A DNA stretch of 64,000 nucleotides, from contig NZ_CP037948.1 of NCBI RefSeq assembly GCF_004358425.1, positions 1,798,001 through 1,862,000 of the forward strand. Direction: 5' to 3'. Made by a program: the position numbers and the translations under genes. The notes beneath the pieces were generated by a model. It saw nothing but the letters and a program-made list of their open reading frames with translations, had not been told where the DNA came from and made no database searches. Below, piece by piece: positions 1-64,000 of the stretch (position 1 is the stretch's first letter; every line of letters begins with the position of its first letter). Origin of the DNA: Qipengyuania sediminis (GTDB lineage Bacteria; Pseudomonadota; Alphaproteobacteria; Sphingomonadales; Sphingomonadaceae).

Positions 1-315
1 GCACCAATGATGCGGCGGGGCTTTGTCGTTCTCTCCGCGCGACCGCTGATGTTCCAGATCGGCACAGGGGGCCGAATTGTAACGCTTGCCATTTCTGTAA
101 AGAGTTATTAATGCTGCGAGCGAGGCCCGACCGCGAGTCGACCGTCCTCAAATACCTATTGGGTCGCAAACTGATCGGGTGACGTCTGCTTCGTTAAGTG
201 GGCCGTTGCCACTGCGGCGTGCGCATTTCGGCGCCGCCGCAAAAAGTCGGGTGGATTCGGGGTTTCGACAGCCAGCCTCGGTTCGCACGATCATGATCCA
301 AATGGGGGAAGTGGC
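1..315. other. Intergenic region at window edge, no gene seen
   Basis: No convincing reading frame on either strand. The stretch ends in the leader of the PEP-CTERM gene that starts at 316, preceded by a purine-rich GGGGGAAG at about 303-310 that can serve as its ribosome binding site. An AT-rich patch around 85-112 is the only promoter-like stretch, and I cannot assign -35/-10 boxes with confidence. Confidence 0.5.
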
Positions 316-1095
316 ATGAAATCTCTAAAGACCGTTCTGGGCATGGCCGCGGGCCTATTGCTGGCCTTGCCTTCGGTGGCGCAGGCGCAAGTTACGAGAG
401 TCACAAAAGATGACTTCGTCGCCGGGTCCGGGCTCATCACTTTCAGCGAGAAACCAGTGGGAACCGTGAACCCGACCTATGTCGCGGCGGATTACGGCGG
501 CGGGCCGGATGGTCCGACCGTGACCTTCGATGGCTTCTTCAACGGACAATCCTTGGGCGCGGGTTGCGGCGGGGTCGCGACGGGTTGCGTGGTCGGTTCG
601 CCGACCGGACCGCTGACACTGAACGCCGCTTCGCCAAATGCCTCCATCGTCAACGACGGCGCGGCACCCAACTCTCCTGTGCTCAGCGGCTCGCCGACCT
701 TCAATGGGCCGATCGGTATCCTGTTCGATCGCGATCTTGCGGGCGTCGGGTTCGATGCCGGCTTCTTCAATGCGATCGGGGGAACGGCGGTCACGGCCTA
801 TGGCGCCGATGGGAGGCTGCTGGGATCGGTAAGCAACACCGGGCTGGGGATCGAATTCCTCGGGCTGGTGACCAACGACGGCAGCGAGCAGATCCGCGGC
901 GTCCTGTTCTCGCTGGTAGGCAACGAACCTGCGGGCTTTGCGATCGACAGCCTGCGGTTTGGCCGGCGTGGACAGGTGGTGGCGCCCAATGCCGTCCCCG
1001 AACCGTCAACCTGGGCAATGCTTATCCTGGGTTTTGGTGCGCTGGGCGGCATGATGCGGCAACGCAAGCAGCAGGCCCGCGTCGCCTACGCATAA
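316..1095 (+). CDS. PEPxxWA-CTERM sorting domain protein
   Basis: Secreted protein of 259 residues of unknown biochemical role. Residues 1-24 form a typical Sec signal peptide (Lys near the start, Leu/Ala-rich core, AQA-Q cleavage site). The last ~33 residues carry the PEP-CTERM tripartite signal: VPEPSTWAML, then a hydrophobic Gly-rich helix, then an Arg/Lys-rich tail. In this family the C-terminus is recognised and cut by an exosortase, and the mature protein goes to the surface or exopolysaccharide matrix. The PEPxxWA variant is typical of sphingomonads. The body is Gly/Asn-rich and beta-like. A strong terminator follows directly, so it is probably monocistronic. No exosortase gene lies in this window. 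A second substrate of the same class is at 57992-58633. Confidence 0.9.
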   Translation: MKSLKTVLGMAAGLLLALPSVAQAQVTRVTKDDFVAGSGLITFSEKPVGTVNPTYVAADYGGGPDGPTVTFDGFFNGQSLGAGCGGVATGCVVGSPTGPLTLNAASPNASIVNDGAAPNSPVLSGSPTFNGPIGILFDRDLAGVGFDAGFFNAIGGTAVTAYGADGRLLGSVSNTGLGIEFLGLVTNDGSEQIRGVLFSLVGNEPAGFAIDSLRFGRRGQVVAPNAVPEPSTWAMLILGFGALGGMMRQRKQQARVAYA

Positions 1096-1117
1096 TGCCA
1101 GACCAATTGCGCGATTG

Positions 1118-1147
1118 GCCCCGCCGGAGCGATCCGGCGGGGCTTTT
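1118..1147 (+). terminator. Rho-independent terminator
   Basis: Ten-bp perfect stem GCCCCGCCGG / CCGGCGGGGC with a six-base loop (AGCGAT) followed by TTTT. It sits 23 bp after the stop of the PEP-CTERM gene. Confidence 0.85.
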
Positions 1148-1230
1148 CGTGCGGATCATGCCTATAGCCGGTTCCGCGGGCGTCTTTACCTCGGATTAGC
1201 TATAGACCGCGCAGGAGGACGCTGGCTTGG

Positions 1231-3492
1231 ATGGAACCGGTGGCAACAACGCGCGCGCCTGATCACGCGAACCTGCGGAGATTGACCCTCCAGCGCCGGC
1301 TGGGCGCCTTCGCCGCAGCCTCGCCCCTTGCGCTGGCCCCGACTCTTGCCTCGATCATGGTTGTGGTGTCGATCTACGCCCCGCCGGCCCCTGCCGTGCT
1401 GGTGACAGTTTGGTGCGCAGCAGCGCTTGCCCTGCTTGCCGCGCGCGTCGTCATCGGCATGGGCCTCGTTCCGGGCAGCGAGGACACGAACCTGCTCGAG
1501 CGGCAATGGCGCCGCGTCAACACGGTGCTCGTCATGGGCTCGCTGGCCTGGGCTCTCAGCCTCCCGCTGATCGCTTCGGCCGCCCCGCGTGATGATACCG
1601 TCGCCTTCGCGGTGATCGGCGCCGTGCTCTTCAGCAGCGTATTGCTGCTGCATCGCTGCGCCCCCACCGCGGCGATAATTCATATCCTGGCCATGGCATG
1701 CGGCCTGACGGTCACGATTGCGGTCGCATTGGGCCCGCGAGCCTGGCCGCTCGCCATCCTGGTCGCTCTTTATTCCATCACCCTGATCCTCGCGGTGCGC
1801 GCGCAGGATCGCAGCTTCATCTCTGCATGCACGACCGAGCTCGAACGCCAGGCAAGCGAACGGCGGGTCGACGCCCTCCTGAGCGAACATGAGGCGCAGA
1901 CCGCGGACTGGCGCTGGACGATCGACGGGGCGGGCGCGCTGCACAGCGTATCCGATCGCCTCGCCCGCCAGTTCGACGCAGCGCCGGCGATGCTGGAGGG
2001 GCAGGCGCTGGACGATTTGCTGGAGCCGGGGCCCGACCGCGACACGCTGGCAGCGATGCTGCAGGCGCGGCAAGGCTTCCGCGATATTCCGGCGCGCATT
2101 CGCAGAGCCGATGAGCTCCGCTTGCTGGCGATCTCCGGACAGCCGACGCCGGGAGGCGGGATGGCGGGCTGGGGTCGCGACGTCACCGCGCCGTCGCACA
2201 TGGAAGAGCGGGTCCGCGCACTTGCGCAATCGGACCCGCAGACAGGCCTCGCCAACCGCGCCATGTTCACGCAGCATCTTGTCGAAGTGCTCGCCGCGGC
2301 GCAGCCGGCGGCTCTCTTGTCGATCGACGTCGACGATTTCCGCGCCATCAACGACCACCACGGCCACCTGGTCGGCGATATCGTGCTGCGGGATATCGCC
2401 GAGCGGCTGTGCCATGAAGCGCGGGACGGCGACATGGTGGCCCGGCTGGGCCTCGACGCTTTTGTCGTGCTGATCGAAGCGCCGGGCGGCGACGGCATGC
2501 TGATCGAACGCGCGCACCGGCTGCTTGCCGCCATTCGCGAACCCCTGGTGGTCGATGGGCAGCCCGTGCAACTTTCCGCAGGGGTAGGCATTGCCCGCGC
2601 GAACGGGGGATGCGCGGCGGAGGAACTGCTGCGCCGATCCGAACTGGCGCTGCATGCCGCCAAGGAAAAAGGCCGCGATCAGATCGCACTGTTCGACGAA
2701 GGGATGGATCGCCGCGCGCGCGAACGCCGCACGCTGGAGCGCGAGTTGCGCGAAGCTATCAGCGGCGAGCAGATGGTGCTGCACTACCAGCCCATCGTCT
2801 CACTCGAAAGCGGCGCCGTGGTCGGTTACGAGGCGCTGCTGCGCTGGCAGCACCCTGCGCGCGGTCTGCTGCCGCCCGACCGCTTCCTCGGCATCGCGGA
2901 AGAGACCGGGCTGATGGCACAGATCGGCGATTGGGTGATCGGCCGCGCCCTGGCGGAGACTGCCGATTGGCGCGGCGACTTCCGCCTCGCCGTGAATCTT
3001 TCGGCGAGCCAGGTGCGCCACCCCCTCCTGGTGCCGACGATCGATACGGCCCTTGCCCGCTCCGGTTTTCCCGCGCGAAGGCTCGAATTCGAGATCACCG
3101 AGCATACCCTTTTCAACGATGGCGTCATGCTGGAACGGCTGCGCCGGCTCGGGGCGGAGATCGCGCTGGATGATTTCGGCACCGGCTATTCCTCGCTGAG
3201 CTACTTAAGACGCTTCAAGTTCGACCGGGTGAAGATCGATCGCAGCTTCGTCACCGATATCGAGACCAGCGCCGAGGCGCAGGCGATCGTGGCCGCGATC
3301 ACCCGGCTCGCCGCCGCGCTGGGGATGCGCACCACTGCCGAGGGGGTGGAGACCCCCGGTCAGCTCGATCTGCTGCGCAAATTGGGCTGCGACGAGGCGC
3401 AGGGGTTCCTCATCCTGGAGCCCTTGCCCGCGCGCGAGATCGAAGCACGCCGCGCGCTGGGGGCAGGCCCCGCGCTTGCGGATCACATCTGA
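1231..3492 (+). CDS. Membrane GGDEF-EAL protein, probable c-di-GMP phosphodiesterase
   Basis: Protein of 753 residues. Residues ~30-200 hold about six hydrophobic helices, so the sensor part is in the inner membrane. A PAS-like segment (about 225-330) follows, then GGDEF (about 335-490) and EAL (about 505-745). The cyclase signature is degenerate: GGDEF reads GLDAF (ARLGLDAFVVL), losing the second Gly and the catalytic Glu, so diguanylate cyclase activity is unlikely. The EAL domain keeps EALLRW, NLSASQ, the Glu of EITEH, LDDFGTGYSS, KIDRSF and AEGVET, the metal- and substrate-binding residues of active c-di-GMP phosphodiesterases. The inferred role is degradation of c-di-GMP, perhaps with GTP sensed by the dead GGDEF domain. 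AGGAGG at 1213-1218 supports the start. Confidence 0.93.
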   Translation: MEPVATTRAPDHANLRRLTLQRRLGAFAAASPLALAPTLASIMVVVSIYAPPAPAVLVTVWCAAALALLAARVVIGMGLVPGSEDTNLLERQWRRVNTVLVMGSLAWALSLPLIASAAPRDDTVAFAVIGAVLFSSVLLLHRCAPTAAIIHILAMACGLTVTIAVALGPRAWPLAILVALYSITLILAVRAQDRSFISACTTELERQASERRVDALLSEHEAQTADWRWTIDGAGALHSVSDRLARQFDAAPAMLEGQALDDLLEPGPDRDTLAAMLQARQGFRDIPARIRRADELRLLAISGQPTPGGGMAGWGRDVTAPSHMEERVRALAQSDPQTGLANRAMFTQHLVEVLAAAQPAALLSIDVDDFRAINDHHGHLVGDIVLRDIAERLCHEARDGDMVARLGLDAFVVLIEAPGGDGMLIERAHRLLAAIREPLVVDGQPVQLSAGVGIARANGGCAAEELLRRSELALHAAKEKGRDQIALFDEGMDRRARERRTLERELREAISGEQMVLHYQPIVSLESGAVVGYEALLRWQHPARGLLPPDRFLGIAEETGLMAQIGDWVIGRALAETADWRGDFRLAVNLSASQVRHPLLVPTIDTALARSGFPARRLEFEITEHTLFNDGVMLERLRRLGAEIALDDFGTGYSSLSYLRRFKFDRVKIDRSFVTDIETSAEAQAIVAAITRLAAALGMRTTAEGVETPGQLDLLRKLGCDEAQGFLILEPLPAREIEARRALGAGPALADHI

Positions 3493-3543
3493 CCCGATCA
3501 GGCGGTGGCGCGCGGGCGACGCGGCGGCTAAGCCCCGGCGCCG

Positions 3544-4884
3544 ATGACCACCGTTACCCGTTTCGCGCCATCGCCGACCGGCCTGCTGCATGTCGGCAAT
3601 ATCCGCACCGCGCTGCACAACTGGCTGCTGGCGAAGAAGCGTGGCGGGCGCTTCCTTCTGCGGATCGACGATACCGATAAGGCGCGCAGCCGCGAAGCCT
3701 TCGTCGCAGCCGTCCGCGCCGATCTTGCCTGGCTCGACCTCGATATCGACGGCGAAGCGCGCCAGTCTGAGCGCCTTGCGATCTATGAGGCGAGCTTCGC
3801 GAAGCTGGTCGAACAGGGGCGGGTCTACCCCTGCTACGAGACGGCGCAGGAGCTGGAGCTGAAGCGCAAGGTGCTGCTGGGCCGGGGGCTCCCCCCGGTC
3901 TACGACCGCGCGGCGCTGGCGCTGTCGGCGGAGGAGCAGGCGGACAAGGAGGCGGCGGGCATTGCGCCGCACTGGCGCTTCAAGCTCGATCACGCGACGC
4001 CGATCACATGGGACGATGCCATCCGCGGACGGCAGCATTTCGATCCCGCCGCGCTCTCGGACCCCGTGGTGCGGCGGGCGGACGGGAGCTGGCTTTACAT
4101 GCTGCCGAGCGCGATCGACGATATCGAGATGGGCGTGACCCATGTGCTGCGCGGCGAAGACCATGTCTCGAACACCGCGCTTCAGGTGCAGATGTTCGGC
4201 GCGCTGGGTGCCGAGCCACCGCGCTTCGCGCATGAGGCGCTGCTGGTGGGAAGCGAAGGCAAGCTGTCGAAGCGATTGGGCTCGCTTTCGGTCGAGGCGC
4301 TTCGTGACAACGGCATCGAGCCCGCCGCGCTGGCCGCATTGCTGGCGCGCCTCGGCACCTCGCAGCCCGTCGAACCCATCGCCGACCGCCAGGCGCTGAT
4401 CGACGGCTTCGACCTTGCGCATTTCGGCCGCGCCCCCGCGCGTTTCGACGAGGCGGAGCTTGCGCGTCTTAACGCGGCGATCCTGCACCAGATGCGGTTC
4501 GAAACGGTTGCCGATCGCCTTCCGGAGGGGATGGACGCGGCGGCCTGGCACGCGATCCGTCCTAATCTCTCCCGGCTCGCCGATGCCGCGGAGTGGTGGC
4601 AAATCGTCACGGGCCCGATCGAGGCACCTGAGCTTGTTCCGGACGACCGCGCCTATCTGGCCGAGGCCGCCGAAGTCCTGGTGCGGCTGGGCTGGCCCGA
4701 GAACCCCTGGCACGCGTTGACGGGCGAGCTCAAGTCCGCGACGGGCCGCAAGGGCAAGGCGCTTTTCCTGCCGCTCCGCCTGGCGCTCACCGGCAAGGAC
4801 CACGGACCCGACATGGCGGAACTCCTGCCCCTGATCGGCGCGGGGGAAGCGCTCCGCCGCCTGCGTGCCGGTGCCATCGGTTAA
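3544..4884 (+). CDS. gltX: Glutamate--tRNA ligase
   Basis: Class I aminoacyl-tRNA synthetase (446 residues) that charges tRNA-Glu, and in many alphaproteobacteria also tRNA-Gln for later amidation. The N-terminal ATP site reads SPTGLLHVGNIRTAL (HIGH-like, HVGN), and the KMSKS loop is KLSKRLGSLS around residue 240. The C-terminal anticodon-binding part is short, as in the smaller of the two GltX paralogues commonly found in alphaproteobacteria. Whether this copy is discriminating cannot be judged from sequence alone. Its stop overlaps the stop of the converging SemiSWEET pseudogene. Confidence 0.95.
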   Translation: MTTVTRFAPSPTGLLHVGNIRTALHNWLLAKKRGGRFLLRIDDTDKARSREAFVAAVRADLAWLDLDIDGEARQSERLAIYEASFAKLVEQGRVYPCYETAQELELKRKVLLGRGLPPVYDRAALALSAEEQADKEAAGIAPHWRFKLDHATPITWDDAIRGRQHFDPAALSDPVVRRADGSWLYMLPSAIDDIEMGVTHVLRGEDHVSNTALQVQMFGALGAEPPRFAHEALLVGSEGKLSKRLGSLSVEALRDNGIEPAALAALLARLGTSQPVEPIADRQALIDGFDLAHFGRAPARFDEAELARLNAAILHQMRFETVADRLPEGMDAAAWHAIRPNLSRLADAAEWWQIVTGPIEAPELVPDDRAYLAEAAEVLVRLGWPENPWHALTGELKSATGRKGKALFLPLRLALTGKDHGPDMAELLPLIGAGEALRRLRAGAIG

Positions 4885-5149
4885 TCCGGCCGTTCGCGTA
4901 GTTTCAGGACCAAAGTCGCAAGCGCAAACGGCATTACCACGATGTTGGACGCCATCACCGGCCCCCTGCCGATGACGAGGCCATAGGCGGTCCATAGAAC
5001 CGTCCCGGCAAAGCCCAGCGCCACGGCGGGCAGCGACAGACGCGCGTCTGCCGGGTCCGCAGCGCGCGCCAGGCCTGCGGAAGGAACGCCTCGCCCGAGG
5101 CGAGCGACGCCGTATAGCCCAAGAGCTAAGCCGCGGGCAGCCCGTTCAC
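4881..5149 (-). pseudogene. SemiSWEET-type sugar transporter, degraded
   Basis: Reading from GTG at 5149, which overlaps the pyk stop in a GTGA arrangement, the frame gives VNGLPAA, an in-frame TAG, then LLGYTASLASGEAFLPQ and WRALRTRQTR. Restoring one missing G near 5041 continues into LSLPAVALGFAGTVLW, TAYGLVIGRGP and ASNIVVMPFA, ending KLRERPD. This is the three-helix SemiSWEET pattern: FLPQ, RTRxT-LSLP, LWxxYG, P-ASN. The gene therefore carries one nonsense and one frameshift lesion in ~88 codons. The family forms homodimeric sugar uniporters. The overlap with pyk suggests it was once translationally coupled to it. A 107-residue frame upstream of the shift is an artefact of the antisense of pyk. 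Confidence 0.8.
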
Positions 5150-6621
5150 CTCGCAGACTTTTCGCTATGCTTCTCGAGCTCGTCGCCCGCCAAAGTGACG
5201 ACATGGAGCAAATTGGTCGAGCCCGGAGTGCCGAAGGGGACGCCGGCGAGCACGATCAGCCGGTCGCCGCCCTTGGCGATGCCGTGGCGCAGCGCCATCC
5301 GCTTGCCCTTGGCGATCATCTCCTCGAAACTGCCGATGTCGCGCGTGCTGACCGCATGCGCCCCCCACAGCAGCGCCAGCCGGCGGGCGGTGGTGGCGGA
5401 CGGTGTCAGCACCAGCATCGGCACGCTCGGCCGCTCGCGCGCCACCCGCCGCGCGGTCGAGCCCGAGAGCGTGAAGACGCTGATCGCCTTGATCGTCACG
5501 GTGTCGGCGATCGTGGTGCAGGAATGGGCGAGCGCATCGGCGGTGGTGCGATCGGCGGTCGCGCCGCGGAAACGCACGCGCTCCATATAGCTTTCGTCCG
5601 CCTCCACCTGCGAGGCGATCCGGTCCATGATCGTCACCGCTTCCTGCGGCCACTCCCCCGCCGCGGTCTCGGCGCTCAGCATCACCGCATCGGCCCCGTC
5701 ATAGACCGCATTGGCGACATCGGAGACCTCGGCGCGGGTCGGCGCGGGACTTTCGATCATGCTTTCGAGCATCTGCGTCGCCACGATCACCGGCTTGCCC
5801 GCCGCGCGCGTGAGGCCGACGATGGTCTTCTGCAGCGGCGGCACCTCCTGCGGTTCGAGCTCGACGCCGAGATCGCCGCGCGCCACCATGATTCCGTCGG
5901 CAAGGTCGATGATCTCGGGCAGGCGGCGCACCGCGCTCGGTTTCTCGATCTTGGCGCAGAGTGCCGCACGCTGGCCCCGCGGCCCCGCCATCAGCCTTCG
6001 CGCTTCAGCCAAATCCTCGGGCCGCTGCACGAAAGAAAGCCCGATCCAGTCCGCCCCGTGGTCGAGCGCGAAGCCGAGATCGCGCCGGTCCTTTTCGGTC
6101 AGCGCGGGGATCGGCACTTCCGCATCGGGCACGTTCACGCCCTTGCGGTCGGAGATCACCCCGCCGACTTCCGCCTTGCACTCGATTGCCTGCGAATCCG
6201 CGCGAACGACGACCAATCGGATCTTGCCGTCGTTGATCAGCAGCCGCTGGCCCTTCGCCATCAGCTCGAAGAGCTCGGGATGCGGCAGTTCGACACGCGT
6301 CTCGTCGCCCGGCGCGGGGTCGCGGTCGAGCGTGAAGCGCGCGCCGTGGCGGATCAGCGCCTGACCGCCCGCGAAGCTGCCTACGCGCAGCTTCGGCCCT
6401 TGCAGATCGGCGAGGATCGCGATCGGCCGGCCGAAGCTCCTCTCCACCGCGCGGATGGCGGCGATGGTCTCGGCATGGACGCGATGCTCGCCATGGCTCA
6501 TATTGACGCGGAAGGCGTCCGCCCCGGCGCGGAACAGCGTCTCGAGCATCTCGGGATCGCGGCTGGCGGGGCCGACGGTGGCGAGGATCTTGACCTTGCG
6601 GGTCCGGGGCGTGAACTTCAT
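5146..6621 (-). CDS. pyk: Pyruvate kinase
   Basis: Converts phosphoenolpyruvate and ADP to pyruvate and ATP, the last step of lower glycolysis/Entner-Doudoroff. 491 residues, full family length. Landmarks: the N-terminal barrel start with TVGPASRDPEMLE, LADLQGPKLRVG, KIEKPSAVRRLPEI (catalytic Lys and metal-binding Glu), MVARGDLGVELE, and ATQMLESMIESPAPTRAE followed by DGADAVMLSAETA. A C-terminal allosteric-type domain follows. The start at 6621 gives MKFTPRTRKVKI, a usual alphaproteobacterial Pyk N-terminus. The stop overlaps the decayed SemiSWEET gene. Confidence 0.97.
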   Translation of the reverse strand: MKFTPRTRKVKILATVGPASRDPEMLETLFRAGADAFRVNMSHGEHRVHAETIAAIRAVERSFGRPIAILADLQGPKLRVGSFAGGQALIRHGARFTLDRDPAPGDETRVELPHPELFELMAKGQRLLINDGKIRLVVVRADSQAIECKAEVGGVISDRKGVNVPDAEVPIPALTEKDRRDLGFALDHGADWIGLSFVQRPEDLAEARRLMAGPRGQRAALCAKIEKPSAVRRLPEIIDLADGIMVARGDLGVELEPQEVPPLQKTIVGLTRAAGKPVIVATQMLESMIESPAPTRAEVSDVANAVYDGADAVMLSAETAAGEWPQEAVTIMDRIASQVEADESYMERVRFRGATADRTTADALAHSCTTIADTVTIKAISVFTLSGSTARRVARERPSVPMLVLTPSATTARRLALLWGAHAVSTRDIGSFEEMIAKGKRMALRHGIAKGGDRLIVLAGVPFGTPGSTNLLHVVTLAGDELEKHSEKSAR

Positions 6622-6738
6622 GGGCGGCGCCTATGGCAGAGCCTCCGGTGACAGGATAGCCCGTCCATCTGGCCATCCGCGCGGGTGCTGGCTATCGGCG
6701 CGGCCAAGCGATTCCCTAACCCCTGGAGCCCTTACGAA

Positions 6739-6975
6739 ATGGCCGATGCCACCGACGACCGCCTGCGCCTGCTGATTGAACGCGTGGAGCGTCTGGAAGA
6801 GGAGAAGAAGGGCATCGCCGACGACATCCGCGACGTCTATGCCGAGGCCAAGGCAGTCGGTTACGATACCAAGATCATGCGCCAGATCGTGCGCCTCAGA
6901 AAGATGAAGCCCGACGACCGGGCAGAGATGGAAGCCATCCTCGATACCTACAAGGCGGCACTCGGCCTCGGCTAA
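6739..6975 (+). CDS. GapR-like DUF2312 nucleoid-associated protein
   Basis: Small protein (78 residues from ATG 6739, [20 protein letters not shown]) of the DUF2312 family. The founding member, Caulobacter GapR, binds overtwisted AT-rich DNA as a dimer/tetramer and aids replication. Visible features are a long N-terminal amphipathic coiled-coil ([18 protein letters not shown]), the conserved [12 protein letters not shown] segment and a basic [10 protein letters not shown] patch. A frame extending 54 bases further upstream is open, but the family N-terminus fits 6739. It is divergent from pyk and followed by an SDR gene. Confidence 0.88.
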
Positions 6976-7033
6976 GCTTCGGAACCTCGCGGCCCCCCGC
7001 TCATAAGGTGAGCGAACCTGGAGTGAGGAAGCC

Positions 7034-7963
7034 ATGTCCAAGAAATCGAAAGCCAAGGGCAAGCACAAGGACAAGTCGGACAAGGGCCAGGCCCCGCCGG
7101 AAGCCGTCAAGGCCGCGGTCATCGCCGAAACCGGCGAAGAGCCCCGCATGCCCGGCAACGAAGCGGATATGCGGGACAAGCCCGACTGGCGGCCGCGCTA
7201 TCCCGGTTCGGGGCGGCTCGCCGGCAAGGTGGCGATCGTCACCGGCGGGGACAGCGGCATCGGGCGCGCCACCGCGATCCTGTTCGCGCGCGAGGGCGCG
7301 AAAGTCGCGATCAGCCATCTGGAAGAAGACGAGGACGCCGAGTTCACCGCCGAGCAGATCCGCCGCGAAGGAAGCGAGGCACTGATCCACCGCGGCGATC
7401 TGGGCGATCCCGAAGTCGCGAAGGCGCTCGTGCAGGAAACGGTCGGCAAATGGGGCCGGCTCGACGTGCTGGTGAACAACGCGGGCGAGCAGCATCCCGA
7501 CGAGGAGATCACCGACATCACCGTGGAACAGCTTCAGCGCACGTTCCAGACCAATATCTTTTCGATGTTCTATCTGGTCCAGGCCGCGCGCCCGCATCTC
7601 AAAAAGGGGGCGGCGATCGTGAATTGCACCAGCGTGACGATGTACAAGGGTTCGAAGGAGCTGCTCGACTACAGCGCCACCAAGGGGGCGATCACCGCCT
7701 TCACCCGCTCGCTGAGCGAGGCGCTGGTCGCCGACGGCATCCGCGTCAACGCAGTGGCCCCGGGGCCGATCTGGACCCCGCTCAACCCCATGGGGGGCGC
7801 CTCGCCCGAAAAGCTCGAGAGCTTCGGCGAGGACACGCCGATGGGCCGCCGCGGCGAGCCCAACGAGGTCGCCCCCGCCTTCCTCTTCCTCGCCTGCGAG
7901 GACAGCTCCTACATGTCGGGCCAGGTGCTGCACCCCAATGGCGGGACCATCGTCAACGGCTAG
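7034..7963 (+). CDS. SDR family oxidoreductase with Lys-rich N-terminus
   Basis: Short-chain dehydrogenase/reductase of 309 residues. Residues 1-25 are a charged Lys-rich tail (SKKSKAKGKHKDKSDKG). The Rossmann domain begins around residue 60 with VAIVTGGDSGIGRA, followed by NNAG (VNNAGEQ), an active-site Ser (NCTSVTMYKG) and the YSATK catalytic Tyr/Lys, then VAPGPIWTPL. The layout resembles the YhdF/YghA/glucose-1-dehydrogenase-like group often linked to general stress genes. The substrate is unknown. GAGGAAG lies 7 bases before the ATG. Confidence 0.9.
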   Translation: MSKKSKAKGKHKDKSDKGQAPPEAVKAAVIAETGEEPRMPGNEADMRDKPDWRPRYPGSGRLAGKVAIVTGGDSGIGRATAILFAREGAKVAISHLEEDEDAEFTAEQIRREGSEALIHRGDLGDPEVAKALVQETVGKWGRLDVLVNNAGEQHPDEEITDITVEQLQRTFQTNIFSMFYLVQAARPHLKKGAAIVNCTSVTMYKGSKELLDYSATKGAITAFTRSLSEALVADGIRVNAVAPGPIWTPLNPMGGASPEKLESFGEDTPMGRRGEPNEVAPAFLFLACEDSSYMSGQVLHPNGGTIVNG

Positions 7964-8021
7964 GCGGCTTGCCCCCATCCATCGCCGTGCTAGGCTCGTG
8001 TACGGCCAAGGGGGGCGGGCG

Positions 8022-8668
8022 ATGAGACACTGGTTGGGGATGGCAGCTGCGGCGCTGACGGCTCTGCCAGCCCAGGCACAGGCCCAGGCACAGGAGCGCG
8101 CGCCTTCGCCCGCGATCTATATCCACGCCGGCCGTCTGCTCGATAGGCCCGGCACCCAGCCGCGCGGTCCCAGCACCATCGTGGATACCATCGATCACGG
8201 CAGCTTTCTTGATGACAAGGCGGTTTCGCTGATGAAGCGCCGGGGCACCTGGCTCGTGCCGACCATGTTGGCGCCTGCCACCGCGGCCGAGCAGGCAGCC
8301 TCGGGCGCACTTCCTCCGGCCGTGGTCGGCAAGGCGCGGGAGGCTGCGGCGGCGGCTAAGGCGAGCCATCGCAAGGCGATCGCTGCCGGAGTAAAGATAG
8401 CCTTTGGAACCGATACCGGGGTCAGCAAGCATGGCGACAATGCCAAGGAGTTCGCGCGATGGTGGAAGCCGGGATGACCCCTGCCGCGGCGATCAAGGCG
8501 GCAACGAGCGATGCGGCCGACGCGCTCGGTCGCCCCGATCTCGGCCGTATTGCCACGGGCCTTCCCGCCGATATTATCGCGGTGGACAGCGATCCGCTTG
8601 GCGACGTGCGCCAGCTTGAGGACGTCGATTTTGTGATGAAGGCGGGCCGCGTGGTCCGTCAGGATTGA
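8022..8668 (+). pseudogene. Amidohydrolase (Xaa-Pro dipeptidase-like), deleted and frameshifted
   Basis: The first frame starts at ATG 8022 with a signal peptide (AAAALTALPAQAQAQA), then IYIHAGRLLDRPG and GPSTIV, and jumps directly to DTIDHGSFLDDKAVSLM. About 200 residues that in this family carry the HxH metal site and most of the TIM barrel are missing. After GTDTGVSKHGDNAKEFA the frame breaks near 8455 (one base lost). It resumes as MVEAGMTPAAAIKAAT, with LGRIATGLPADIIAV and [12 protein letters not shown], the normal C-terminus of secreted amidohydrolases. Intact relatives are about 430 residues long. With the metal ligands gone it cannot be a working hydrolase. Confidence 0.88.
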
Positions 8669-8682
8669 GGGGGAGCAAGCCT

Positions 8683-9030
8683 TTGGCCAGCCCATGGAAG
8701 GATGCGCGCGGCATCATCGTCACCACGACGCAGAGCATCGAGGGGCGCCCGGTGCAGGACTATCTCGGCATCGTGACTGGCGAGGTGATCGTCGGCGCGA
8801 ACCTGTTCCGCGACCTCTTCGCCGGGATCCGCGACATCGTCGGCGGGCGTTCCGGCAGCTACGAGCGCATCCTCGCCGAAGCGCGCGGTCAGGCAATAGA
8901 GGAGCTGCAAGCGGCCTGCGCCGAGCGGGGCGGGAATGCCGTGATCGGCATCGACCTCGATTACGAAGTGATCGGCGACAAGGGATCGATGCTGATGGTC
9001 TCGGCCAGCGGGACCGCTGTCAGGGTTTGA
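8683..9030 (+). CDS. YbjQ/UPF0145 family protein
   Basis: Small cytosolic protein (115 residues) of the YbjQ family, sometimes called heavy-metal-binding domain, with no established function. Conserved features: [37 protein letters not shown], a helix with [12 protein letters not shown], and the [13 protein letters not shown] strand. I prefer TTG at 8683 because GAGGGGGAG (8667-8675) is well placed before it. A TTG at 8665 is also in frame. It follows the dead amidohydrolase closely. Confidence 0.85.
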
Positions 9031-9101
9031 AGGCGGGTTTCGACGTACGGCGGCTGGGCTCGGGCGATCTCGCCGGTTTTCGCGCCATGAACGCGCAAAG
9101 G
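9027..9101 (+). pseudogene. GNAT acetyltransferase N-terminal stub
   Basis: Directly at the stop of the YbjQ gene an open frame reads [19 protein letters not shown] followed by AMNA. This resembles the N-terminus of AAC(3)-I-like GNAT acetyltransferases (RRLGPGD-A-FRALNA). Downstream the similarity stops at once and no acetyl-CoA motif follows before the yebC gene. I read it as a leftover fragment, but with ~24 recognisable residues chance resemblance is possible. The remaining ~217 bp to 9318 hold no other gene I can support. Confidence 0.35.
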
Positions 9102-9318
9102 CTGGACAGGATCCGGTCGATAACCTATATGGCTTGTTATGTCAGATTTGGTTTGCGAAAAAGGTTATCGCTGCGCGGTGGCAGGTGTCGCTTTCGTGTA
9201 ACCTTTGCCGGAAGGACCATCCGTCGATCACGTTGAAGGCACGGCGGCTGTCGGCTAGGCCCGCTGGGCGAGGGGCCCCTTAACCCGGAGTCCCCAAAGT
9301 AGCACTTTCGAGGGTTTC

Positions 9319-10062
9319 ATGGCCGGCCATTCCAAGTTCAAGAATATCATGCACCGCAAGGGCGCGCAGGACAAGAAACGCTCGGCGATGTTCTCCAAGC
9401 TTTCCAGAGAGATAACTGTCGCGGCCAAGATGGGGATGCCCGATCCCGACATGAACCCCCGGCTGCGCCTGGCAGTCAATGCGGCCAAGGCGCAGTCGAT
9501 GCCCAAGGACAATATCCAGCGCGCGATCGACAAGGCAAGCATGGCCGGCGGCGAGGATTACGAGGAGGTGCGCTACGAAGGCTATGGCCCCGGCGGCGTG
9601 GCGCTGATCGTCGAGGCGCTGACCGACAACCGCAACCGCACTGCCACCAATGTCCGCACCGCCTTCAGCAAGAACGGCGGCAACCTCGGGAGCGAAGGCT
9701 CGGTCAGCCATGGCTTCGAACGGCTCGGACTGATCGAATACCCGGCGGGCGCTGGCGACGAGGACAAGGTGCTCGAAGCCGCGATCGAGGCTGGGGCCGA
9801 GGATGTCGAAAGCAGCGCGGAAGGTCACGCGATCTGGACCGCCGCCGATGCGCTGCACGAGGTTGCCGGCACGCTCGAAAAGACCCTGGGCGAGGCGGAA
9901 GGCGTCAAGCTCGCCTGGAAGCCTACCGTCACCGTGGCCATGGACGAAGCAGGCGCAGCGACTCTCCTCAAGCTGGTCGATACGCTCGACGACGACGACG
10001 ACGTCCAGACCGTCTGGGGCAATTATGACATCGCCGACGAGGTGATGGAGAAGCTGGGCTGA
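9319..10062 (+). CDS. yebC: YebC/PmpR family protein
   Basis: Probable transcriptional regulator/translation factor of the YebC (TACO1) family, 247 residues, normal length. The N-terminus is diagnostic: [20 protein letters not shown], then [20 protein letters not shown] and [20 protein letters not shown]. YebC-type proteins bind DNA as regulators in some species and relieve ribosome stalling at proline runs in others. Immediately followed by ruvC with a 4-base overlap, the usual alphaproteobacterial yebC-ruvC order, so the two are probably co-expressed. Confidence 0.96.
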
Positions 10063-10526
10063 TCATTCTCGGCCTCGACCCTTCGCTGTCCTCGACGGGT
10101 TGGGGAGCGATCCGGGCCGAGGGGAGCCGCCTCACCCATATCGCCAATGGGCAGGTGACCACCGATCCCAAGGCGCCCATGCCGGAACGGCTCGCCATGC
10201 TTCATGCGGGGGTGGCAACAGTGATCGCGGCGCACCTGCCGGACCGCGCCGCGGCGGAGGAGATCTTCGTCAACAGGAACCCGCAGTCGACGCTGAAGCT
10301 CGCGCAGGCGCGCGGGGCGGTCCTCGCCGCTTGCGGAGCCGCCGGGCTCACCGTGCGCGAACACGCGGCGCGCTTCGTGAAGCAGGCGGTGACCGGCACC
10401 GGCGGGGCGGACAAGTCGCAGGTCCAGGCCATGGTCAAGGTGCTGCTCCCCGGCGTGACGCTGGCCGGTGCCGATGCCGCCGACGCGCTCGCGGTCGCGA
10501 TTGCCGAAGCGCATCTGCGGCCTTGA
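10059..10526 (+). CDS. ruvC: Crossover junction endodeoxyribonuclease RuvC (CTG start)
   Basis: Holliday-junction resolvase, 155 residues. It carries the acidic tetrad of the family: Asp in [12 protein letters not shown], Glu in [12 protein letters not shown], and the two Asp of [12 protein letters not shown]. The conserved N-terminus MIILGLDPS would require the start at 10059, which is CTG. No ATG, GTG or TTG lies between the upstream in-frame stop (10026) and this motif; the next ATG (10155) would delete the first catalytic Asp. GGAG at 10047-10050 is ideally spaced for CTG, which overlaps the yebC stop as CTGA. Translational coupling with a non-canonical start is the likely explanation; ATC/ATT at 10062/10065 are less likely. 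Confidence 0.9.
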
Positions 10527-10571
10527 CCCAAGCCTCCTATTCCTGTCCCTAGCGCGCCGGGGGGTGGTCGC

Positions 10572-10919
10572 GTGACGATCGAACTATTCGGCATCGCCAA
10601 TTGCGATAGCGTGAAACGCGCGCGCGCCTGGCTGGGTGGGCGCGGAAAGGCTTACAGCTTCCACGATTACAAGCGCGAAGGCGTCAGCCCCGCCCGGCTC
10701 GCGCAATGGGCGGACGTGGCGGGGTGGGAGGCACTGCTCAACACGCGCGGCACTACGTGGCGCAAGCTGACCCAAGCCGACCGTGACGATATAACCCGGG
10801 ACAAGGCGCTTGCGCTGATGGCGGCGCATCCGAGCCTCATCAAGCGGCCCGTGATCGCGCATTCTGGCGGGGTGCTGGTCGGTTTCGACCCCGCCCGCTG
10901 GGCCGCGGCGCTGGACTGA
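10572..10919 (+). CDS. ArsC/Spx/YffB family reductase-like protein
   Basis: Thioredoxin-fold protein of the ArsC/Spx family (115 residues), closest in pattern to YffB. It opens with the strand MTIELFGIANCDSVKRARAWL: the single N-terminal Cys (NCD) replaces a CxxC pair, as in YffB. The domain continues with HDYKREGVSPARLAQW, LLNTRGTTWRKL and LIKRPVIAHSGG. YffB-type proteins are poorly characterised, glutathione-dependent candidates rather than true arsenate reductases. One base separates its stop from the pnuC start, suggesting a shared transcript. Confidence 0.87.
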   Translation: MTIELFGIANCDSVKRARAWLGGRGKAYSFHDYKREGVSPARLAQWADVAGWEALLNTRGTTWRKLTQADRDDITRDKALALMAAHPSLIKRPVIAHSGGVLVGFDPARWAAALD

Positions 10920-10920
10920 C

Positions 10921-11496
10921 GTGACGGACCCGCTGGAGCTTGCCGCCGTCGCTTTCGGCCTCGCCAATATCACGCTGCTGGTGCGGCGGAGCATCTGGAA
11001 CTTCCCCTTCGGCATCTGCATGGTGACGCTCTATTTCGCCATCTTCTGGCGCCAGCGGCTCTATGCCGAGGCCGGGCTGCAGGTCTTCTTCGCGCTGGTG
11101 AACATCTATGGCTGGCGCTTGTGGGCCCGCGCGGGGGGCGCGCAGGAACCGGTCGCCGTGGGCTGGATGGGCGGGAGCGCGCGTATCGCGTGCCTCGGTT
11201 TCATCGCGGTGGCGGCACTCACGCTGGGTGCAAGCCTCGACCGCTGGACCGACGCGGCGATGCCCTTTCCCGATGCCGCCATCGCTGCCGCCAGCATCGC
11301 CGCGCAGTTCCTCCTCTCCTTCCGCCGCATCGAGAACTGGGTGCTGTGGATCGCCATCGATGTCGGCGCGATCGCGCTGTACATCGCGCGCGACCTTCAC
11401 CTTACCGCGGGGCTCTATGCGGCCTTCCTCGTGCTCTCGGTGATGGGCCTCAGGCAATGGATCGCGGCTGCGACCCCGAAGGAGAGCGAGGCATGA
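10921..11496 (+). CDS. pnuC: Nicotinamide riboside transporter PnuC
   Basis: Inner-membrane facilitator of 191 residues with about six to seven helices; PnuC proteins move nicotinamide riboside (or related vitamins) down a gradient that is maintained by phosphorylation inside. Typical segments: WNFPFGICMVTLYF, RLYAEAGLQVFF, VNIYGWRLW near the middle, RRIENWVLWIAIDVGAIALY and GLYAAFLVLSVMGLRQW at the end. It starts at GTG 10921. Its stop overlaps the next gene (ATGA), a NadR-type kinase, which fits nicotinamide riboside as the substrate. Confidence 0.92.
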   Translation: MTDPLELAAVAFGLANITLLVRRSIWNFPFGICMVTLYFAIFWRQRLYAEAGLQVFFALVNIYGWRLWARAGGAQEPVAVGWMGGSARIACLGFIAVAALTLGASLDRWTDAAMPFPDAAIAAASIAAQFLLSFRRIENWVLWIAIDVGAIALYIARDLHLTAGLYAAFLVLSVMGLRQWIAAATPKESEA

Positions 11497-12032
11497 GAGT
11501 GTGCTTCCACGGTGCTGAAAGCACGGGCAAGACGACTCTGGCGGAAAAGCTCGCCGCCGAGTTCGGCGCGCCGCTGGTCGGGGAATACGGCCGCACCTAT
11601 GCCGAGACCATCGATACCAATTTCCGCGTCACCGATCTGACCGCGATCGCCGCGCGCCAGAACCGGCTGATGCGCGAAGCCTGCGCCGGCAATCCCCCGC
11701 TCGTCCTGCTCGACACCGACCCGCTGATGACCGCGGCCTGGTCCGAGATGCTGTTCGGCTACGCGCCCAGCGTCCTCTTCGGCTACGACAAGGCGGAGTG
11801 CTACCTGCTGTTCGAGCCCGACGTCCCCTTCGTGGAGGATGGCACCCGCTTCTTCGGCAGCGCGGACGAACGCGCGCGTTTCGCGGCCCTGGCGGAAGAC
11901 ATGCTGGTGCGCGCCGGGGTCGGCTTCGTGCGCATCGGCGGGCGGTGGGAGAAGCGCGAGGAGAAGGCCCGAGCGGCGATCGCGGCGGCGGTCGGCTCGG
12001 CCAGTCGCACAACCTTCAAAAATCGCACCTAA
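11493..12032 (+). CDS. NadR-like nicotinamide riboside kinase (AAA/P-loop)
   Basis: P-loop NTPase of 179 residues. Walker A is GAESTGKTTLAEKL at residues 7-20. It continues with VGEYGRTYAE, ARQNRLMREA and LLDTDPLMTAAW, the order seen in the C-terminal ribosylnicotinamide kinase domain of NadR. The NMN adenylyltransferase and DNA-binding domains of enterobacterial NadR are absent. With PnuC just upstream (4-base overlap) the inferred job is to trap imported nicotinamide riboside as NMN for NAD salvage. Confidence 0.88.
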   Translation: MRVCFHGAESTGKTTLAEKLAAEFGAPLVGEYGRTYAETIDTNFRVTDLTAIAARQNRLMREACAGNPPLVLLDTDPLMTAAWSEMLFGYAPSVLFGYDKAECYLLFEPDVPFVEDGTRFFGSADERARFAALAEDMLVRAGVGFVRIGGRWEKREEKARAAIAAAVGSASRTTFKNRT

Positions 12033-12042
12033 ACCTTCACCA

Positions 12043-13077
12043 ATGCGCTTGATCTTCGTCCTGCTTCTCGCCGCGCTCGCTCATTCGGCATCCGCCACAG
12101 CGTCCCCGCTGGTGATCGCGCATCGCGGGGCGAGCGGCGAACGGCCCGAGCATACGCTTGCCGCCTATGAGCGGGCCATCGATCAAGGCGCGGATTACAT
12201 CGAGCCCGATCTGGTCGCGACCAAGGATCTGGTGCTGATCGCGCGGCACGAAACCGACCTGTCGGACACCACCGATATCGCCGCGCGGCCCGAGTTCGCC
12301 GGGCGCAAGCGGACCAGGGATATCGAAGGGCGGCTGGTCACCGGCTGGTTCGCCGAAGACCTGACGCTTGCCGAGATACGCACTCTGCGCGCGAAGGAGC
12401 GGCTGCCCGCGCTGCGCCCGTCGAACGCTCGCTTCGACGGGCTCTACGCCGTGCCGACCTTCACCGAGGTCGTGACCCTGGTCCGCGCCAAGGAGGCGGA
12501 GACGGGGCGGCGCATCGGGCTTTACCCCGAGCTCAAGCACCCCACGCTGTTGCTAGAGCAGAGCGGGATCGACATGGTCGATCTGCTCGCCACCGCGCTT
12601 CGCAAGGAGGGTCTGGCCGATCCGGACGATCTCGTATTCGTCCAGTCCTTCGAAGTCGAACCGCTGCGGCGGCTCGACCGCTTGATCGGAGTGCCGCTGA
12701 TCCAGCTCTTGGCGGCCGAAGGTGGCCCCTACGATCGCAATGGCGTCGGCTACGCCGAGATGGCGACCCCCGCCGGTCTCGCCGAGATCGCGCGCTATGC
12801 CGACGGCATCGGCCCCGCGCTCGCACTGGTGCTCAAGCCCGACGGCAGTGCCACCCCGCTGGTCCGCGCGGCTCGAGACGCGGGAATGAAGGTCCATGCC
12901 TGGACGGTGCGGAAAGAGAACGCTTTCTTCCCGCCCGCGCTCCAGACCCAGGGCGGGCCCGCGGCGCGCGGCGATATTGCGGGCTTGATACGGCAGCTCA
13001 CCGCTGCGGGGGTGGACGGGGTCTTTACCGACGATCCGGCGCTGGTGGTGTCGCTGGTCCGGGCCCCGCCGCGCTAG
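12043..13077 (+). CDS. Glycerophosphodiester phosphodiesterase, periplasmic
   Basis: GDPD-fold enzyme of 344 residues that cleaves glycerophosphodiesters to glycerol-3-phosphate and an alcohol. Residues 1-20 are a signal peptide (LIFVLLLAALAHSASA). The active-site stretch is VIAHRGASGERPEHTL (catalytic His, Arg), then ADYIEPDLVATKD (Glu/Asp metal ligands) and LIARHETDL (second His). Further on come YPELKHP and FVQSFEVE, and near the end KVHAWTVRKE and GVDGVFTDDP. Normal length for the periplasmic GlpQ type. The stop meets the converging small membrane gene at a GC-rich tract. Confidence 0.94.
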   Translation: MRLIFVLLLAALAHSASATASPLVIAHRGASGERPEHTLAAYERAIDQGADYIEPDLVATKDLVLIARHETDLSDTTDIAARPEFAGRKRTRDIEGRLVTGWFAEDLTLAEIRTLRAKERLPALRPSNARFDGLYAVPTFTEVVTLVRAKEAETGRRIGLYPELKHPTLLLEQSGIDMVDLLATALRKEGLADPDDLVFVQSFEVEPLRRLDRLIGVPLIQLLAAEGGPYDRNGVGYAEMATPAGLAEIARYADGIGPALALVLKPDGSATPLVRAARDAGMKVHAWTVRKENAFFPPALQTQGGPAARGDIAGLIRQLTAAGVDGVFTDDPALVVSLVRAPPR

Positions 13078-13320
13078 CCCCCCTCCCCCCGCGCCTGCGC
13101 GCCGCTGCGTGGTCGCTCGGCAGATCGACATCATCGCCCAGTACCCCGCGGGGATAAGCGCGAGCCAGGCGGGCACGCCGGAAAGGTAGAGGCCGAACGA
13201 GAACAGCGCCCGCATCGCCACCATCGAGATGCCCTGCGTCACCAGCCACAGCCTCAGCGCCGTGCCGATCTCGCCCGGCGTGCGATCGGCAAGGCAGCGC
13301 CAGCCGGGTGGCACCAGCAT
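13074..13320 (-). CDS. Small membrane protein, probable frame slip at a G tract
   Basis: From ATG 13320 the frame reads MLVPPGWRCLADRTPGEIG then a hydrophobic helix pair (WLVTQGISMVAMRALFSFG, YLSGVPAWLALIPAGYWAM) and MSICRATTQRRAGAGGGG. At this point the minus strand has GGGGGGAGGGGGG. As given the frame runs on for another ~175 codons wholly antisense to the GDPD gene, which is implausible. One G fewer would end it at TAG (13074-13076). So the true product is probably ~80 residues and the tract is either phase-variable or a base-count error. The function is unknown. It lies 30 bp after ubiG, probably in its transcript. Confidence 0.55.
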
Positions 13321-13350
13321 GGCGAGCCTCCGGCGAGGGATCGAGGGCGG

Positions 13351-14079
13351 TTACGCCCGCCGGGCAGCGAGAATGATGTTGAGCCGCATATCGTCCGAGA
13401 GATGGAGGCCCCTGGTGGCCGAGAAGGCGATCCCGCGCATGGTTTCGACGGCCAGCCCGGCATCGCCAAGCAGTCCCGTCAGCTCGTCCGGGGTGACGAA
13501 ATCGTGCCAGTCATGCGTGCCGCGCGGCACCATTCCCAGCGCCTCGGCCGCGCCCACCAGCAGCGCGCGGCTCGCGGCGGTGCGGTTGGGAGTCGAAAGC
13601 ACCAGCAGGCCATTTGTTTCGAGCCGCGCGGCAAGCGCGGCAAGGAAGGCAGGCTTGTCGGCGACATGCTCGAGCACCTCCATGCTGGTGACGAGATCGA
13701 ACCGTCCCTGCGGGACCGCGGCCAGCTCGCCCGCATGATAGGATATCGAAAGGCCCATGGCCGCCGCGTGATCGCGCGCGACCGCAATGCTGTCTTCAGC
13801 CGCGTCCACCCCGGTGACCGACGCGCCGAGCCGCGCCAGCGGTTCGGTGAGCAGACCCGCGCCGCATCCGACATCGAGCGCGCTTTTGCCCGCGAGCGGG
13901 TTACGGTTCCCGCTGTCGATGCTCCAATGCCGGTCGATTGCTGAACGAATGAAACCCAATCGCACCGGATTGAGCCGATGAAGCATCGCGCTCGAACCCT
14001 TGGGGTCCCACCATTCGGCCGCCTGAGCGCCGAAATGCGCCGCCTCGCGGGGGCGGATGGTCGCGGTTGCATCGTTCAT
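13351..14079 (-). CDS. ubiG: Ubiquinone biosynthesis O-methyltransferase
   Basis: SAM-dependent methyltransferase (242 residues) that carries out both O-methylation steps in ubiquinone synthesis. The N-terminus has the family mark FGAQAAEWWDPKGSSAMLHR and NPVRLGFIR. The SAM site is LDVGCGAGLLTEPLARLGA with VTGVDAAEDSI. Post motif I is FDLVTSMEVLEHV, followed by TPNRTAASRALLVGAAEALG and GTHDWHDFVTPDEL. All features of UbiG are present and the length is normal. Confidence 0.96.
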   Translation of the reverse strand: MNDATATIRPREAAHFGAQAAEWWDPKGSSAMLHRLNPVRLGFIRSAIDRHWSIDSGNRNPLAGKSALDVGCGAGLLTEPLARLGASVTGVDAAEDSIAVARDHAAAMGLSISYHAGELAAVPQGRFDLVTSMEVLEHVADKPAFLAALAARLETNGLLVLSTPNRTAASRALLVGAAEALGMVPRGTHDWHDFVTPDELTGLLGDAGLAVETMRGIAFSATRGLHLSDDMRLNIILAARRA

Positions 14080-14136
14080 GCCGCGACCCTAACAGCCGTG
14101 CCCCGGCACTACCAGCAAGGAGCGAGCGCGAAGCCT

Positions 14137-15423
14137 GTGGCCCGGATCGTGATGAAATTCGGCGGCACCAGCATGGCCGGGACCGAGCGCATCCGCCGCG
14201 TGGCGGGGCTGGTGCGGCGGCAAGCGGCGCCCAAGGAGGACGGGGCGGGCGACGAGGTGGCGGTCGTCGTCAGCGCCATGGCGGGGGAGACCGACCGGCT
14301 GGTGAATTTCTGCCGCGAGGCCAATGCTTCCTATGACCCCGCCGAATACGATGTCGTGGTCTCCTCGGGCGAACAGGTTACGAGCGGGCTCCTCGCCATC
14401 ACGCTGCAGGGGCTCGGGTGCAGGGCGCGCAGCTGGCTCGGCTGGCAGTTGCCGATCAGGACCGCGGAAGCCCATGCCAAGGCGCGCATCGCGGCGATCG
14501 ACGGCGCGGCGCTCGGCGCGGCCATGGCGGCGGGCGAGATCGCGGTCATTCCCGGCTTCCAGGGAGTCAGCGATGAGGGCCGGGTGACGACGCTCGGCCG
14601 TGGCGGATCGGACACCAGCGCGGTCGCGATCGCGGCGGCGGTCGGCGCGGACCGCTGCGACATCTACACCGACGTGGACGGGGTCTATACAACCGATCCG
14701 CGCATCGTCGCCAAGGCGCGGAAGCTCAAGGCCGTCACCTACGAAGAGATGCTCGAGCTCGCGAGCGTCGGCGCCAAAGTGCTGCAGACCCGCTCGGTCG
14801 GCCTCGCGATGAAGGAGGGGGTGCGCGTCCAGGTGCTTTCGAGCTTCACCAGTGACGAGGACGCCGCCGCCGATACGCTCCCCGGCACGCTGATCGTGTC
14901 GGAGGAGGAGATGAACCGCCTAGTGGAGGACGGCACCATGGAACGCCAGCTCGTGACCGGGATCGCGCACGACAAGAACGAGGCCAAGCTGATCCTGACC
15001 CGCGTGCCCGACCGACCAGGGGCGGTGGCGCATATCTTCGCGCCGCTTGCCGCGGCGCACATCAATGTCGATATGATCATCCAGAACGTCGGCCGCGACA
15101 AGGGCGAGACCGATGTGACCTTCACCGTGCCGCAGTCCGACCTGCCCCGCGCACAGGCGCTGCTCGAGGACAAGCGCGAGGAGATCGGTTTCGGCCGCAT
15201 CATCTCCGACAGCCGCATTGCCAAGATCAGCGTGGTGGGCGTGGGCATGAAGAGCCACGCAGGCGTCGCAGCAACGATGTTCCGGGCGCTCGCCGATCGC
15301 GGGATCAATATCCAGGCGATCTCTACCAGCGAGATCAAGGTGAGCGTGATGATCGACGAGGACGAGACCGAACTCGCGGTGCGGGTGCTCCACACCGCCT
15401 ATGGACTGGACGCGAAGGACTAG
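14137..15423 (+). CDS. lysC: Aspartate kinase
   Basis: Phosphorylates aspartate, the entry step to lysine, threonine and methionine. The catalytic domain starts IVMKFGGTSMAGTERIRR and contains SSGEQVTSGLLAI, VIPGFQG and the TTLGRGGSDTSAVA nucleotide site. Two C-terminal ACT domains follow (NEAKLILTRVPDRPGAVAHI and ISVVGVGMKSHAGVAA), so it is feedback-regulated, typically by Lys/Thr. I place the start at GTG 14137, giving VARIVMKFGG; the frame is open further upstream but only antisense to ubiG. AAGGAG at 14117-14122 is the nearest ribosome binding site, somewhat far. 428 residues. Confidence 0.95.
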   Translation: MARIVMKFGGTSMAGTERIRRVAGLVRRQAAPKEDGAGDEVAVVVSAMAGETDRLVNFCREANASYDPAEYDVVVSSGEQVTSGLLAITLQGLGCRARSWLGWQLPIRTAEAHAKARIAAIDGAALGAAMAAGEIAVIPGFQGVSDEGRVTTLGRGGSDTSAVAIAAAVGADRCDIYTDVDGVYTTDPRIVAKARKLKAVTYEEMLELASVGAKVLQTRSVGLAMKEGVRVQVLSSFTSDEDAAADTLPGTLIVSEEEMNRLVEDGTMERQLVTGIAHDKNEAKLILTRVPDRPGAVAHIFAPLAAAHINVDMIIQNVGRDKGETDVTFTVPQSDLPRAQALLEDKREEIGFGRIISDSRIAKISVVGVGMKSHAGVAATMFRALADRGINIQAISTSEIKVSVMIDEDETELAVRVLHTAYGLDAKD

Positions 15424-16214
15424 TTCTTCCCGCCCCCGGGCTCGGCCAGGCGGCGATGTATTTGCGCGACCACGCCATCGGGCAAGAGGTCGCCCATGAC
15501 GCGCTGGACCTTGTTCATGAACCCGCTCGTCACCTGCGTCGTGCCCGAGAGCAGCGCCTCGTAGCCGTCCTTCGCCACCTTGGCGGGATCGGCCTTGGAC
15601 TGTTCGCCGACCCGCGTGTCCGCCATGCCGGCGCGGTTGAAGAACTCGGTCTCGGTCGCGCCCGGCATCAGATTGGTGATGATGACGCCGGTGTCCTTCA
15701 GCTCTTCGGCCAGGCCCACGCAGAAATCGTCGATGAAGGCTTTTGTCGAATTGTAGACCAGCTGGAACGCGCCCGGCAGGTGGCCGGCAATCGACCCGGT
15801 TACGAGGATCCGCCCGGCGCCGCGCGTGCGCATGTCCTGGCCGACGCGGTGGATCAGCGCGACCGTGCCGGTGATATTGGTATGGATCACATGCGCGATC
15901 TGGCCCCATTGCTGATCGAGGAAGGCCCCGCCCTGGCCGTGTCCGGCATTGGCCATCAAGACATCGACCGGCTTGCCTCCTATCGCCGCGCTCAGCCGCT
16001 CGATCCCGTCTCGCGTGGCGAGATCGCCTTCTACGACAGCAACGGATGCCGCCCCTGCCGCCCGCACCGCTGCCTCAGCCTCGGACAGGTCGGTATCGGC
16101 GGCGAGGATCAGGTCGCAGCCGTCCTTCGCCGCCAGCTTCGCCAGTTCCAGCCCGATCCCTGTCGAAGCACCGGTGATGACAACGAGCCCGGAAAGCTTG
16201 TCGAGCTTGCTCAC
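15420..16214 (-). CDS. SDR family NAD(P)-dependent oxidoreductase
   Basis: Short-chain dehydrogenase of 264 residues starting at GTG 16214, which overlaps the stop of the alcohol dehydrogenase gene (GTGA). It has VVITGASTGIGLELA, VLMANAGHG (NAG motif), active-site Ser in ILVTGSIAGHLP, and YNSTKAF (Tyr/Lys). GVIITNLMPGATETEFF follows. The substrate is unknown; the neighbours (zinc alcohol dehydrogenase, SRPBCC protein) suggest a small oxidoreductase operon for a stress or detoxification role. Its stop overlaps the lysC stop by four bases. Confidence 0.9.
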   Translation of the reverse strand: MSKLDKLSGLVVITGASTGIGLELAKLAAKDGCDLILAADTDLSEAEAAVRAAGAASVAVVEGDLATRDGIERLSAAIGGKPVDVLMANAGHGQGGAFLDQQWGQIAHVIHTNITGTVALIHRVGQDMRTRGAGRILVTGSIAGHLPGAFQLVYNSTKAFIDDFCVGLAEELKDTGVIITNLMPGATETEFFNRAGMADTRVGEQSKADPAKVAKDGYEALLSGTTQVTSGFMNKVQRVMGDLLPDGVVAQIHRRLAEPGGGKN

Positions 16215-17398
16215 GCCGCCTTCTCCAGGCCGGGCTTCAGGACCACCTTGGTCCATTCGTTCTGCTCTTCCTTGAAGCATTTGTAGCCGCGCGCGGCCTC
16301 TTCGAGCGGCAGGCGATGCGAGATGAGGAAGGTGGTGTCGAGCTTGCCCTCCTCGATCATCGCCAAAAGCTTCGCCGTGTATTTCTGCACGTGAGTCTGG
16401 CCGGCTTTGATCTGCAGCCCCTTCTCCATCAGCGCCCCGGTCGGAAACTTGTCCGTCAACCCGCCGTAGACGCCCGGGATCGACACCTTGCCGCCGAAAC
16501 GCACCGCAAGCAGCGCCTGGCGCAGCGCGCCCGCGCGGTCGGCGCCGATGCCGATCCGCTGCTTCGCCGTGTCGATCATGTTGTCGAGCGCGAAGCCATG
16601 CGACTCCATGCCGACGGCGTCGATCACGGCGTCGACGCCGATCCCGCCTGACATCTCCATCAGCGCTTCGAGCACATTGGATTCGCGGAAGTTGACGATG
16701 TCTGCACCGAGCTTGCGGGCAAGTTCGAGGCGGTGGGGGAAATGATCGATTGCGATCACTTTCGCCGCGCCCATGGCGAGCGCCGACTGCACCGCGAACA
16801 GCCCGACCGGGCCGCACCCCCACACCGCCACCGTGTCGTCGGGCTGGATATCGGCGTTCTCCGCCCCCATCCATCCGGTCGGCAGGATGTCGGAGAGGAA
16901 CAGCACGGTGTCGTCGTCGAGGTGATCGGGAACGACGATCGGGCCGACGTCGCTGAAGGGGACGCGGACATATTCCGCCTGCCCGCCCGAATAACCGCCG
17001 GTGAGGTGCGAATAGCCGAACAAGCCCGACATCGGCTGCCCATAGAGCGCGGCTGAGGCGTCCGCCTTCTCAACCGGGTTCGAGTTGTCGCAGGCAGAGT
17101 ATTGCTGGACCTGGCAATGGAAGCAGGCGCCGCATGAAATGGTGAAGGGCACCACCACCCGCTGCCCCTTTTGCAGCGTGCTTTTCGGACCCGTCTCGAC
17201 CACCTCGCCCATAAACTCGTGGCCCAGAATATCGCCCGGTTTCAGCCCGGGGATCACCCCGTCGTAGAGGTGAAGGTCGCTGCCGCATATCGCGGTGCTG
17301 GTGATGCGGATGATCGCGTCGCGCGGGTTTATGATCTCGGGATCGTCCACGGTATCGACGCGGACATCCTGCGTGCCGTGCCAGGTCAGGGCTCTCAT
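16211..17398 (-). CDS. Zinc-dependent alcohol dehydrogenase
   Basis: Medium-chain dehydrogenase (395 residues) resembling glutathione-independent formaldehyde dehydrogenases and threonine dehydrogenase-like proteins. Catalytic zinc ligands: Cys in AICGSDLHLYDG and HE in LGHEFMGEV. Structural zinc site: CGACFHCQVQQYSAC, four Cys. NAD-binding Rossmann: VAVWGCGPVGLFAVQSALA. The mid-region GYSHLTGGYSGGQAEYVRVP is typical of this clade. It starts at ATG 17398, overlapping the SRPBCC gene stop (ATGA), and is followed by an SDR with another overlap, so the three form one operon. Confidence 0.93.
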   Translation of the reverse strand: MRALTWHGTQDVRVDTVDDPEIINPRDAIIRITSTAICGSDLHLYDGVIPGLKPGDILGHEFMGEVVETGPKSTLQKGQRVVVPFTISCGACFHCQVQQYSACDNSNPVEKADASAALYGQPMSGLFGYSHLTGGYSGGQAEYVRVPFSDVGPIVVPDHLDDDTVLFLSDILPTGWMGAENADIQPDDTVAVWGCGPVGLFAVQSALAMGAAKVIAIDHFPHRLELARKLGADIVNFRESNVLEALMEMSGGIGVDAVIDAVGMESHGFALDNMIDTAKQRIGIGADRAGALRQALLAVRFGGKVSIPGVYGGLTDKFPTGALMEKGLQIKAGQTHVQKYTAKLLAMIEEGKLDTTFLISHRLPLEEAARGYKCFKEEQNEWTKVVLKPGLEKAA

Positions 17399-18054
17399 GC
17401 TGCATTCTCCTGCTGAGCGGCACGCGTCTCTTCGCGGCGTCTGGCGGAGGTAGCGATCTCGCCCGCCTCCATCAGCATCTTGAAGCGTTTAAGGTCGTGA
17501 CGCGCCTGTACCGCGGGCTCGCGCAGGAACAGCTTGGCGATCGCCCGGCCGATTTCGCCCCCGGGCGGCTTGTAGGCTATGATCAGCGAGACGCGGGTGC
17601 CTCGCTCGCCCGGCGCGTCCTCGAAGGTGACGCGGCCTTCGGTGTCGATGTCCGAGCCCTCGGTGCTGCGCCAGGCGATCAGCTCGCCTTCGATCTCGCG
17701 CGCGATTTCGGTCTCGACATCGACGGTGCGGCCGGCGGGGGCCTTGATCGTCCAGATCGAGCGACCTTCAGCGCCGCTGGGTGTCACCTTCTCGAGATTC
17801 TCCATAAAGGTCGCGAGATTGGAGAAGTCGCGCCAGAAGGCGTAGAGCTCGGCGCGGGGCTTGCGAATGGTGACCGTGCGGCCAACGACATCATACTTTC
17901 CGAAACCGCGCCGCGCAGTGAACCCGGGGGCATCATCGCTCTCGGCCTGCTCGCGCTTCCTTTGCGAGAGCACCGCGCCCACAGCGGCGGCCCCGGCCAC
18001 GATCCCGAGGCTCGCCAGCGCGCCCAGCGTGCCGGCCTTACTCCTGCCTTGCAT
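17395..18054 (-). CDS. SRPBCC (cyclase/dehydrase-like) membrane-anchored protein
   Basis: 219 residues. A hydrophobic helix near the N-terminus (residues ~9-30, GALASLGIVAGAAAVGAVL) anchors it. The rest is a START/SRPBCC lipid-binding-type domain: VGRTVTIRKPRAELYAFWRD, LATFMENLEKV, RSIWTIKAPAGRTV, LIAWRSTEGSDIDTEGRVTF and GTRVSLIIAYKPPGGE. Members are often found beside stress-response genes. No ligand is known. First gene of the three-gene operon reading down to 15420. Confidence 0.85.
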   Translation of the reverse strand: MQGRSKAGTLGALASLGIVAGAAAVGAVLSQRKREQAESDDAPGFTARRGFGKYDVVGRTVTIRKPRAELYAFWRDFSNLATFMENLEKVTPSGAEGRSIWTIKAPAGRTVDVETEIAREIEGELIAWRSTEGSDIDTEGRVTFEDAPGERGTRVSLIIAYKPPGGEIGRAIAKLFLREPAVQARHDLKRFKMLMEAGEIATSARRREETRAAQQENAA

Positions 18055-18166
18055 GCATCAAACCTCCAACAGCATGTAGGGCGAAGAATTGGCGGCCCGG
18101 ATGGTTCCAAATCTGCTCCAATAGCCTCCCTTGCCGCCTTCGCCTGGCACCCGTATCGCGCACTGC

Positions 18167-19177
18167 ATGAGCGAACATGCCAAGACCAAGGCGCTGATGG
18201 CGCGCGGCCGCGCGTTCCTGGGAAGCGAGACCGCGATCCTGTGCGGCGCTATGAGCTGGGTCAGCGAACGCAACCTCGTCTCGGCGATCAGCGCAGCGGG
18301 TGCCTTCGGCGTAATCGCCTGCGGCGCGATGACGCCCGAGCTGCTTGACGCCGAGATCGCGGCGACCCGCGCGCTGACGGATAAGCCCTTCGGCGTGAAC
18401 CTCATCACCATGCACCCCATGCTTTTCGACCTGATCGGGGTCTGCGCCCGGCACCAGGTCGGCCATGTCGTGCTCGCTGGCGGCATTCCGCCCAAAGGCA
18501 GCGTGGAAGCAATCAAGGCCTCAGGCGCCAGGGTCGTCTGCTTCGCGCCCACGCTGGCGCTGGCGAAGAAGCTGTTGCGCAGCGGCGCGGATGCCTTGGT
18601 GATCGAGGGGATGGAGGCGGGCGGGCACATCGGTCCCGTTTCGACCAGCGTGCTTGCGCAGGAGATGCTCCCCGAGCTCGCCGCCGAGCACTTCATCTTC
18701 GTTGCCGGCGGGATCGGCAGGGGCGAGGCGATCGCCGGCTATCTCGAGATGGGCGCGTGCGGCGTGCAACTGGGCACCCGCTTCGCCTGCGCGACAGAGA
18801 GCATCGCACATCCCGATTTCAAGCGTGCCTTCTTCCGCGCCAGTGCGCGCGATGCGGTCGCGAGCGTCCAGGTCGATCCCCGGCTCCCCGTCATCCCCGT
18901 CCGCGCGCTCAGGAACAGGGGCACCGAGGCCTTTACCGCGAAGCAGCGCGAGATTGCTGGCCAGCTCGACGAAAGCCGGCTCGCGATGGCCGAGGCGCAG
19001 CTCCAAATCGAACATTACTGGGCCGGCGCGCTGCGCCGCGCTGTCATCGACGGCGATGTCGAGCATGGCAGCCTGATGGCCGGCCAATCGGTGGGCATGG
19101 TGACCCGCGAAGAGCCTGCAGCCGAGATCATCGCGGCTCTGATGGACGAGTGCGAAGCCGCTCTCGCACGCCGCTGA
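18167..19177 (+). CDS. Nitronate monooxygenase / FabK-like flavoprotein
   Basis: FMN-binding TIM-barrel protein of the 2-nitropropane dioxygenase family (336 residues). Motifs: LCGAMSWVSERNLVSAISAAG, FGVNLITMHP, HVVLAGGIPP, DALVIEGMEAGGHIGP (substrate/FMN loop), FVAGGIGRGEAIAGYLEMGA and GVQLGTRFACATES. Family members oxidise nitronates or, as FabK, reduce enoyl-ACP; the sequence does not settle which. I take ATG 18167 (MSEHAKTKALM); 12 more in-frame codons exist upstream. Confidence 0.88.
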   Translation: MSEHAKTKALMARGRAFLGSETAILCGAMSWVSERNLVSAISAAGAFGVIACGAMTPELLDAEIAATRALTDKPFGVNLITMHPMLFDLIGVCARHQVGHVVLAGGIPPKGSVEAIKASGARVVCFAPTLALAKKLLRSGADALVIEGMEAGGHIGPVSTSVLAQEMLPELAAEHFIFVAGGIGRGEAIAGYLEMGACGVQLGTRFACATESIAHPDFKRAFFRASARDAVASVQVDPRLPVIPVRALRNRGTEAFTAKQREIAGQLDESRLAMAEAQLQIEHYWAGALRRAVIDGDVEHGSLMAGQSVGMVTREEPAAEIIAALMDECEAALARR

Positions 19178-19291
19178 CACGCTCCGCGGGCACGCATAAG
19201 CGCATCAAATCATGGGAACCGCGCGCCGGCGTCACGGGTTATGGCTGGCGAACCGGCACAAGGGGGCGGGACAAGTAATGAAACGGGCCCC

Positions 19292-19663
19292 ATGCTCTAC
19301 CGTATCGATTTTGAGGTCGGGATCTATCCCAACCGCATTCAAGTCACCGACCGGCGATCGGGCCGGTTCGTCGACTTCGCCGCCGAAAGCGCGTTCTCGG
19401 CACCAGGCCGGCTCGTCAGCGATGGCGTTTATTTCGAGAACGCACTCGCCAAGGCGATCCGCAAAGCCATGAACGGCGGCTTCATCCTGCTGGACGCACA
19501 GGCCTGCGTGGTACGTGGAGGCGGGCCGCTCGATATGCAGGATCGTGGGATCATTCGCCGCGCACTCTGCGATATCGGGTTCCGAGAAGTGCGCTTCGAA
19601 GGCGATGCCGATGAAGGCGGGCCAATCCCGCCGATTCCGGCTGTGCTGTCCGCCCTGTTCTGA
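19292..19663 (+). CDS. Hypothetical protein, family not recognised
   Basis: 123 residues, soluble, no signal peptide. It starts MLYRIDFEVGIYPNRIQV with a Tyr/Pro/Asn motif, then RRSGRFVDFAAESAFSAPGR, a helical stretch ENALAKAIRKAMNGGF, and ends in an acidic/Pro segment (DADEGGPIPPIPAVLS). The alternation of short beta strands and one helix suggests a small alpha/beta fold. An earlier ATG at 19241 is in frame but poorly supported. Codon use matches its neighbours, so I regard it as a real gene of unknown role. Confidence 0.6.
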   Translation: MLYRIDFEVGIYPNRIQVTDRRSGRFVDFAAESAFSAPGRLVSDGVYFENALAKAIRKAMNGGFILLDAQACVVRGGGPLDMQDRGIIRRALCDIGFREVRFEGDADEGGPIPPIPAVLSALF

Positions 19664-19720
19664 GAGCGCTTGCCACGCCCGCCCCCAGGGCTAACATCAG
19701 GTCCCGAGGGAGACGCGGCC

Positions 19721-20587
19721 ATGTGCGAAACGGCAGAATTGGAAACCTGGGCCCGGAACGGCCTGACCCGGCGGCAGATCGGTGTCGCGGGCGCAAGTAC
19801 CCTGGCAGTCGCCGCCTGCGCGCCGATGGCGGGGGCGGGGGCGGGGGCGTCGTCGGAATTTACCGAGCGAATGGTGACGATCCCTTCGCCAGCGGGCACG
19901 ATCGACGGGGAATTCTTTCATCGGTCGCGCGGGAAGGCACCTGGAGTGATCCTGTGGCCGGATATCGCCGGGATTCGTCCGGCGAAGCGCGAGATGGCCC
20001 GGCGTCTGGCGGCAGCCGGCTATGCGGTCCTGCTGGCCAACCCCTACTTCCGCGACGTCGCGGGTCAGCAATTCACTGATTTCGCGGATTTCGCTGGGAA
20101 TGGCGGTTGGGGCAAGGTGACGCCTTGGCGCGGGCGATTCGATGCCGAAACGATCCTTGCCGATACCCGAGCGATCGCAGGCTGGCTGCGAGAACAGGAC
20201 GCAGTCGATGCCAGCCGGGGAATCGGTGCCCAGGGCTATTGCATGACCGGCAGCTTCGCTCTGATCGCCCCCGCCGCCCTCCCCGAGGTGAAAGCCGGGG
20301 CCAGCTTCCACGGCGGTGGGCTGGTGCGCGAGGATGCGCGCAGTCCGCACCGCATGATCGAGGCCGGTAACCGCTATCTGATTGCCATCGCCAGGAACGA
20401 CGATGCCAAGGCTCCTGGCGAAAAGGATGCTCTGCGTGCCGCAGCAGCAGCCGCGCGCGTGCCAGCGGAGATCGAGGTGTACCCCGCCGACCACGGCTGG
20501 TGCGTGCCCGATTCTCCGAGTTACGATCGCGTTGAAGCGGACAAAGCCTGGACGCGCCTGCTCGAAACCTATCGCGCGGCCTTGTAG
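19721..20587 (+). CDS. Dienelactone hydrolase family protein, Tat/lipoprotein-type signal
   Basis: Alpha/beta hydrolase of 288 residues. The N-terminus has a twin-arginine-like stretch (GLTRRQIGVAGASTLAVAAC), indicating export. The catalytic triad typical of dienelactone hydrolases is visible: Cys in GYCMTGSFAL, Asp in IAIARNDDAK, His in YPADHGWC. PGVILWPDIAGIRPAKREMA and GYAVLLANPYFRD are family marks. The physiological substrate is unknown. The N-terminal Cys after the hydrophobic run (VAACAP) may make it a lipoprotein. Confidence 0.87.
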   Translation: MCETAELETWARNGLTRRQIGVAGASTLAVAACAPMAGAGAGASSEFTERMVTIPSPAGTIDGEFFHRSRGKAPGVILWPDIAGIRPAKREMARRLAAAGYAVLLANPYFRDVAGQQFTDFADFAGNGGWGKVTPWRGRFDAETILADTRAIAGWLREQDAVDASRGIGAQGYCMTGSFALIAPAALPEVKAGASFHGGGLVREDARSPHRMIEAGNRYLIAIARNDDAKAPGEKDALRAAAAAARVPAEIEVYPADHGWCVPDSPSYDRVEADKAWTRLLETYRAAL

Positions 20588-20638
20588 CGCGCTGAAAAAG
20601 CGGCCATACCATTGGCAAATCGACATGGAGGAATTGGA

Positions 20639-20857
20639 ATGCGCGTGAAAACTCTCCTTCTGGGCGCCGCTGCGGCCTCGCTCGTGAGCGCCCCCGTCAT
20701 TGCTCGGGCGGCTGAGCGGGCGGCTGCGCCGGTCGCGGGCGAAAGCGCGCTCAGCAATTCCGAAAACGGCGGCCAGCTGATCATCCTGCTGCTGGTCGCC
20801 GCGGCGATCATCGGCGGTATCACTCTGACCGACGATGACGAGCCGAACAGCCCCTGA
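20639..20857 (+). CDS. Small exported/membrane protein
   Basis: 72 residues. Signal peptide 1-24 (KTLLLGAAAASLVSAPVIARA), a short linker, then a second hydrophobic helix (LIILLLVAAAIIGGITL) and an acidic tail DDDEPNSP. The GGAGGAATTGG just before ATG 20639 is a strong ribosome binding site and a perfect terminator follows, so the gene is independently expressed. Such short signal-helix-acidic proteins are common in sphingomonads but have no assigned function. Confidence 0.75.
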   Translation: MRVKTLLLGAAAASLVSAPVIARAAERAAAPVAGESALSNSENGGQLIILLLVAAAIIGGITLTDDDEPNSP

Positions 20858-20886
20858 AGGCAGTTCGCCAGCCATTGAAACAAGGG

Positions 20887-20912
20887 AGGGCCGGTCCGCC
20901 GGCCCTTTTTTG
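20887..20912 (+). terminator. Rho-independent terminator
   Basis: Eight-bp perfect stem AGGGCCGG / CCGGCCCT, loop TCCG, followed by a run of T. It lies 30 bp after the small exported protein gene. Confidence 0.9.
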
Positions 20913-20965
20913 TGTCCATCGTCAACGGTCCCGGCTAGTTTCGCGGCGCCTGGTGGGAGATGACG

Positions 20966-22003
20966 ATGTCGGGTAGCCTGATAACCGGCCTGTTGCTGAT
21001 CGCTGTCGTGGTGGTGTTCCTGTTCTCCGCAGTGAAGGTGGTGCGGCAGGGCTATGTCTACACCATCGAACGCTTCGGCAAGTTCACCAAATCGGCCGAG
21101 CCCGGCCTTCACATCATCACCCCCTTCATCGATCGCGTCGGCCAGAAGGTGAACGTGATGGAGCAGGTGCTCGACATCCCGGGGCAGGAGATCATCACCG
21201 CTGACAACGCCATGGTCGGCGTCGATGCTGTGGTCTTCTTCCAGGTGCTGGACGCGGGGAAGGCAGCTTACGAGGTCAGCAATCTGTTCCAGGCGATCAT
21301 GGCGCTCACCACCACCAATCTGCGCACCGTGATGGGGGCGATGGACCTCGACGAGACCCTGTCGAAGCGCGACGAGATCAACGCGCGGCTGCTGGGCGTG
21401 GTCGATCACGCGACGAGCCCCTGGGGCGTCAAGATCACCCGGGTCGAGATCAAGGACATCCGCCCTCCGACCGATATCTCCGAGGCGATGGCGCGGCAGA
21501 TGAAGGCCGAGCGGCTGAAGCGCGCCGAAATCCTCGAAGCCGAGGGCGAACGAGCGAGCCGCATCCTGCGTGCCGAGGGCGAAAAGCAAAGCGCGATCCT
21601 GAAGGCGGAAGGCCAGAAAGAAAGCGCCTTCCGCAATGCCGAAGCCCGCGAGCGCGAGGCGGAGGCGGAGGCGCGCGCGACCGAGGCGGTCTCGAACGCC
21701 ATCGCGGGATCGGGCAACCAGGCGATCAACTACTTCATCGCGCAGGAATATACCCGCGCGCTGGGAAAGTTCGCCGACAGCCCCAACGCCAAGACGATCC
21801 TGTTCCCGGTCGAAGCCACGCAGCTCATTGGCAGCCTCGGCGGGATCGGCGAGCTGGTGCGAGAGACCTTCGGCGAAACCAAGGGCACGGTGCACACGAG
21901 CGGCACCCCGCTCCCCCCGCCCGCCCAACCTCAGCCCGCGCCCCGCCGCCCTGCGGTGACCGCGGGGTCGGGCCTGCCGCGATCCTCCGGCACTCCCGGT
22001 TAG
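20966..22003 (+). CDS. SPFH/Band 7 (stomatin-like, QmcA-type) protein
   Basis: Membrane-anchored SPFH protein, 345 residues. One N-terminal helix ([19 protein letters not shown]), then the band 7 domain ([63 protein letters not shown]), then a long charged coiled coil with repeated [32 protein letters not shown] units, and a Pro-rich tail. Stomatins oligomerise in membrane microdomains. The NfeD gene 4 bp downstream is its standard partner. The GGGAG spacing favours ATG 20966 over the in-frame ATG 20960. Confidence 0.94.
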
Positions 22004-22007
22004 AAGC

Positions 22008-22463
22008 ATGGACGGAATTGAATCGCACTGGCTATGGATCGGCGCCGGGCTGATCCTCGCCGCGCTCGAGATGCTGGTGCCTGGCGTCTATCTCATCTGG
22101 CTCGCGCTCGCCGCCATCGCCACCGGCGTGCTGGTCTTGGCGGTCGAGCCGCCTGTGGTGGTGCAGATCGTCAGCTTCGTCTCGCTCTCGCTGATCTTCG
22201 CCTTTTCAACCCGTCGCTTCTATCGCGATCAGCCGATCGAGAGCACCGATCCGCTGATGAACAACCGCGCCGGGCGCCTGATCGGCCAAAGCGCCCTGGT
22301 GACCCAAGCGATCGAACACGGCGATGGCCGCATCAAAGTCGGCGACAGCGAATGGCTGGCGAGCGGTCCAGATTGCCCGGCGGGAACCTGCGTGCGGATT
22401 GCGGGAGCAGAGGGGGCACGGCTGACGGTCGAAGCGCTGGAACTCCCCTCCCCCCGCACCTGA
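22008..22463 (+). CDS. NfeD family membrane protein
   Basis: 151 residues: three transmembrane helices at the N-terminus (WLWIGAGLILAALEMLVPG, YLIWLALAAIATGVLVL, VVQIVSFVSLSLIFAFST) and a C-terminal OB-fold NfeD domain (LIGQSALVTQAIEHGDGRI, KVGDSEWLASGPD, GTCVRIAGAEGARLTVEAL). Short NfeD proteins pair with SPFH proteins such as the one ending 4 bp upstream, and are thought to shape membrane microdomains. Confidence 0.92.
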   Translation: MDGIESHWLWIGAGLILAALEMLVPGVYLIWLALAAIATGVLVLAVEPPVVVQIVSFVSLSLIFAFSTRRFYRDQPIESTDPLMNNRAGRLIGQSALVTQAIEHGDGRIKVGDSEWLASGPDCPAGTCVRIAGAEGARLTVEALELPSPRT

Positions 22464-22668
22464 CGCTACCGGCGGGGACCGCGTCAGGCATTGCGCCAGG
22501 CAAGCGCCGCGCCTTGGCGCAGCACGTTCATAACGCCCAGAGGGGCGCCACTCGCAACGACCGCATTGCCCAAGCGCTCGCGGCGCTGCGCGAAGATCAA
22601 GCCAATCTCCGGGCGTGGAGCCGGAGCCAGGGGTCAGCGCGGAGCCATCGCTCGGCTCTCTTGTCAGG
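22464..22668. other. Intergenic, no supported gene
   Basis: GC-rich gap between the converging NfeD and NDUFA9-like genes. The minus strand has an open stretch of ~49 codons ending at TGA 22488-22490 (…GAPLGVMNVLRQGAALAWRNA), but with no start codon or recognisable family, so I do not call it a gene. It could be a remnant. Confidence 0.4.
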
Positions 22669-23616
22669 TCAGTAACTCAAGCGCTCGGAAAACCGGCCGT
22701 GCTTGCGGTAGGGGACCATCCAGTCGTCGAGGAACAGCCCGAGCGGCTTGGGTTCGATACCGAAGGCTTTGAACCCCTCCGCGCTCCCGCTGGCGACATT
22801 GCCGGCCTTGAGCAGGCGCCACTGGTCCGCATTCATGGGCGTCCCCGGCAGCGAAGCGAAGAGCGCACTTAGCCCGTCGGGAACGGGCAGAAAATGCGTC
22901 TTGCGCCTCTGACCCGCGGCGATTCGCTGCTGAAGATCGAGCATGGTCAGAACCTCGGGACCGGCGAGCTCGAAAATCTTGCCGCCGAAGCGGGCGGGGT
23001 CTTCCAGCGCCAGGGCCGCAGCTTCCCCGATATCGCCCGCATAGGCAGGCTGGACCTTTGCCTCCGCGCCGAACACCGGCAGCACGGGCAGCCGCGCGAT
23101 CAGCGGCGCGAACAATTCGATGACCCCGCCGCCCTGGCCGAACAGCAGCGAAGGGCGCAGGATCGTCGCCTCGGGAAATGCAGCGCGCACGCGCTCTTCG
23201 CCGAGACGCTTCGCGGTCGCATAACCATTGCCCTCATGGCTTTCGGGCACGATCGCGCTGATATGGACGAAGGCTCGTGCGCCACCAGCTTGCGCCGCTT
23301 CCGCCATCCAGCCCGGCGCCTCGCCCATCACCCGCCTGAGATTGCCCTCGAAACTGCCCACGCAGTTCACGACCGCATCCACGCTTTCCAGGGCCCGCTC
23401 GACGCTCGCCCGATTGCTGACATCGCAGCGCTGGAACTGCATCCGCCCGACATTGCCGAGCGGGCGCAGGCGAAAGGCCTTGTCCGGCCGGCGCTCCACG
23501 ATCCTCAGCCGCGCGCCGCGCGCCAGCAGATCTTGCGCGATATGGCTGCCGAGAAATCCGCCGCCCCCCATCAGCGCCACCGTCATGCCGTGAAGAGTTC
23601 GCGAGGGTGAGGGCAT
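22669..23616 (-). CDS. Complex I NDUFA9-like NAD(P)H-binding protein
   Basis: Atypical SDR of 315 residues. The nucleotide site is MTVALMGGGGFLGSHIAQ, followed by RIVERRPDKAFRLRPLGNVG, VVNCVGSFEGN, FVHISAIVPESHEGNGYATAK (Tyr/Lys retained) and ATILRPSLLFGQGGG. This is the family of the NDUFA9/39-kDa accessory subunit of respiratory complex I, found in alphaproteobacteria and mitochondria. I place the start at ATG 23616 (MPSPSRTLHG); ATG 23586 is also possible. It ends near the NfeD gene and its start is 165 bp from tRNA-Leu. Confidence 0.88.
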   Translation of the reverse strand: MPSPSRTLHGMTVALMGGGGFLGSHIAQDLLARGARLRIVERRPDKAFRLRPLGNVGRMQFQRCDVSNRASVERALESVDAVVNCVGSFEGNLRRVMGEAPGWMAEAAQAGGARAFVHISAIVPESHEGNGYATAKRLGEERVRAAFPEATILRPSLLFGQGGGVIELFAPLIARLPVLPVFGAEAKVQPAYAGDIGEAAALALEDPARFGGKIFELAGPEVLTMLDLQQRIAAGQRRKTHFLPVPDGLSALFASLPGTPMNADQWRLLKAGNVASGSAEGFKAFGIEPKPLGLFLDDWMVPYRKHGRFSERLSY

Positions 23617-23780
23617 GTGGGGTCGAAACCGTTTGCTGGTGATGGAAGGCGCACCGCCTTGCCTCAAGCCCGCCAGCCCCGCAAGCCGCCGCCCGCATTG
23701 ACGATTGACCTTGGCGCACGCCTTACGCTATCGGCGCGCCCCTACCCGAGGGGCCGGCGGCGACGCCCGGCCGCTCCCGT

Positions 23781-23867
23781 GCCCAGATGGCGGAATTGGT
23801 AGACGCACCGTCTTCAGGTGGCGGCGCTCGCAAGGGCGTGGAGGTTCGAGTCCTCTTCTGGGCACCA
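23781..23867 (+). tRNA. tRNA-Leu (anticodon CAG), integration site of the island
   Basis: 87-nt class II tRNA with encoded CCA. Acceptor GCCCAGA/TCTGGGC, D-arm GGCGGAATTGGTAGACGC, anticodon stem CCGTC/GGCGG with loop TTCAGGT (anticodon CAG), a long variable arm, T-arm GAGGTTCGAGTCCTC. The 3' 19 bases are repeated at 43419-43436, which marks it as the attachment site of the island that follows. Confidence 0.97.
23849..23867 (+). repeat. attL: tRNA-Leu 3' end
   Basis: Nineteen bases AGTCCTCTTCTGGGCACCA covering half of the T-arm, the acceptor strand and CCA. Matches 43419-43436 with a single-base indel in the GGG run. The gap from 23868 to the integrase start at 24082 has no other gene. Confidence 0.85.
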
Positions 23868-24081
23868 TTCGTTCTTCCGAGAGCTTCCGGAAAACATGGA
23901 CAAAATGGCGGATTTCTGCCATTTATGGCCCATCACTGGTCCGGATTTGTCTGCACGTTTCCGCACGCATCCGGGGCAAGCTGGGGGCAAAATCGAGCCC
24001 CTTGCCCCCAGCCGGAAATCGGCCTTGCCCCCACCCATGCGAATCCCGGCAGACCCGTCCGGCATGCAGATGGAGATTGCC

Positions 24082-25345
24082 ATGCCGTTGTCCGATACTG
24101 CGCTGCGGGCCCTGAAGCCGATGGAGCGGCGCTACAAGAAGGCCGACCAGCGCGGCCTCTATATCGAGGTCGAGCCGAACGGCTCGAAACTGTGGCGCTA
24201 CAAGTATCGCTTCGAAGGCTTGGAAAAGCGCATCGCACTGGGGCGGTATCCGGACGTTTCGCTGTCGCAGGCTAGGCGCAAGCAGGAGGACGCGCGGCGC
24301 ATGCTGGAGGACGGCAAGGATCCATCGCTTGAGCGGCGCAGGGAGCGCCTGATTGCATTCGGTCAGCGCCGAGAACACCTTTGGCGGCGTCGCGCGCGAA
24401 TACATTCAGCACAAGATGATCGGCGAGCAACGCGCCGAGGTCACCGTCGCGAAGGCGCGCTGGCTGTTGGAACAGCTCAGCCCGCTGGAGAGGCTGCCAA
24501 TCGCCGAAATTCGCGCCGTGGAAGTGCTGGCCGCACTTCGCCGCATCGAGGCCAAGGGCAAGCATGAGACTGCTCGCCGGTGCCGCTCCTTCTCGAGCCG
24601 AGTGTTCCGCTACGCGGTCGCCACATGCCGTGCCGAGAACGATCCTTCGGCGGTGCTGCGCGGCGCGCTGATCACCCCGAGGGTAACCCATCACCCGGCG
24701 CTGACCGACCCCAAGGCCGTCGGTGAGTTGCTCCGGGCGATCGACGACTATCCGGGCTCGATGATCACGCGCATCGCGATGCAGATCATCCCGCACGTGA
24801 TGTGCAGGCCCGGCGAATTGCGGTTGGCGGAATGGTGCGAATTCGATTTTGATGCGGCGATCTGGACCATCCCGCAGGGGAGGATGAAGATGCCCCGGCC
24901 GCATGCCGTGCCGCTTTCGAAGCAGGTTCTCGGCTACCTCGACGAGCTGCACGCATTGACTGGTCCCGGCGGGTTCGTTTTCCCGGCCTTCCACACCTTC
25001 AAGCGCCCGATGAGCGAGAACACTATCAACCAGGCATTCCGCCGGATGGGATACACGTCCGAGGAAATGACCGCGCATGGCTGGCGCACCACCGCCTCCA
25101 CGCTGCTCAACGAATCCGGCAAGTGGAACCCCGACGCGATCGAGCGCTCGCTCGCCCACGCCGACAGCAACGCGGTGCGGGGAACCTACAACCGCGGGCG
25201 CTATTGGGCGGAGCGGGTTGAGATGCACCAGTGGTGGAGCGACTACCTCGACCAACTCCGCAAGGGCGCGGATATCCTGAGGCCGGAGTTCGGGCGGGGC
25301 AGCGGCCCAGGGCACGCCAGGGATGTGGCTGCGATAAAGCGCTGA
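24082..25345 (+). pseudogene. P4-type tyrosine integrase (DUF4102), frameshifted
   Basis: The arm-binding N-terminal domain is read from ATG 24082: MPLSDTALRALKPMERRYKK, DQRGLYIEVEPNGSKLWRYK, ALGRYPDVSLSQAR, EDGKDPSLERRRERLIA. At about 24355-24358 an extra T breaks the frame. The rest (SVSAENTFGGVAREYIQHK onward) lies in the next frame to 25345 and keeps every catalytic residue: Arg in MCRPGELRLAEW, Lys in MKMPRPHAVPLSK, HGWRTT, the His of LAHADSNA and Tyr in GTYNRG. The catalytic part alone could only start at TTG 24353. The arm/catalytic split makes normal integration and excision unlikely unless frameshifting occurs. Confidence 0.9.
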
Positions 25346-25415
25346 TATTCGGCGACCTTTCCGACTGGCAATCGAATCTGATTTGCGGTTCCAAACGCAA
25401 ATCAGATTCAAGTGG

Positions 25416-25496
25416 GAAGCTGCCACCCCGAAAAATCGACATTTCTACAATAGATTCAGCCCGTTGCGCAGGCGTACATGTCGCGTAGGGTGTGCC
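25416..25496 (+). repeat. Left 81-bp terminal arm ending in core GCGTAGGGTGTGCC
   Basis: Starts GAAGCTGCCAC and ends with the 14-bp core at 25483-25496. An inverted, imperfect copy of 80 bp lies at 43077-43156, same start, same core and similar spacing. Inside the core edge the sequence forms a perfect palindrome CCCGGT-CA-ACCGGG (25495-25508). The interval 25346-25691 otherwise contains no gene I can support. Confidence 0.7.
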
Positions 25497-25691
25497 CGGT
25501 CAACCGGGTTTCTGAGTGCGTGTTTGTGACCAGTTAAACTGCCTGTCGTGTCCCGACGAATTTTGCGTGCTTTACCAGTGGATTGCAGCGCCACATGCGG
25601 CATTCGAGCACGTAATTTCAAGCGATGAAGACCGGCTGTGATGTGCTCCCAAATGCGCGTTTGTTCTGGAATGGGGACCAAATAGCCATCC

Positions 25692-27041
25692 TCATGGATC
25701 ATGCCTTGCCAACGTCAACGAGTGGCGGGTGCGTTCGGACTTTACCTTAATATCTTCAAGCACACGCCCAACGTTCTGACGAATGGCAATCCGGGCAATC
25801 GGCTCCCAATAGGGGACCGGATCAATCCGCAGCTTGTGCTCAGATGATACCCGCAGCAGTGTCCGGTTCGAGCCAACAGGCATGAGCTCGAAGCGAGTTT
25901 CGCCGGTCAGGAAATACCCTTGCACGTGGGGCGCGTGAACTCGTCGGTAGGGGCTCATTTCTTCCATCGCCGGGGGCTGGTTCTCGACGCGAAAGGCCAG
26001 AACACGATCCCGCTTCCATTCGGTCACCACCTCGGTAGCCGTACCGGTCGAGAAGGCGCCGATGCGCTTCGCGCCAACACCTTCGCCTTCAAGTTTTCCG
26101 CTCATCGGATATGCCAACCCTGCAAGCGCTGGGAGGCCGGGTGCAACTTCGATCGGCTCCGGACTGGTAAGCGCTTGCCACACCCTGTCGGGAGCTGCGC
26201 CGATCTCGATTTCATACTGTGTGGCAATCGACGCTTCAGGCGGAATGGCGGCTTCCAGCATAAAAATCACCGGGAGAACCGCAACGCTTGCGAGCGGGTT
26301 TCGGCGGTTGTGCCGAGCGATCGCAAGGCCCCTGCCGAGTGCCGCGCCCAGCATAACGATGGGAACCGCGAGCGGTGCGGCCAAGAGTATGCAAACGATC
26401 CCTTCAAGCGCGAGGACGACGAGCGCGAGGCTCCCGAGCCCTGCCGAAGCAATGGCGAGTTTCATCGTCCGCGAGGAGCCAAGATCACTCTCGGAGTTAA
26501 CCAGGTATCCCGTCGTGATCCCGACGAGAAACGGAGTCATCACGAACAGTCCCCAGCCATACGCTCCGAACGTCACCGCCGAAATCAGCACGGCAAATAC
26601 GATAAGTGCGACCCCTGAAAGGAGGCCCAGCGCAACGCTCTTTGAAGCATGGCGCGTGGCCTGTCCCTCCTCGTCGAGAGCGTCCTTGGAGGGGAGAATT
26701 GCATTGGTTGCGATAGCGGCCAATTGCACTACCGGGACAACACTCAAGACAGCCAGAACAAAGCCTCGGTTTGTCCGCTGCGCCAGCTTGAACGAAAGCA
26801 GGGCAAGCAGCCACGCTACCAACAGGCAGTAGGCGAAAATGACCGCGCCCCAGATCGCGGGCAGACCCCAGAGTTCCAACGTACTGCTCAGCGGGGTAAG
26901 CCAGAATTCGAGATCGAGCGCACGCTCGTCGGCGTATGTTTGCCTTGCAAACCAAGCCACAAGGTTCTGGCTGGCGATGAGCGCGACCGACCCTGCGAGA
27001 TAGGCCGCGCGGTGCAGGATTTCAGACCGACTGGCGTTCAT
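25692..27041 (-). CDS. Multi-pass membrane protein with C-terminal SRPBCC domain
   Basis: 449 residues. The first ~285 hold about seven hydrophobic helices (for example WGAVIFAYCLLVAWLLALLS, FVLAVLSVVPVVQLAAIATN, VALIVFAVLISAVTFGAYGW). The last ~165 residues form a soluble SRPBCC/polyketide-cyclase-like domain: YEIEIGAAPDRVWQALTSP, TEVVTEWKRDRVLAFRVENQ, YFLTGETRFELMPVGSNRT and LRIDPVPYWEPIARIAI. The combination suggests lipid or hydrophobic-ligand handling at the membrane. ATG 27041 overlaps the desaturase stop (ATGA), so the two are one operon. The exact function is unknown. Confidence 0.78.
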   Translation of the reverse strand: MNASRSEILHRAAYLAGSVALIASQNLVAWFARQTYADERALDLEFWLTPLSSTLELWGLPAIWGAVIFAYCLLVAWLLALLSFKLAQRTNRGFVLAVLSVVPVVQLAAIATNAILPSKDALDEEGQATRHASKSVALGLLSGVALIVFAVLISAVTFGAYGWGLFVMTPFLVGITTGYLVNSESDLGSSRTMKLAIASAGLGSLALVVLALEGIVCILLAAPLAVPIVMLGAALGRGLAIARHNRRNPLASVAVLPVIFMLEAAIPPEASIATQYEIEIGAAPDRVWQALTSPEPIEVAPGLPALAGLAYPMSGKLEGEGVGAKRIGAFSTGTATEVVTEWKRDRVLAFRVENQPPAMEEMSPYRRVHAPHVQGYFLTGETRFELMPVGSNRTLLRVSSEHKLRIDPVPYWEPIARIAIRQNVGRVLEDIKVKSERTRHSLTLARHDP

Positions 27042-28018
27042 GATCGCGCCTCCTTCAAAGTCTGCACGGATGAACGCGATTGCGGACCAACTGGTCTAAT
27101 CGCCTTCGCCCGGTCGAGGTGTTCGGGGAGCACGATATCCCAAGCCAAGCCAGCGCGCTCCAGCAGGCGGATGAACGCAAAGCCCCAATCGGATTGACCG
27201 GGATGAATACCGATTCGTGCCGAGCCGGGATACGCGTGGTGGTTATTATGCCATGCTTCGCCCATGGTCGGGATCGCGGCCCAAGGCACGTCGTGCGCTT
27301 GCACTCCCGCATCAATCACGGTCCAGTTCTGTGGGCCGCGCGTATGGGCAAGGTGGCCGACGAACCAGTGACCAGTAACCGACGCAGTCACCCGGACACA
27401 AACTCCCCAGATGACCCAACTCCATCCACCACCGATGAAAAGCAGAGCCGAGATCGGCAGTTGCTGTAGCATCCACGTCCGTTCCAAGAACCGGTAGAAC
27501 GGATCGCGGCCAGCGTCCCCCAGATCGAAAGCCGGTGGATGGTCCAACACCAGACGGCAATGCACCTGCCAATAATAGTCGCGGAGCATCCCGCCTCGGT
27601 GTGAGAGATAGTCGTGGCAGTGCGGATTTCGCTGGGCCCAGTCGCGAAGATCATGGGTGCGGATCATCCAGAATGGGCCGCTCATCCCCACGCATGTTCC
27701 GACCCAGACGAGGAACCGTTCGAGCCAGAGTGGGCAGGCGAAACTGCGATGGATCAGCCTACGGTGAAAGCCGACGCTATGCCCCAGCTGGAGCGATGCG
27801 CCGGTCAGCAGAGTGAAGACCAAAAGCGCATCCCAGGCGAAGAATACGGGGGCCAACACCAGCGAACCAATGAGCATCGCTCCATTCCAGACGGAGTGGA
27901 CCGGGTCCCAGCGCACCGACCCTGAAATGGGGCTACAGCCGGGCGCCTCGACCAGGCTGTTTACGCGGCAGCGGTCACCACTCGTTTGGCCGGTTCCCAT
28001 CTCGCCCTCCATCGCCAC
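27038..28018 (-). CDS. Acyl-CoA/fatty acid desaturase-like protein
   Basis: Membrane di-iron desaturase of 326 residues. Histidine boxes: HSVGFHRRLIH (box 1), THDLRDWAQRNPHCHDYLSH (box 2, unlike the usual HRxHH), and WHNNHHAYPGSAR (box 3). Hydrophobic spans flank the boxes (SLVLAPVFFAWDALLVFTLL; FLVWVGTCVGMSGPFWM). Likely inserts a double bond into acyl chains, with the altered second box hinting at a separate substrate class. Its promoter region is shared with a divergent ArsR-like gene and carries paired 16-bp operator candidates. Confidence 0.85.
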   Translation of the reverse strand: MAMEGEMGTGQTSGDRCRVNSLVEAPGCSPISGSVRWDPVHSVWNGAMLIGSLVLAPVFFAWDALLVFTLLTGASLQLGHSVGFHRRLIHRSFACPLWLERFLVWVGTCVGMSGPFWMIRTHDLRDWAQRNPHCHDYLSHRGGMLRDYYWQVHCRLVLDHPPAFDLGDAGRDPFYRFLERTWMLQQLPISALLFIGGGWSWVIWGVCVRVTASVTGHWFVGHLAHTRGPQNWTVIDAGVQAHDVPWAAIPTMGEAWHNNHHAYPGSARIGIHPGQSDWGFAFIRLLERAGLAWDIVLPEHLDRAKAIRPVGPQSRSSVQTLKEARS

Positions 28019-28025
28019 TAGGTAT

Positions 28026-28088
28026 TTAACTTATGGCTTAAACGTCGATTGAGGGTTGTCAAGCGATTAGCTTATTCCTTAATTAAGG
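28026..28088. promoter_or_regulatory. Divergent promoter with two 16-bp operator repeats
   Basis: TTAACTTATGGCTTAA (28026-28041) and TTAGCTTATTCCTTAA (28067-28082) match at 13 of 16 positions, with centres 41 bp apart (about four helical turns). The second merges into the perfect palindrome CCTTAATTAAGG (28077-28088) that abuts the ArsR-like ATG. A TTGACA-type -35 box for the desaturase lies between them on the minus strand (28057-28062). This suggests the ArsR-like protein represses both directions. Confidence 0.65.
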
Positions 28089-28090
28089 GC

Positions 28091-28420
28091 ATGCAGAAAA
28101 CCTTCGAAGCTTTGGCCTCGACGCCCCGGCGAAAAATCCTCGCCTACCTCTCTGAGGCTGAACTCAACGCGGGCGAGATTGCGGCACGCTTTGACATGTC
28201 GAAGCCTGCGGTCTCGCAGCATCTTTCGATCCTCGAAAACGCTGGCCTGATCGCCAGCGAAAAGCGTGGACAGTACGTCTACTACCGGCTCATGCCGGAC
28301 AATCTGGTCAACACGCTAAATTCGTATGTGCAGGAAGTCTGCCCCGTTTCGCGGCCGCTGAAGCGCGAGAGCGCTGAGCTTTCGGGACGGAACAACGGTC
28401 AGGACAAGCAGAAAGGATGA
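28091..28420 (+). CDS. ArsR-family winged-helix regulator (SdpR-like)
   Basis: 109 residues from ATG 28091. The DNA-binding core reads MQKTFEALASTPRRKILAYL, AGEIAARFDMSKPAVSQHLS (helix-turn-helix) and LENAGLIASEKRGQYVYYRL. No ELCVCDL metal box, so it is of the autorepressor/SdpR subgroup rather than a metal sensor. The start lies only 2 bp after the palindrome CCTTAATTAAGG, so autoregulation is likely and a leaderless or near-leaderless mRNA is possible. An upstream in-frame ATG 28049 lies inside the operator region. Stops one base before the next convergent gene. Confidence 0.87.
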   Translation: MQKTFEALASTPRRKILAYLSEAELNAGEIAARFDMSKPAVSQHLSILENAGLIASEKRGQYVYYRLMPDNLVNTLNSYVQEVCPVSRPLKRESAELSGRNNGQDKQKG

Positions 28421-29005
28421 TTATTGCTGGCCGTGACGCCATTTCCGGATAGCCTGCACGACGGACAGCGCGACAAGTCCAACTCCGGATACCAACCAGA
28501 TCATTCCCCACCCGTGGAATACATCTTCGTCGACAGACTTCATCCAAACCAGACCGACGCCAAAAGCGGCGGCTAGGCCTAGCTGGCCGTAGGTGATCTT
28601 GGAAAATGCGAGGCTCCGGGCCTCCTCACGGGTCAATGCTGCACTTTCGGGAGTGCGGCGTTGCAACTCGCGAGCCGGAGCATTCCATGCCCAATAGTAG
28701 ATCGCCAAAAACGGGATCAAAATGGCAGCGACGCCGCCCCAGATCGCTCCCTTTGCGAGCTCGCCGTCGGAATCTGGAATAAGCCAGGCAAGCAGCAGAA
28801 TAAGGATGATTGTCGCAGGCGCGATTGCCCATGATGCATATCGTAGACGCTTGTTAAACGTCGCGACAAATTGATCCCGTTCGGCCTCACTTACACGATA
28901 TGCCGCCCCCTTCATTCCCCTCCGATAGCGGAATCCATTGGCGTCTTGTTCAAACTGGTCAGCGAAAATCTCACGGACCCGATCAAAGTGAGAATTGCCG
29001 AACAT
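28421..29005 (-). CDS. Hypothetical membrane protein
   Basis: 194 residues from ATG 29005 (MFGNSHFDRVREIFADQFEQ). An N-terminal soluble segment of ~60 residues is followed by two helices (ASWAIAPATIILILLLAWLI and GAIWGGVAAILIPFLAIYYW), a charged linker, and two more (QLGLAAAFGVGLVWM; GWGMIWLVSGVGLVALSVV). No recognised family. The frame is open upstream to 29110 but that part overlaps the DUF4411 gene. Confidence 0.65.
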   Translation of the reverse strand: MFGNSHFDRVREIFADQFEQDANGFRYRRGMKGAAYRVSEAERDQFVATFNKRLRYASWAIAPATIILILLLAWLIPDSDGELAKGAIWGGVAAILIPFLAIYYWAWNAPARELQRRTPESAALTREEARSLAFSKITYGQLGLAAAFGVGLVWMKSVDEDVFHGWGMIWLVSGVGLVALSVVQAIRKWRHGQQ

Positions 29006-29028
29006 TACACGTCCCCAATCGCGCGATT

Positions 29029-29538
29029 TCAACCACGCCAGCCTGTCGAGAACCTTAGGGCGCGGAGCATGGTGAAAGTGTCGCAGCACTGCACGCCTAC
29101 GTCGGCACATATGTCCGGCACTCGCCTGTTCTGCCTTTGGAGACGGCGCTTCGACACCTCGGTGGTCACCACGCAGCGGTTGCCGGGATCGGCCAAAGCG
29201 TGAGCGATGAGGAACGGGTCGCGACCGATTGCTTCCAACTCGTCGTCAGTAAGGTCGGGTGCATATTGTCCCGTCACCTGCTGAACGAGCCGGGGCTCAA
29301 CGTCACCATCGAACAAAATCGCCGCTTTATGCGCGTCGTCATGCACCCATGCGTAGAGCAGGTCCTTATCGGCGTCGTTGCTCCCGTCCTTGACCTCTTC
29401 GAAGGTCTCGATCGGCATCTTGATGTTGCCAGCCTCGCCTTGGTGCGCGAGCCAATCCCAGAATTCCGGCACGGCATCGACCGGATAATAGAGATGGTGC
29501 GCGGTGATCAGGACGTTGGCATCGAGCAAGTAGAGCAT
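29029..29538 (-). CDS. DUF4411 family PIN-like toxin
   Basis: 169 residues. The N-terminus LYLLDANVLITAHHLYYP carries the first Asp of a PIN nuclease fold, followed by FWDWLAHQGEAGNIKMP, EEVKDGSNDADKDLLYAW, DPFLIAHALA and CVVTTEVSKRR. DUF4411 proteins are PIN-related ribonuclease toxins that pair with HTH-ImmA/IrrE proteins, exactly as here: the partner gene ends 4 bp upstream. Expected action is RNA cleavage when unneutralised. Confidence 0.86.
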   Translation of the reverse strand: MLYLLDANVLITAHHLYYPVDAVPEFWDWLAHQGEAGNIKMPIETFEEVKDGSNDADKDLLYAWVHDDAHKAAILFDGDVEPRLVQQVTGQYAPDLTDDELEAIGRDPFLIAHALADPGNRCVVTTEVSKRRLQRQNRRVPDICADVGVQCCDTFTMLRALRFSTGWRG

Positions 29539-29541
29539 GCG

Positions 29542-30747
29542 TCAGGCGCCTTGCTCGACGGACAGGGAGGCGCCGCTCAGCAAAGGATGTACGCTGCGCG
29601 GCTTCACGCCGAGAAGCTTGCCCGCGCGCGTCGGGGTAAGAACTCCCTCGCTCATGTTTCGGGCGACAAAGCTCAGCAATGCCGAGCCAAGCCGATGACG
29701 GCGAATGATGTAGTAATTCGGCCCGCCGTCTTGCCCGCGCGCGCGTTCGCGCTGGGCAGCGCGGTTGCGCAGCCACTCGCTCTTGAATGTTTCGGTCAGA
29801 TTGCGCCACGCACCCTGATTGAGCGCGCCAGCGCGGAAGAGCCGGTACGCCACCAGCGACCGGCTAACCAGGCGTTCGTTGGCGAATTCGGTGATCTGCC
29901 GGGCAATCTGTTGTTCATCGCCGCCGAGCTGGACGCGAAGTTGATTGAGCTCTCCCTCCGGCAGCAGGAAGCTGCTGGCCACGTCATTGCAGAACTGTTC
30001 GGTCGCGCCTTCGATGTGCCCACCGCTGACGCCAGTCGCCCCAATCCAGAGGTGCGCGACCTCGTGAAGCAGAGTGAATGACCAGGCGGTCTTTGCGTCC
30101 TGATCGTTGATGACGACAAAGGGCGCAATCGGATCGGCTAGAGCGAAACCTCGAAATGCATCGACGTCGATCGCGGAATGGTGACTGCCGAGATTGCCAA
30201 TTAGCAAGACATAGACGCCTGCCATTTCGACCTGTCGCCGGAGCATGCTGAAGGCGGCCTCGGCGGAACCTTGCGCGCGGAAGGCAGCAAGATCCAATCC
30301 GAAGGTTTTGCGGATCGAGGCCAGGACCGGGCCGACACCATCGTTGCGCGACATGGAGCCGACAAAGGCGAGCGGCTGCGCTTCCTCTTCCTCGACCAAG
30401 ACAGCGCGCACCATCGCCTGCCTAGACCGGATATCGCGCACCAGGGCATCGACAAGAGGTTCGCCGGCGGTGTGCTGGTCTGGCAGCGTGCGAAAATCTT
30501 CGCCGCGATCACCGCGCACGGGCGGCTCTTCGAGATAGAACGAAACGAGCGGACGCCGGTAAACCTTCGCCATCTTGAGCAGGATCGGGCGCGATACCTC
30601 GCCTTCCTCGGTTTCCAACGCCAGCAGCCGATCTTCGCCGGGCACGCCCCGCGCATCCCGAATGCCGACCTTGGCCGCCGCTTCCTCAAGCGAAAGCCCC
30701 GCGCTTTCGCGCGCCCATTTCAGGATCGAAGGCTTAACCACCGGCAT
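29542..30747 (-). CDS. XRE-HTH / ImmA-IrrE metallopeptidase-like antitoxin
   Basis: 401 residues from ATG 30747 (MPVVKPSILKWARESAGLSL). Residues ~8-65 form a helix-turn-helix (SLEEAAAKVGIRDARG, RPILLKMAKVYRRPLVSFYL). The C-terminal half is a DUF955 zinc peptidase: LLHEVAHLWIG has the HEXXH motif and TEQFCNDVASSFLLPE the third-ligand region. In DUF4411 pairs this protein is the antitoxin and probably autorepresses the operon; the peptidase may act on the pair or on another regulator. Order is antitoxin first, toxin second. Confidence 0.86.
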   Translation of the reverse strand: MPVVKPSILKWARESAGLSLEEAAAKVGIRDARGVPGEDRLLALETEEGEVSRPILLKMAKVYRRPLVSFYLEEPPVRGDRGEDFRTLPDQHTAGEPLVDALVRDIRSRQAMVRAVLVEEEEAQPLAFVGSMSRNDGVGPVLASIRKTFGLDLAAFRAQGSAEAAFSMLRRQVEMAGVYVLLIGNLGSHHSAIDVDAFRGFALADPIAPFVVINDQDAKTAWSFTLLHEVAHLWIGATGVSGGHIEGATEQFCNDVASSFLLPEGELNQLRVQLGGDEQQIARQITEFANERLVSRSLVAYRLFRAGALNQGAWRNLTETFKSEWLRNRAAQRERARGQDGGPNYYIIRRHRLGSALLSFVARNMSEGVLTPTRAGKLLGVKPRSVHPLLSGASLSVEQGA

Positions 30748-30815
30748 GCGATTGTCTTTCGCACAAAGTTCGGATGATGCGTGAGAAAAATGTGCTCCGA
30801 GACAAAAGCGACAGT

Positions 30816-31196
30816 CTACGGAGCATCGGTCGTTCTTCGAATGCAAAGGTCGCCAAGTTTGCGATGCTGGTCGAAAAGCCAGACCGTCTCAACCGAAGTC
30901 GTCAACACACCGTATTCTGCCACGATGATATAACGACTGACTCCACCTTGATACTCGCAGCCGTCTCCAAAGTACTGCGACTGCCCTTTTGCGAAAGTAC
31001 GATCATCACGCGATGAAATGCGCCAGTCCCGAGAAGAGGCCTCACGTTCCAGCGCTTCGACCGGTGAACCGATCGGAATGATCGCGAGGAGTCGTTCTTT
31101 CGTCGCTTCGTCCCCGCCCCAGACCAGAGGTGGGCCACAAGATGAGAGAGCTGCCAATAGAGCGAGGGGCAGAAAGCGGCGGCGAATGCTAGGCAT
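30816..31196 (-). CDS. Small lipoprotein, hypothetical
   Basis: 126 residues. The signal MPSIRRRFLPLALLAALSSC has a lipobox (LSSC), so the mature protein starts at Cys20 and is membrane-anchored. The mature part (for example LLAIIPIGSPVEALEREASS and YIIVAEYGVLTTSVETVWLF) resembles small SmpA/BamE-like folds only vaguely. Not recognised. One of three consecutive exported small proteins on this strand, with higher A/T than the core genome. Confidence 0.62.
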   Translation of the reverse strand: MPSIRRRFLPLALLAALSSCGPPLVWGGDEATKERLLAIIPIGSPVEALEREASSRDWRISSRDDRTFAKGQSQYFGDGCEYQGGVSRYIIVAEYGVLTTSVETVWLFDQHRKLGDLCIRRTTDAP

Positions 31197-31197
31197 G

Positions 31198-31731
31198 CTA
31201 GAGACAAGTTCCCCACTCGGGAGGACCCGGACGCGAAACTAGGTCGTCAGTGATCTTGAACAGCCACTCCGATCCAGGCTTCTCGGTTTCGCGATAAATG
31301 CCCAGTGCATCCGCGTTCGAGCAGAGCTCGGCTTCAGGTGTATCAGCCTCGCCCATCTGTCTTCTGAAAGTTGATAGGCGTACTTCACTCCATCCCGAGT
31401 TTAGAAATTTGCGATCCAGCCTGTGCCTCGCCTCGTCCAAGGCAGCGCGAAAGTCTGCGCTCTCGTCTGTGATGCATCGCTGGCCATAGCTTGATACCGC
31501 TTCGAGAATGGCTGCCCAACACACAGCGCCCATCGGCATTGATTGCATCGCGTCTGCGTATTCACTTTCGCCTGCGGTGTTGGCCGCGCTCTCCTTCGCA
31601 GCGTCGGCAGCGGCAATCGCAGCTTCTACCTCGGCGTCGCCGCTTGATTGTGTCGTGCACGAGCCCAGCGAAATCGAGAAGATCGCGGCGATCACCAAAG
31701 TTAGCCTTTCGGACGATTGCATCATTCCCAC
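31198..31731 (-). CDS. Small lipoprotein, hypothetical
   Basis: 177 residues. A signal peptide ending in SLGSC (lipobox) is followed by an Ala-rich linker (DAEVEAAIAAADAAKESAA) and a Cys-containing domain (VCWAAILEAVSSYGQRC, AELCSNADALGIY, GTCL). Four mature cysteines suggest disulphides in the periplasm. No family recognised. Its start overlaps the stop of the next upstream gene by ten bases, so they are probably co-expressed. Confidence 0.65.
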   Translation of the reverse strand: MGMMQSSERLTLVIAAIFSISLGSCTTQSSGDAEVEAAIAAADAAKESAANTAGESEYADAMQSMPMGAVCWAAILEAVSSYGQRCITDESADFRAALDEARHRLDRKFLNSGWSEVRLSTFRRQMGEADTPEAELCSNADALGIYRETEKPGSEWLFKITDDLVSRPGPPEWGTCL

Positions 31732-32186
31732 GAGAACACCGTGCGCAAATTGCAGCCCTCTGGCGTCTCGCCTTCCTCGAACAGGCGCACCCGCTCGATT
31801 GCTTCGATCTGCTGCCGGGTGAAACGATTGGGAGAAGTGAAATATGCGGCTCCATGCCTCCCGTTCCAGATGGCTATCTGATAGCGGCCATCCGTTCGTC
31901 GCTGGGCGAAACGGACTGGCCGGACATCGGTCTGTTCGGAGACGATCCGACCTTTCGGACGGCTAGCCCAGCCGATTCCATTTACCTCAAGCGAACCAAA
32001 GGCTCCGTCCCACCGAAAGCTGCCGCCGTGAATACCGCTTTGTAAGGTGGTCACCTCTTCCCCTTCTAGCAGGTCGATTATCGGCGAATAACCACAGAAA
32101 CGTCCCGGCCCCGCTAACTCGCCCGCAGACGCGGGTGCGGCGACCACACCGGCCAACACCACAAGCGAGAGTGTGATTATCTTCAT
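31722..32186 (-). CDS. Small exported protein, hypothetical
   Basis: 154 residues from ATG 32186. The signal peptide MKIITLSLVVLAGVVAAPAS (cleavage after ASA) precedes GELAGPGRFCGYSPIIDLLE, an acidic segment, GSFRWDGAFGSLEVNGIGW, and a helix FTRQQIEAIERVRLFEEGE. Two Cys (FCGY, EGCNL) could form one disulphide. Not recognised. First gene of the three-gene exported cluster. Confidence 0.65.
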   Translation of the reverse strand: MKIITLSLVVLAGVVAAPASAGELAGPGRFCGYSPIIDLLEGEEVTTLQSGIHGGSFRWDGAFGSLEVNGIGWASRPKGRIVSEQTDVRPVRFAQRRTDGRYQIAIWNGRHGAAYFTSPNRFTRQQIEAIERVRLFEEGETPEGCNLRTVFSWE

Positions 32187-32263
32187 TCGTGATCTCAATT
32201 GAAAGCCGGATTTCGATCCAGAGCGACATAGCAAGCAATGTTCGCTTGCGCTATTCTACTCAG

Positions 32264-32647
32264 ATGTTTGAACGAATTCGGAAATGGCTGTCTCGCCCTT
32301 CGGCCCTTGAACGCTGGTCAGTTCGCATAGAGTCTGACCACATCGTCACGGCTGATGGCTATGGCGAATTGCGCTATCTCGCAATTGCCGATCTAACCAA
32401 GATCGTTGTCGCTACGGATGACAGCGGACCTTGGGGAGCCGATGTCGTCTATCTGCTCCATGGGGTAGGCCCAGACCCTGTCGGCATGTTCCCATTAGAA
32501 GCAACAGGCTGTCAAACGTTCGTCGAATGGTTGAGCCAGCGAGCGGGATACAACGATCGAGAGCATCGTCGCGCGATGGGCTCAACGCGAGTGGCGCGGT
32601 TCACCATTTTTGAGGCGGCACCGGCTGATCAAACCATTAGCAGCTGA
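32264..32647 (+). CDS. Hypothetical cytosolic protein
   Basis: 127 residues from ATG 32264 (MFERIRKWLSRPSALERWSV). Mostly beta: RIESDHIVTADGYGELRYLA, ADLTKIVVATDDSGPWGADV, then a helix TFVEWLSQRAGYNDREHRR and a final strand. No signal peptide. The pattern (DHIV, Gly-Pro-Trp-Gly) recalls small immunity-like or PH-like domains, but I cannot assign a family. Its 3' end overlaps the converging recombinase stop by 19 bp. Confidence 0.58.
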   Translation: MFERIRKWLSRPSALERWSVRIESDHIVTADGYGELRYLAIADLTKIVVATDDSGPWGADVVYLLHGVGPDPVGMFPLEATGCQTFVEWLSQRAGYNDREHRRAMGSTRVARFTIFEAAPADQTISS

Positions 32648-33825
32648 ACCGCGTCGCCAATCTGCTGCGCCGCATCAAGCAGGTGGTCATCGTCCAGGTG
32701 CGCGTAACGGGCCGTGGATTGATGGTTCGCATGACCGAGCAGCCTCCCGATCATCGGTAGCGTTTCCTTGTTCATGGCGGCGTGGCTAGCGAAGGTGTGT
32801 CGCAGATCATGGATGCGGACATGGCCGAGACCTGCGCGTTCGCGGATGCCTTTCCAGGCCCAGGCCAGATCGCGCATTTGCCGACGGTAGCGGTAGTTCC
32901 AGAACAGCCAAGGCAGTTTTTTGTGGCGCGGAATGTCGCCGATCACCTCGCGCGCGGCGGAGCCGAGCCAGACGGTGCGCGGGCCAGTCTTGCTATCGCG
33001 CAGGTTCAGCCGATTTCCCTTCACGTCGCCCCAGTGCAGATTAAGTATCTCCCCCCGGCGACAACCGGTCAGCAGCAGCAGGGTGATTGCCGCGCCCTCG
33101 CAGCGGGCGGTCAGGTCGTCGCTCTCCCGTAGTTTCGCGAGCTCGATGCCGATCCGCCCCAGTTCCTCAACCGTCAAAAACCGCTCGCACTGGCGTTTGC
33201 GGTTCGGTCGGATTGAGCGGCACGGGTTGGTATTCTCCAGCCGATACCCCCACGCCTCAGCCTTGTTGAGCATGTGTTTGAGGATTTCGAGGGTCCGATT
33301 GGCTGCCCCCGGACCCGTCCGGTTGTTGAGCTCGGCAAACCACTTAGTCACATGCTCTTCGTTGACCTCGTCGATGAAGACGCCTTTAAAGGCGTCGTCG
33401 AGGTAGAGCCGCCGGTAGCGTGTGTGGGAATCAAGCGTCGAAGCTTTCCAGCGCGGCGACCAGCGGGTCCAGTATTCCTCAAGGAAATCGTCGAACCTCG
33501 GCGCGGATCGAATGCGCTTGCGATCGGTGGCCGGATCGCGCCCCACCTGCGCGTAGGCAATGACGCGACGTGCGACCATCTGAGCCTGATGGCGCGTGAG
33601 TACTGACGCAGGGCCAATGGTGACAGTGCGCAGCCTGCCACCCATCCGTGTCTGCACGATGTAGACGTTCCGTCCGCTAGGATAGTGACGGATACCGAAG
33701 CCGTGCTCGATCCCGAGCCAAGTGGTTGTCCGCGCCTTGCCCTTTGGAACGAGCCTGAAGTTTACCGATGCGCCAACCTCGGCCAGCGCCTCTTCGACAA
33801 TGCGCTTGAGGCTAGCGGCTGTCAT
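32629..33825 (-). CDS. Tyrosine recombinase, second of an overlapping pair
   Basis: 398 residues, intact. SAM-like core-binding domain (FDDFLEEYWTRWSPRWKAST) then the catalytic domain with Arg in LLTGCRRGEIL, Lys in LRDSKTGPRTV, HDLRHTFASHAA, GHANHQSTARYAH giving His and the nucleophilic Tyr. The N-terminal arm (YPSGRNVYIVQTRMGGRLRT, TIGPASVLTRHQAQ) is of the phage-integrase arm type. ATG 33825 overlaps the upstream recombinase stop (ATGA), so the two are translationally coupled and may act as a heteromer. Confidence 0.93.
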   Translation of the reverse strand: MTAASLKRIVEEALAEVGASVNFRLVPKGKARTTTWLGIEHGFGIRHYPSGRNVYIVQTRMGGRLRTVTIGPASVLTRHQAQMVARRVIAYAQVGRDPATDRKRIRSAPRFDDFLEEYWTRWSPRWKASTLDSHTRYRRLYLDDAFKGVFIDEVNEEHVTKWFAELNNRTGPGAANRTLEILKHMLNKAEAWGYRLENTNPCRSIRPNRKRQCERFLTVEELGRIGIELAKLRESDDLTARCEGAAITLLLLTGCRRGEILNLHWGDVKGNRLNLRDSKTGPRTVWLGSAAREVIGDIPRHKKLPWLFWNYRYRRQMRDLAWAWKGIRERAGLGHVRIHDLRHTFASHAAMNKETLPMIGRLLGHANHQSTARYAHLDDDHLLDAAQQIGDAVQLLMV

Positions 33826-35135
33826 GACCGCAGTCCGATCGCCTGTGCCAGTGAGCCTGAAATGCGTTCGGCGGCATCGCCGATCACGTCATCGGACAGA
33901 TGCGCGTACTTTGCTGTTGTTTCCGGCAAGACGTGGCCAAGCAGCTTGCCGATAGTGGCGAGTGGCACATTGTCCATGATCGCGGTCGAAGCGAAGCTGT
34001 GCCGCAGATCGTGGACGCGCAAATCGGGCATCGCGCAGCGTCGGCGCAGATTGTACCACCACGGCTCGATGTTGACCGGGTGCTTGCCCCGTGAGTTGAC
34101 GAACACCAGCGCGTCGTCTTCACCGCGCTCAAACCCTGCCAGTATCTCCAGCGCCTGAGAGTTGAGCCAGATGACCTTCGGTCCAGTCTTGCTGTCGGGC
34201 AGCACGAGCCGGGGCGGCTTCACCATTCCCCATCGAAGAAACCTAATCTCGCCCAACCGTGCGCCGGTAAACATCAGCAGCCGCACTATCGCGACCGGGA
34301 TGGGATGCTCGGCCTCAGCCTCACGCAAGGCCGCGCCCAAGCGGCGATACTCTGCGGGTGTGAGGTATCGCTCCATCTTCGGGCGTTTGAAGCGCGGCAT
34401 TCCTCGGCAAGGGTTCGATCCCTTGCGCCGCATCCGCAGCGCCTCGGCGTATTTCATGAGGGAGGCGAGAACCGGCACGGCGCGGTTGAAGCTCGTTTCG
34501 CCTGCCCCGGAGCAACCGTCACGCCAGCGGTGGATGTCGGCGGGCATGATGTCCGCCACCCGCATCTCGCCAAATTCCGGCTCGATGGAAAGCCGCCACG
34601 CGTTCCGGTTGCGCTTGACTGTCGAAGGCTTCCAGACCCGCGAAAGGTCATCCCAATACGTCTCGACGAAGTCGGTAAGCGTCGGCGTGGCATTGACCAC
34701 GGCACGCTTGGGCAGACCGTCCAGCGCCACCTCGGCCAGAATGCGCCGCGCCTGCGATCTGGCCACTGCCGCGTCAAGCTCGTCAGTGCGACCAAGCGAA
34801 ATCCGGCGATGCTTGCCGCGATGTCGTACGCGGACAAACCAGAAGTAATTGCCGCTCGGCCTGACGCGCAGGCCGAACCCGGCAAGCTCGGTATCCCAGA
34901 TGCAGTATTCGGTCTCGCGAAGCGGCAGCTTGCGCCGCGCGAAATTGCCATCGAGCAGTGCCCGGCGCCCGGGCTTTCGCCGCCTGGGGACCATATGGCA
35001 ATCGTCACTAGCAAAACTGCCCTCAAAAGTCGCAGAATTACCGTTATTTGCGGGGACCGGATGGCCTTCAACAGCATGCCTGCTGCCGAGCACTTCCAGC
35101 ATCTCACGCACTGATTTTACGGCATTTTTTCCCAT
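33822..35135 (-). CDS. Tyrosine recombinase, first of an overlapping pair
   Basis: 437 residues, intact. After a divergent N-terminus come the arm domain (DTELAGFGLRVRPSGNYFW, RHRGKHRRISLGRTDELDA), a core-binding domain (LTDFVETYWDDLSRVWKPST) and catalytic residues: Arg in FTGARLGEIRFL, Lys in PDSKTGPKVI, HDLRHSFAST, GHVLPETTAKYAH. The start lies 17 bp inside the 14-bp core repeat at 35153, so this recombinase gene abuts a candidate recombination site, the usual arrangement for integrases. It is followed by a second recombinase with a 4-base overlap. Confidence 0.93.
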   Translation of the reverse strand: MGKNAVKSVREMLEVLGSRHAVEGHPVPANNGNSATFEGSFASDDCHMVPRRRKPGRRALLDGNFARRKLPLRETEYCIWDTELAGFGLRVRPSGNYFWFVRVRHRGKHRRISLGRTDELDAAVARSQARRILAEVALDGLPKRAVVNATPTLTDFVETYWDDLSRVWKPSTVKRNRNAWRLSIEPEFGEMRVADIMPADIHRWRDGCSGAGETSFNRAVPVLASLMKYAEALRMRRKGSNPCRGMPRFKRPKMERYLTPAEYRRLGAALREAEAEHPIPVAIVRLLMFTGARLGEIRFLRWGMVKPPRLVLPDSKTGPKVIWLNSQALEILAGFERGEDDALVFVNSRGKHPVNIEPWWYNLRRRCAMPDLRVHDLRHSFASTAIMDNVPLATIGKLLGHVLPETTAKYAHLSDDVIGDAAERISGSLAQAIGLRS

Positions 35136-35152
35136 ACCAGGGCAGTCTTACT

Positions 35153-35179
35153 GCGTAGGGTGTGCCCCGGTTCCTAGTT
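35153..35179 (+). repeat. Middle copy of the 14-bp core with 27-bp inverted partner
   Basis: Core GCGTAGGGTGTGCC (35153-35166) followed by CCGG and TTCCTAGTT. The minus strand at 43064-43090 has the same 27 bp with three mismatches, all in the four-base spacer between the core and TTCCTAGTT. Next to it, CCGGTTCC (35167-35174) and GGAACCGG (35189-35196) form an 8-bp inverted repeat. Confidence 0.75.
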
Positions 35180-35293
35180 TCGGAGGTCGGAACCGGATCA
35201 CGTGCCAGACAGTGAATTGGGAACTTGCGAGGTCCTACCGGCGCGGAGCTGCACGGAGTGCGGACTGCCTCGCGCTGCCATTTTGATCGCGCG

Positions 35294-35882
35294 CTAAAGC
35301 GACAGCACGTGCGGCCTCAACACATCGACCGTTTCCACCAGCCCCGCCGCTTCCATGTCCAATAGGAGCAGGTCCGGTGTTTTCTCGGGCCGCTGGAAAC
35401 GTTCGCACATGCGCCGGATCGCCGCGACCGCGCGGCCGGGGTCCAGCTCGATTGTGTCGGCAATGAAGGCGTCAGTCCCGCGCGGCTCGATGCCCGCCTT
35501 TGCCAGGATTGCTTCGGGGAAGTCCTTCAGGTTGTCGGTCACGATCGTCGCGGCGCGCGTCTTCATCGCCGCCGCCAGGACATGAGCGTCGCCCGGATCG
35601 GGCAATCCGTCACACAGCGGAACGAACGTGTCGAACTCGTCCACCATGGCATCGGCGAAGTCCTTCTCCATGGCGGCACGCGCACGACTGGCACGCTCCA
35701 TGGCATCTTCCGCGCCTTTGCCGGCAAGGATGCCTTCGATCGCTCGCTGGACCGTCGAGCACCGGCGCGGACCAACGGAGCCGGAAGAACTCTGCCTCGG
35801 CGAGCGTGAGCAGCAGGTTGCGCTTCAACGCTCCCGCAAGCGCGCAGGCCTCGACAAAGACGGTATAGCGATTGGCGAACAA
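35294..35882 (-). pseudogene. PIN-domain (VapC-like) toxin, frameshifted
   Basis: From ATG 35882 the frame reads MFANRYTVFVEACALAGALK and LTLAEAEFFRLRWSAPVLD, then shifts near 35755. It resumes as TVQRAIEGILAGKGAEDAME, GLPDPGDAHVLAAAMKTRAA, IVTDNLKDFPEAIL and GTDAFIADTIELDPG to 35294. The joined protein is a PIN-family RNase of about 195 residues with the DPGDAHVLAAA acidic site intact. The break separates its N-terminal catalytic strand from the rest, so the toxin is probably dead. The antitoxin gene ends 4 bp upstream. Confidence 0.82.
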
Positions 35883-35885
35883 GGT

Positions 35886-36341
35886 TCAGAGCTGGTCGGC
35901 GTCGAGCCGCGCCAGCTCATCGAGCGCGGCTTCGCGTTCGGCGTTCCGCGCTCGCTTGTACGCGAACAGGTCCTCCGCCTTGATCCGCCGATGCCGGCCG
36001 GTCAGCGAATAGGCGATCTCGCCCTTTTCGAGCAGCCCGATGAGATAGGGCCGCGACACGTTGAGAATGTCGGCGGCCTGTTGGGTGGTCAGCATCTTGC
36101 CGACCGGAACGAGCGTGACCGCATCGCCCTGGCTGATATGCCGCAGCAACTCCATCAGCAGGTTCGACAGCGCCGGGGTGACCGTCACTTCCGTCGGCTT
36201 GCGATCCTCTTCCAGCAGGCGCAGCGTCGCATCGCCCGTGGCATGAGCGGCCAGTATCTTGCGCAGTTGGTTCGCCGCGGCCTTCTCGTCGGCGGAAGGA
36301 AGGCGAGCGCCAAGCTCTTCGGCATAGGCTGGGATGGTCAT
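35886..36341 (-). CDS. Excisionase-type HTH antitoxin
   Basis: 151 residues. The C-terminal half is a MerR/excisionase-like DNA-binding domain: VGKMLTTQQAADILNVSRPY, LIGLLEKGEIAYSLTGRHRR, IKAEDLFAYKRARNAER. The N-terminal half (ADEKAAANQLRKILAAHATG, TVTPALSNLLMELLRHISQG) probably binds the PIN toxin. This HTH/PIN arrangement is a common proteobacterial toxin-antitoxin pair. The antitoxin is intact while its toxin is frameshifted. Confidence 0.85.
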   Translation of the reverse strand: MTIPAYAEELGARLPSADEKAAANQLRKILAAHATGDATLRLLEEDRKPTEVTVTPALSNLLMELLRHISQGDAVTLVPVGKMLTTQQAADILNVSRPYLIGLLEKGEIAYSLTGRHRRIKAEDLFAYKRARNAEREAALDELARLDADQL

Positions 36342-36524
36342 GGGGTTCTCCGTTGACCCTGCACATAGGCATTATTCGAAATAAACGCAACGGGCGACGC
36401 CGATCCCACTGGCGACGTCGTGATCCTTTTTAAGGGGCGTGCGCTGGTCTAGAGAGACCTTCCTGTGTAGCATTTACTCGGGCCTGACGGGGGCTGGTAA
36501 TAGGCGCAAGGGTGCGGCGGGGGT

Positions 36525-37844
36525 GTGATGGTTCTCTCAACAGATGTCCGTAGGGATAAGCTGAGCGACATAAAGGCATCAGGCGAAAGCCAGGGCAAGC
36601 AGAAGCTCTACTATATGGGTGAGACCCAAAGCTTCGATGTCTATCGGATAGACCTAAATTATCTAATCTACAATCGACACAACGGCCGTATCGAGGCCGA
36701 GATGCTAACATGGGAGCAGGAGAACGCTGCGCCGGTCGGCACTTACGACGATGAACTTCATGAGAAGATCGGCACGTTCCTGTGGGAGTCGAACAAGGGA
36801 CGCAACAAGACGACCCTTGCCGACCTGAGCAGCAAAGGTCAGCAGAAGCCCGGCATCGTGAGCCTCGATGGCGTGATCATCGACGGTAACCGGCGGGCCA
36901 TGCTGCTCCGGAAGCTCGAGGGCGAATCCAAGAGCAAGCAGTATTTCGACGCAATAATTCTTCCGCATGCCTACGCCGACAACCAGGCCGAGATCGTGCG
37001 TTTGGAGACGCAGTATCAGCTCGGCGAGGATGCGAAGGTCGAATACGGCCCGCTACAGAAATACCTTCATGCCCGCCGTCTGCACGATGATCTCAACATC
37101 AGCGCTGAAGAGATTGATACCTTGATGGGCGAGCCTCGTGGCAACACGAACAAGCTGCTCAAGATCATGCAACTAATGGACGACTATCTTGAGCATATTG
37201 GATGCCCGAAACTTTACCTCATGCTCAAGGATAGCGATGGCACGAAGGAAGGCATGTTCGTCGACCTGTACGCCGATCTGAAGCGGATCGAGGAAGGGAG
37301 GGCAAAAATCCCTTGGGCTTTCGATCCAGAGATCGATCCATTGCAGCTTCGCCTCATCCAGTTCGATTACATCCGGCTGGGCGACTTCGCGGACGCGAAG
37401 AAGGTCTACCGTGAGATTTCGCATCAAGGGAAGGACCGGAATTTCTTCGCGAACAAGGACATCTGGGAGCAATTCCGGGATAGCCACACCGCCGAAGTCG
37501 ATCCCATCACGATGGAGATGGGCACGCTAGAGGCCTACATCGCAGCCGATCCAGACGCGTTCGCGACAAAAGTAGATGCAGCCCGAGCGCGCGACAAATC
37601 GTGGAGCGCCAAGGTGAGCGGGCCGATGAAGAGGAACTTCGGCCAGTCGAGTTACAAGCTCGGCTTGGCGACGGAGGTCCTGAAGCCCGGTGAGTACCTA
37701 AAACGCGCGAAGGATCAGCTCGACAAGATAGATCTTGACAGCGATGCTCTCTTGTCATCGCCGGAAAATGAGGCCCTGGCCGTCGAGATCGGTCGCATTG
37801 CGTACAACATCAAGAAGCGCTTCGACCGTCGGGCCTCCAAATAG
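36525..37844 (+). CDS. ParB/sulfiredoxin-fold protein of the defence cassette
   Basis: 439 residues from GTG 36525 (ATG 36528 is the next codon). The N-terminal half has a ParB-like nucleotide site: SFDVYRIDLNYLIYNRHNGR, then GIVSLDGVIIDGNRRAMLLR (the GxxR-type loop). After it come LETQYQLGEDAKVEYGPLQK, ISAEEIDTLMG and NTNKLLKIMQLMDDYLEHIG, resembling the ParB ENxxR helix and central HTH. The rest is helical. ParB folds bind CTP or cut DNA; which applies is unknown. It leads a three-gene + strand operon with a helicase and a nuclease. Its role in the cassette is inferred. Confidence 0.72.
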   Translation: MMVLSTDVRRDKLSDIKASGESQGKQKLYYMGETQSFDVYRIDLNYLIYNRHNGRIEAEMLTWEQENAAPVGTYDDELHEKIGTFLWESNKGRNKTTLADLSSKGQQKPGIVSLDGVIIDGNRRAMLLRKLEGESKSKQYFDAIILPHAYADNQAEIVRLETQYQLGEDAKVEYGPLQKYLHARRLHDDLNISAEEIDTLMGEPRGNTNKLLKIMQLMDDYLEHIGCPKLYLMLKDSDGTKEGMFVDLYADLKRIEEGRAKIPWAFDPEIDPLQLRLIQFDYIRLGDFADAKKVYREISHQGKDRNFFANKDIWEQFRDSHTAEVDPITMEMGTLEAYIAADPDAFATKVDAARARDKSWSAKVSGPMKRNFGQSSYKLGLATEVLKPGEYLKRAKDQLDKIDLDSDALLSSPENEALAVEIGRIAYNIKKRFDRRASK

Positions 37845-37861
37845 CGTAGGCGGTCAGCCCG

Positions 37862-39826
37862 ATGGTCACGATCAAATATGATCCAGCGGACGAGCTGCTG
37901 GTCCTGCGCGGCGCGGGGCCAGCCATCAGGCATCCGCTCCTTGCGGCGTTCACTCGTCAGATTGGCGGTTCGGTCGATGATGAAGGGGCGCTTCGCATCC
38001 CCACTGCCGCCGAGGAGCTCACCGGCCACTATCAGACCCTCTCACGCCTCTTGGCGAAACTCGCCATCGAGATCGACACGGGCGGCCATGTTTCCGACGC
38101 GCTGGACCGGGTAGAAACGGAAGAGCGGCAATTCCTCGAGTTTTCCCGACAGGCCCGCGAAATATGGGATGCGCAGATAGACACTGAGGCCTTCCGTCGC
38201 TTCGTCGCGGTCGTCGAAGAAGCCTGCCCCGGCCGCACCTTCTATCGTAAGCAGCTACTATCGGCTTTCCATCTGGCCTTCTCACAGAACGCCTGCAACT
38301 TCTCGGTTCCGGGCGCAGGCAAGACTTCGGTCGTCTATGCGGCCTACGCGTATCTCCGACACCTACCACCCGAAGACCCCAAGTCGGTCGACCGCCTCCT
38401 GATCATCGGACCGCTCTCCTCGTTCAAGGCCTGGGAGGACGAGTTCGCGTCCATCTTCAACCTTAAGCCCGTGTCGCGCCGCTTGTCGGGCGGCGTGTCC
38501 ACTCTGGACCGGACCGATCACCTCCGCGGAATAAGCGTCAATTCCCGATCGACGGAGCTGACGCTCACCACATACCAGACGCTCGCCAACATGGAGGAGG
38601 AGTTCCGCACCTTCCTCACGCGGGTAGGGACCCGCGCGATGGTGGTGTTGGACGAGGCCCACTACATCAAGAGTGGCGATGGACTGCAGGCGGCGGCCGC
38701 GTTGCGGCTTGCCCCGCTCGCCCGTTCGCGAGTGGTGCTCACCGGAACGCCGGCGCCTAACGGGTATGAGGACCTCGCGAACCTTTTTCGGTTCATCTAC
38801 CCGACCCGCAACATCATTGGGTTCCCGACCGCCTCCCTCCGCGCGATGACAGACGGCTCGATGCCCAATGCAATTCCCGAGCTGAAATCCAAGATCGAGC
38901 CGTTCTACACGCGCATCCGCAAAAGCGATCTGTCGCTACCTGACGCAGATGAACTGCGCGTCTCCGTTCTCATGTCGGCGGATCACGAGCGAATCTACCG
39001 CAGCCTCGAAAACAGGATCGTGCCACATCTGAAGCAGCAGCTCGATGATCCTTCCGCGCCGATCAGGGTTCGCGCGAGGCTGATCCGCCTTCGTCAAGCG
39101 GCGGTGAACCCAGAACTTTTGCTGCGTCCCCTCGAAACCGACGACGGCATCTTTGACACTGGCGGAAGCGGCGACCTCAACATCGCCGGACTCGAAGTCG
39201 CCGAGCTGATAAGGAACTTCTCCGCCAAGTCGGAGCTCGGCCGTCTTGCGGTATGTAGGACCTTGATCGCCGACGTCCTGGCTGAACAAGGAAAGGTCCT
39301 GGTCTGGTCCTACTTCCTTGGGAATCTCGATCTCCTCCGACGTGGCCTGAGCGACCTTGCACCGTTCATCGAGGTCCTCACCGGAGCGACGCCGGTGGTT
39401 GGTCGTGAGGATGACGGGGCGGCGGAGCTTGGAACGCGTGAGGACATCATTGACCGGTTTCACGCGACGAAGGATCGAGCGATCCTGATCGCGAACCCGC
39501 AAGCTGTGGGTGAGTCGATCTCGCTGCACAAGGCTTGCAGGACGGCCATCTACTTTGACCGGGATTTCAATGCGGGCCGCTTCATCCAGTCGAAGGACCG
39601 TATACATCGATACAATCCGGATGGTAGTGGGCTCGTCACCTATCACCACCTGGTCACGCCGGGCACGGTTGATCAAGACATTGACGCGCGGCTCACGGTG
39701 AAGGAACGCCGCCTCGCCGACTTGGTGGACAAGGATGACATACCGCTGTTGACGGCCGCCGATGACGGCGATCTCACCGATCTGCGCGCGCTTCTGGAGG
39801 CCTATGAACGTCGCAAGGCCCAGTGA
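37862..39826 (+). CDS. SNF2-type DEAH-box helicase/ATPase of the defence cassette
   Basis: 654 residues. An N-terminal ~130-residue domain precedes the motor. Motif I: FSVPGAGKTSVVYAAYAYL; Ia region LLIIGPLSSFKAWEDEF; motif II: VVLDEAHYIKSGDG; motif III: VVLTGTPAPNGYEDLANLF; motif IV region KVLVWSYFLGNLDLL; V-VI: NPQAVGESISLHKA and GRFIQSKDRIHRYNP. This is the Swi2/Snf2 double-stranded DNA translocase arrangement also used by many restriction-linked helicases. The start is 17 bp after the ParB-like gene and its end overlaps the nuclease gene. Confidence 0.9.
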   Translation: MVTIKYDPADELLVLRGAGPAIRHPLLAAFTRQIGGSVDDEGALRIPTAAEELTGHYQTLSRLLAKLAIEIDTGGHVSDALDRVETEERQFLEFSRQAREIWDAQIDTEAFRRFVAVVEEACPGRTFYRKQLLSAFHLAFSQNACNFSVPGAGKTSVVYAAYAYLRHLPPEDPKSVDRLLIIGPLSSFKAWEDEFASIFNLKPVSRRLSGGVSTLDRTDHLRGISVNSRSTELTLTTYQTLANMEEEFRTFLTRVGTRAMVVLDEAHYIKSGDGLQAAAALRLAPLARSRVVLTGTPAPNGYEDLANLFRFIYPTRNIIGFPTASLRAMTDGSMPNAIPELKSKIEPFYTRIRKSDLSLPDADELRVSVLMSADHERIYRSLENRIVPHLKQQLDDPSAPIRVRARLIRLRQAAVNPELLLRPLETDDGIFDTGGSGDLNIAGLEVAELIRNFSAKSELGRLAVCRTLIADVLAEQGKVLVWSYFLGNLDLLRRGLSDLAPFIEVLTGATPVVGREDDGAAELGTREDIIDRFHATKDRAILIANPQAVGESISLHKACRTAIYFDRDFNAGRFIQSKDRIHRYNPDGSGLVTYHHLVTPGTVDQDIDARLTVKERRLADLVDKDDIPLLTAADDGDLTDLRALLEAYERRKAQ

Positions 39827-40769
39827 CGGCCTACTTCCTGCTGGGTCGACCATCACAATGGTCCAGCTTCTGGCAGACCGCCCTAATGGGGCCCCTATAG
39901 ATCACCTCTTGCGAGACTTGGCGGCGGCCACCCCGATATCCTGGTCCAAAGGACGGAACACGGTTGCAAAACTAATCGCTTATGGGCTGTTCGAACCTAC
40001 CGCGGAATCGTCTGTCCGGCTGACTGATCGAGGCCAACAGGACTGGCGGAAGTGGATCGCAGACCGGATCATCTTGGATTTTACGGCCTTGCTGACACGG
40101 GCTGATGCCTGGTCCTGTATTGCTCGTGATCCGGTGACCGGGGACCTGACAATCGACGCCAGGATCCTCCCTCCCATCCGTGACGGATTGGCGGTGTGGG
40201 TGACCGATTTCGAGATCGCGCATCGCGCTTCCGTCCAAGCCCGCTTCTGGAAAGTGTCGGACGAGTACACGGGCGCTTTCATTACTGGAGCGCGGAATGC
40301 GAACGGGAAGGCGCTATGTCGGGCGAAGTCAGCCGAACGCCTCGCTGACGATCTCGCGCGGCAGGCTGAGGCAGGCGCGGCGGCCGAGGCATGGGTCGTC
40401 AAATACGAACGCGATCGACTGTGCGATCATCCGTTGCGCGATCAAATCCGCCAGATCTCTGCAGAAGATGTGGCGGCAGGATATGACATCGTGTCCTTCG
40501 CTTCGATCCTCTCGATCCGCCACGATCGTTTCATCGAGGTGAAGTCCCACGGCGAAACGAAGGTTTTCCACTGGTCACGCAATGAGATCGCGACCGCGGT
40601 GGAGTTCGGCGAAGAATACGCACTCTACCTGGTGGATCGCAATCGGTGCGAACAGCCGGGATATGAGCCGCATGTGATAACCGGGCCCACCCCAGAGATG
40701 TTCGCATTGCCTGACAGCGGTTGGCGCGTGGAAGCTACATCGTTTGAGCACGTCGCCATATCGGACTGA
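39804..40769 (+). CDS. DUF3883-like PD-(D/E)XK nuclease of the defence cassette
   Basis: 321 residues from ATG 39804, overlapping the helicase end by 23 bp. N-terminal winged-helix-like part (DHLLRDLAAATPISWSKGRN, KLIAYGLFEPTAESSVRLTD). The C-terminal part is a nuclease domain: GYDIVSFAS, RFIEVKSHGETKVFHWSRNE (E-x-K core and the Asn-Glu motif), EFGEEYALYLVDR. This matches the DUF3883/NO VEIN endonuclease pattern found with helicases and methyltransferases. Likely the effector that cuts DNA. Converges with vsr, whose stop lies 3 bp further on. Confidence 0.78.
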   Translation: MNVARPSDGLLPAGSTITMVQLLADRPNGAPIDHLLRDLAAATPISWSKGRNTVAKLIAYGLFEPTAESSVRLTDRGQQDWRKWIADRIILDFTALLTRADAWSCIARDPVTGDLTIDARILPPIRDGLAVWVTDFEIAHRASVQARFWKVSDEYTGAFITGARNANGKALCRAKSAERLADDLARQAEAGAAAEAWVVKYERDRLCDHPLRDQIRQISAEDVAAGYDIVSFASILSIRHDRFIEVKSHGETKVFHWSRNEIATAVEFGEEYALYLVDRNRCEQPGYEPHVITGPTPEMFALPDSGWRVEATSFEHVAISD

Positions 40770-40772
40770 GCT

Positions 40773-41192
40773 TCAGCCCAGCCGGCGCGGGCCCAGGAAG
40801 TCGGTCAGCCGTTTCGCCAAATCAACTGTGTCGCGTGTCTCGCACTCCCAGATCGTCATGATCTCCCAACCGAGCGCCGTGGCCGCGCGCTCAAGTCGCT
40901 CGTCCCGTTCTCGGTTTCGCGCAAACTTAGCCTCCCAAAACTCTGTTCGCGTGGACGGTGTATGAGAGAGGTGACAGCCGTGTGCGTGCCAAAAACAGCC
41001 ATGCACTTGAACGCAGCGCCGTCGGGCTGGGAATGCGACATCCGGCCGACCGGGCACGCCCGCAAATTGAGTGCGGAAACGATATCCCAATCCGTGGAGC
41101 AGGCGGCGGACCACGAGTTCGGGTTTGGTGTTCGCCCTTCGGATGCGCGCCATGTGCGCGCTCCGTTGCTCCCTTGTCAGCCGATCTGCCAT
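40773..41192 (-). CDS. vsr: Very short patch repair endonuclease
   Basis: 139 residues. Vsr nicks next to T:G mismatches created by deamination of 5-methylcytosine. Motifs: LTREQRSAHMARIRRANTKP, LGYRFRTQFAGVPGRPDVAF (catalytic Asp), VQVHGCFWHAHGCHLSHTPS (HGCFWH, zinc Cys/His), RTEFWEAKFARNRERDERL, and WEIMTIWECETRD. It lies between the nuclease and the methyltransferase; such partnership with a C5 methyltransferase is normal in type II systems. The start is 31 bp after the methyltransferase stop. Confidence 0.95.
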   Translation of the reverse strand: MADRLTREQRSAHMARIRRANTKPELVVRRLLHGLGYRFRTQFAGVPGRPDVAFPARRRCVQVHGCFWHAHGCHLSHTPSTRTEFWEAKFARNRERDERLERAATALGWEIMTIWECETRDTVDLAKRLTDFLGPRRLG

Positions 41193-41223
41193 CCAGCCGA
41201 TATAGGAGCGAAGTCTCGGATAT

Positions 41224-42891
41224 TCACGGCGCCGATGTCCCCAAGGTTTCCCCTGGTTCCTCGCGCACGTGCGCCGCTAGGATTGGATTGATCCGAGACG
41301 CGATGAGCAGTCCAGCCAAGATCAGGCTCGGGTTGCGTTGGAGCTTGGCCACACCAGGAATATCCTCGAGCCTGTCGCCATATTCGTGCTCAAGGGCCGA
41401 GATGATCAGGCGTTGCGACTCCTCGTTGTGATTGGCCAGAGCGCCGATCAGCCTTGAACCCGCTTCGCTGAGCTTGTCCAACACCATGAATGGCCGGGTG
41501 CCGCCGGGACCGCGATGGGCCCAGACCGTCTGAAGGTTCTGGACGTCAGCCTCCGACATGAAGCGACCTAGATCGTCCAGCGGTCCGTTCACAGCGTCCG
41601 CTAGGTCGGTGGACATCTCGGATGTTAGGCGGCGTGCCAACTCACGGTCGAGTGTAAGGCTTTGGATCGCCTTCGACGTCCCGAAGTAAAACGCGACTTC
41701 CCACTTGACGCCCGGACCGTTGTTATCGTTCCGGAACTCGAAGCGGACGCCGCTCTTCAACTGTAGGCTCGGTATAGCAAACCGGAAAGTCCGGGTGGCT
41801 GGGTAACGCGCTCCGGCGCGATCTGCCGGTGTCTCCGTGGGCGCCGGTACCGGTCGGACCAACTCCTTAGCCACCTCCGGTAATGGCGGCACAATGTCCG
41901 CCGGGTTTCCTTGGAGCGCATGTCCCATCAGATAGGCGAACGCGGGCGGCACGGCGTTACCAATCATACGCAGCTTCTGGCCGTAGCTAGCACCATAAAA
42001 TTGGAAGGTTATTGGAAAGCCTTGTAGACTGGCACGTTCGCGGAGGGTCAGCCGCCTAAATTCATCCTCATCGGAGCCGGTCGCGATGACAATGCTCTCG
42101 CGTGACACGCGTGTGCATGTCGCTGTGATGGTCCGGACGGTCCTGTCTAAGGGGTCTGGGAACGGCATAGCGTTGTAGACGGTATGCGTCGTCTTGTTCG
42201 CTCGATTGATCCGAACCTCCTCCGAATTGAGGACGTCCTCTTCCACGTGATCGGTCAAATCCTTCCGGGGTAGCGAGATTCCGAAGATCGGATCCACCAC
42301 TGGCTCGGCCTTCAGGGCGCGGATCACGTCCCCCAGCAGGCGAGGCTCGGCCGCGCTGCGGTAGGACTCGAGGAAACCGATATTGAAATTGCCGGCGATG
42401 CACCGACGCCGGCGCTGCGGCAGACCGTAGTCCGCCATGTCAATAATGTGGGTCACACAACCCAAGCTGGCGAATTCCTCTAGCGCGCCACCCTTCTGCA
42501 ATTCCGCCTCGATGATCTTCGCCACGCGAGGCACATTCTCCATTGCCCAAATCCGGGGCTTCAAGTGATCGACTATTGTGAGAAAGCGCTTCACATCCTC
42601 CAGACCGTCCGCGATGTCGCCGCCACCGCCCCGGTTGCTGAAAGAGAATTGAGTGCATGGAGGGCTTCCGACGACGATATCTATGTCACTGGGCAGGTCC
42701 GCGAGCGCGAGCCGGCGGATATCAACGGTCTGCGCTTGGTGCGAATTATTCTTGAAGTTCGTCTCGTTGGCGGGTCCCCATTTTTCATAGGATGCGACAA
42801 CGTCGACACCAGCCAAGCGGAGACCTAGGGACCACCCACCCACGCCAGAATAGAGGTCAATCGCCCTCGGCCTTCGTGGTTTCCGACCCAT
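41224..42891 (-). CDS. C5-cytosine DNA methyltransferase with C-terminal extension
   Basis: 555 residues from ATG 42891 (GGAG 5 bases before it; a further ATG at 42921 lacks this). Motif I RAIDLYSGVGGWSLGLRLAG, motif IV GSPPCTQFSFSN (catalytic Cys), VI RIWAMENVPRVAKI, VIII GLPQRRRRCIAG, a target-recognition region, IX RASLQGFP and X GNAVPPAFAYLMG. The family normally ends near residue 345. The next ~210 residues (YPATRTFRFAIPSLQLKSGV, ELARRLTSEMSTDLADAVNG, GVAKLQRNPSLILAGLLIAS) match no domain I recognise. The target sequence is unknown. The modification arm of the cassette. Confidence 0.92.
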   Translation of the reverse strand: MGRKPRRPRAIDLYSGVGGWSLGLRLAGVDVVASYEKWGPANETNFKNNSHQAQTVDIRRLALADLPSDIDIVVGSPPCTQFSFSNRGGGGDIADGLEDVKRFLTIVDHLKPRIWAMENVPRVAKIIEAELQKGGALEEFASLGCVTHIIDMADYGLPQRRRRCIAGNFNIGFLESYRSAAEPRLLGDVIRALKAEPVVDPIFGISLPRKDLTDHVEEDVLNSEEVRINRANKTTHTVYNAMPFPDPLDRTVRTITATCTRVSRESIVIATGSDEDEFRRLTLRERASLQGFPITFQFYGASYGQKLRMIGNAVPPAFAYLMGHALQGNPADIVPPLPEVAKELVRPVPAPTETPADRAGARYPATRTFRFAIPSLQLKSGVRFEFRNDNNGPGVKWEVAFYFGTSKAIQSLTLDRELARRLTSEMSTDLADAVNGPLDDLGRFMSEADVQNLQTVWAHRGPGGTRPFMVLDKLSEAGSRLIGALANHNEESQRLIISALEHEYGDRLEDIPGVAKLQRNPSLILAGLLIASRINPILAAHVREEPGETLGTSAP

Positions 42892-43063
42892 ACCTACTCC
42901 CGAACGAATACGCGCGGGCACCCTTCAATAGATCCTTCCCGCCAATTGCAAGATCTTTTCACGATCGCCTTTGGCTGATCGACGCACGCGGCGCGCGCCC
43001 TACCGGACATTTCGACCATGCGCGCATTCCGGTTTGGGCCGACACACCGGTCCTACCCTAAGC

Positions 43064-43156
43064 AACTAGGAACTCCGGCACACCCTACGCGACGGGTCGC
43101 TGGTACAAAGCGTTGAGTTTGCTTGAGAAAATTCCGATTTTGCGAGTGGCAGCTTC
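43064..43156 (-). repeat. Right copy: 27-bp inner arm plus 80-bp outer arm around the core
   Basis: On the minus strand the core GCGTAGGGTGTGCC is at 43090-43077. Its inner side (GGAG, TTCCTAGTT, to 43064) matches the middle copy at 35153. Its outer side (43091-43156, starting GAAGCTGCCAC on the minus strand) matches the left copy at 25416. The whole gap 42892-43581 holds no gene I can support; a short AT-rich stretch surrounds 43180-43240. Confidence 0.75.
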
Positions 43157-43418
43157 TCAATCGAATTCAAATCGAGCCCCGATTTCAAATCATTTCTGAC
43201 TAAGTGATTGATATTGTTTCGCCTTTTCACCGCAGCTCCCGAGTCAAATCTGATTGGCGTCGCCGAATCACCGGGCTGACCGTACCTGCCTGGAGGCCGG
43301 GATCACCCTGCGGGAATCGAACCACTTTTCCGATTTGGTGCCGGGGCAAGGGCATGGGGCAACTCGTAAACCACATCGCGTTTCGGTTATAATTTCAATG
43401 CACTAAGAGGCCACTGGT

Positions 43419-43436
43419 AGTCCTCTTCTGGCACCA
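43419..43436 (+). repeat. attR: displaced tRNA-Leu 3' end
   Basis: AGTCCTCTTCTGGCACCA, matching the last 19 bases of tRNA-Leu (23849-23867) except for one missing G. It is not part of a functional tRNA here: no anticodon arm precedes it. Marks the right end of the island; core genome glycosyltransferases resume 146 bp later. Confidence 0.85.
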
Positions 43437-43581
43437 GCATTTTGTGTCTCAATCCATCCCCAGGGAAGGATTGGCCGAGATGCTCTCAAGCGATAGCGCG
43501 GGAGGGCAATCGCCCGCTGCTCGCTATGGTTTGCAACATCGCTGTATTGCGCCGGTCGCGGCCGCTCGTCACAGCCGCCCC

Positions 43582-44694
43582 ATGCGTGTCGCCGTCGTCG
43601 CTCATATCCGCCATCCGATCGCGCCGCCTTTCATGGGGGGGATGGAAGCGCATGCCTTCGAGCTGTGCCGGGCGCTGGCCGAAGCGCGGCATGAACCGGT
43701 GCTCTTTGCCGCTGCGGGCAGCACGGTGCCGGGGATCGCGGTCGAAGCGATAACCGACGCGCCCTACGAAGCGGTGCTGCCCTGGGCGCAATGGCGGGCG
43801 ACGCCGGAGCTGGCGGCGATCCAGCGTAGCAGCTTTGCGCGGGCCTGGGACATGATCCGCGATGACAGCTTCGATATCGTCCATAACAACACCCTTTTCG
43901 CACCGCTGATCGACTGGGCGAGGCGCGACGGCGTTGCCATGCTGACCTCGCTGCACGTCCCGCCCTTCGGCGAGCTGCGCGAAGCGGTGGCAGGTGCGGT
44001 CGCGACGCCCTGGCTGCACTTTACCGTGCCCTCACACAGCCAGCTCGGTTTCTGGGATGGCGAAACGCATCCCGGGCTATCGGTCGTTCACAACGCCGTG
44101 GACGCCGCGATGTGGCGGCCATCTGATCTCCCCGTGGCGGACCGGGGGCTTGTCTGGTCTGGTCGGATCACGCCAACCAAGGGCACCGCCTTGGCGCTAC
44201 GGGCAGCGCACGGCGCGCGGGTGCCACTAGCTCTCGCGGGATCGATCGACGACGAGACCTATTTTGCGCACGAGGTAGAGCCGCTGCTCGATGATCGGCG
44301 GCGCTATCTGGGCCATCTCGAGGGTGAAGAACTCGCGCGCTTCATCGCCGGCGGGCGGGCGCTGGTAATGACGCCGACCTGGCCCGAACCTTTCGGCCTC
44401 GTCGCCGCTGAAGCGCTGTCGTGCGACATCCCGGTTATCGCCTTCGACGAAGGAGCAATGCGTGAAATCATTGGCGATGCAGGCACCATCGTGCCCGCTG
44501 GTGACGTGGCGGCGCTCGGTGCAGCGATGGCCGACCCGCCCCGTCTCCCCCCCGGCTCGGCGCGGCAGCGGGCGGAGCGGCTGTTCGGGGCGCCCACGAT
44601 GATCGCCGGCTACGAAGCGCTGTACCGCCGCGCCATTGCCGCGAGAACGCCGGCACGGATCCCGACTAGCTCAAGCAACCGCTTGCGAAAGTGA
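43582..44694 (+). CDS. Glycosyltransferase family 4 protein
   Basis: 370 residues from ATG 43582 (MRVAVVAHIRHPIAPPFMGG). GT-B fold: N-terminal GGMEAHAFELCRALAEARHE, then FDIVHNNTLFAPLIDW, VVHNAVDAAMWRP, GLVWSGRITPTKGTALALRA, ELARFIAGGRALVMTPTWPE, and FGLVAAEALSCDIPVIAFDE with the E-x7-E motif. Acceptor and donor are unknown. It converges with a GT2 gene (24-bp overlap). First gene right of the island. Confidence 0.9.
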   Translation: MRVAVVAHIRHPIAPPFMGGMEAHAFELCRALAEARHEPVLFAAAGSTVPGIAVEAITDAPYEAVLPWAQWRATPELAAIQRSSFARAWDMIRDDSFDIVHNNTLFAPLIDWARRDGVAMLTSLHVPPFGELREAVAGAVATPWLHFTVPSHSQLGFWDGETHPGLSVVHNAVDAAMWRPSDLPVADRGLVWSGRITPTKGTALALRAAHGARVPLALAGSIDDETYFAHEVEPLLDDRRRYLGHLEGEELARFIAGGRALVMTPTWPEPFGLVAAEALSCDIPVIAFDEGAMREIIGDAGTIVPAGDVAALGAAMADPPRLPPGSARQRAERLFGAPTMIAGYEALYRRAIAARTPARIPTSSSNRLRK

Positions 44695-45585
44695 TCGCTC
44701 CGCCTCGAGCCGCTTCAGCACCGTGGCGCTGCTGGCGAACGGCTGATGCTGCTGTTGGCGGGTTAGCGCAAGATCGCTCTCGCGCACCTCGCGCACCCGT
44801 TCCCAGCCGTTCTCTCCATGCGCGATCAATCCCATCAGCGAAAACGCGCGCAGCCAGTGCTCCATCGTCGGCTTGCCCCACTTTCGTGCGAACAGCTTGG
44901 CATTGGCGAGCACGCTGTCGATGTGATGGACCGGCGGCATGTGGTGCGGGTGATATTGATGATAGGCCTTGGCTCCGCGCACCCACCACAGCGGGACGCC
45001 TGCTTCAGCCGAGGTGCGGCCAAAGTCGGTGTCCTCTCCGCCGTAGCCCACATAGCGTTCATCGAAACCGCCCAGCGCCTGGAACAATTCGGCCGAAATC
45101 GCGAAGTTTAGCGACCAAAAGCAGCGGTAGTCCTCGCACGGGCCGAGGAAATCGGCGGGTGGTCCAGCCCGCTCGGAATGCTTGACCGCGAGCTGGTCCA
45201 GAACGGCGTAGTCGAGCGAGGCGAGTGGGGCAGCTTTGGGGAGATAGCCGACCTCGCCCATGAAAATGCCGTCGGTCAGGGCGGCGGCCTTGCGATAATC
45301 GCTGACGAGATTGGGATGCGGGATGCAATCGACGTCCAGAAAGATGAGCAGGTCGCCGCTTGCCGCGGCGGCTGCGGCGTTGCGCGCCGCGGCCAGCGCC
45401 AGACCCTCCTCCCCTGCCATGATCTGACGCACCGGGAAGGGTGCAGGAGGCAGCTCGTAGCGATCGTCCTGAAGCACGCAGATGATGAGCTCGGCAGGCT
45501 TATGTTCACTCGCTGCAAGGCCGCGGACGAGATTGGCCAGATGGCCGGCGCGGCCATGGGCGAGCGTGAGGACGGAAGGCGTCAT
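44671..45585 (-). CDS. Glycosyltransferase family 2 protein
   Basis: 304 residues from ATG 45585 (MTPSVLTLAHGRAGHLANLV). GT-A fold: ELIICVLQDDRYELPPAPF, ASGDLLIFLDVDCIPHPNLV with the metal-binding DxD (DVD), then WSLNFAISAELFQALGGFDE and RYVGYGGEDTDFGRTSAEAG (galactosyltransferase-type catalytic acidic motif), AKAYHQYHPHH. Its stop overlaps the GT4 stop; its start overlaps the next gene (45582) by four bases. Part of a sugar-transfer cluster with two further genes. Confidence 0.9.
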   Translation of the reverse strand: MTPSVLTLAHGRAGHLANLVRGLAASEHKPAELIICVLQDDRYELPPAPFPVRQIMAGEEGLALAAARNAAAAAASGDLLIFLDVDCIPHPNLVSDYRKAAALTDGIFMGEVGYLPKAAPLASLDYAVLDQLAVKHSERAGPPADFLGPCEDYRCFWSLNFAISAELFQALGGFDERYVGYGGEDTDFGRTSAEAGVPLWWVRGAKAYHQYHPHHMPPVHHIDSVLANAKLFARKWGKPTMEHWLRAFSLMGLIAHGENGWERVREVRESDLALTRQQQHQPFASSATVLKRLEAERSLSQAVA

Positions 45586-46748
45586 GGTGCTGCGGGCTCC
45601 TGAACGGTCTGAGCGGTCTGCGGTGCCGCCGGCTGCCACAAGCGCGTGGCGAGCCGGTCGAGCCATGCGGCGGCCGCCGCGGCGGGTTCTTTGACAAGGA
45701 GCGCGGGCCCGGCAGCGGGATTACAGCCGCGCGCCTCGCGCCAAAGCGTGTCCCACTCGCCTGCATGCGAAGGCCAGACCGGCCGTGTCGCGCAGACCCC
45801 GGCCTGGGCGAGCGCTTCGGCCTTGCGGTGCTGTTCGGCGAAATAGCGCCACTCGGGCACCACTACCCATGGGCTGCCGGTGGCGAGGCAATGGTGCACC
45901 GTGGTATTGCCGCAGCTCGTCACCAGCCGATCCGCGGCGGCGATCCAGCTAGCGGCGTGATCGACCCAGCCGAGCAGCTGCAGGTTGCCCGGCGGGGTTT
46001 CGTGCCATTCCGACTGGGTCTCGCCGATCACCACCCAGCTGGTCGCGGGCTCGCTGCGTGCACCCAGAGTCAGCGGCGCGGTGGGTGTGCCGGTGCCCCC
46101 CCCGCCGGCCACCACGACGACGAGATCGGCGTTATCGGCAATACCGAGCGACCGGCGCGCCTCGGCTTTGGGGGGCAGCGCTGTGCTGATCCCGATACCG
46201 GGCGCATAATGGGTTTTTTCCCGATAGGCTTCGGGACGATCGGGCTGTTCGAGCTTGGGATGATAGGGAGCGAGCAAGCCCACGGCGCCATCGTAGCTCG
46301 CACCGTGGCCCGGATCGCTGCGATCGCCATGCTGCAGCACCGCGACATGCGGGACCGAGGCGATGCGGCACAATTGCCCGATCTCTGCCGAAACGTCGGT
46401 CACGAAAAGCGCGGGAGCGGCCTCGCGCATCCAGCCGGTCAGCTTGGCGACCGCTTCCGTGATCGTCGCCCAGCCGAGCGGCGCGCAATGCAGCGTTTCA
46501 GGAGTACCAACCCCGGCGAGATTCGGCGGCACCTCGGGCGGGGGTTCGAACAGCGAGGGGATGACGATAAGCTCCACCCCCGGGCGGAGCGCGGGAAAGA
46601 TGTCGCCACGCGCGCAGAACAGCGTGACCTTTCGCAGCGGCGAAAGCTCGTTGGCGAGATCGGCGGCGCGCTCGGCATGACCACGACCTTGGTGATGGAC
46701 GAAGATGCCGATGGGCCGTGGGTGAGCGGTGCGATCAGGCGGCGACAC
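45582..46748 (-). CDS. MurG-like glycosyltransferase
   Basis: 388 residues from GTG 46748 (VSPPDRTAHPRPIGIFVHHQ), overlapping the preceding gene end by 14 bp. GT28/GT-B features: GIFVHHQGRGHAERAADLAN (Gly-rich start), CARGDIFPALRPGVELIVIP, VVVVAGGGGTGTPT (donor loop), WIAAADRLVTSCGNTTVHHC, ATGSPWVVVPEWRYFAEQHR and KAEALAQAG. Donor and acceptor are unknown. Part of the cluster with GT2 and the sucrose-phosphate synthase-like gene. Confidence 0.85.
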   Translation of the reverse strand: MSPPDRTAHPRPIGIFVHHQGRGHAERAADLANELSPLRKVTLFCARGDIFPALRPGVELIVIPSLFEPPPEVPPNLAGVGTPETLHCAPLGWATITEAVAKLTGWMREAAPALFVTDVSAEIGQLCRIASVPHVAVLQHGDRSDPGHGASYDGAVGLLAPYHPKLEQPDRPEAYREKTHYAPGIGISTALPPKAEARRSLGIADNADLVVVVAGGGGTGTPTAPLTLGARSEPATSWVVIGETQSEWHETPPGNLQLLGWVDHAASWIAAADRLVTSCGNTTVHHCLATGSPWVVVPEWRYFAEQHRKAEALAQAGVCATRPVWPSHAGEWDTLWREARGCNPAAGPALLVKEPAAAAAAWLDRLATRLWQPAAPQTAQTVQEPAAP

Positions 46749-48834
46749 GGGGCTTCCCCTGCCTCGCGACGCGCGCTTGCCAGCGATGCCATAGCAGCCC
46801 TTCGAGCACCCCAGCCGCATTGCCCCGCCGCGCGGCATAGATGCCCGGCCGGCCGATCAGGTGAGCGAGATCGCGATCGTGGTTCGCCACCACCACCGCC
46901 CCCGGACAATCGGCCAGCATGTCGGCATCGTTGCCGCTGTCGCCGGCTGCCACGATCTGCTGGGGGCGCAAGCCGAGCATACGCGCGACATGCGCCATCG
47001 CCGCGCCCTTGCCGCCATTCGCCGGGACGATGTCGAGAAAGCGCGCGTGGCTCGCGATGATGCGGACGCTGAGCCCTGCTTCGGCGAGCACTCGCCGCGC
47101 GTGCTCCGCCGCTGCGGCGTCGGCGGTCAAATAGCTTCGCTTGAACGTCCGCTGCTCAATATCGCTCTGCGGTTCGAGCCCAGGGATCCCATCAAGCGCT
47201 TGCGCCACCGCCACGCCGTCCCAGCCTTCGGCCAAGCGGCGTGAATAGGCTTCGTCGCGCAGGTAATCAGCTTCGTAGCGCCAATAAATTTCGGTCCCGA
47301 CCGAGCTCACGATTACGGCCGGCTGCGGCAAGCTCCATTCCGCGAGCAGCCGCTGCGCATCCACGAAAGCGCGTCCGGTGGCGACGCCGAACAGCACTTG
47401 CCCTTGGTCACGTCCGAGATAGCGCGAAAGCCGCGCCGCGCCCTCGCGGCAGCCGGTGAGCGTGTTATCGATATCGCTAAGCAGCAGCCGGGTAGGCCGG
47501 CAGCGTGGCTGCGCGGTGGGGCGGGGCGTCACAAGGCCTTGAACCAGCGAGACGAAGCCGGCGGCATAGCTCTCCCAGCTCATCTCCGCGACATTGACGC
47601 GCGCATTCTCGGAGCAGCGGTTCCAGAACGCGCTGTCGTCGACAAGCCGCGTGATCGCCCCGGCAATGCCGGCTGGGTCGCGCGGATCGACCAGCAGGCC
47701 GTGTTCGAGCTCGGCGACGATGTCGCGTGGCCCCCCTTCGCGCGTCGCCACCACAGGCAGGCCATGAGCCGCCGCCTCGATCAGCGTCAGGCCATAGGGT
47801 TCCACGAACGCCGGGTTGACAAACACTCCGCCGCTTCTGCGCGCAATATCGTACAGCCCGGCCAGTTCCCCTTGCGTGTGGTGCGCGGGCCAAGCACAGA
47901 CCCCGTGCAGCCCATACCGGTCGATCGCATCGACAAGGTCCAACAGCACCTCGCGCTGCTCGGCTTCGCCGCTCTTCAATCCGTCGCGCAGGCCCGCCAG
48001 GATAACGAGATTGGCGCGCTCACGCAGGGCGGGGTTCTCGGCGAAAGCCTCCACTAGCGTGACGAGGTTTTTCTTCCGCACCGCGCGCGCAACTGCGAGC
48101 ACGATAGGGCGATCGGGGTCGCGCAGGAATGGCGCGATCAGCGCGCGAGCCGCGGTCTGTTCGGCCGGGGTCGCCGCGGTCGTCTCGATCCCCGGGCGCA
48201 GCCGGCGGATCTTCCCCAAACGGCCCGAAGGATAGGCAAGCAGCTGGCGTTCGCATTCGTCGCGAGAGGATGCGACGACCAGGTCGCAGGCGGCGATCGC
48301 TCGATCTTCCTCGGCAATACGCCCTTCGAGGCCTTGGCACCGCACCCCGCTGGCGGCGCGCTTGTCGATGCCGAGTGAATGGGCGGTGTAGATGAAGGGG
48401 ATGCCGAGCCGGCGCTTCACTTCGCGAGCGACATCAGCGGCATCGGCGAAATGCGCGTGGATCACGTCGGGAAGGCGTGGCTGGCATTCGAGATGCGCGA
48501 TGAGCGCTTCGGTAAAGGCCGCGCGGTCGCGGGCGAGTTCCTCTTTCGCAAGATAAGCGCGATTGCCGCTGTCGATGCGGATGATCCGGCTTTTGGGCGA
48601 AAGCTCCTCGACGGGCTCTACGTGTGCACGGCCAAGGGCCGGGTCGTCGAAAAGGCGGGTCGCGATATCCGCGCGGCCCACACGCGGATCGCGCGCCAAG
48701 GCTCCCATGGCGCCAAGCACATAGCCGATATGTCCGCCGGTATCTTCGGTGATCCCATAGGCGACGGGCGGTCCTTTCAAGCATCCGCCGAGCGCGATCG
48801 CCAGGATATGGATCGGTTCGCGCCTGCCCCCCAT
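46735..48834 (-). CDS. Sucrose-phosphate synthase-like GT4 fused to an HAD phosphatase
   Basis: 699 residues from ATG 48834 (ATG 48891 is also in frame). GT4 part: LGGCLKGPPVAYGITEDTGG, HIGYVLGAMGALARD, IHAHFADAADVA, PFIYTAHSLGIDKRA, LAVARAVRKKNLVTLVEAFA, FVNPAFVEPYGLTLIEAAAH. From ~residue 450 an HAD-IIB domain: RLLLSDIDNTLTGCREGAAR (DxD nucleophile), FGVATGRAFVDAQ, VSSVGTEIYW, KGAAMAHVARML and VAAGDSGNDADML. This is the fused synthase/phosphatase layout of sucrose biosynthesis, inferred to make sucrose as a compatible solute. The actual sugar needs testing. Confidence 0.82.
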   Translation of the reverse strand: MGGRREPIHILAIALGGCLKGPPVAYGITEDTGGHIGYVLGAMGALARDPRVGRADIATRLFDDPALGRAHVEPVEELSPKSRIIRIDSGNRAYLAKEELARDRAAFTEALIAHLECQPRLPDVIHAHFADAADVAREVKRRLGIPFIYTAHSLGIDKRAASGVRCQGLEGRIAEEDRAIAACDLVVASSRDECERQLLAYPSGRLGKIRRLRPGIETTAATPAEQTAARALIAPFLRDPDRPIVLAVARAVRKKNLVTLVEAFAENPALRERANLVILAGLRDGLKSGEAEQREVLLDLVDAIDRYGLHGVCAWPAHHTQGELAGLYDIARRSGGVFVNPAFVEPYGLTLIEAAAHGLPVVATREGGPRDIVAELEHGLLVDPRDPAGIAGAITRLVDDSAFWNRCSENARVNVAEMSWESYAAGFVSLVQGLVTPRPTAQPRCRPTRLLLSDIDNTLTGCREGAARLSRYLGRDQGQVLFGVATGRAFVDAQRLLAEWSLPQPAVIVSSVGTEIYWRYEADYLRDEAYSRRLAEGWDGVAVAQALDGIPGLEPQSDIEQRTFKRSYLTADAAAAEHARRVLAEAGLSVRIIASHARFLDIVPANGGKGAAMAHVARMLGLRPQQIVAAGDSGNDADMLADCPGAVVVANHDRDLAHLIGRPGIYAARRGNAAGVLEGLLWHRWQARVARQGKPRVAA

Positions 48835-49057
48835 GGTATCCGCATACGGCCTACGCGCCTGTGCGTTCCGGAGGGCGGGGGTGTCGTGCATCGTCTGGAC
48901 CTGTTGCTGCAGGCGGCAAGCGATGATGAGTGCCCCCTCCCTCGAGCAATGGTCGACGCGCGGCCGAGGACCGCGCGCACTTACTTGAAGCGCATTCTTT
49001 GCGCGTTCGCGTTACCTGGATGAATGAATCGACAGGAAATTAGTGATCTATATCACT

Positions 49058-49807
49058 TCACGCCGCTTGCGAGCGCACCGGCGGCAGCCAGTCCGTCGCC
49101 ACATGGCGATGACGGTCCTTGAATTCGACCATCCGCGCCAGGCCTTCGACATCGGTGATGCGAATGAGGCGCCCGTGCCGCTCCAGCAGTCCTGTAGCCT
49201 CGAGCGCCTTCAACGTACGATTGACGTGCGCCTTCGTCAGCCCGACCGCGTCGCCCAGTTCCTGCTGAGTCAGCGGGAGTTCGAAGGTCGCTTCCTCGAG
49301 TTCACCGGTGACCATCAGGCGCGAGCGGATGTCGAGCAGCAGCGTCGCTACCCGGCTCATGCCGTTCGTCCGCCCCACCGACGTGAGCCGGTCGGCCATC
49401 GCAACCTCTTCTGATGCGCTCACCGCGTAGAGCAGGGCGCCGATCCGTGGATGCTGTTGAAACAGCCTCCCGAAGGCATCGCGCTCTACCGTGAAGACAG
49501 TGCAATTGCTGACCGCGGTCAGGGTCGCCGCGCTATGGCCCCAGGCGATCGAGAAGGTCGTGGTGATATCGCCGCGGAAATAGAAGCGCAGGATCTGGCG
49601 GACGCCCGCCGCCGGGCTGATCGAGCCGTGGAGCCAGCCGGAGGAGACGATAAAAAGTTCGCCCGATGGCTCACCCTCGCGGATCAGCACGGTGCCGGCG
49701 CGATAGCTGCGCTCGCGCCGTTCGAGCCAGCGCAGGGCGTCGCGTTCGGCATAGGTCAGCGCGAGATGCTGCGACAGGCGGATCTCGAGCGGCGAGCGTG
49801 CGTCCAT
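49058..49807 (-). CDS. Crp/Fnr family transcriptional regulator
   Basis: 249 residues from ATG 49807. Cyclic-nucleotide-binding-type beta roll (YRAGTVLIREGEPSGELFIV, GWLHGSISPAAGVRQILRFY), dimerisation helix, and a winged HTH (FELPLTQQELGDAVGLTKAH, VNRTLKALEATGLLERHGRL). No Cys cluster, so not an Fe-S FNR; no clear cAMP-binding Arg motif. The effector is unknown. Divergent from galE across 135 bp that must hold both promoters. Confidence 0.88.
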   Translation of the reverse strand: MDARSPLEIRLSQHLALTYAERDALRWLERRERSYRAGTVLIREGEPSGELFIVSSGWLHGSISPAAGVRQILRFYFRGDITTTFSIAWGHSAATLTAVSNCTVFTVERDAFGRLFQQHPRIGALLYAVSASEEVAMADRLTSVGRTNGMSRVATLLLDIRSRLMVTGELEEATFELPLTQQELGDAVGLTKAHVNRTLKALEATGLLERHGRLIRITDVEGLARMVEFKDRHRHVATDWLPPVRSQAA

Positions 49808-49942
49808 GGCCGCCCCGCTTGCCGCCACAGGGCGCGCGCGGTCAATCGCTTTCGTGCGCTTTCGGGCAGTCAGCCACGCCCCATTGACAAGCCGCGTCGC
49901 GCACCCGACCCGCGACCGAACCTACCACACGAGGGACCCAAG

Positions 49943-50941
49943 GTGCAGGAACACGAACGCCATGTGCTGGTGACGGGCGGCGCGGGCTATATCGGCAGCC
50001 ACGCGGTGCTGGCGCTGCAGGACGCCGGCTGGCAGGTCAGCGTGATCGACAACCTCTCGACCGGCAATCGCGCGGCCCTGCCGCCCGAGGTCGCCTTCCA
50101 TCACGGCGATATCGGTAACGAAGCGCTGCTGGCCGAGATCTTCGCCGCCCGCCCTGCGCGCGCGGTGATGCATTTCGCAGGCTCGATCGTGGTGCCGGAA
50201 TCGGTGAGCGATCCGCTGGGCTACTACCACAACAATACGGTGAAGAGCCGTGCGCTTATCGCTGCGGCGGTGGCGGCCGGGGTGCCGCATTTCGTCTTTT
50301 CGAGCACCGCGGCTGTGTATGGCGAGCCCGCGAAGGTGCCCGTGGCGGAGGACAGCGCCAAGGCCCCGATCAATCCCTATGGCGCTTCCAAACTGATGAC
50401 CGAGCAGATGCTGGCGGATACTGCCGCGGCACACCCCCTGAACTACGCGGCGCTGCGCTATTTCAACGTGGCCGGCGCGGACCCCGAGGGGCGGTCGGGC
50501 CAATCGACCCCGGCGGCCACCCATCTAATCAAGGTCGCTTGCGAAGCCGTGGTGGGAAAGCGCGAAGGCGTGGCGATATTCGGGAGCGATTTCCCCACCC
50601 CTGATGGGACCGGGGTGCGCGATTACATTCACGTTGCCGATCTCGCCCAAGCGCACGTGCTGGCGCTCGAGGCGCTGATCGCGGAGCCCACGCGCTCGCT
50701 GGTGATGAACTGCGGCTATGGCCGCGGCTACTCTGTGCGCGAGGTGCTCGACGCGGCTGACCGGGTGGCGGGGACGGCGATCGCCCGGCAGGAACAGCCG
50801 CGCCGCGCCGGCGATCCGCCCGCATTGGTCGCCGACAATAGCCTTATCCGTGCTACCCTGCCCTGGACCCCGCGCTACGAAGACCTCGACACCATTGTCG
50901 CCCATGCGCTGGCGTGGGAGCGCAAGCTCGCTGCGGGCTAG
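49943..50941 (+). CDS. galE: UDP-glucose 4-epimerase
   Basis: Interconverts UDP-glucose and UDP-galactose. 332 residues starting at GTG 49943 (VQEHERHVLVTGGAGYIGSH). NAD-binding TGGAGYIGSH, DNLSTGNRAALP, HFAGSIVVPESVSDPLGYY, active-site Ser in FVFSSTAAVYGEP and Tyr/Lys in INPYGASKLMTEQML, then RYFNVAGADPEGRSGQSTP, HLIKVA and DGTGVRDYIHVADLAQAHV. Full-length GalE. An upstream open frame overlaps the Crp/Fnr gene and is not used. Confidence 0.96.
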   Translation: MQEHERHVLVTGGAGYIGSHAVLALQDAGWQVSVIDNLSTGNRAALPPEVAFHHGDIGNEALLAEIFAARPARAVMHFAGSIVVPESVSDPLGYYHNNTVKSRALIAAAVAAGVPHFVFSSTAAVYGEPAKVPVAEDSAKAPINPYGASKLMTEQMLADTAAAHPLNYAALRYFNVAGADPEGRSGQSTPAATHLIKVACEAVVGKREGVAIFGSDFPTPDGTGVRDYIHVADLAQAHVLALEALIAEPTRSLVMNCGYGRGYSVREVLDAADRVAGTAIARQEQPRRAGDPPALVADNSLIRATLPWTPRYEDLDTIVAHALAWERKLAAG

Positions 50942-50944
50942 GAA

Positions 50945-52444
50945 TCAGCCCATCGTCGGGATGATGAAGGCATTGCTGCCGTCCGCGCCGCCATCGGGCC
51001 AGCGCTGGGTCACCGTCTTGACCTTGGTCCAGAACTTGAGGCCCTCGGTCCCGTATTGATTGGTGTCGCCGAAGGCGCTGCGCTTCCACCCGCCGAAGCT
51101 GTGATAAGCGACCGGCACGGGGATCGGCACGTTGATCCCGACCATGCCGACATTGACCCGCGCCGCGAATTCGCGCGCGGCATGGCCGTTGCGGGTGAAG
51201 ATCGCGACGCCATTGCCGTATTGGTGTTGCGACGGAAGACGCACCGCCTCCTCGAAATCTCTCGCGCGGACAATCTGGAGGACGGGGCCGAATATCTCCT
51301 CCTGATAGCTCTTCATTTCAGGCGTCACGCGGTCGATCAGCGTCGGGCCGATGAAGAAGCCTTGTTCGTGCCCCTGCAGGCTGAAGCCGCGCCCATCGAT
51401 CACGATCTCGCCGCCCTCTTCCTCGGCGGTGGTGATCCACTGTTCCACCCGCGCCTTGTGCTCGGGGGTGACGACGGGGCCGTAATGCGCCTCGCGATCG
51501 GTGCTGACGCCGACGCGCAGGGCCTCGATCGCAGGGATCAGCTTCTCGCGCAGCCGGTCGGCGGTGTCCTCGCCAACCGGCACCACCACGGGCAGCGCCA
51601 TGCAGCGCTCGCCAGCCGAACCAAAGGCGGCACCCGCGAGATCGCCGACCACCTGGTCGAGATCGGCATCGGGCATCACGATGCCGTGGTTCTTGGCCCC
51701 GCCCATCGCCTGGACGCGTTTGCCCGCCGCGACCCCGCGCCTGTAGACATAATGCGCGATGTCGCTGGAGCCGACGAAGCTGACCGCGGCGATGTCCGGA
51801 TGATCGAGGATCGCGTCCACCATCTCCTTGTCGCCATGCACGACCTGCAGCAGCCCTTCGGGCGCGCCGGCCTCGAGAAAAAGCTCGGCGAGGCGCACGG
51901 GAACGCTCGGATCGCGCTCGCTGGGCTTGAGAATGAAGGCATTGCCCGCCGCGATCGCCATGCCGAACATCCACATCGGGATCATCGCGGGAAAGTTGAA
52001 CGGGGTGATCCCTGCCCCGATGCCGAGCGGTACACGCATCGAATAGACGTCGATCCCCGGCCCCGCGCCGAGCGTATATTCGCCCTTCAACACCTGGGGG
52101 ATGCCGCAGGCGTACTCGATCACCTCGAGCCCGCGCTGGATATCACCCTGCGCGTCTTCGACCACCTTGCCGTGCTCGCTGGCGAGCAGCTCGGCAAGCT
52201 CGGCTCTGTTGGCCTCGACCAGCTCCTTGAAGGCGAACATGATCCGCGCGCGCTTCTGCGGGTTCGTCGCGGCCCATTGCGGCTGCACCGCCTTCGCCGA
52301 TGCCACCGCGCGGTCGAGCAACGCCGCATCGCCGAGCGCAACCTCGGCCTGGACTTCGCCGGTCGAGGGGTTCCAGACCTGGTGCACGCGTGCCCCGTCC
52401 GCGCCCCCTGTGCCGCCCGCGATGAAATGGTCGATGGTGCGCAT
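50945..52444 (-). CDS. mmsA: CoA-acylating methylmalonate-semialdehyde dehydrogenase
   Basis: Oxidises methylmalonate (and malonate) semialdehyde to propionyl-/acetyl-CoA in valine and inositol breakdown. 499 residues from ATG 52444 (MRTIDHFIAGGTGGADGARV). Motifs: VPLGIGAGITPFNFPAMIPM with the catalytic Asn, MWMFGMAIAAGNAFILKPSE, AVSFVGSSDIAHYVY, AMGGAKNHGIVMPDADLDQV, and FGSAGERCMALPVVVPVGED with the catalytic Cys. The C-terminus NVPIPVPVAYHSFGGWKRSA is typical of MmsA. No other valine genes lie nearby. Confidence 0.94.
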   Translation of the reverse strand: MRTIDHFIAGGTGGADGARVHQVWNPSTGEVQAEVALGDAALLDRAVASAKAVQPQWAATNPQKRARIMFAFKELVEANRAELAELLASEHGKVVEDAQGDIQRGLEVIEYACGIPQVLKGEYTLGAGPGIDVYSMRVPLGIGAGITPFNFPAMIPMWMFGMAIAAGNAFILKPSERDPSVPVRLAELFLEAGAPEGLLQVVHGDKEMVDAILDHPDIAAVSFVGSSDIAHYVYRRGVAAGKRVQAMGGAKNHGIVMPDADLDQVVGDLAGAAFGSAGERCMALPVVVPVGEDTADRLREKLIPAIEALRVGVSTDREAHYGPVVTPEHKARVEQWITTAEEEGGEIVIDGRGFSLQGHEQGFFIGPTLIDRVTPEMKSYQEEIFGPVLQIVRARDFEEAVRLPSQHQYGNGVAIFTRNGHAAREFAARVNVGMVGINVPIPVPVAYHSFGGWKRSAFGDTNQYGTEGLKFWTKVKTVTQRWPDGGADGSNAFIIPTMG

Positions 52445-52556
52445 GCTCGCCTCTCTCCTGCTGGCGGGCGACTTGGGCCGGGAGGGCCATGAAATCAACC
52501 GGCTTCGGGGCGGCTGCTCTTGTGCAAAGGGCGTGATGGCCTAGCGTGAAGCCCAC

Positions 52557-55397
52557 ATGGAATGGCTGTTCATACTGGGCCTGGGATTAGCCGTCGCAGC
52601 TTTGACCGGCCGGTTGCGCATAGTCGAACGCAAGATCGCGGAACTGCAAGCGCAGGTGCTGACGGCGAGCGCCTTCCGTGAAGCTGAGGCAAAGCATACA
52701 TTTGTCGACCACGATCAGGTTCGTGAAGACCCGACCGGGGGAACGCCAGCCCTTAAGTTCGAACCGTCAGACGAAGCGCTCGAAAGCCTGCCCTCCGCGG
52801 GGGCAGCAGGCGGGGAGGAACCACCGCAAGATGTTGAACCTCGGCCCGCTCTCGCGCGCCCATCTATCGATTTCGAAGAGCTGTTCGGCCGCCGGCTGCC
52901 GATCTGGGCCGGCGGGGTGGCATTGGCCGTCGCGGGTGTGTTCCTGGTGCGCTATTCGATCGAGCGCGGGCTTATCACGCCGCTGCTGCGAGTCGTCATC
53001 GCTTTCGCCTTCGGCATCGGTCTGCTCGCCGGGGCCGAATGGGCTTACCGCGCGCGCGACCGGGTCTCCGATCCGCGCGTCGGGCAGGCGCTCGCTGGCG
53101 CGGGGCTGGCGACGCTTTACGCGGCTTTCTATCTCGCAGGCACGCAATACGGGCTGATCGGGCAGACTCTCGCCTTCCTCGGGCTGGCGACGGTGACCGC
53201 CGGGGCCATCGGGCTGTCATACCGCTTCGGCTTTCCGAGTGCCGTGCTGGGCCTCGTCGGTGGTTTCGCAGCCCCGGCGCTGCTGGGCGGGGAAGACGCG
53301 AACCTGCCGCTGCTCGCACTCTATCTCGGGCTGGTGACGGTCGGCCTGGCCTTGTCGGGCCGCCGCCAGCAGCGCCCCTGGCTGGGGATCGCCGCGCTGA
53401 TCGGCGGGCTCGGCTGGGGCGCGGTGCTGCTCGCCGCGGGACGCTTCGGGACGAGCGAGGTGGTAGCCCTCGGTCTTTATTTCGTGGTGCTGGGCGCTGT
53501 GCTGCCGTCGCTTGCCGAAGCGCCCCGCTTCGCCCGATGGCTGCGCCTTGCGGCCGCGCTCGCCGCCAGCCTGCAGCTCGCGCTGCTGGTCGATAGCGCC
53601 GGCTATTCGCTTCTGGTCTGGAGCCTGTACCTGCTGCTCGGCGCGGCGCTGGCGGCCCTTGGGTGGCGCAAGCCCGAGCTGCGCGAGGCGAGCGCGCTTG
53701 CGGCTTTGGTGGCGCTCATCCTCTTGGCGCAATGGCCGGGGGCGGAGCCCACCACCTTCGCGCTCGCCGCGGCGGGGCTCGCCGCCGTGTTCGCGCTCAT
53801 CCCGCTGATGCATGTCTGGCGCGGGGCGGAGGCGAGCAACGATCCATGGCAACTCGCCGGGTCCGTTTATGGGGTGGGGTTGGTCGCGTTCCTGACCTTT
53901 GGCGACATCACAACGGATCGATCCGAGCCTTTCCTCGCATTCGGTATCGCGACACTTGCAATCATTCCGGGTGCAGCCGCTTCGCGCGTTCACGCATCGC
54001 CGGACACGGCTCCTTTGGCGCTGTTCGGAGCGACCGCAGCGGCGCTTCTCGCGGGGGCGGGATTGCTCGTCACTCCAGCGTGGCTCGCCCCCATACTCAT
54101 AGCACCGCTCGGAGCCGGGCTTCTCGCGGCCTTCGATCGGCGCCGGGAAATGCCGCTGCGTGGCGTGCTTGCGGGAGCTTGCATCGCGGCGGCCCTGCCG
54201 CTCTTGCTGCACACTCGTTCGGAAGGCGAACTGTTGCGGCTGTTCGGCACCGGCGGGCGCGGCTTCGACGCCATCGGGGGGATGCGCTGGCTCGCCCCTG
54301 CCGCCCTGGCAGCCGCCTTCGCATGGCGCGAGCCGCATGAAACCCGTCGCCGCCTTGGCGAGGCGGGGGCGGTCGTGCTGCTTTATGGCGCTCTTGCACA
54401 ACTCCTGCCGCGCGAACTGCTGAGCTGGAGCGCGGCGGCGCTCGCTATCGCAGCAAACCGCGCGCTTCCTGCCCGCCGGGCGGCCGCCTGGGCGGCTCTC
54501 GCTCTTGCGGCGGCATGGACGCTCGCGCCGCTGGCCCGCTGGCTCAACGCCGGGCTGGGTTCGTTGCACGGCCTTCCCGTGTTCGTCACTGCTTTGCCAG
54601 CGCCAAGTGCTGTGACGCTGTATCTGGCACCTGCCGCATTAGCTTTGGCGCTTGTTCGCCTGCCCCGCGTACGGCGGATCGAAGCCGCGGTTGCACCCGC
54701 GATCGGGCTGGTCGCGGCGCATATCCTGTTCAAGCAGCTTTTCGCGATTGCCGACGCTTCCGGTTTTGTGGCCCGAGGTCTGGCCGAACGGACCCTATGG
54801 GAGGCGCTGCTGCTGGGCGCAGCCATCGCGGCGTTGCGCATCAGGCCGCTCAGCCTGGCGCTGGCCGCTGCGGCGCTGGCGCATTTCTCGCTCTACACTG
54901 GCCTGCTGCACAATCCGCTGTGGTCCACGCAGGCGGTGGGCGGGCTACCGATCTTCAATCTCGCGTTCGCGGCCTATGCGCTCGCCATGGCCGCCGCGCT
55001 ATGGTTGCGGCGGCAGACCGAACCGCGTCTTGCGCCCGTGTGGGACGGGGGCGTGATGCTGCTCGCCAGCATCGGGGTACTGACGCTGCTACGCCAGGCT
55101 TTCGCCGGATCGTTGCTTACCGCCGTACCGATGGGCCAGGCCGAAGACCTGCTGCGCTCGCTCACCGGGATCCTGCTCGCCCTGGTCTTTCTCTGGCTCG
55201 GCAGCCGGCGGCGGGAACGGAGCTGGCGGCTGGGATCGCTCGCCATCATGCTGGTGGCGGTCGCCAAGGTCTTCCTGGTCGATGCCGCCGGGCTCGACGG
55301 GCTGCTGCGCGTCGCGAGCTTCATGGCGCTGGGCTTCAGCCTGATCGGGATCGGCTGGGTTTACGCCCGCCAGCTCCGGACAGCCGTGGCGCGCTGA
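52557..55397 (+). CDS. DUF2339 giant multi-pass membrane protein
   Basis: 946 residues. A short N-terminal helix and charged linker (residues 30-110) precede [20 protein letters not shown] and more than twenty hydrophobic segments filling the rest, the last being [20 protein letters not shown]. The [40 protein letters not shown] and [16 protein letters not shown] blocks are hallmarks of the DUF2339 family. The function is unknown; the topology suggests a transporter or flippase-like role. A terminator of the converging rplKA operon follows immediately. Confidence 0.9.
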
Positions 55398-55403
55398 AGA
55401 AAA

Positions 55404-55427
55404 GCGCCGCCGGATCGCTCCGACGGC
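55404..55427 (-). terminator. Rho-independent terminator of rplK-rplA
   Basis: On the minus strand a 9-bp stem GCCGTCGGA / TCCGGCGGC (one G-U pair) with loop GCGA, followed by GCTTTTCTT. It lies 38 bp after the rplA stop and directly beside the DUF2339 stop. Confidence 0.8.
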
Positions 55428-55464
55428 CCATTCTTGAAGGTTTGCGTGTTTTGCGTGAAGGCGT

Positions 55465-56157
55465 TCAGGCGCCCTCGACCTCGGCGAGATCGACTTTGAG
55501 GCCAGGCCCCATGCTCGAGGTCAGCGTGACCTTGCGGACGTATTTGCCCTTCGAGCCCGAAGGCTTCGAGCGCACCACCGCCTCGGTCAACGCCTTGAAA
55601 TTGGCGAGCAGCGCATCGTCGGAGAACGACAGCTTGCCGATGCCTGAATGGATAATGCCCTGCTTCTCCACGCGAAATTCGACCTGGCCGCCCTTCGCGT
55701 CCTTCACCGCCTGCGCGACATTGGGGGTGACGGTGCCCAGCTTGGGGTTCGGCATCAGCCCCTTGGGCCCGAGCACCTTGCCCAGCCGCCCGACCACGCC
55801 CATCATGTCGGGCGTCGCGATCACGCGGTCGTAGTCAAGATTACCGGCCTGCATGTCTTCCATGAGGTCCTCGGCACCGACCTTATCGGCCCCGGCGTCC
55901 AATGCCTTCTGTGCATTGTCGCCGCGCGCGAACACGGCGACGCGCACGTCCTTGCCAGTGCCCGACGGCAGCGACACCATGCCGCGGACCATCTGGTCGG
56001 CATGGCGCGGATCGACGCCGAGGTTCATCGCGACCTCGACCGTTTCGTCGAACTTGCGCTTGTACTGGCGCAGCGTCGAAAGCGCGTCGGTCACGGTATA
56101 AAGCTTCTCGCGGTCGAGCTCGCCGACGCGCTGCTGCTGCTTGGTTTGCTTCGGCAT
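55465..56157 (-). CDS. rplA: 50S ribosomal protein L1
   Basis: 230 residues from ATG 56157 ([20 protein letters not shown]). L1 builds the mobile stalk at the E site and represses its own operon. Signature: [78 protein letters not shown], and [20 protein letters not shown]. Normal length. The rplK stop lies 4 bp upstream. Confidence 0.97.
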
Positions 56158-56161
56158 CGGA

Positions 56162-56593
56162 TCAGCCCTCCACCACTTCGAGGCCCATCGAGCGCGCACT
56201 GCCCTCGATGATCTTGGTCGCCTGCTCGATATCGTTGGCGTTGAGGTCCTTCATCTTGACCTCGGCGATCTCGGCGAGCTGCGCGCGCGTGATCGAGCCG
56301 GCCTTGACCTTCCCCGGCTCCTTCGAGCCCGACTTGAGCTTGGCCGCCTTCTTGATGAGGAAGGTGGCAGGCGGCGTCTTGGTGACGAAGCTGAACGAAC
56401 GGTCGGCATAGACCGTGATGATCGTAGGGATCGGCATCTGCTTCTCGAGGCTGTCGGTCGCCGCGTTGAAGGCCTTGCAGAACTCCATGATGTTGACGCC
56501 GCGCTGGCCCAGCGCCGGGCCGATCGGCGGGCTGGGGTTGGCGGTGCCCGCGGGCACCTGCAGCTTGATATAGCCGGTAATCTTCTTGGCCAT
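56162..56593 (-). CDS. rplK: 50S ribosomal protein L11
   Basis: 143 residues. Binds 23S rRNA in the GTPase centre. [40 protein letters not shown], the C-terminal rRNA-binding part [20 protein letters not shown] and [20 protein letters not shown] with SARSMGL. GGAG lies just upstream. First gene of rplK-rplA. Canonically this follows nusG directly; here it is 2.1 kb away with two genes in between. Confidence 0.97.
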
Positions 56594-56629
56594 CGCTGGC
56601 CTCCTTTCTCACTGTCTCCACCGACCCGC

Positions 56630-56652
56630 TCGTCCTGAGCTGTCGAAGGATC
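56630..56652. repeat. Short TCGTCCTGAGC-type repeat
   Basis: CTCGTCCTGAGCTGTCGAAG, with flanking TCCT/AGGA complementarity, resembles a small palindromic repeat element common in sphingomonad intergenic regions (CCTGAGCTTGTCGAAGG type). I see it once here. The rest of 56594-56810 must carry the rplK promoter and the start region of the divergent protease gene. Confidence 0.4.
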
Positions 56653-56810
56653 ATGGTAAGCGGTCGAGCGCCCCGATCGTGATCGAGGCTTCCGCGTGGA
56701 TTTCCGTATGGCTGATGCCAGGAAGGCTGCGCGCATAGCGCAAAGCGCGAATAACGCAAGGGTATGGCAAGGTTTGGCGCAAGCGAACGAGACGTGTATC
56801 CTCCCATGCC

Positions 56811-57920
56811 ATGAGCCCGGTTCTGCCGCTCCAGCGCTCGGCCGCTTTTTTTGCGGCCATGCTGGGCGCGACCATGCCGCTATCGGCTGTGGCCAGCGGG
56901 GCCCCCACTGCCCCGCCCGTGCGCGTCGGCCCCGAGGAGGCGCGGATGCCGCCCCTCCGCCCGGCCGAGATAGACGACACCCTGGCGATCGGCGGCGAGG
57001 AGATCGGGGGGCGCAAGATCGCAAGCCGGATGACCGTGGGCGTCCGCGTCAACGGTACGGGCCCTTATCGCTTCGTCGTCGATAGCGGCGCGGATACCTC
57101 GGTCGTGGGCGAACGGCTGGCAAGCGCGCTTGCGCTTGAGCCCGGGCGGCGTGTCATCCTCAATTCGATCACCGATACCCAGCTCGTGGATCGGGTGAAG
57201 GTCGATGAGCTCGAACTGGGACCTACGCGCGTGCACGATCTCGAACTGCCGGTGCTGCGCGACCGCGACCTGGGGGCGGAGGGGATGCTCGGGCTCGACG
57301 CGCTGGTCGAACAGCGGCTGATGCTCGATTTCGAGAACAGGGTGATCACGGTGGACGAAGGGCGCACCCCCGTTCCGCGCGGAAACGATGTGATCGTCGT
57401 CACCGCCCGGCTACGCAGGGGCCAGCTCATCCTAACCCAGGTCAGCGCCGACCGTCAGAGGCTCGAAGCCGTGGTCGATACCGGGTCGGAAATCACCATC
57501 GGCAACAGCCTGCTGCGCGAACGGCTGCTGCGGCGCGGGCTTGGCGCAGAGAGCGAGATCGAAGTGACGGGGGTGACGGGTACGGTCGCCAAGATGCAGC
57601 TTCTCCAGGTGAAGGAACTGAAGATCGGCGGGATTATGCTTCAGAATGTGCCGATCGCCTTTGCAGACATTCCGCCCTTCGCCGTCTTCGGTCTCAACGA
57701 AGGGCCCGCGCTTCTGATCGGGACCGACCTCATGGAAACCTTCCGCAAAATCAGCCTTGATTTCCGCAACCGCAAGGTGCGCTTCCAGCTCAGGAAATGC
57801 CAAGCGTTCGGTCTGATGCTGCGAACCACGACGCGGCACGCGACGCGGCTGTCCACCGACACCCCCGCGGCCTGCGCCCGCAAGCCGCAACCCTTTCTTC
57901 GCGGGGAACTGGTGCCTTAA
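56811..57920 (+). CDS. Retropepsin-like aspartyl protease, exported
   Basis: 369 residues. Signal peptide at residues ~10-26 (AAFFAAMLGATMPLSAVASG). Two copies of the aspartyl protease half-site: YRFVVDSGADTSVVG around residue 88 (DSG) and LEAVVDTGSEITIGN around residue 221 (DTG), each followed by a hydrophobic strand. MLGLDALVEQRLMLDFENRV and LLIGTDLMETFRKISLDFRN repeat the same C-terminal strand pattern. So it is a two-domain gag-like/retropepsin-type enzyme. The target is unknown. It sits between nusG and rplK on the opposite strand. Confidence 0.84.
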   Translation: MSPVLPLQRSAAFFAAMLGATMPLSAVASGAPTAPPVRVGPEEARMPPLRPAEIDDTLAIGGEEIGGRKIASRMTVGVRVNGTGPYRFVVDSGADTSVVGERLASALALEPGRRVILNSITDTQLVDRVKVDELELGPTRVHDLELPVLRDRDLGAEGMLGLDALVEQRLMLDFENRVITVDEGRTPVPRGNDVIVVTARLRRGQLILTQVSADRQRLEAVVDTGSEITIGNSLLRERLLRRGLGAESEIEVTGVTGTVAKMQLLQVKELKIGGIMLQNVPIAFADIPPFAVFGLNEGPALLIGTDLMETFRKISLDFRNRKVRFQLRKCQAFGLMLRTTTRHATRLSTDTPAACARKPQPFLRGELVP

Positions 57921-57991
57921 ACCTTTACGCAAGACGGGAACGGCCCGGCGCTGTGCGCCGGACCGCTCCTTGCCCCCCTCCGGAAGGGCGT

Positions 57992-58633
57992 TCAGCCGAA
58001 CTGCAGCGCGACGCGGCGCGGCTTGGAACGCCGAAGCGCGCCGCCAACCAGCCCGAAGCCCAGGATCAAGAATGCCCAGGCGCCCGGCTCCGGCACCGCG
58101 GTGATCGAGACATTGTCGAGCGCCGGGCCGAAGGATTGTCCGGCCGTTCGCGGATCGGCGGCAAAGGTCAGCGTCGTGTTGGCGCTGGTCGCGTTGAAGC
58201 TGAACACCTGACGCTGCCATTGCATGTTCGCGCGGTCGCCCGACCCGGTGTAAAGGAACTGCGACTGGCCGCCGCCCACATCGATGAAGCCGGTACGGGG
58301 ATTGAGCCCGCCGTCCGGATTGCGGCCGATCCAATAGGTGATGTCGTAACGCTGGCCGACGATCGTGGCGAAGGTCTGCGAGATCGCCCCGGGCGAATTG
58401 CCTGCAAGATCGATGCTGCGGCTGCCGTTCTGCGCGGTCCAATACGTGCCGATATAATCGATCGTGCCCGCCGTCACCGTCCAGCCGGTGATCGCGGTGC
58501 TGCCGGTGCCGAGCGTGACGAAACTGCCGGGTTCCGGTCCCAGCTCGAAGCTGCCGTTGGTGATCGTGGCAGCGCTGGCTGGCACCGCGGACGCGGCCAG
58601 CATCACGCCGCCGATGAGCGGAAGAATGCGCAT
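57992..58633 (-). CDS. PEPxxWA-CTERM sorting domain protein, DUF642-like
   Basis: 213 residues. Signal peptide 1-22 (ILPLIGGVMLAASAVPASA). The body starts ITNGSFELGPEPGSFVTLGT and contains ITGWTVTAGTIDYIGTYWTA, NGSRSIDLAGNSPGAISQTF, YDITYWIGRNPDG, a jelly-roll/DUF642-type carbohydrate-binding-like domain. The C-terminus VPEPGAWAFLILGFGLVGGA then RRSKPRR is the exosortase sorting signal. Likely surface-located. It lies 96 bp after nusG in the same direction, within the otherwise canonical secE-nusG-rplKA locus. Confidence 0.9.
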   Translation of the reverse strand: MRILPLIGGVMLAASAVPASAATITNGSFELGPEPGSFVTLGTGSTAITGWTVTAGTIDYIGTYWTAQNGSRSIDLAGNSPGAISQTFATIVGQRYDITYWIGRNPDGGLNPRTGFIDVGGGQSQFLYTGSGDRANMQWQRQVFSFNATSANTTLTFAADPRTAGQSFGPALDNVSITAVPEPGAWAFLILGFGLVGGALRRSKPRRVALQFG

Positions 58634-58728
58634 GTTCGAAGCCCTTCGTTGAACGAAGCGCAGGTTAGCAAGAATCGCGCAACCCAAACTGAGCTTGATG
58701 CGCGCGTCCCACGACGGGACAGTTCCTG

Positions 58729-59265
58729 CTATTTTACCAGCTCGACCTCTTCGAACGCCAGTTCGACGGGGGTAGCACGACCGAAGATGGAAACAGCGAC
58801 CTTGACCCGCTGTTTGTCGAAATCCAGTTCTTCGACGAGGCCGTTGAAGCTTGCGAAGGGTCCGGCATTGACCTTGACCTGGTCGCCGATCTCGTAATCG
58901 ACGCTGACCTGTTTCTTGGGCGCGGCCTTGGCCTCTTCCACTCCACCGAAATAGCGCGCGGCCTCGCGCTCCGAGATCGCCTGCGGCTTGTTGTTGTTGC
59001 CGAGGAAGCCCGTCACCTTCGGCGTGTTCTTGATCAAGTGGTAGATGTCGTCGGTCATGTTGAGCTTGGCAAGAACGTAGCCGGGCATAAATTTGCGTTC
59101 GACCTGCACCTTCTTGCCACGCTTGACCTCGGTCACGGTTTCGGTCGGCACCTCCACCTGCTCGACCCCGTCCGACAAGCCCAGCCGCTCGGCTTCCGAC
59201 AGGATAGATTCGCGGACCTTGTTCTCGAAACCCGAATAGGCGTGGATGATGTACCAGCGTGCCAT
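58729..59265 (-). CDS. nusG: Transcription termination/antitermination protein NusG
   Basis: 178 residues from ATG 59265 (MARWYIIHAYSGFENKVRES). NGN domain: KKVQVERKFMPGYVLAKLNM, YHLIKNTPKVTGFLG. KOW domain: YEIGDQVKVNAGPFASFNGL, KQRVKVAVSIFGRATPVELA and FEEVELVK. It binds RNA polymerase to speed elongation and links it to Rho or ribosomes. It follows secE by 29 bp in one operon. Confidence 0.97.
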   Translation of the reverse strand: MARWYIIHAYSGFENKVRESILSEAERLGLSDGVEQVEVPTETVTEVKRGKKVQVERKFMPGYVLAKLNMTDDIYHLIKNTPKVTGFLGNNNKPQAISEREAARYFGGVEEAKAAPKKQVSVDYEIGDQVKVNAGPFASFNGLVEELDFDKQRVKVAVSIFGRATPVELAFEEVELVK

Positions 59266-59294
59266 GTGTGACCTTGTTGAAAGCAGTGAGCGCG

Positions 59295-59501
59295 TCAGGC
59301 GAGCGTGAGCAGCCAGCCGACGATCGTGCCGAAAAGTGAGTCGACTCCGAGGAAGAAAATCGACAGCACAAGCATCATGATGAAGACGAAGATCGCCGTC
59401 TTCACCGTCTCTTCGCGGGTCGGCCAGACGATCTTGCGCGCTTCGGCGCGGACCTGGTTGGCGAATTCCGCAGGCGAGGTCTTGCGGGCGTTGTCGGCCA
59501 T
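59295..59501 (-). CDS. secE: Preprotein translocase subunit SecE
   Basis: 68 residues from ATG 59501 (MADNARKTSPAEFANQVRAE), the short single-helix type. Conserved amphipathic segment ARKIVWPTREETVKTAIFVF leads into one membrane helix (IMMLVLSIFFLGVDSLFGTI). Stabilises SecY. An in-frame ATG at 59552 would add 17 residues not typical of the family. Upstream lies tRNA-Trp, the usual order tRNA-Trp-secE-nusG. Confidence 0.94.
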   Translation of the reverse strand: MADNARKTSPAEFANQVRAEARKIVWPTREETVKTAIFVFIMMLVLSIFFLGVDSLFGTIVGWLLTLA

Positions 59502-59697
59502 GACTGCGGGCGGGTCCTTCGCTATCGCCGGACGGGCCGGCGGGTGTATCATGCCTTTCGGGAATGGGTTCGCCGCCGCCCCGGATCAAGACCGGGAGCG
59601 ACGCTGACCTTCTTCCCGATGTCGGAAAACGCGGGCGCTCTTAAGCCGCGCCGCTCGGCTTGGCAAGCACGCCCATCCGGTCCGACCGGGGAGAGAA

Positions 59698-59773
59698 TGG
59701 CAGGGGTGACAGGATTCGAACCCGTGGCCCTCGGTTTTGGAGACCGATGCTCTACCAGCTGAGCTACACCCCT
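59698..59773 (-). tRNA. tRNA-Trp (anticodon CCA)
   Basis: 76 nt with encoded CCA. Acceptor AGGGGTG/CACCCCT, D-arm GCTCAGCTGGTAGAGC, anticodon stem TCGGT/ACCGA with loop CTCCAAA (anticodon CCA), T-arm ACGGGTTCGAATCCTGT. It lies upstream of secE on the same strand. Confidence 0.97.
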
Positions 59774-59858
59774 GCAGGGCCGAGCGCCCCTACGCGGCGG
59801 GGCCCTGCTTGGCAAGCCGGTGTCCCCGCAGTTCCGCCCATGCTAGCAGGGCCGAAGC

Positions 59859-60680
59859 ATGCATTCCCCCGCCCGCCCGGCGCCACCCGATGCCGAGCCG
59901 ATCCCTGTCGATCTGCTGCTGCTCGCCTACCGCGCGGGCATCTTCCCGATGAGCGATGCACGCGACGACGCAGAAGTCCACTGGATCGAGCCGCGTGAGC
60001 GCGCGATCATTCCCCTCGATGCTTTCCGCCTGTCGCGAAGCCTCGCCAAGAGGATCGCAAAGGAGCGCTTCCGCGTAAGCTGCGACGAAGCCTTCGCTGC
60101 GGTGATCAGGGAATGCGCCGCCCCGCGCGGCGACGGTGGTTCGAGCTGGATCAGCCACCGCATCGAAGCGAGCTACCTTGCGCTGCACGCCGAGGGCCAC
60201 GCGCATTCGGTCGAATGCTGGCTACCCGGTGATCACGGCGGAGAGAGGCTTGCCGGCGGGCTTTATGGCGTGGCCTTCGACCGGGTGTTCTGCGGCGAGA
60301 GCATGTTCAGCCGCGCCGACGATGCCAGCAAGGTCGCGCTCGCCTGGCTGGTGGCGAGTCTCCGCCGCGCAGGCTTCGCTCTGCTGGATTGCCAGTTCAT
60401 GACCCCGCACCTTGCGACGCTGGGGGCGATCGCCATGCCGCAGGCGCGCTATCTAGACCTGTTGGCGGCAGCGCGGGGTGCGCCGCGGGCGTCGCTGCCT
60501 CAGGCGGTATCCGCGATCGTGGCAGGGGTCGGCGATGGGGTTGCAGGCGCTGGCGACGGCGACGGCGAAACCGGTGCGGGACGGCGATCGGGTGCGTCAG
60601 ATCGCCCATTGGAGACCGCCCCCTCGCCCCCCTCCTCCCCCGGGAAACGCATCGTGCAGTCCTTGACCCAGACATCATAG
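59859..60680 (+). CDS. aat: Leucyl/phenylalanyl-tRNA--protein transferase
   Basis: Adds Leu or Phe to N-terminal Lys/Arg of proteins for ClpAP degradation (N-degron). Residues 15-215 form the GNAT-like domain: LLLLAYRAGIFPMSDARDDA, IEPRERAIIPLDAF, GGSSWISHRIEASYLALHAE, GHAHSVECWLPGD, LAGGLYGVAFDRVFCGESMF, DASKVALAWL, LLDCQFMTPHLATLGA. Typical members end near 235; here a Gly/Asp-rich tail (GVGDGVAGAGDGDGETGAG) and Ser/Pro stretch extend it to 273, and that extension lies tail-to-tail over the DUF2155 gene. Confidence 0.92.
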   Translation: MHSPARPAPPDAEPIPVDLLLLAYRAGIFPMSDARDDAEVHWIEPRERAIIPLDAFRLSRSLAKRIAKERFRVSCDEAFAAVIRECAAPRGDGGSSWISHRIEASYLALHAEGHAHSVECWLPGDHGGERLAGGLYGVAFDRVFCGESMFSRADDASKVALAWLVASLRRAGFALLDCQFMTPHLATLGAIAMPQARYLDLLAAARGAPRASLPQAVSAIVAGVGDGVAGAGDGDGETGAGRRSGASDRPLETAPSPPSSPGKRIVQSLTQTS

Positions 60681-61120
60681 ATCGGGTGCTCGACGACGTT
60701 GAGGCTTGGCGATTCGCGGAACAGCCAGCCCGAGAACACCTTGGCGAAGCCGGCCTCGCTCCCGCCCTGCTGTACAAATAGCTGGACGAAGGCCCCGGTC
60801 TCCCGCGGCATCTCCCAAGGTGCGGTCCGCTCGCAGGCCTTGAGGGCGATCACGACGTCGCCGATCCGGCGGGTCTCGCCCACTTTCATCGTCAGGTCCT
60901 GCGCGATATTGTTGCGCTTGTTGAGCAGGCCGATGACGGCGGTCCTTTCCCTCATCGGCGTGCCTAACGCATTCCCCGGTGCCGGCGCGGCGGCCTGCCG
61001 GGCGGAGGGCCGGCGCAGTTCCGCAGGCACTTCGGTCTCGACCGGCTGCGGCGGCGGGGGCTCTTGCGCGCAGCTTGCAAGCATGGCGGTAAGCACGGCG
61101 AAGATCAGAGTGCGGATCAC
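60500..61120 (-). CDS. DUF2155 domain-containing lipoprotein
   Basis: 206 residues from GTG 61120, directly abutting the NDUFA12 stop. Signal with lipobox (LIFAVLTAMLASC). The DUF2155 domain: TAVIGLLNKRNNIAQDLTMK, VGETRRIGDVVIALKACERT, ETGAFVQLFVQQGG, KVFSGWLFRESPSLNVVEHP, IYDVWVKDC. Beyond that is a Pro/Ser/Ala-rich tail of ~45 residues (PAPVSPSPSPAPATPSPTPA) not usual for the family, antisense to the aat tail. Found near complex I genes in alphaproteobacteria; the function is unknown. Confidence 0.85.
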   Translation of the reverse strand: MIRTLIFAVLTAMLASCAQEPPPPQPVETEVPAELRRPSARQAAAPAPGNALGTPMRERTAVIGLLNKRNNIAQDLTMKVGETRRIGDVVIALKACERTAPWEMPRETGAFVQLFVQQGGSEAGFAKVFSGWLFRESPSLNVVEHPIYDVWVKDCTMRFPGEEGGEGAVSNGRSDAPDRRPAPVSPSPSPAPATPSPTPATIADTA

Positions 61121-61516
61121 TCAGGTGTCCGGCGACCAGGCTTCATACTCTCCCGCAGCGGGCGCCCGCTTGCCTCCACGCTCGAGAGCGCCCGCGGGCC
61201 GATAGGCCGCCTCCGTGCCCGTTGCATTGGGCGTGTACTCGGATTCCCAGATACGCGGCGGCGGCAGATTGCTTTCGGGCACGCCGTCTACATTTCCGTG
61301 AAGCCAGCCGTGCCATTCGGCGGGGACGCGACTCGCATCATTGGCGCCAGAATAGATCACCCAGCGCCGTTCGCGCGGGCCTTTGCCGGCACGCGAGCGA
61401 TAATAGGTATTGCCGGCGTAATCGGTTCCGACCTTTTCGCCGTTGCGCCAGCTCCACAGCAACGTGCCGATGGTCGCGCCGTCCCACCAGGTGAAGATCT
61501 TACCGAAAAGTCCCAT
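61121..61516 (-). CDS. NADH:ubiquinone oxidoreductase subunit NDUFA12
   Basis: 131 residues; the B17.2/NDUFA12 accessory subunit of complex I, restricted to alphaproteobacteria and mitochondria. LFGKIFTWWDGATIGTLLWS, GEKVGTDYAGNTYYRSRAGK, ERRWVIYSGANDASRVPAEW, HGWLHGNVDGVPESNLPPPR and YTPNATGTEAAYRPAGALER. Ends one base before the DUF2155 start, so the two are probably co-expressed. Gene symbol left empty because bacterial naming varies. Confidence 0.94.
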   Translation of the reverse strand: MGLFGKIFTWWDGATIGTLLWSWRNGEKVGTDYAGNTYYRSRAGKGPRERRWVIYSGANDASRVPAEWHGWLHGNVDGVPESNLPPPRIWESEYTPNATGTEAAYRPAGALERGGKRAPAAGEYEAWSPDT

Positions 61517-61563
61517 ACCGCGCGCCTAGCGGATCACGGAAAGGGAGAAAAGCGCTCTCGCGC

Positions 61564-62052
61564 CTACCACTCGACCCGGTCGCCCGGCTTGATGCCGAGA
61601 GCGGCCGCCCGTCCAGCGGCGATCTCGAGCACATTGATGACGGGGCCTTCGGAAGGGAGCGAAGTCTCGTCGTAAGGTTCACCGCGCACGATGTTCAGCA
61701 CCCGGCGGTCAGGGCCGATGTAGATGATGTCGAGCGGCAGGACCGTATTCTTCATCCAGAAACTGCGCAACTGGGGCTCGGCATTGGGGAAGATCATCCC
61801 TTCGCTGGGCCCCATGGCGGTGCGGAACATCATTCCCTTCTGCTGCTCGGCAGGGGTGGCTGCCACCTCAACCTGGAAGCGGTGCCGGCCTGAAGCGGTC
61901 TCGACGGTCAGCGGGATGACCGCAAGGCCCGAGACGGGGTGACGGGCGGGCGAAGCCGCGGCATCGGCCATCGGAGTCGCCTCGGCAGCAGGCTGGGGCG
62001 AGCAGGCGGCCAGCATCAGGGCGAGCGCGATGGTGAGCGATCGGCGTATCAC
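61564..62052 (-). CDS. DUF192 family lipoprotein
   Basis: 162 residues from GTG 62052 (VIRRSLTIALALMLAACSPQ), which overlaps the recX stop as GTGA. Lipobox LAAC. The DUF192 domain: HRFQVEVAATPAEQQKGMMF, RTAMGPSEGMIFPNAEPQLR, SFWMKNTVLPLDIIYIGPDR, VNVLEIAAGRAAALGIKPGD. Family members are small beta proteins of unknown role, often exported. The start at 62088 offered by the open frame lacks a signal peptide at its head. Confidence 0.88.
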   Translation of the reverse strand: MIRRSLTIALALMLAACSPQPAAEATPMADAAASPARHPVSGLAVIPLTVETASGRHRFQVEVAATPAEQQKGMMFRTAMGPSEGMIFPNAEPQLRSFWMKNTVLPLDIIYIGPDRRVLNIVRGEPYDETSLPSEGPVINVLEIAAGRAAALGIKPGDRVEW

Positions 62053-62675
62053 AGGCGGCCCTCCTCCTCGCGCGCCTCGGCGATCCATGCCTCGACCTCG
62101 TCGTCCGACGCGGCGGCAAGCACCCTGCGCGCATCGCCTGCGTCATGACCTGCACGCAGCAGGGCGGCAAGGTGCTTTTCGCGCTGGCGGGGGTCGGGCG
62201 TGGAACCGGTGTCGCGCGCATAGGGCCCGAAGCGGCGCCGCCGGGCATAGGCCGCGGCAGCCTCGCGCCGTGCGGCCGCTTGGGGTGCGGTCGCGGCGCG
62301 CAGATCCTCGCCGATCCCATCCGCGCGGAGCGCCTGGCCGACCCGACGCGCACCATAACCACGGCGCAGCAGGCTGTCGCTCCGCGCGCGCGCAAAACCG
62401 GCATCGTCGACATAGCCGGCCTCCACGAAACGTTCGACCAGTGCAGAGACATCGGGCGGGGCTGCGCCCTCTTCCGCCCCGACATGGCCGCGTTCGCGCA
62501 GCTTTCGCCGGCAATAGGCCGCAAGCCGCCCGGCGGAGGCGGCGAAGCGCGCGACATAGGCGAGCGCCAACTCCTCCAGCCGTGCAGCGTCGAGCGGCGG
62601 GGGCGGGCCACTCCCTGCCCTCCGCGCGCCGCGCGCCTGCTTCGCTGTGCCCGGTTGTGACCTGTCCATTGCCAT
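62049..62675 (-). CDS. recX: Regulatory protein RecX
   Basis: 208 residues. Modulates RecA filaments. Three-helix repeats of the family: LEELALAYVARFAASAGRLA, AYCRRKLRERGH, LVERFVEAGYVDDAGFARAR, LLRRGYGARRVGQALRADGI, and a C-terminal REKHLAALLRAGHDAGDARR. ATG 62675. recA is not in this window. Its stop overlaps the DUF192 start. Confidence 0.9.
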   Translation of the reverse strand: MAMDRSQPGTAKQARGARRAGSGPPPPLDAARLEELALAYVARFAASAGRLAAYCRRKLRERGHVGAEEGAAPPDVSALVERFVEAGYVDDAGFARARSDSLLRRGYGARRVGQALRADGIGEDLRAATAPQAAARREAAAAYARRRRFGPYARDTGSTPDPRQREKHLAALLRAGHDAGDARRVLAAASDDEVEAWIAEAREEEGRL

Positions 62676-62793
62676 AATGGTGCCACAGTGAGTAACGAGA
62701 GGGAAAGGATAGTGCGGCTCGCGGAGTTTGCCGCGACCATGCAGGGGAGGGGAAGCCGCTGCGGAAGCCTGCCAACACGCTGGGATTCACCCG

Positions 62794-64000
62794 ATGACGA
62801 CCGACGCCGCTTTTTTGCCGACGCCGAACGACTGCCCCTTGCCGCGCCGACGGGCCGATTTCGCAACGCTGACCGAAGCGATCGATTACGCCGCGCGGAG
62901 CGAGAAGGGGCTCAATTTCTACGACATGCGCGGCACGCTCGAACGCGCCTATCCCTTCGCCGAGCTGCGCGCCGATGCTCTGGCGATGGCTTATCGGCTG
63001 GGTGCGGAGGGCATCGGCAAGGACGATCGAGTCGCTCTGGTGGCGCAGACCGGGCCCGAATTCGCGGCGCTGTTTTGCGCGTGCATCTATGCCGGTGCCT
63101 GGCCTGTGCCCCTGCCGCTTCCCACGACCTTCGGCGGACGCGAAAACTATATCGAGCAGCTCGGCGTCCAACTCGAAAGTTGCGACCCTGCGATCCTGCT
63201 ATACCCGGCCGAGATCGCCGAAATGGGAGAGGCGGCGGCAGCGCGGCAGGGCTGCCGGGGCGAGGCCTGGGAGGACTTCGCGCTGCGCCAGGCGCCCGAA
63301 TGCCCGCTTTCGCAAGCGCAGCCCGACGACATTTGTTATCTCCAGTATTCAAGCGGTTCGACCCGCTTCCCCACTGGCGTCGCGGTTACGCACGAGGCCC
63401 TGTTGCACAACCTCTATGGCCATGCCGCGGGGGTCAATCTCGGCAGCAACGACCGGGTGGTGAGCTGGCTTCCCTGGTATCACGACATGGGGCTCGTCGG
63501 CTGCTTCCTGTCGCCGATCGCCAACCAGGTCAGCTGCGATTACCTGCGCACCGAGCATTTTGCGCGCCGCCCGCTGGCCTGGCTCGATCTGATCAGCCGC
63601 AATAAGGGCAATACGCTCAGCTACTCCCCCACCTTCGGTTACGATATCTGCGCGCGTCGCATCTCGAGCCAGAGCCATGTCGCCGAGCGCTTCGACCTTT
63701 CCCGCTGGCGCACTGCGGGCAATGGTGCGGACATGATCCGCCCCGACGTCATGCAATGCTTCGTCAACGCCTTCGCCGCTGCGGGCTTTCGCGCGAGTGC
63801 CTTTACCCCCTCGTACGGTCTCGCCGAAGCGACGCTTGCGGTCACCGTGATGCCGCCGGGCGAGGGCATCCGTGTTGAGCTGGTGGAAGAGGAGCGGCTA
63901 TCCGGCCGCCCGCGCGATCTGGAGCGGCCCGCACGCTACCGCGCCATCGTCAATTGCGGCAAGGCGCTGCCCGGCATGGAGGTCGAAATCCGCGGCGAGG
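62794..64000 (+). CDS. Fatty acyl-AMP ligase (AMP-binding enzyme), 5' part
   Basis: Open from ATG 62794 to the window end (402 codons, no stop), so only the N-terminal two thirds are visible. MTTDAAFLPTPNDCPLPRRR starts it; adenylation motifs: DICYLQYSSGSTRFPTGVAV (P-loop-like), WLPWYHDMGLVGCFLSPI, SYSPTFGYDICARRI, RTAGNGADMIRPDVM, FTPSYGLAEATLAVTVMPPG. The YHDMGL motif is typical of fatty acyl-AMP ligases that load acyl chains onto ACP. In sphingomonads such ligases sit near sphingolipid genes; that link is only inference here. Confidence 0.9.
   Translation, partial: MTTDAAFLPTPNDCPLPRRRADFATLTEAIDYAARSEKGLNFYDMRGTLERAYPFAELRADALAMAYRLGAEGIGKDDRVALVAQTGPEFAALFCACIYAGAWPVPLPLPTTFGGRENYIEQLGVQLESCDPAILLYPAEIAEMGEAAAARQGCRGEAWEDFALRQAPECPLSQAQPDDICYLQYSSGSTRFPTGVAVTHEALLHNLYGHAAGVNLGSNDRVVSWLPWYHDMGLVGCFLSPIANQVSCDYLRTEHFARRPLAWLDLISRNKGNTLSYSPTFGYDICARRISSQSHVAERFDLSRWRTAGNGADMIRPDVMQCFVNAFAAAGFRASAFTPSYGLAEATLAVTVMPPGEGIRVELVEEERLSGRPRDLERPARYRAIVNCGKALPGMEVEIRGE

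Follow-up and report, generated by a model that had tools for sequence, protein, structure and literature searches.

What kind of system is encoded by five closely packed genes of Qipengyuania sediminis, in which a ParB-like protein, an SNF2-family motor and a putative nuclease are found beside a methyltransferase? The genes lie in a stretch of 64,000 nucleotides of contig NZ_CP037948.1, here called the window, and the original prediction had read them as a methylation-guarded, translocation-dependent defence cassette. Their layout is as follows:

36525..37844, + strand: ParB-like gene (439 aa, open frame)
37862..39826, + strand: SNF2-family motor gene (654 aa, open frame)
39804..40769, + strand: NOV_C/DUF3883 nuclease gene (321 aa from the ATG giving a 23-bp overlap; a longer frame starts at 39762)
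40773..41192, − strand: Vsr endonuclease gene (139 aa)
41224..42921, − strand: C5-cytosine methyltransferase gene (42891 with the inner ATG, as in the original prediction)

All five genes are present with open frames, and the coordinates agree with a 17-bp gap between the ParB-like and SNF2 genes, a 23-bp overlap (−23 bp) between the SNF2 and NOV_C genes and convergence of this operon-like row of three plus-strand genes on minus-strand vsr and methyltransferase. The same 23-bp overlap of SNF2 and NOV_C recurs in relatives from a Sphingomonas MAG (L008) and a Hyphomonas MAG (L009); in L010, L015 and L022 it measures 26 bp, and gaps or overlaps between genes are short across the 15 systems listed. 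This recurrence, together with that of the ParB-like/SNF2 tandem in named records of Pseudomonadota and Bacillota, goes beyond chance.

The SNF2 protein matches Pfam SNF2-rel_dom (PF00176, E 6.4e-22) and the helicase-core ResIII model (E 1.7e-5), with no NCBIfam model above cut-off. It is a full Snf2 motor, as had been proposed, with the Walker GKT, D-E-x-H and Q-S-x-D-R-I motifs retained in 34 of 34 aligned homologues; the corresponding tree has 34 rows after omission of L017, L019, L029-L031, L037, L039 and L058 as near-copies or broken sequences. The ParB-like protein of the window has no Pfam match, and five ParB-like proteins gave no PADLOC or NCBIfam match. The predicted ParB-fold nucleotide site nevertheless finds support in a profile match to a solved ParB (E 0.005) and in matches of the predicted structure to the CTP-switch clamps KorB, Noc and ParB. 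Like these clamps, the protein carries a nucleotide domain followed by an HTH (together at about residues 37-316); unlike them, it continues into a long helical C-terminus and carries Asn where GERR has its Glu. This Asn, aligned with E93 of M. xanthus ParB, is found in 32 of 32 ParB-like proteins, so the clamp may not cycle as ParB does; in excerpts of PMC9178275, changing E93 results in defective CTP hydrolysis. A correlation between the ParB-like and SNF2 trees (r 0.979, 22 systems) was dropped as proof of co-evolution because shared ancestry is uncorrected in it.

The third plus-strand product matches Pfam NOV_C (PF13020, E 1.7e-12), also known as DUF3883, which PMC3710099 names as an REase domain. 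It combines a modelled winged helix (about residues 10-81) with a PD-(D/E)XK-type C-terminus, and the nuclease core originally proposed is intact, residues D228, E245, K247 and E261 forming the full D-ExK-E set and being invariant in 24 of 24 sequences. The model is weak overall (pTM 0.47), the matches listed in its fold search are mostly winged-helix proteins without a restriction fold, and no solved restriction enzyme matches the NOV_C profile. A tblastn comparison of the window protein with plasmids gave no match, yet plasmid loci carry distant NOV_C genes. The N-terminus is its most variable region relative to L009 and L010; the idea of telling the recognition element from region co-variation was dropped, no clear decoupling from the methyltransferase TRD being seen.

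On the opposite strand, the assignments of Vsr and of a complete C5-methyltransferase both hold. Vsr matches its Pfam model (E 2e-27) and TIGR00632 (135.8 bits against a cut-off of 97.85), and the methyltransferase, motifs intact, matches DNA_methylase (PF00145, E 7.8e-40 over residues 20-335), with M.HaeIII as best solved relative (E 1.4e-18); of its PADLOC matches, the best 25 of 59 were examined. The window enzyme and that of L010 are 26% identical over 214 residues. Apart from Vsr, Pfam, PADLOC and NCBIfam showed no recognisable restriction enzyme in the five window proteins. Conventional type II restriction enzymes diverge beyond recognition, and the locus might be a type II or nicking system of the classical kind whose cutter has escaped recognition, the trio of plus-strand genes being an unrelated neighbour. 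Candidates for such a cutter would be the C-terminal extension of the methyltransferase, about 225 residues retained in the window, L008 and L009 that match no family and no solved relative, or Vsr itself, for which PADLOC labels its model a type II nicking endonuclease. We consider this unlikely, as no D-ExK pattern was seen by eye in the extension and the trio recurs with different methyltransferases, so that it is no neighbour by chance.

The recurrence of the trio was counted over 41 loci. From plasmids, 4 of 67 ParB-like-matching and 9 of 67 SNF2-matching records were hand-picked for variety, the two sets being non-independent since at least one of the nine found by SNF2, L041, is also a ParB-like match; used besides these were one of four phage records, all 18 viral loci, both genome_contigs loci and 13 regions from genome matches, the two weakest (G536 and G588) left out. 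Co-occurrence of the five genes, the check proposed with the original prediction, holds in part: L008 has all five in identical order and strands and L009 four of the five, lacking a Vsr match and with its methyltransferase in two frames; the recurring unit is ParB-like plus SNF2, with or without NOV_C. The three plus-strand genes do co-occur elsewhere; near-copies (L016/L017/L026, L019/L020 and L028-L030/L032/L038/L039) inflate the locus counts. SNF2 follows the ParB-like gene in 31 of the 34 ParB-found loci with sequence beyond that gene (interrupted in one of the 34), a ParB-like gene lies upstream in nine of nine hand-picked SNF2-found loci, and NOV_C follows in 27 of 41; two weak ParB-like relatives are without SNF2. 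The 14 loci without NOV_C include, besides type III loci, some with MutH-like enzymes or an 860-aa unknown gene. A methyltransferase was recognised within the fetched stretch of 32 of the 41 loci (C5 in 18, N4/N6 in 7, type III mod in 7), and Vsr was found in only 6 of the 18 C5 loci. Judged by gene neighbourhood, the conserved unit is thus ParB-like plus SNF2, usually with NOV_C, and not the five genes; Vsr is optional in it and the methyltransferase exchangeable between C5, N4/N6 and type III kinds.

Restriction enzymes or Res accompany the module in 28 of 41 loci, namely BanI/DpnII-like enzymes in 10, the PADLOC REase_II type in 5, BglII-like enzymes in 3, MutH/Sau3AI in 2 and Res in 8. Because a restriction-enzyme gene precedes the module in many relatives, the module has the look of a general add-on to restriction-modification systems. 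By the company it keeps, the ParB-like/SNF2 pair is portable across several unrelated types of such systems, usually together with NOV_C. What the add-on contributes can be read in two ways. It could be a helper of restriction instead of a cutter, its clamp and motor stripping DNA-bound proteins (anti-restriction proteins, replication or packaging complexes) or processing cut ends against repair. Directly upstream of the ParB-like gene, and often overlapping it, three lineages carry a gene that resembles those of type II restriction enzymes; type III Res brings its own helicase and nuclease, and it is in type III loci that ParB-like and SNF2 are kept and NOV_C is absent. A 268-aa ORF of L009 (6828-7634), 354 bp upstream of the ParB-like gene, might be such a partner, as by eye it resembles an Mrr-type nuclease; it has no solved relative. 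Against the helper role, the D-ExK-E set is complete in all 24 NOV_C proteins, and none of the five window proteins was recognised as a partner enzyme, which would leave nothing to help; we regard this role as less likely than not.

We give about an even chance to the cassette being a methylation-guarded, motor-driven restriction system of unusual build, assembled on the portable module. With no conventional restriction enzyme recognised in the window, NOV_C is the likely cutter there, and the restriction half of such a system would depend on it entirely. In this mechanism the methyltransferase would mark host sites, and T:G mismatches arising from deaminated 5mC would be repaired by Vsr. On incoming unmarked DNA, the nucleotide-bound ParB-like protein would read the DNA through its HTH, close as a clamp and recruit the SNF2 motor, which would travel along the DNA, with NOV_C cutting; as in the original prediction, the ParB-like protein would load or license the motor. 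In loci that have a BanI/DpnII-, BglII- or MutH-like enzyme or a type III Res, the work begun by that enzyme would be extended or completed by the module.

The original prediction had also seen no match to BREX, DISARM, Druantia, Gabija or type I/III restriction-modification; the DISARM, BREX and type III gene sets are not found among the five proteins, and relatives adjoin type II and type III systems. Among the nearest parallels are CglI and NgoAVII (PMC4267653, PMC5737866), which are site-specific and depend on NTP. They combine a C5-methyltransferase with a nuclease, PLD-type and with a B3 DNA-binding domain, and an SF2 ATPase that is a protein of its own; cleavage requires both nuclease and ATPase as well as NTP hydrolysis. 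The window likewise has a C5-methyltransferase, a separate nuclease and a separate SF2 ATPase; its nuclease, however, is NOV_C, and Pfam and NCBIfam place no PLD or B3 family in its five proteins. Relatives of the module adjoin BanI/DpnII, BglII and MutH/Sau3AI type II enzymes and their methyltransferases, whereas the window has no recognised enzyme of such kind. Enzymes of these kinds are not known to need ATP or a motor. In lactobacilli, type III mod and res directly precede the ParB-like and SNF2 genes, but no N6_N4_Mtase, EcoP15I-type or Res endonuclease domain is found among the five window proteins. SNF2 proteins of DISARM, Zorya and Dpd are among the best PADLOC matches of the window motor (best 25 of 29) and are weak NCBIfam matches of a relative, but none of the other characteristic genes of these systems was recognised among the five proteins. 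The SNF2-protein matches are partial and far below the NCBI cut-offs. The genes drmA, drmB and drmC are not among the five, and the SNF2 likeness to DrmD is partial (34 bits against a cut-off of 610); no zorA/zorB family was found in the Pfam and NCBIfam matches of the five, and the likeness to ZorD is partial (40.4 bits against 1500). BREX pglZ and brxC are absent from the Pfam and NCBIfam matches of the five proteins; for DISARM and BREX alike, some of the flanking genes were scanned as well.

In the open PubMed Central literature, at the level of titles, abstract starts and passages, no description of the ParB-like/SNF2/NOV_C trio was found, and the passages concerned of PMC12839542 (BREX), PMC10853773 (Dnd), PMC5512222 (polyvalent proteins), PMC6098607 and PMC3459991 do not describe it. 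Two candidates were set aside on similar excerpts: SpyI of S. pyogenes Phi1207.3 (PMC4260502) is of an LlaJI-like type and its ParB and SNF2 genes are others, and the Vsr/C5-methyltransferase neighbourhood of PMC8011034 is a different one with two-component-like genes.

More tentatively, and with less confidence than we place in a restriction system as such, we put forward that the ParB-type nucleotide-gated clamp and SNF2 form a general DNA-tracking immune add-on for 5mC, N4/N6 and type III systems, which in most of them brings NOV_C along to do its cutting. If so, the clamp, and not a methyltransferase or restriction enzyme, would be the organising centre of a class of motorised restriction, DNA clamps of chromosome partition would also act in bacterial immunity, and some supposedly simple enzyme-pair restriction systems would carry a motor module. 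It would also bear on how some restriction systems resist anti-restriction proteins or stop phage DNA repair, and would name a gene family missed by the models applied here from Pfam, PADLOC, NCBIfam and PHROGs. Where the clamp loads would then become a question open to direct test, the options being unmethylated sites, breaks and a dedicated site.

The ParB fold also invites an explanation outside defence, in which the ParB-like protein would act on mobile-element DNA by partitioning or silencing it, to the benefit of the plasmids, phages or islands that carry these genes. Plasmids or viral contigs carry many of the loci, and the best PHROG of the SNF2 protein is phrog_62, a phage DNA helicase family (E 1.1e-57). 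In addition, the fetched stretches of three plasmid loci (L013, L014 and L033) contain annotated ParA-family genes, in L014 within about 1 to 3 kb upstream of the ParB-like gene. Beside the window cassette, however, no ParA was identified among the neighbours scanned with Pfam, and the frequent methyltransferases and restriction nucleases noted above (32 and 28 of 41 loci) are unexpected for partition genes, making maintenance or regulation a very improbable role.

The cassette itself lies within an island of 19.6 kb that has inserted at tRNA-Leu and ends, on its far side, in a repeat of the attachment site:

23849..23867, + strand: attL, the 3' end of the tRNA-Leu(CAG) gene (23781-23867)
23818..25345, + strand: tyrosine integrase adjoining tRNA-Leu (arm-binding and catalytic parts in two frames, unjoined)
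43419..43436, + strand: attR-like repeat of the 3' end of tRNA-Leu (shorter by one base, at the G+C step)

The tRNA-Leu 3'-end repeat gave two matches, compared with none in 100 shuffles, and the right-flank gene has homologues of at most 50% identity elsewhere in the genus.

All five genes of the cassette put forward in the original prediction were found open at 36525-42921 of the window.

Genes of the cassette (coordinates in the window, strand, description)
36525-37844, + strand, ParB-like protein; open frame
37862-39826, + strand, SNF2; open frame with a Pfam match
39804-40769, + strand, NOV_C/DUF3883; open frame with a Pfam match
40773-41192, - strand, Vsr; open frame with a Pfam match
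41224-42921 (inner ATG at 42891), - strand, C5-methyltransferase; open frame with a Pfam match
41224-41901, - strand, C-terminal extension of the methyltransferase (~225 aa), common to the window, L008 (Sphingomonas MAG) and L009 (Hyphomonas MAG)

The ParB-like protein of the window has no match in Pfam, PADLOC, NCBIfam or PHROGs, and neither NCBIfam nor PADLOC matches those of L010 (Streptococcus phage Javan191), L028, L036 and L057. The window SNF2 protein shows only partial similarity to ZorD, DpdE, DrmD and others in PADLOC and NCBIfam, far below the NCBI cut-offs, and among PHROGs it best matches a family of phage DNA helicases. Searching with the methyltransferase extension of the window protein returned neither a family match nor a solved structure.

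We compared 47 loci, several of them near-copies of each other: 38 came from ParB-like queries (L008-L032, L053-L065) and nine were hand-picked from an SNF2 query (L033-L041). A ParB-like match is present in 37 of the 38 ParB-query loci, the exception being L064. Three of these loci (L026, L027, L032) stop in or just past the ParB-like gene, leaving 34 for the downstream count. While the five-gene order of the original prediction recurs in L008, the conserved part is the ParB-like gene followed on the same strand by SNF2 (31/34, matches -37 to +153 bp apart), with NOV_C next in 27/41 loci, in L034 behind a transposase gene. Another ORF interrupts the pair in L031, and SNF2 is absent in L056 and L059, which hold weak ParB-like relatives. 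In all nine hand-picked loci the ParB-like gene, broken in L037, lies directly upstream of SNF2. PF13020 matched nine of the ten third genes scanned, the tenth being cut by the contig end, and in the 15 systems listed the genes lie a short distance apart or overlap. Few sampled genomes have the ParB-like gene: it was matched in 7/385 of the class, 7/396 of the order and 5/398 of the phylum, counting weak matches and the window's own genome.

L008 carries all five genes in the order and on the strands of the window, at identities of 93% (ParB-like), 89% (SNF2), 75% (NOV_C), 84% (Vsr) and 80% (methyltransferase). The corresponding values for L009 are 63, 61 and 38% for the trio and 52% for the methyltransferase, which is split over two frames; no Vsr match was found there. 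A 268-aa ORF of L009 (6828-7634, + strand), 354 bp upstream of the ParB-like gene, is by eye a putative Mrr-type nuclease, for which no solved relative was found. Next closest are L010 and similar viral contigs. As L010 retains 36% (ParB-like), 41% (SNF2) and 39% identity (NOV_C, over 166 residues of the C-terminal part) against just 26% over 214 residues for the methyltransferase, this branch appears to have kept the trio and either replaced its methyltransferase or let it diverge much more.

In the window, whose genome is a single contig of 2.416 Mb, G+C drops from ~0.66 to 0.58-0.64 across roughly 24.5-43.3 kb, and the 3' end of a tRNA-Leu (23849-23867) has a second copy, one base shorter, at 43419-43436 (0 matches in 100 shuffles).

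Recombination genes of the island
23818-25345, + strand, tRNA-adjacent integrase; arm-binding and catalytic parts in two different frames
32629-35135, - strand, two tandem tyrosine recombinases with a 4-bp overlap, distinct from the tRNA-adjacent integrase

Together these features mark the cassette as cargo carried at the right end of an integrated element 19.6 kb long, which may have lost self-mobility given the split integrase. The same island holds a DUF4411 (PIN-like) gene directly 3' of an ImmA/IrrE-type HTH-peptidase gene (29029-30846, - strand), likely a toxin-antitoxin-like pair. PIN_3-like (below cut-off) and HTH_17 genes adjoining the cassette (35294-36341, - strand) likely form another toxin-antitoxin pair, its toxin perhaps shortened.

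Similarity identified a methyltransferase in 32/41 fetched stretches (C5 in 18, N4/N6 in seven, type III mod in seven), 43 to 5888 bp from the ParB-like gene where measured. The nine others include the short contigs L017, L058 and L065; annotated methyltransferases lie further off in L011 (type I) and L014 (C5). Recognisable restriction enzymes or Res occur in 28/41 loci: a BanI/DpnII-like gene upstream of the ParB-like gene in ten (four by Pfam, L015 sub-cut-off; the others by BLAST), a PADLOC REase_II-kind gene in five (L036 at E 2.8e-19, the other four 58-67% identical to it), BglII-like genes in three (above cut-off in L057, sub-cut-off in L061 and L062), MutH/Sau3AI in two (L025 by Pfam, L040 by annotation) and type III Res in eight. 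Vsr occurs in 6/18 C5 loci, the window not counted (L008, L016, L018, L034-L036), and in 0/7 N4/N6 and 0/7 type III loci; in these small numbers it appears confined to C5 loci, a distribution that would be expected of a repair enzyme for deaminated 5mC. The stretches fetched for plasmid loci L013, L014 and L033 include ParA-family genes, which slightly raises the odds of a partition-like role for the ParB-like module, a role we nevertheless consider very improbable.

In a tree of 34 SNF2 proteins, partner class switches seven times, against a minimum of 3 and a mean of 14.7 after shuffling. The window, L008 and L009 cluster in it with L010, whose phage has a Streptococcus host, and viral C5 systems rather than with other alphaproteobacterial ones. 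Both observations point to a module that moved between phyla and swapped partners.

Two loci each hold two related restriction-enzyme-like genes (L036, 1256-2122 and 5471-6337; L060, 4193-5053 and 6543-7448), one copy beside the C5-methyltransferase and the other upstream of the ParB-like gene. The methyltransferase-side copy of L060 fully matches PADLOC REase_II; at the ExK position, by eye, the ParB-side copies read QK and the others ELK (L036) and AVK (L060). In the Enterococcus plasmids L011, L012 and L041, the ParB-like/SNF2 pair follows a gene of 860-883 aa; in two of these plasmids it is annotated as a sigma-factor-like HTH protein, and that of L011 has no Pfam match.

Because it is portable and linked to restriction of several chemistries, the ParB-like/SNF2 pair probably does not itself read the methyl group. 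As a clamp, the ParB-like protein would load and slide and the SNF2 motor would translocate, giving processive action from a starting site, with DNA cut by NOV_C or a partner enzyme. For the window, host protection would fall to the methyltransferase, and the likeliest cutter besides Vsr would be NOV_C. Type III Res loci keep clamp and motor without NOV_C, which would fit a partner supplying its own nuclease, but NOV_C is missing as well from loci with MutH-like enzymes or an unidentified 860-aa gene.

CglI and NgoAVII are closest in logic to the cassette, yet have another nuclease, other ATPase domains and no ParB-type protein. For DISARM, BREX, Zorya and type III systems the characteristic genes are missing from the five window proteins, so these systems do not fit. 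Literature searches aimed at the trio, run on open-access papers, turned up no description. A bolder interpretation, in which the clamp defines a class of restriction of its own, is possible but rather doubtful.

Elsewhere in the window, an AT skew of -0.34 falls on a 946-aa ORF (52557-55397, + strand) that looks hydrophobic by eye.
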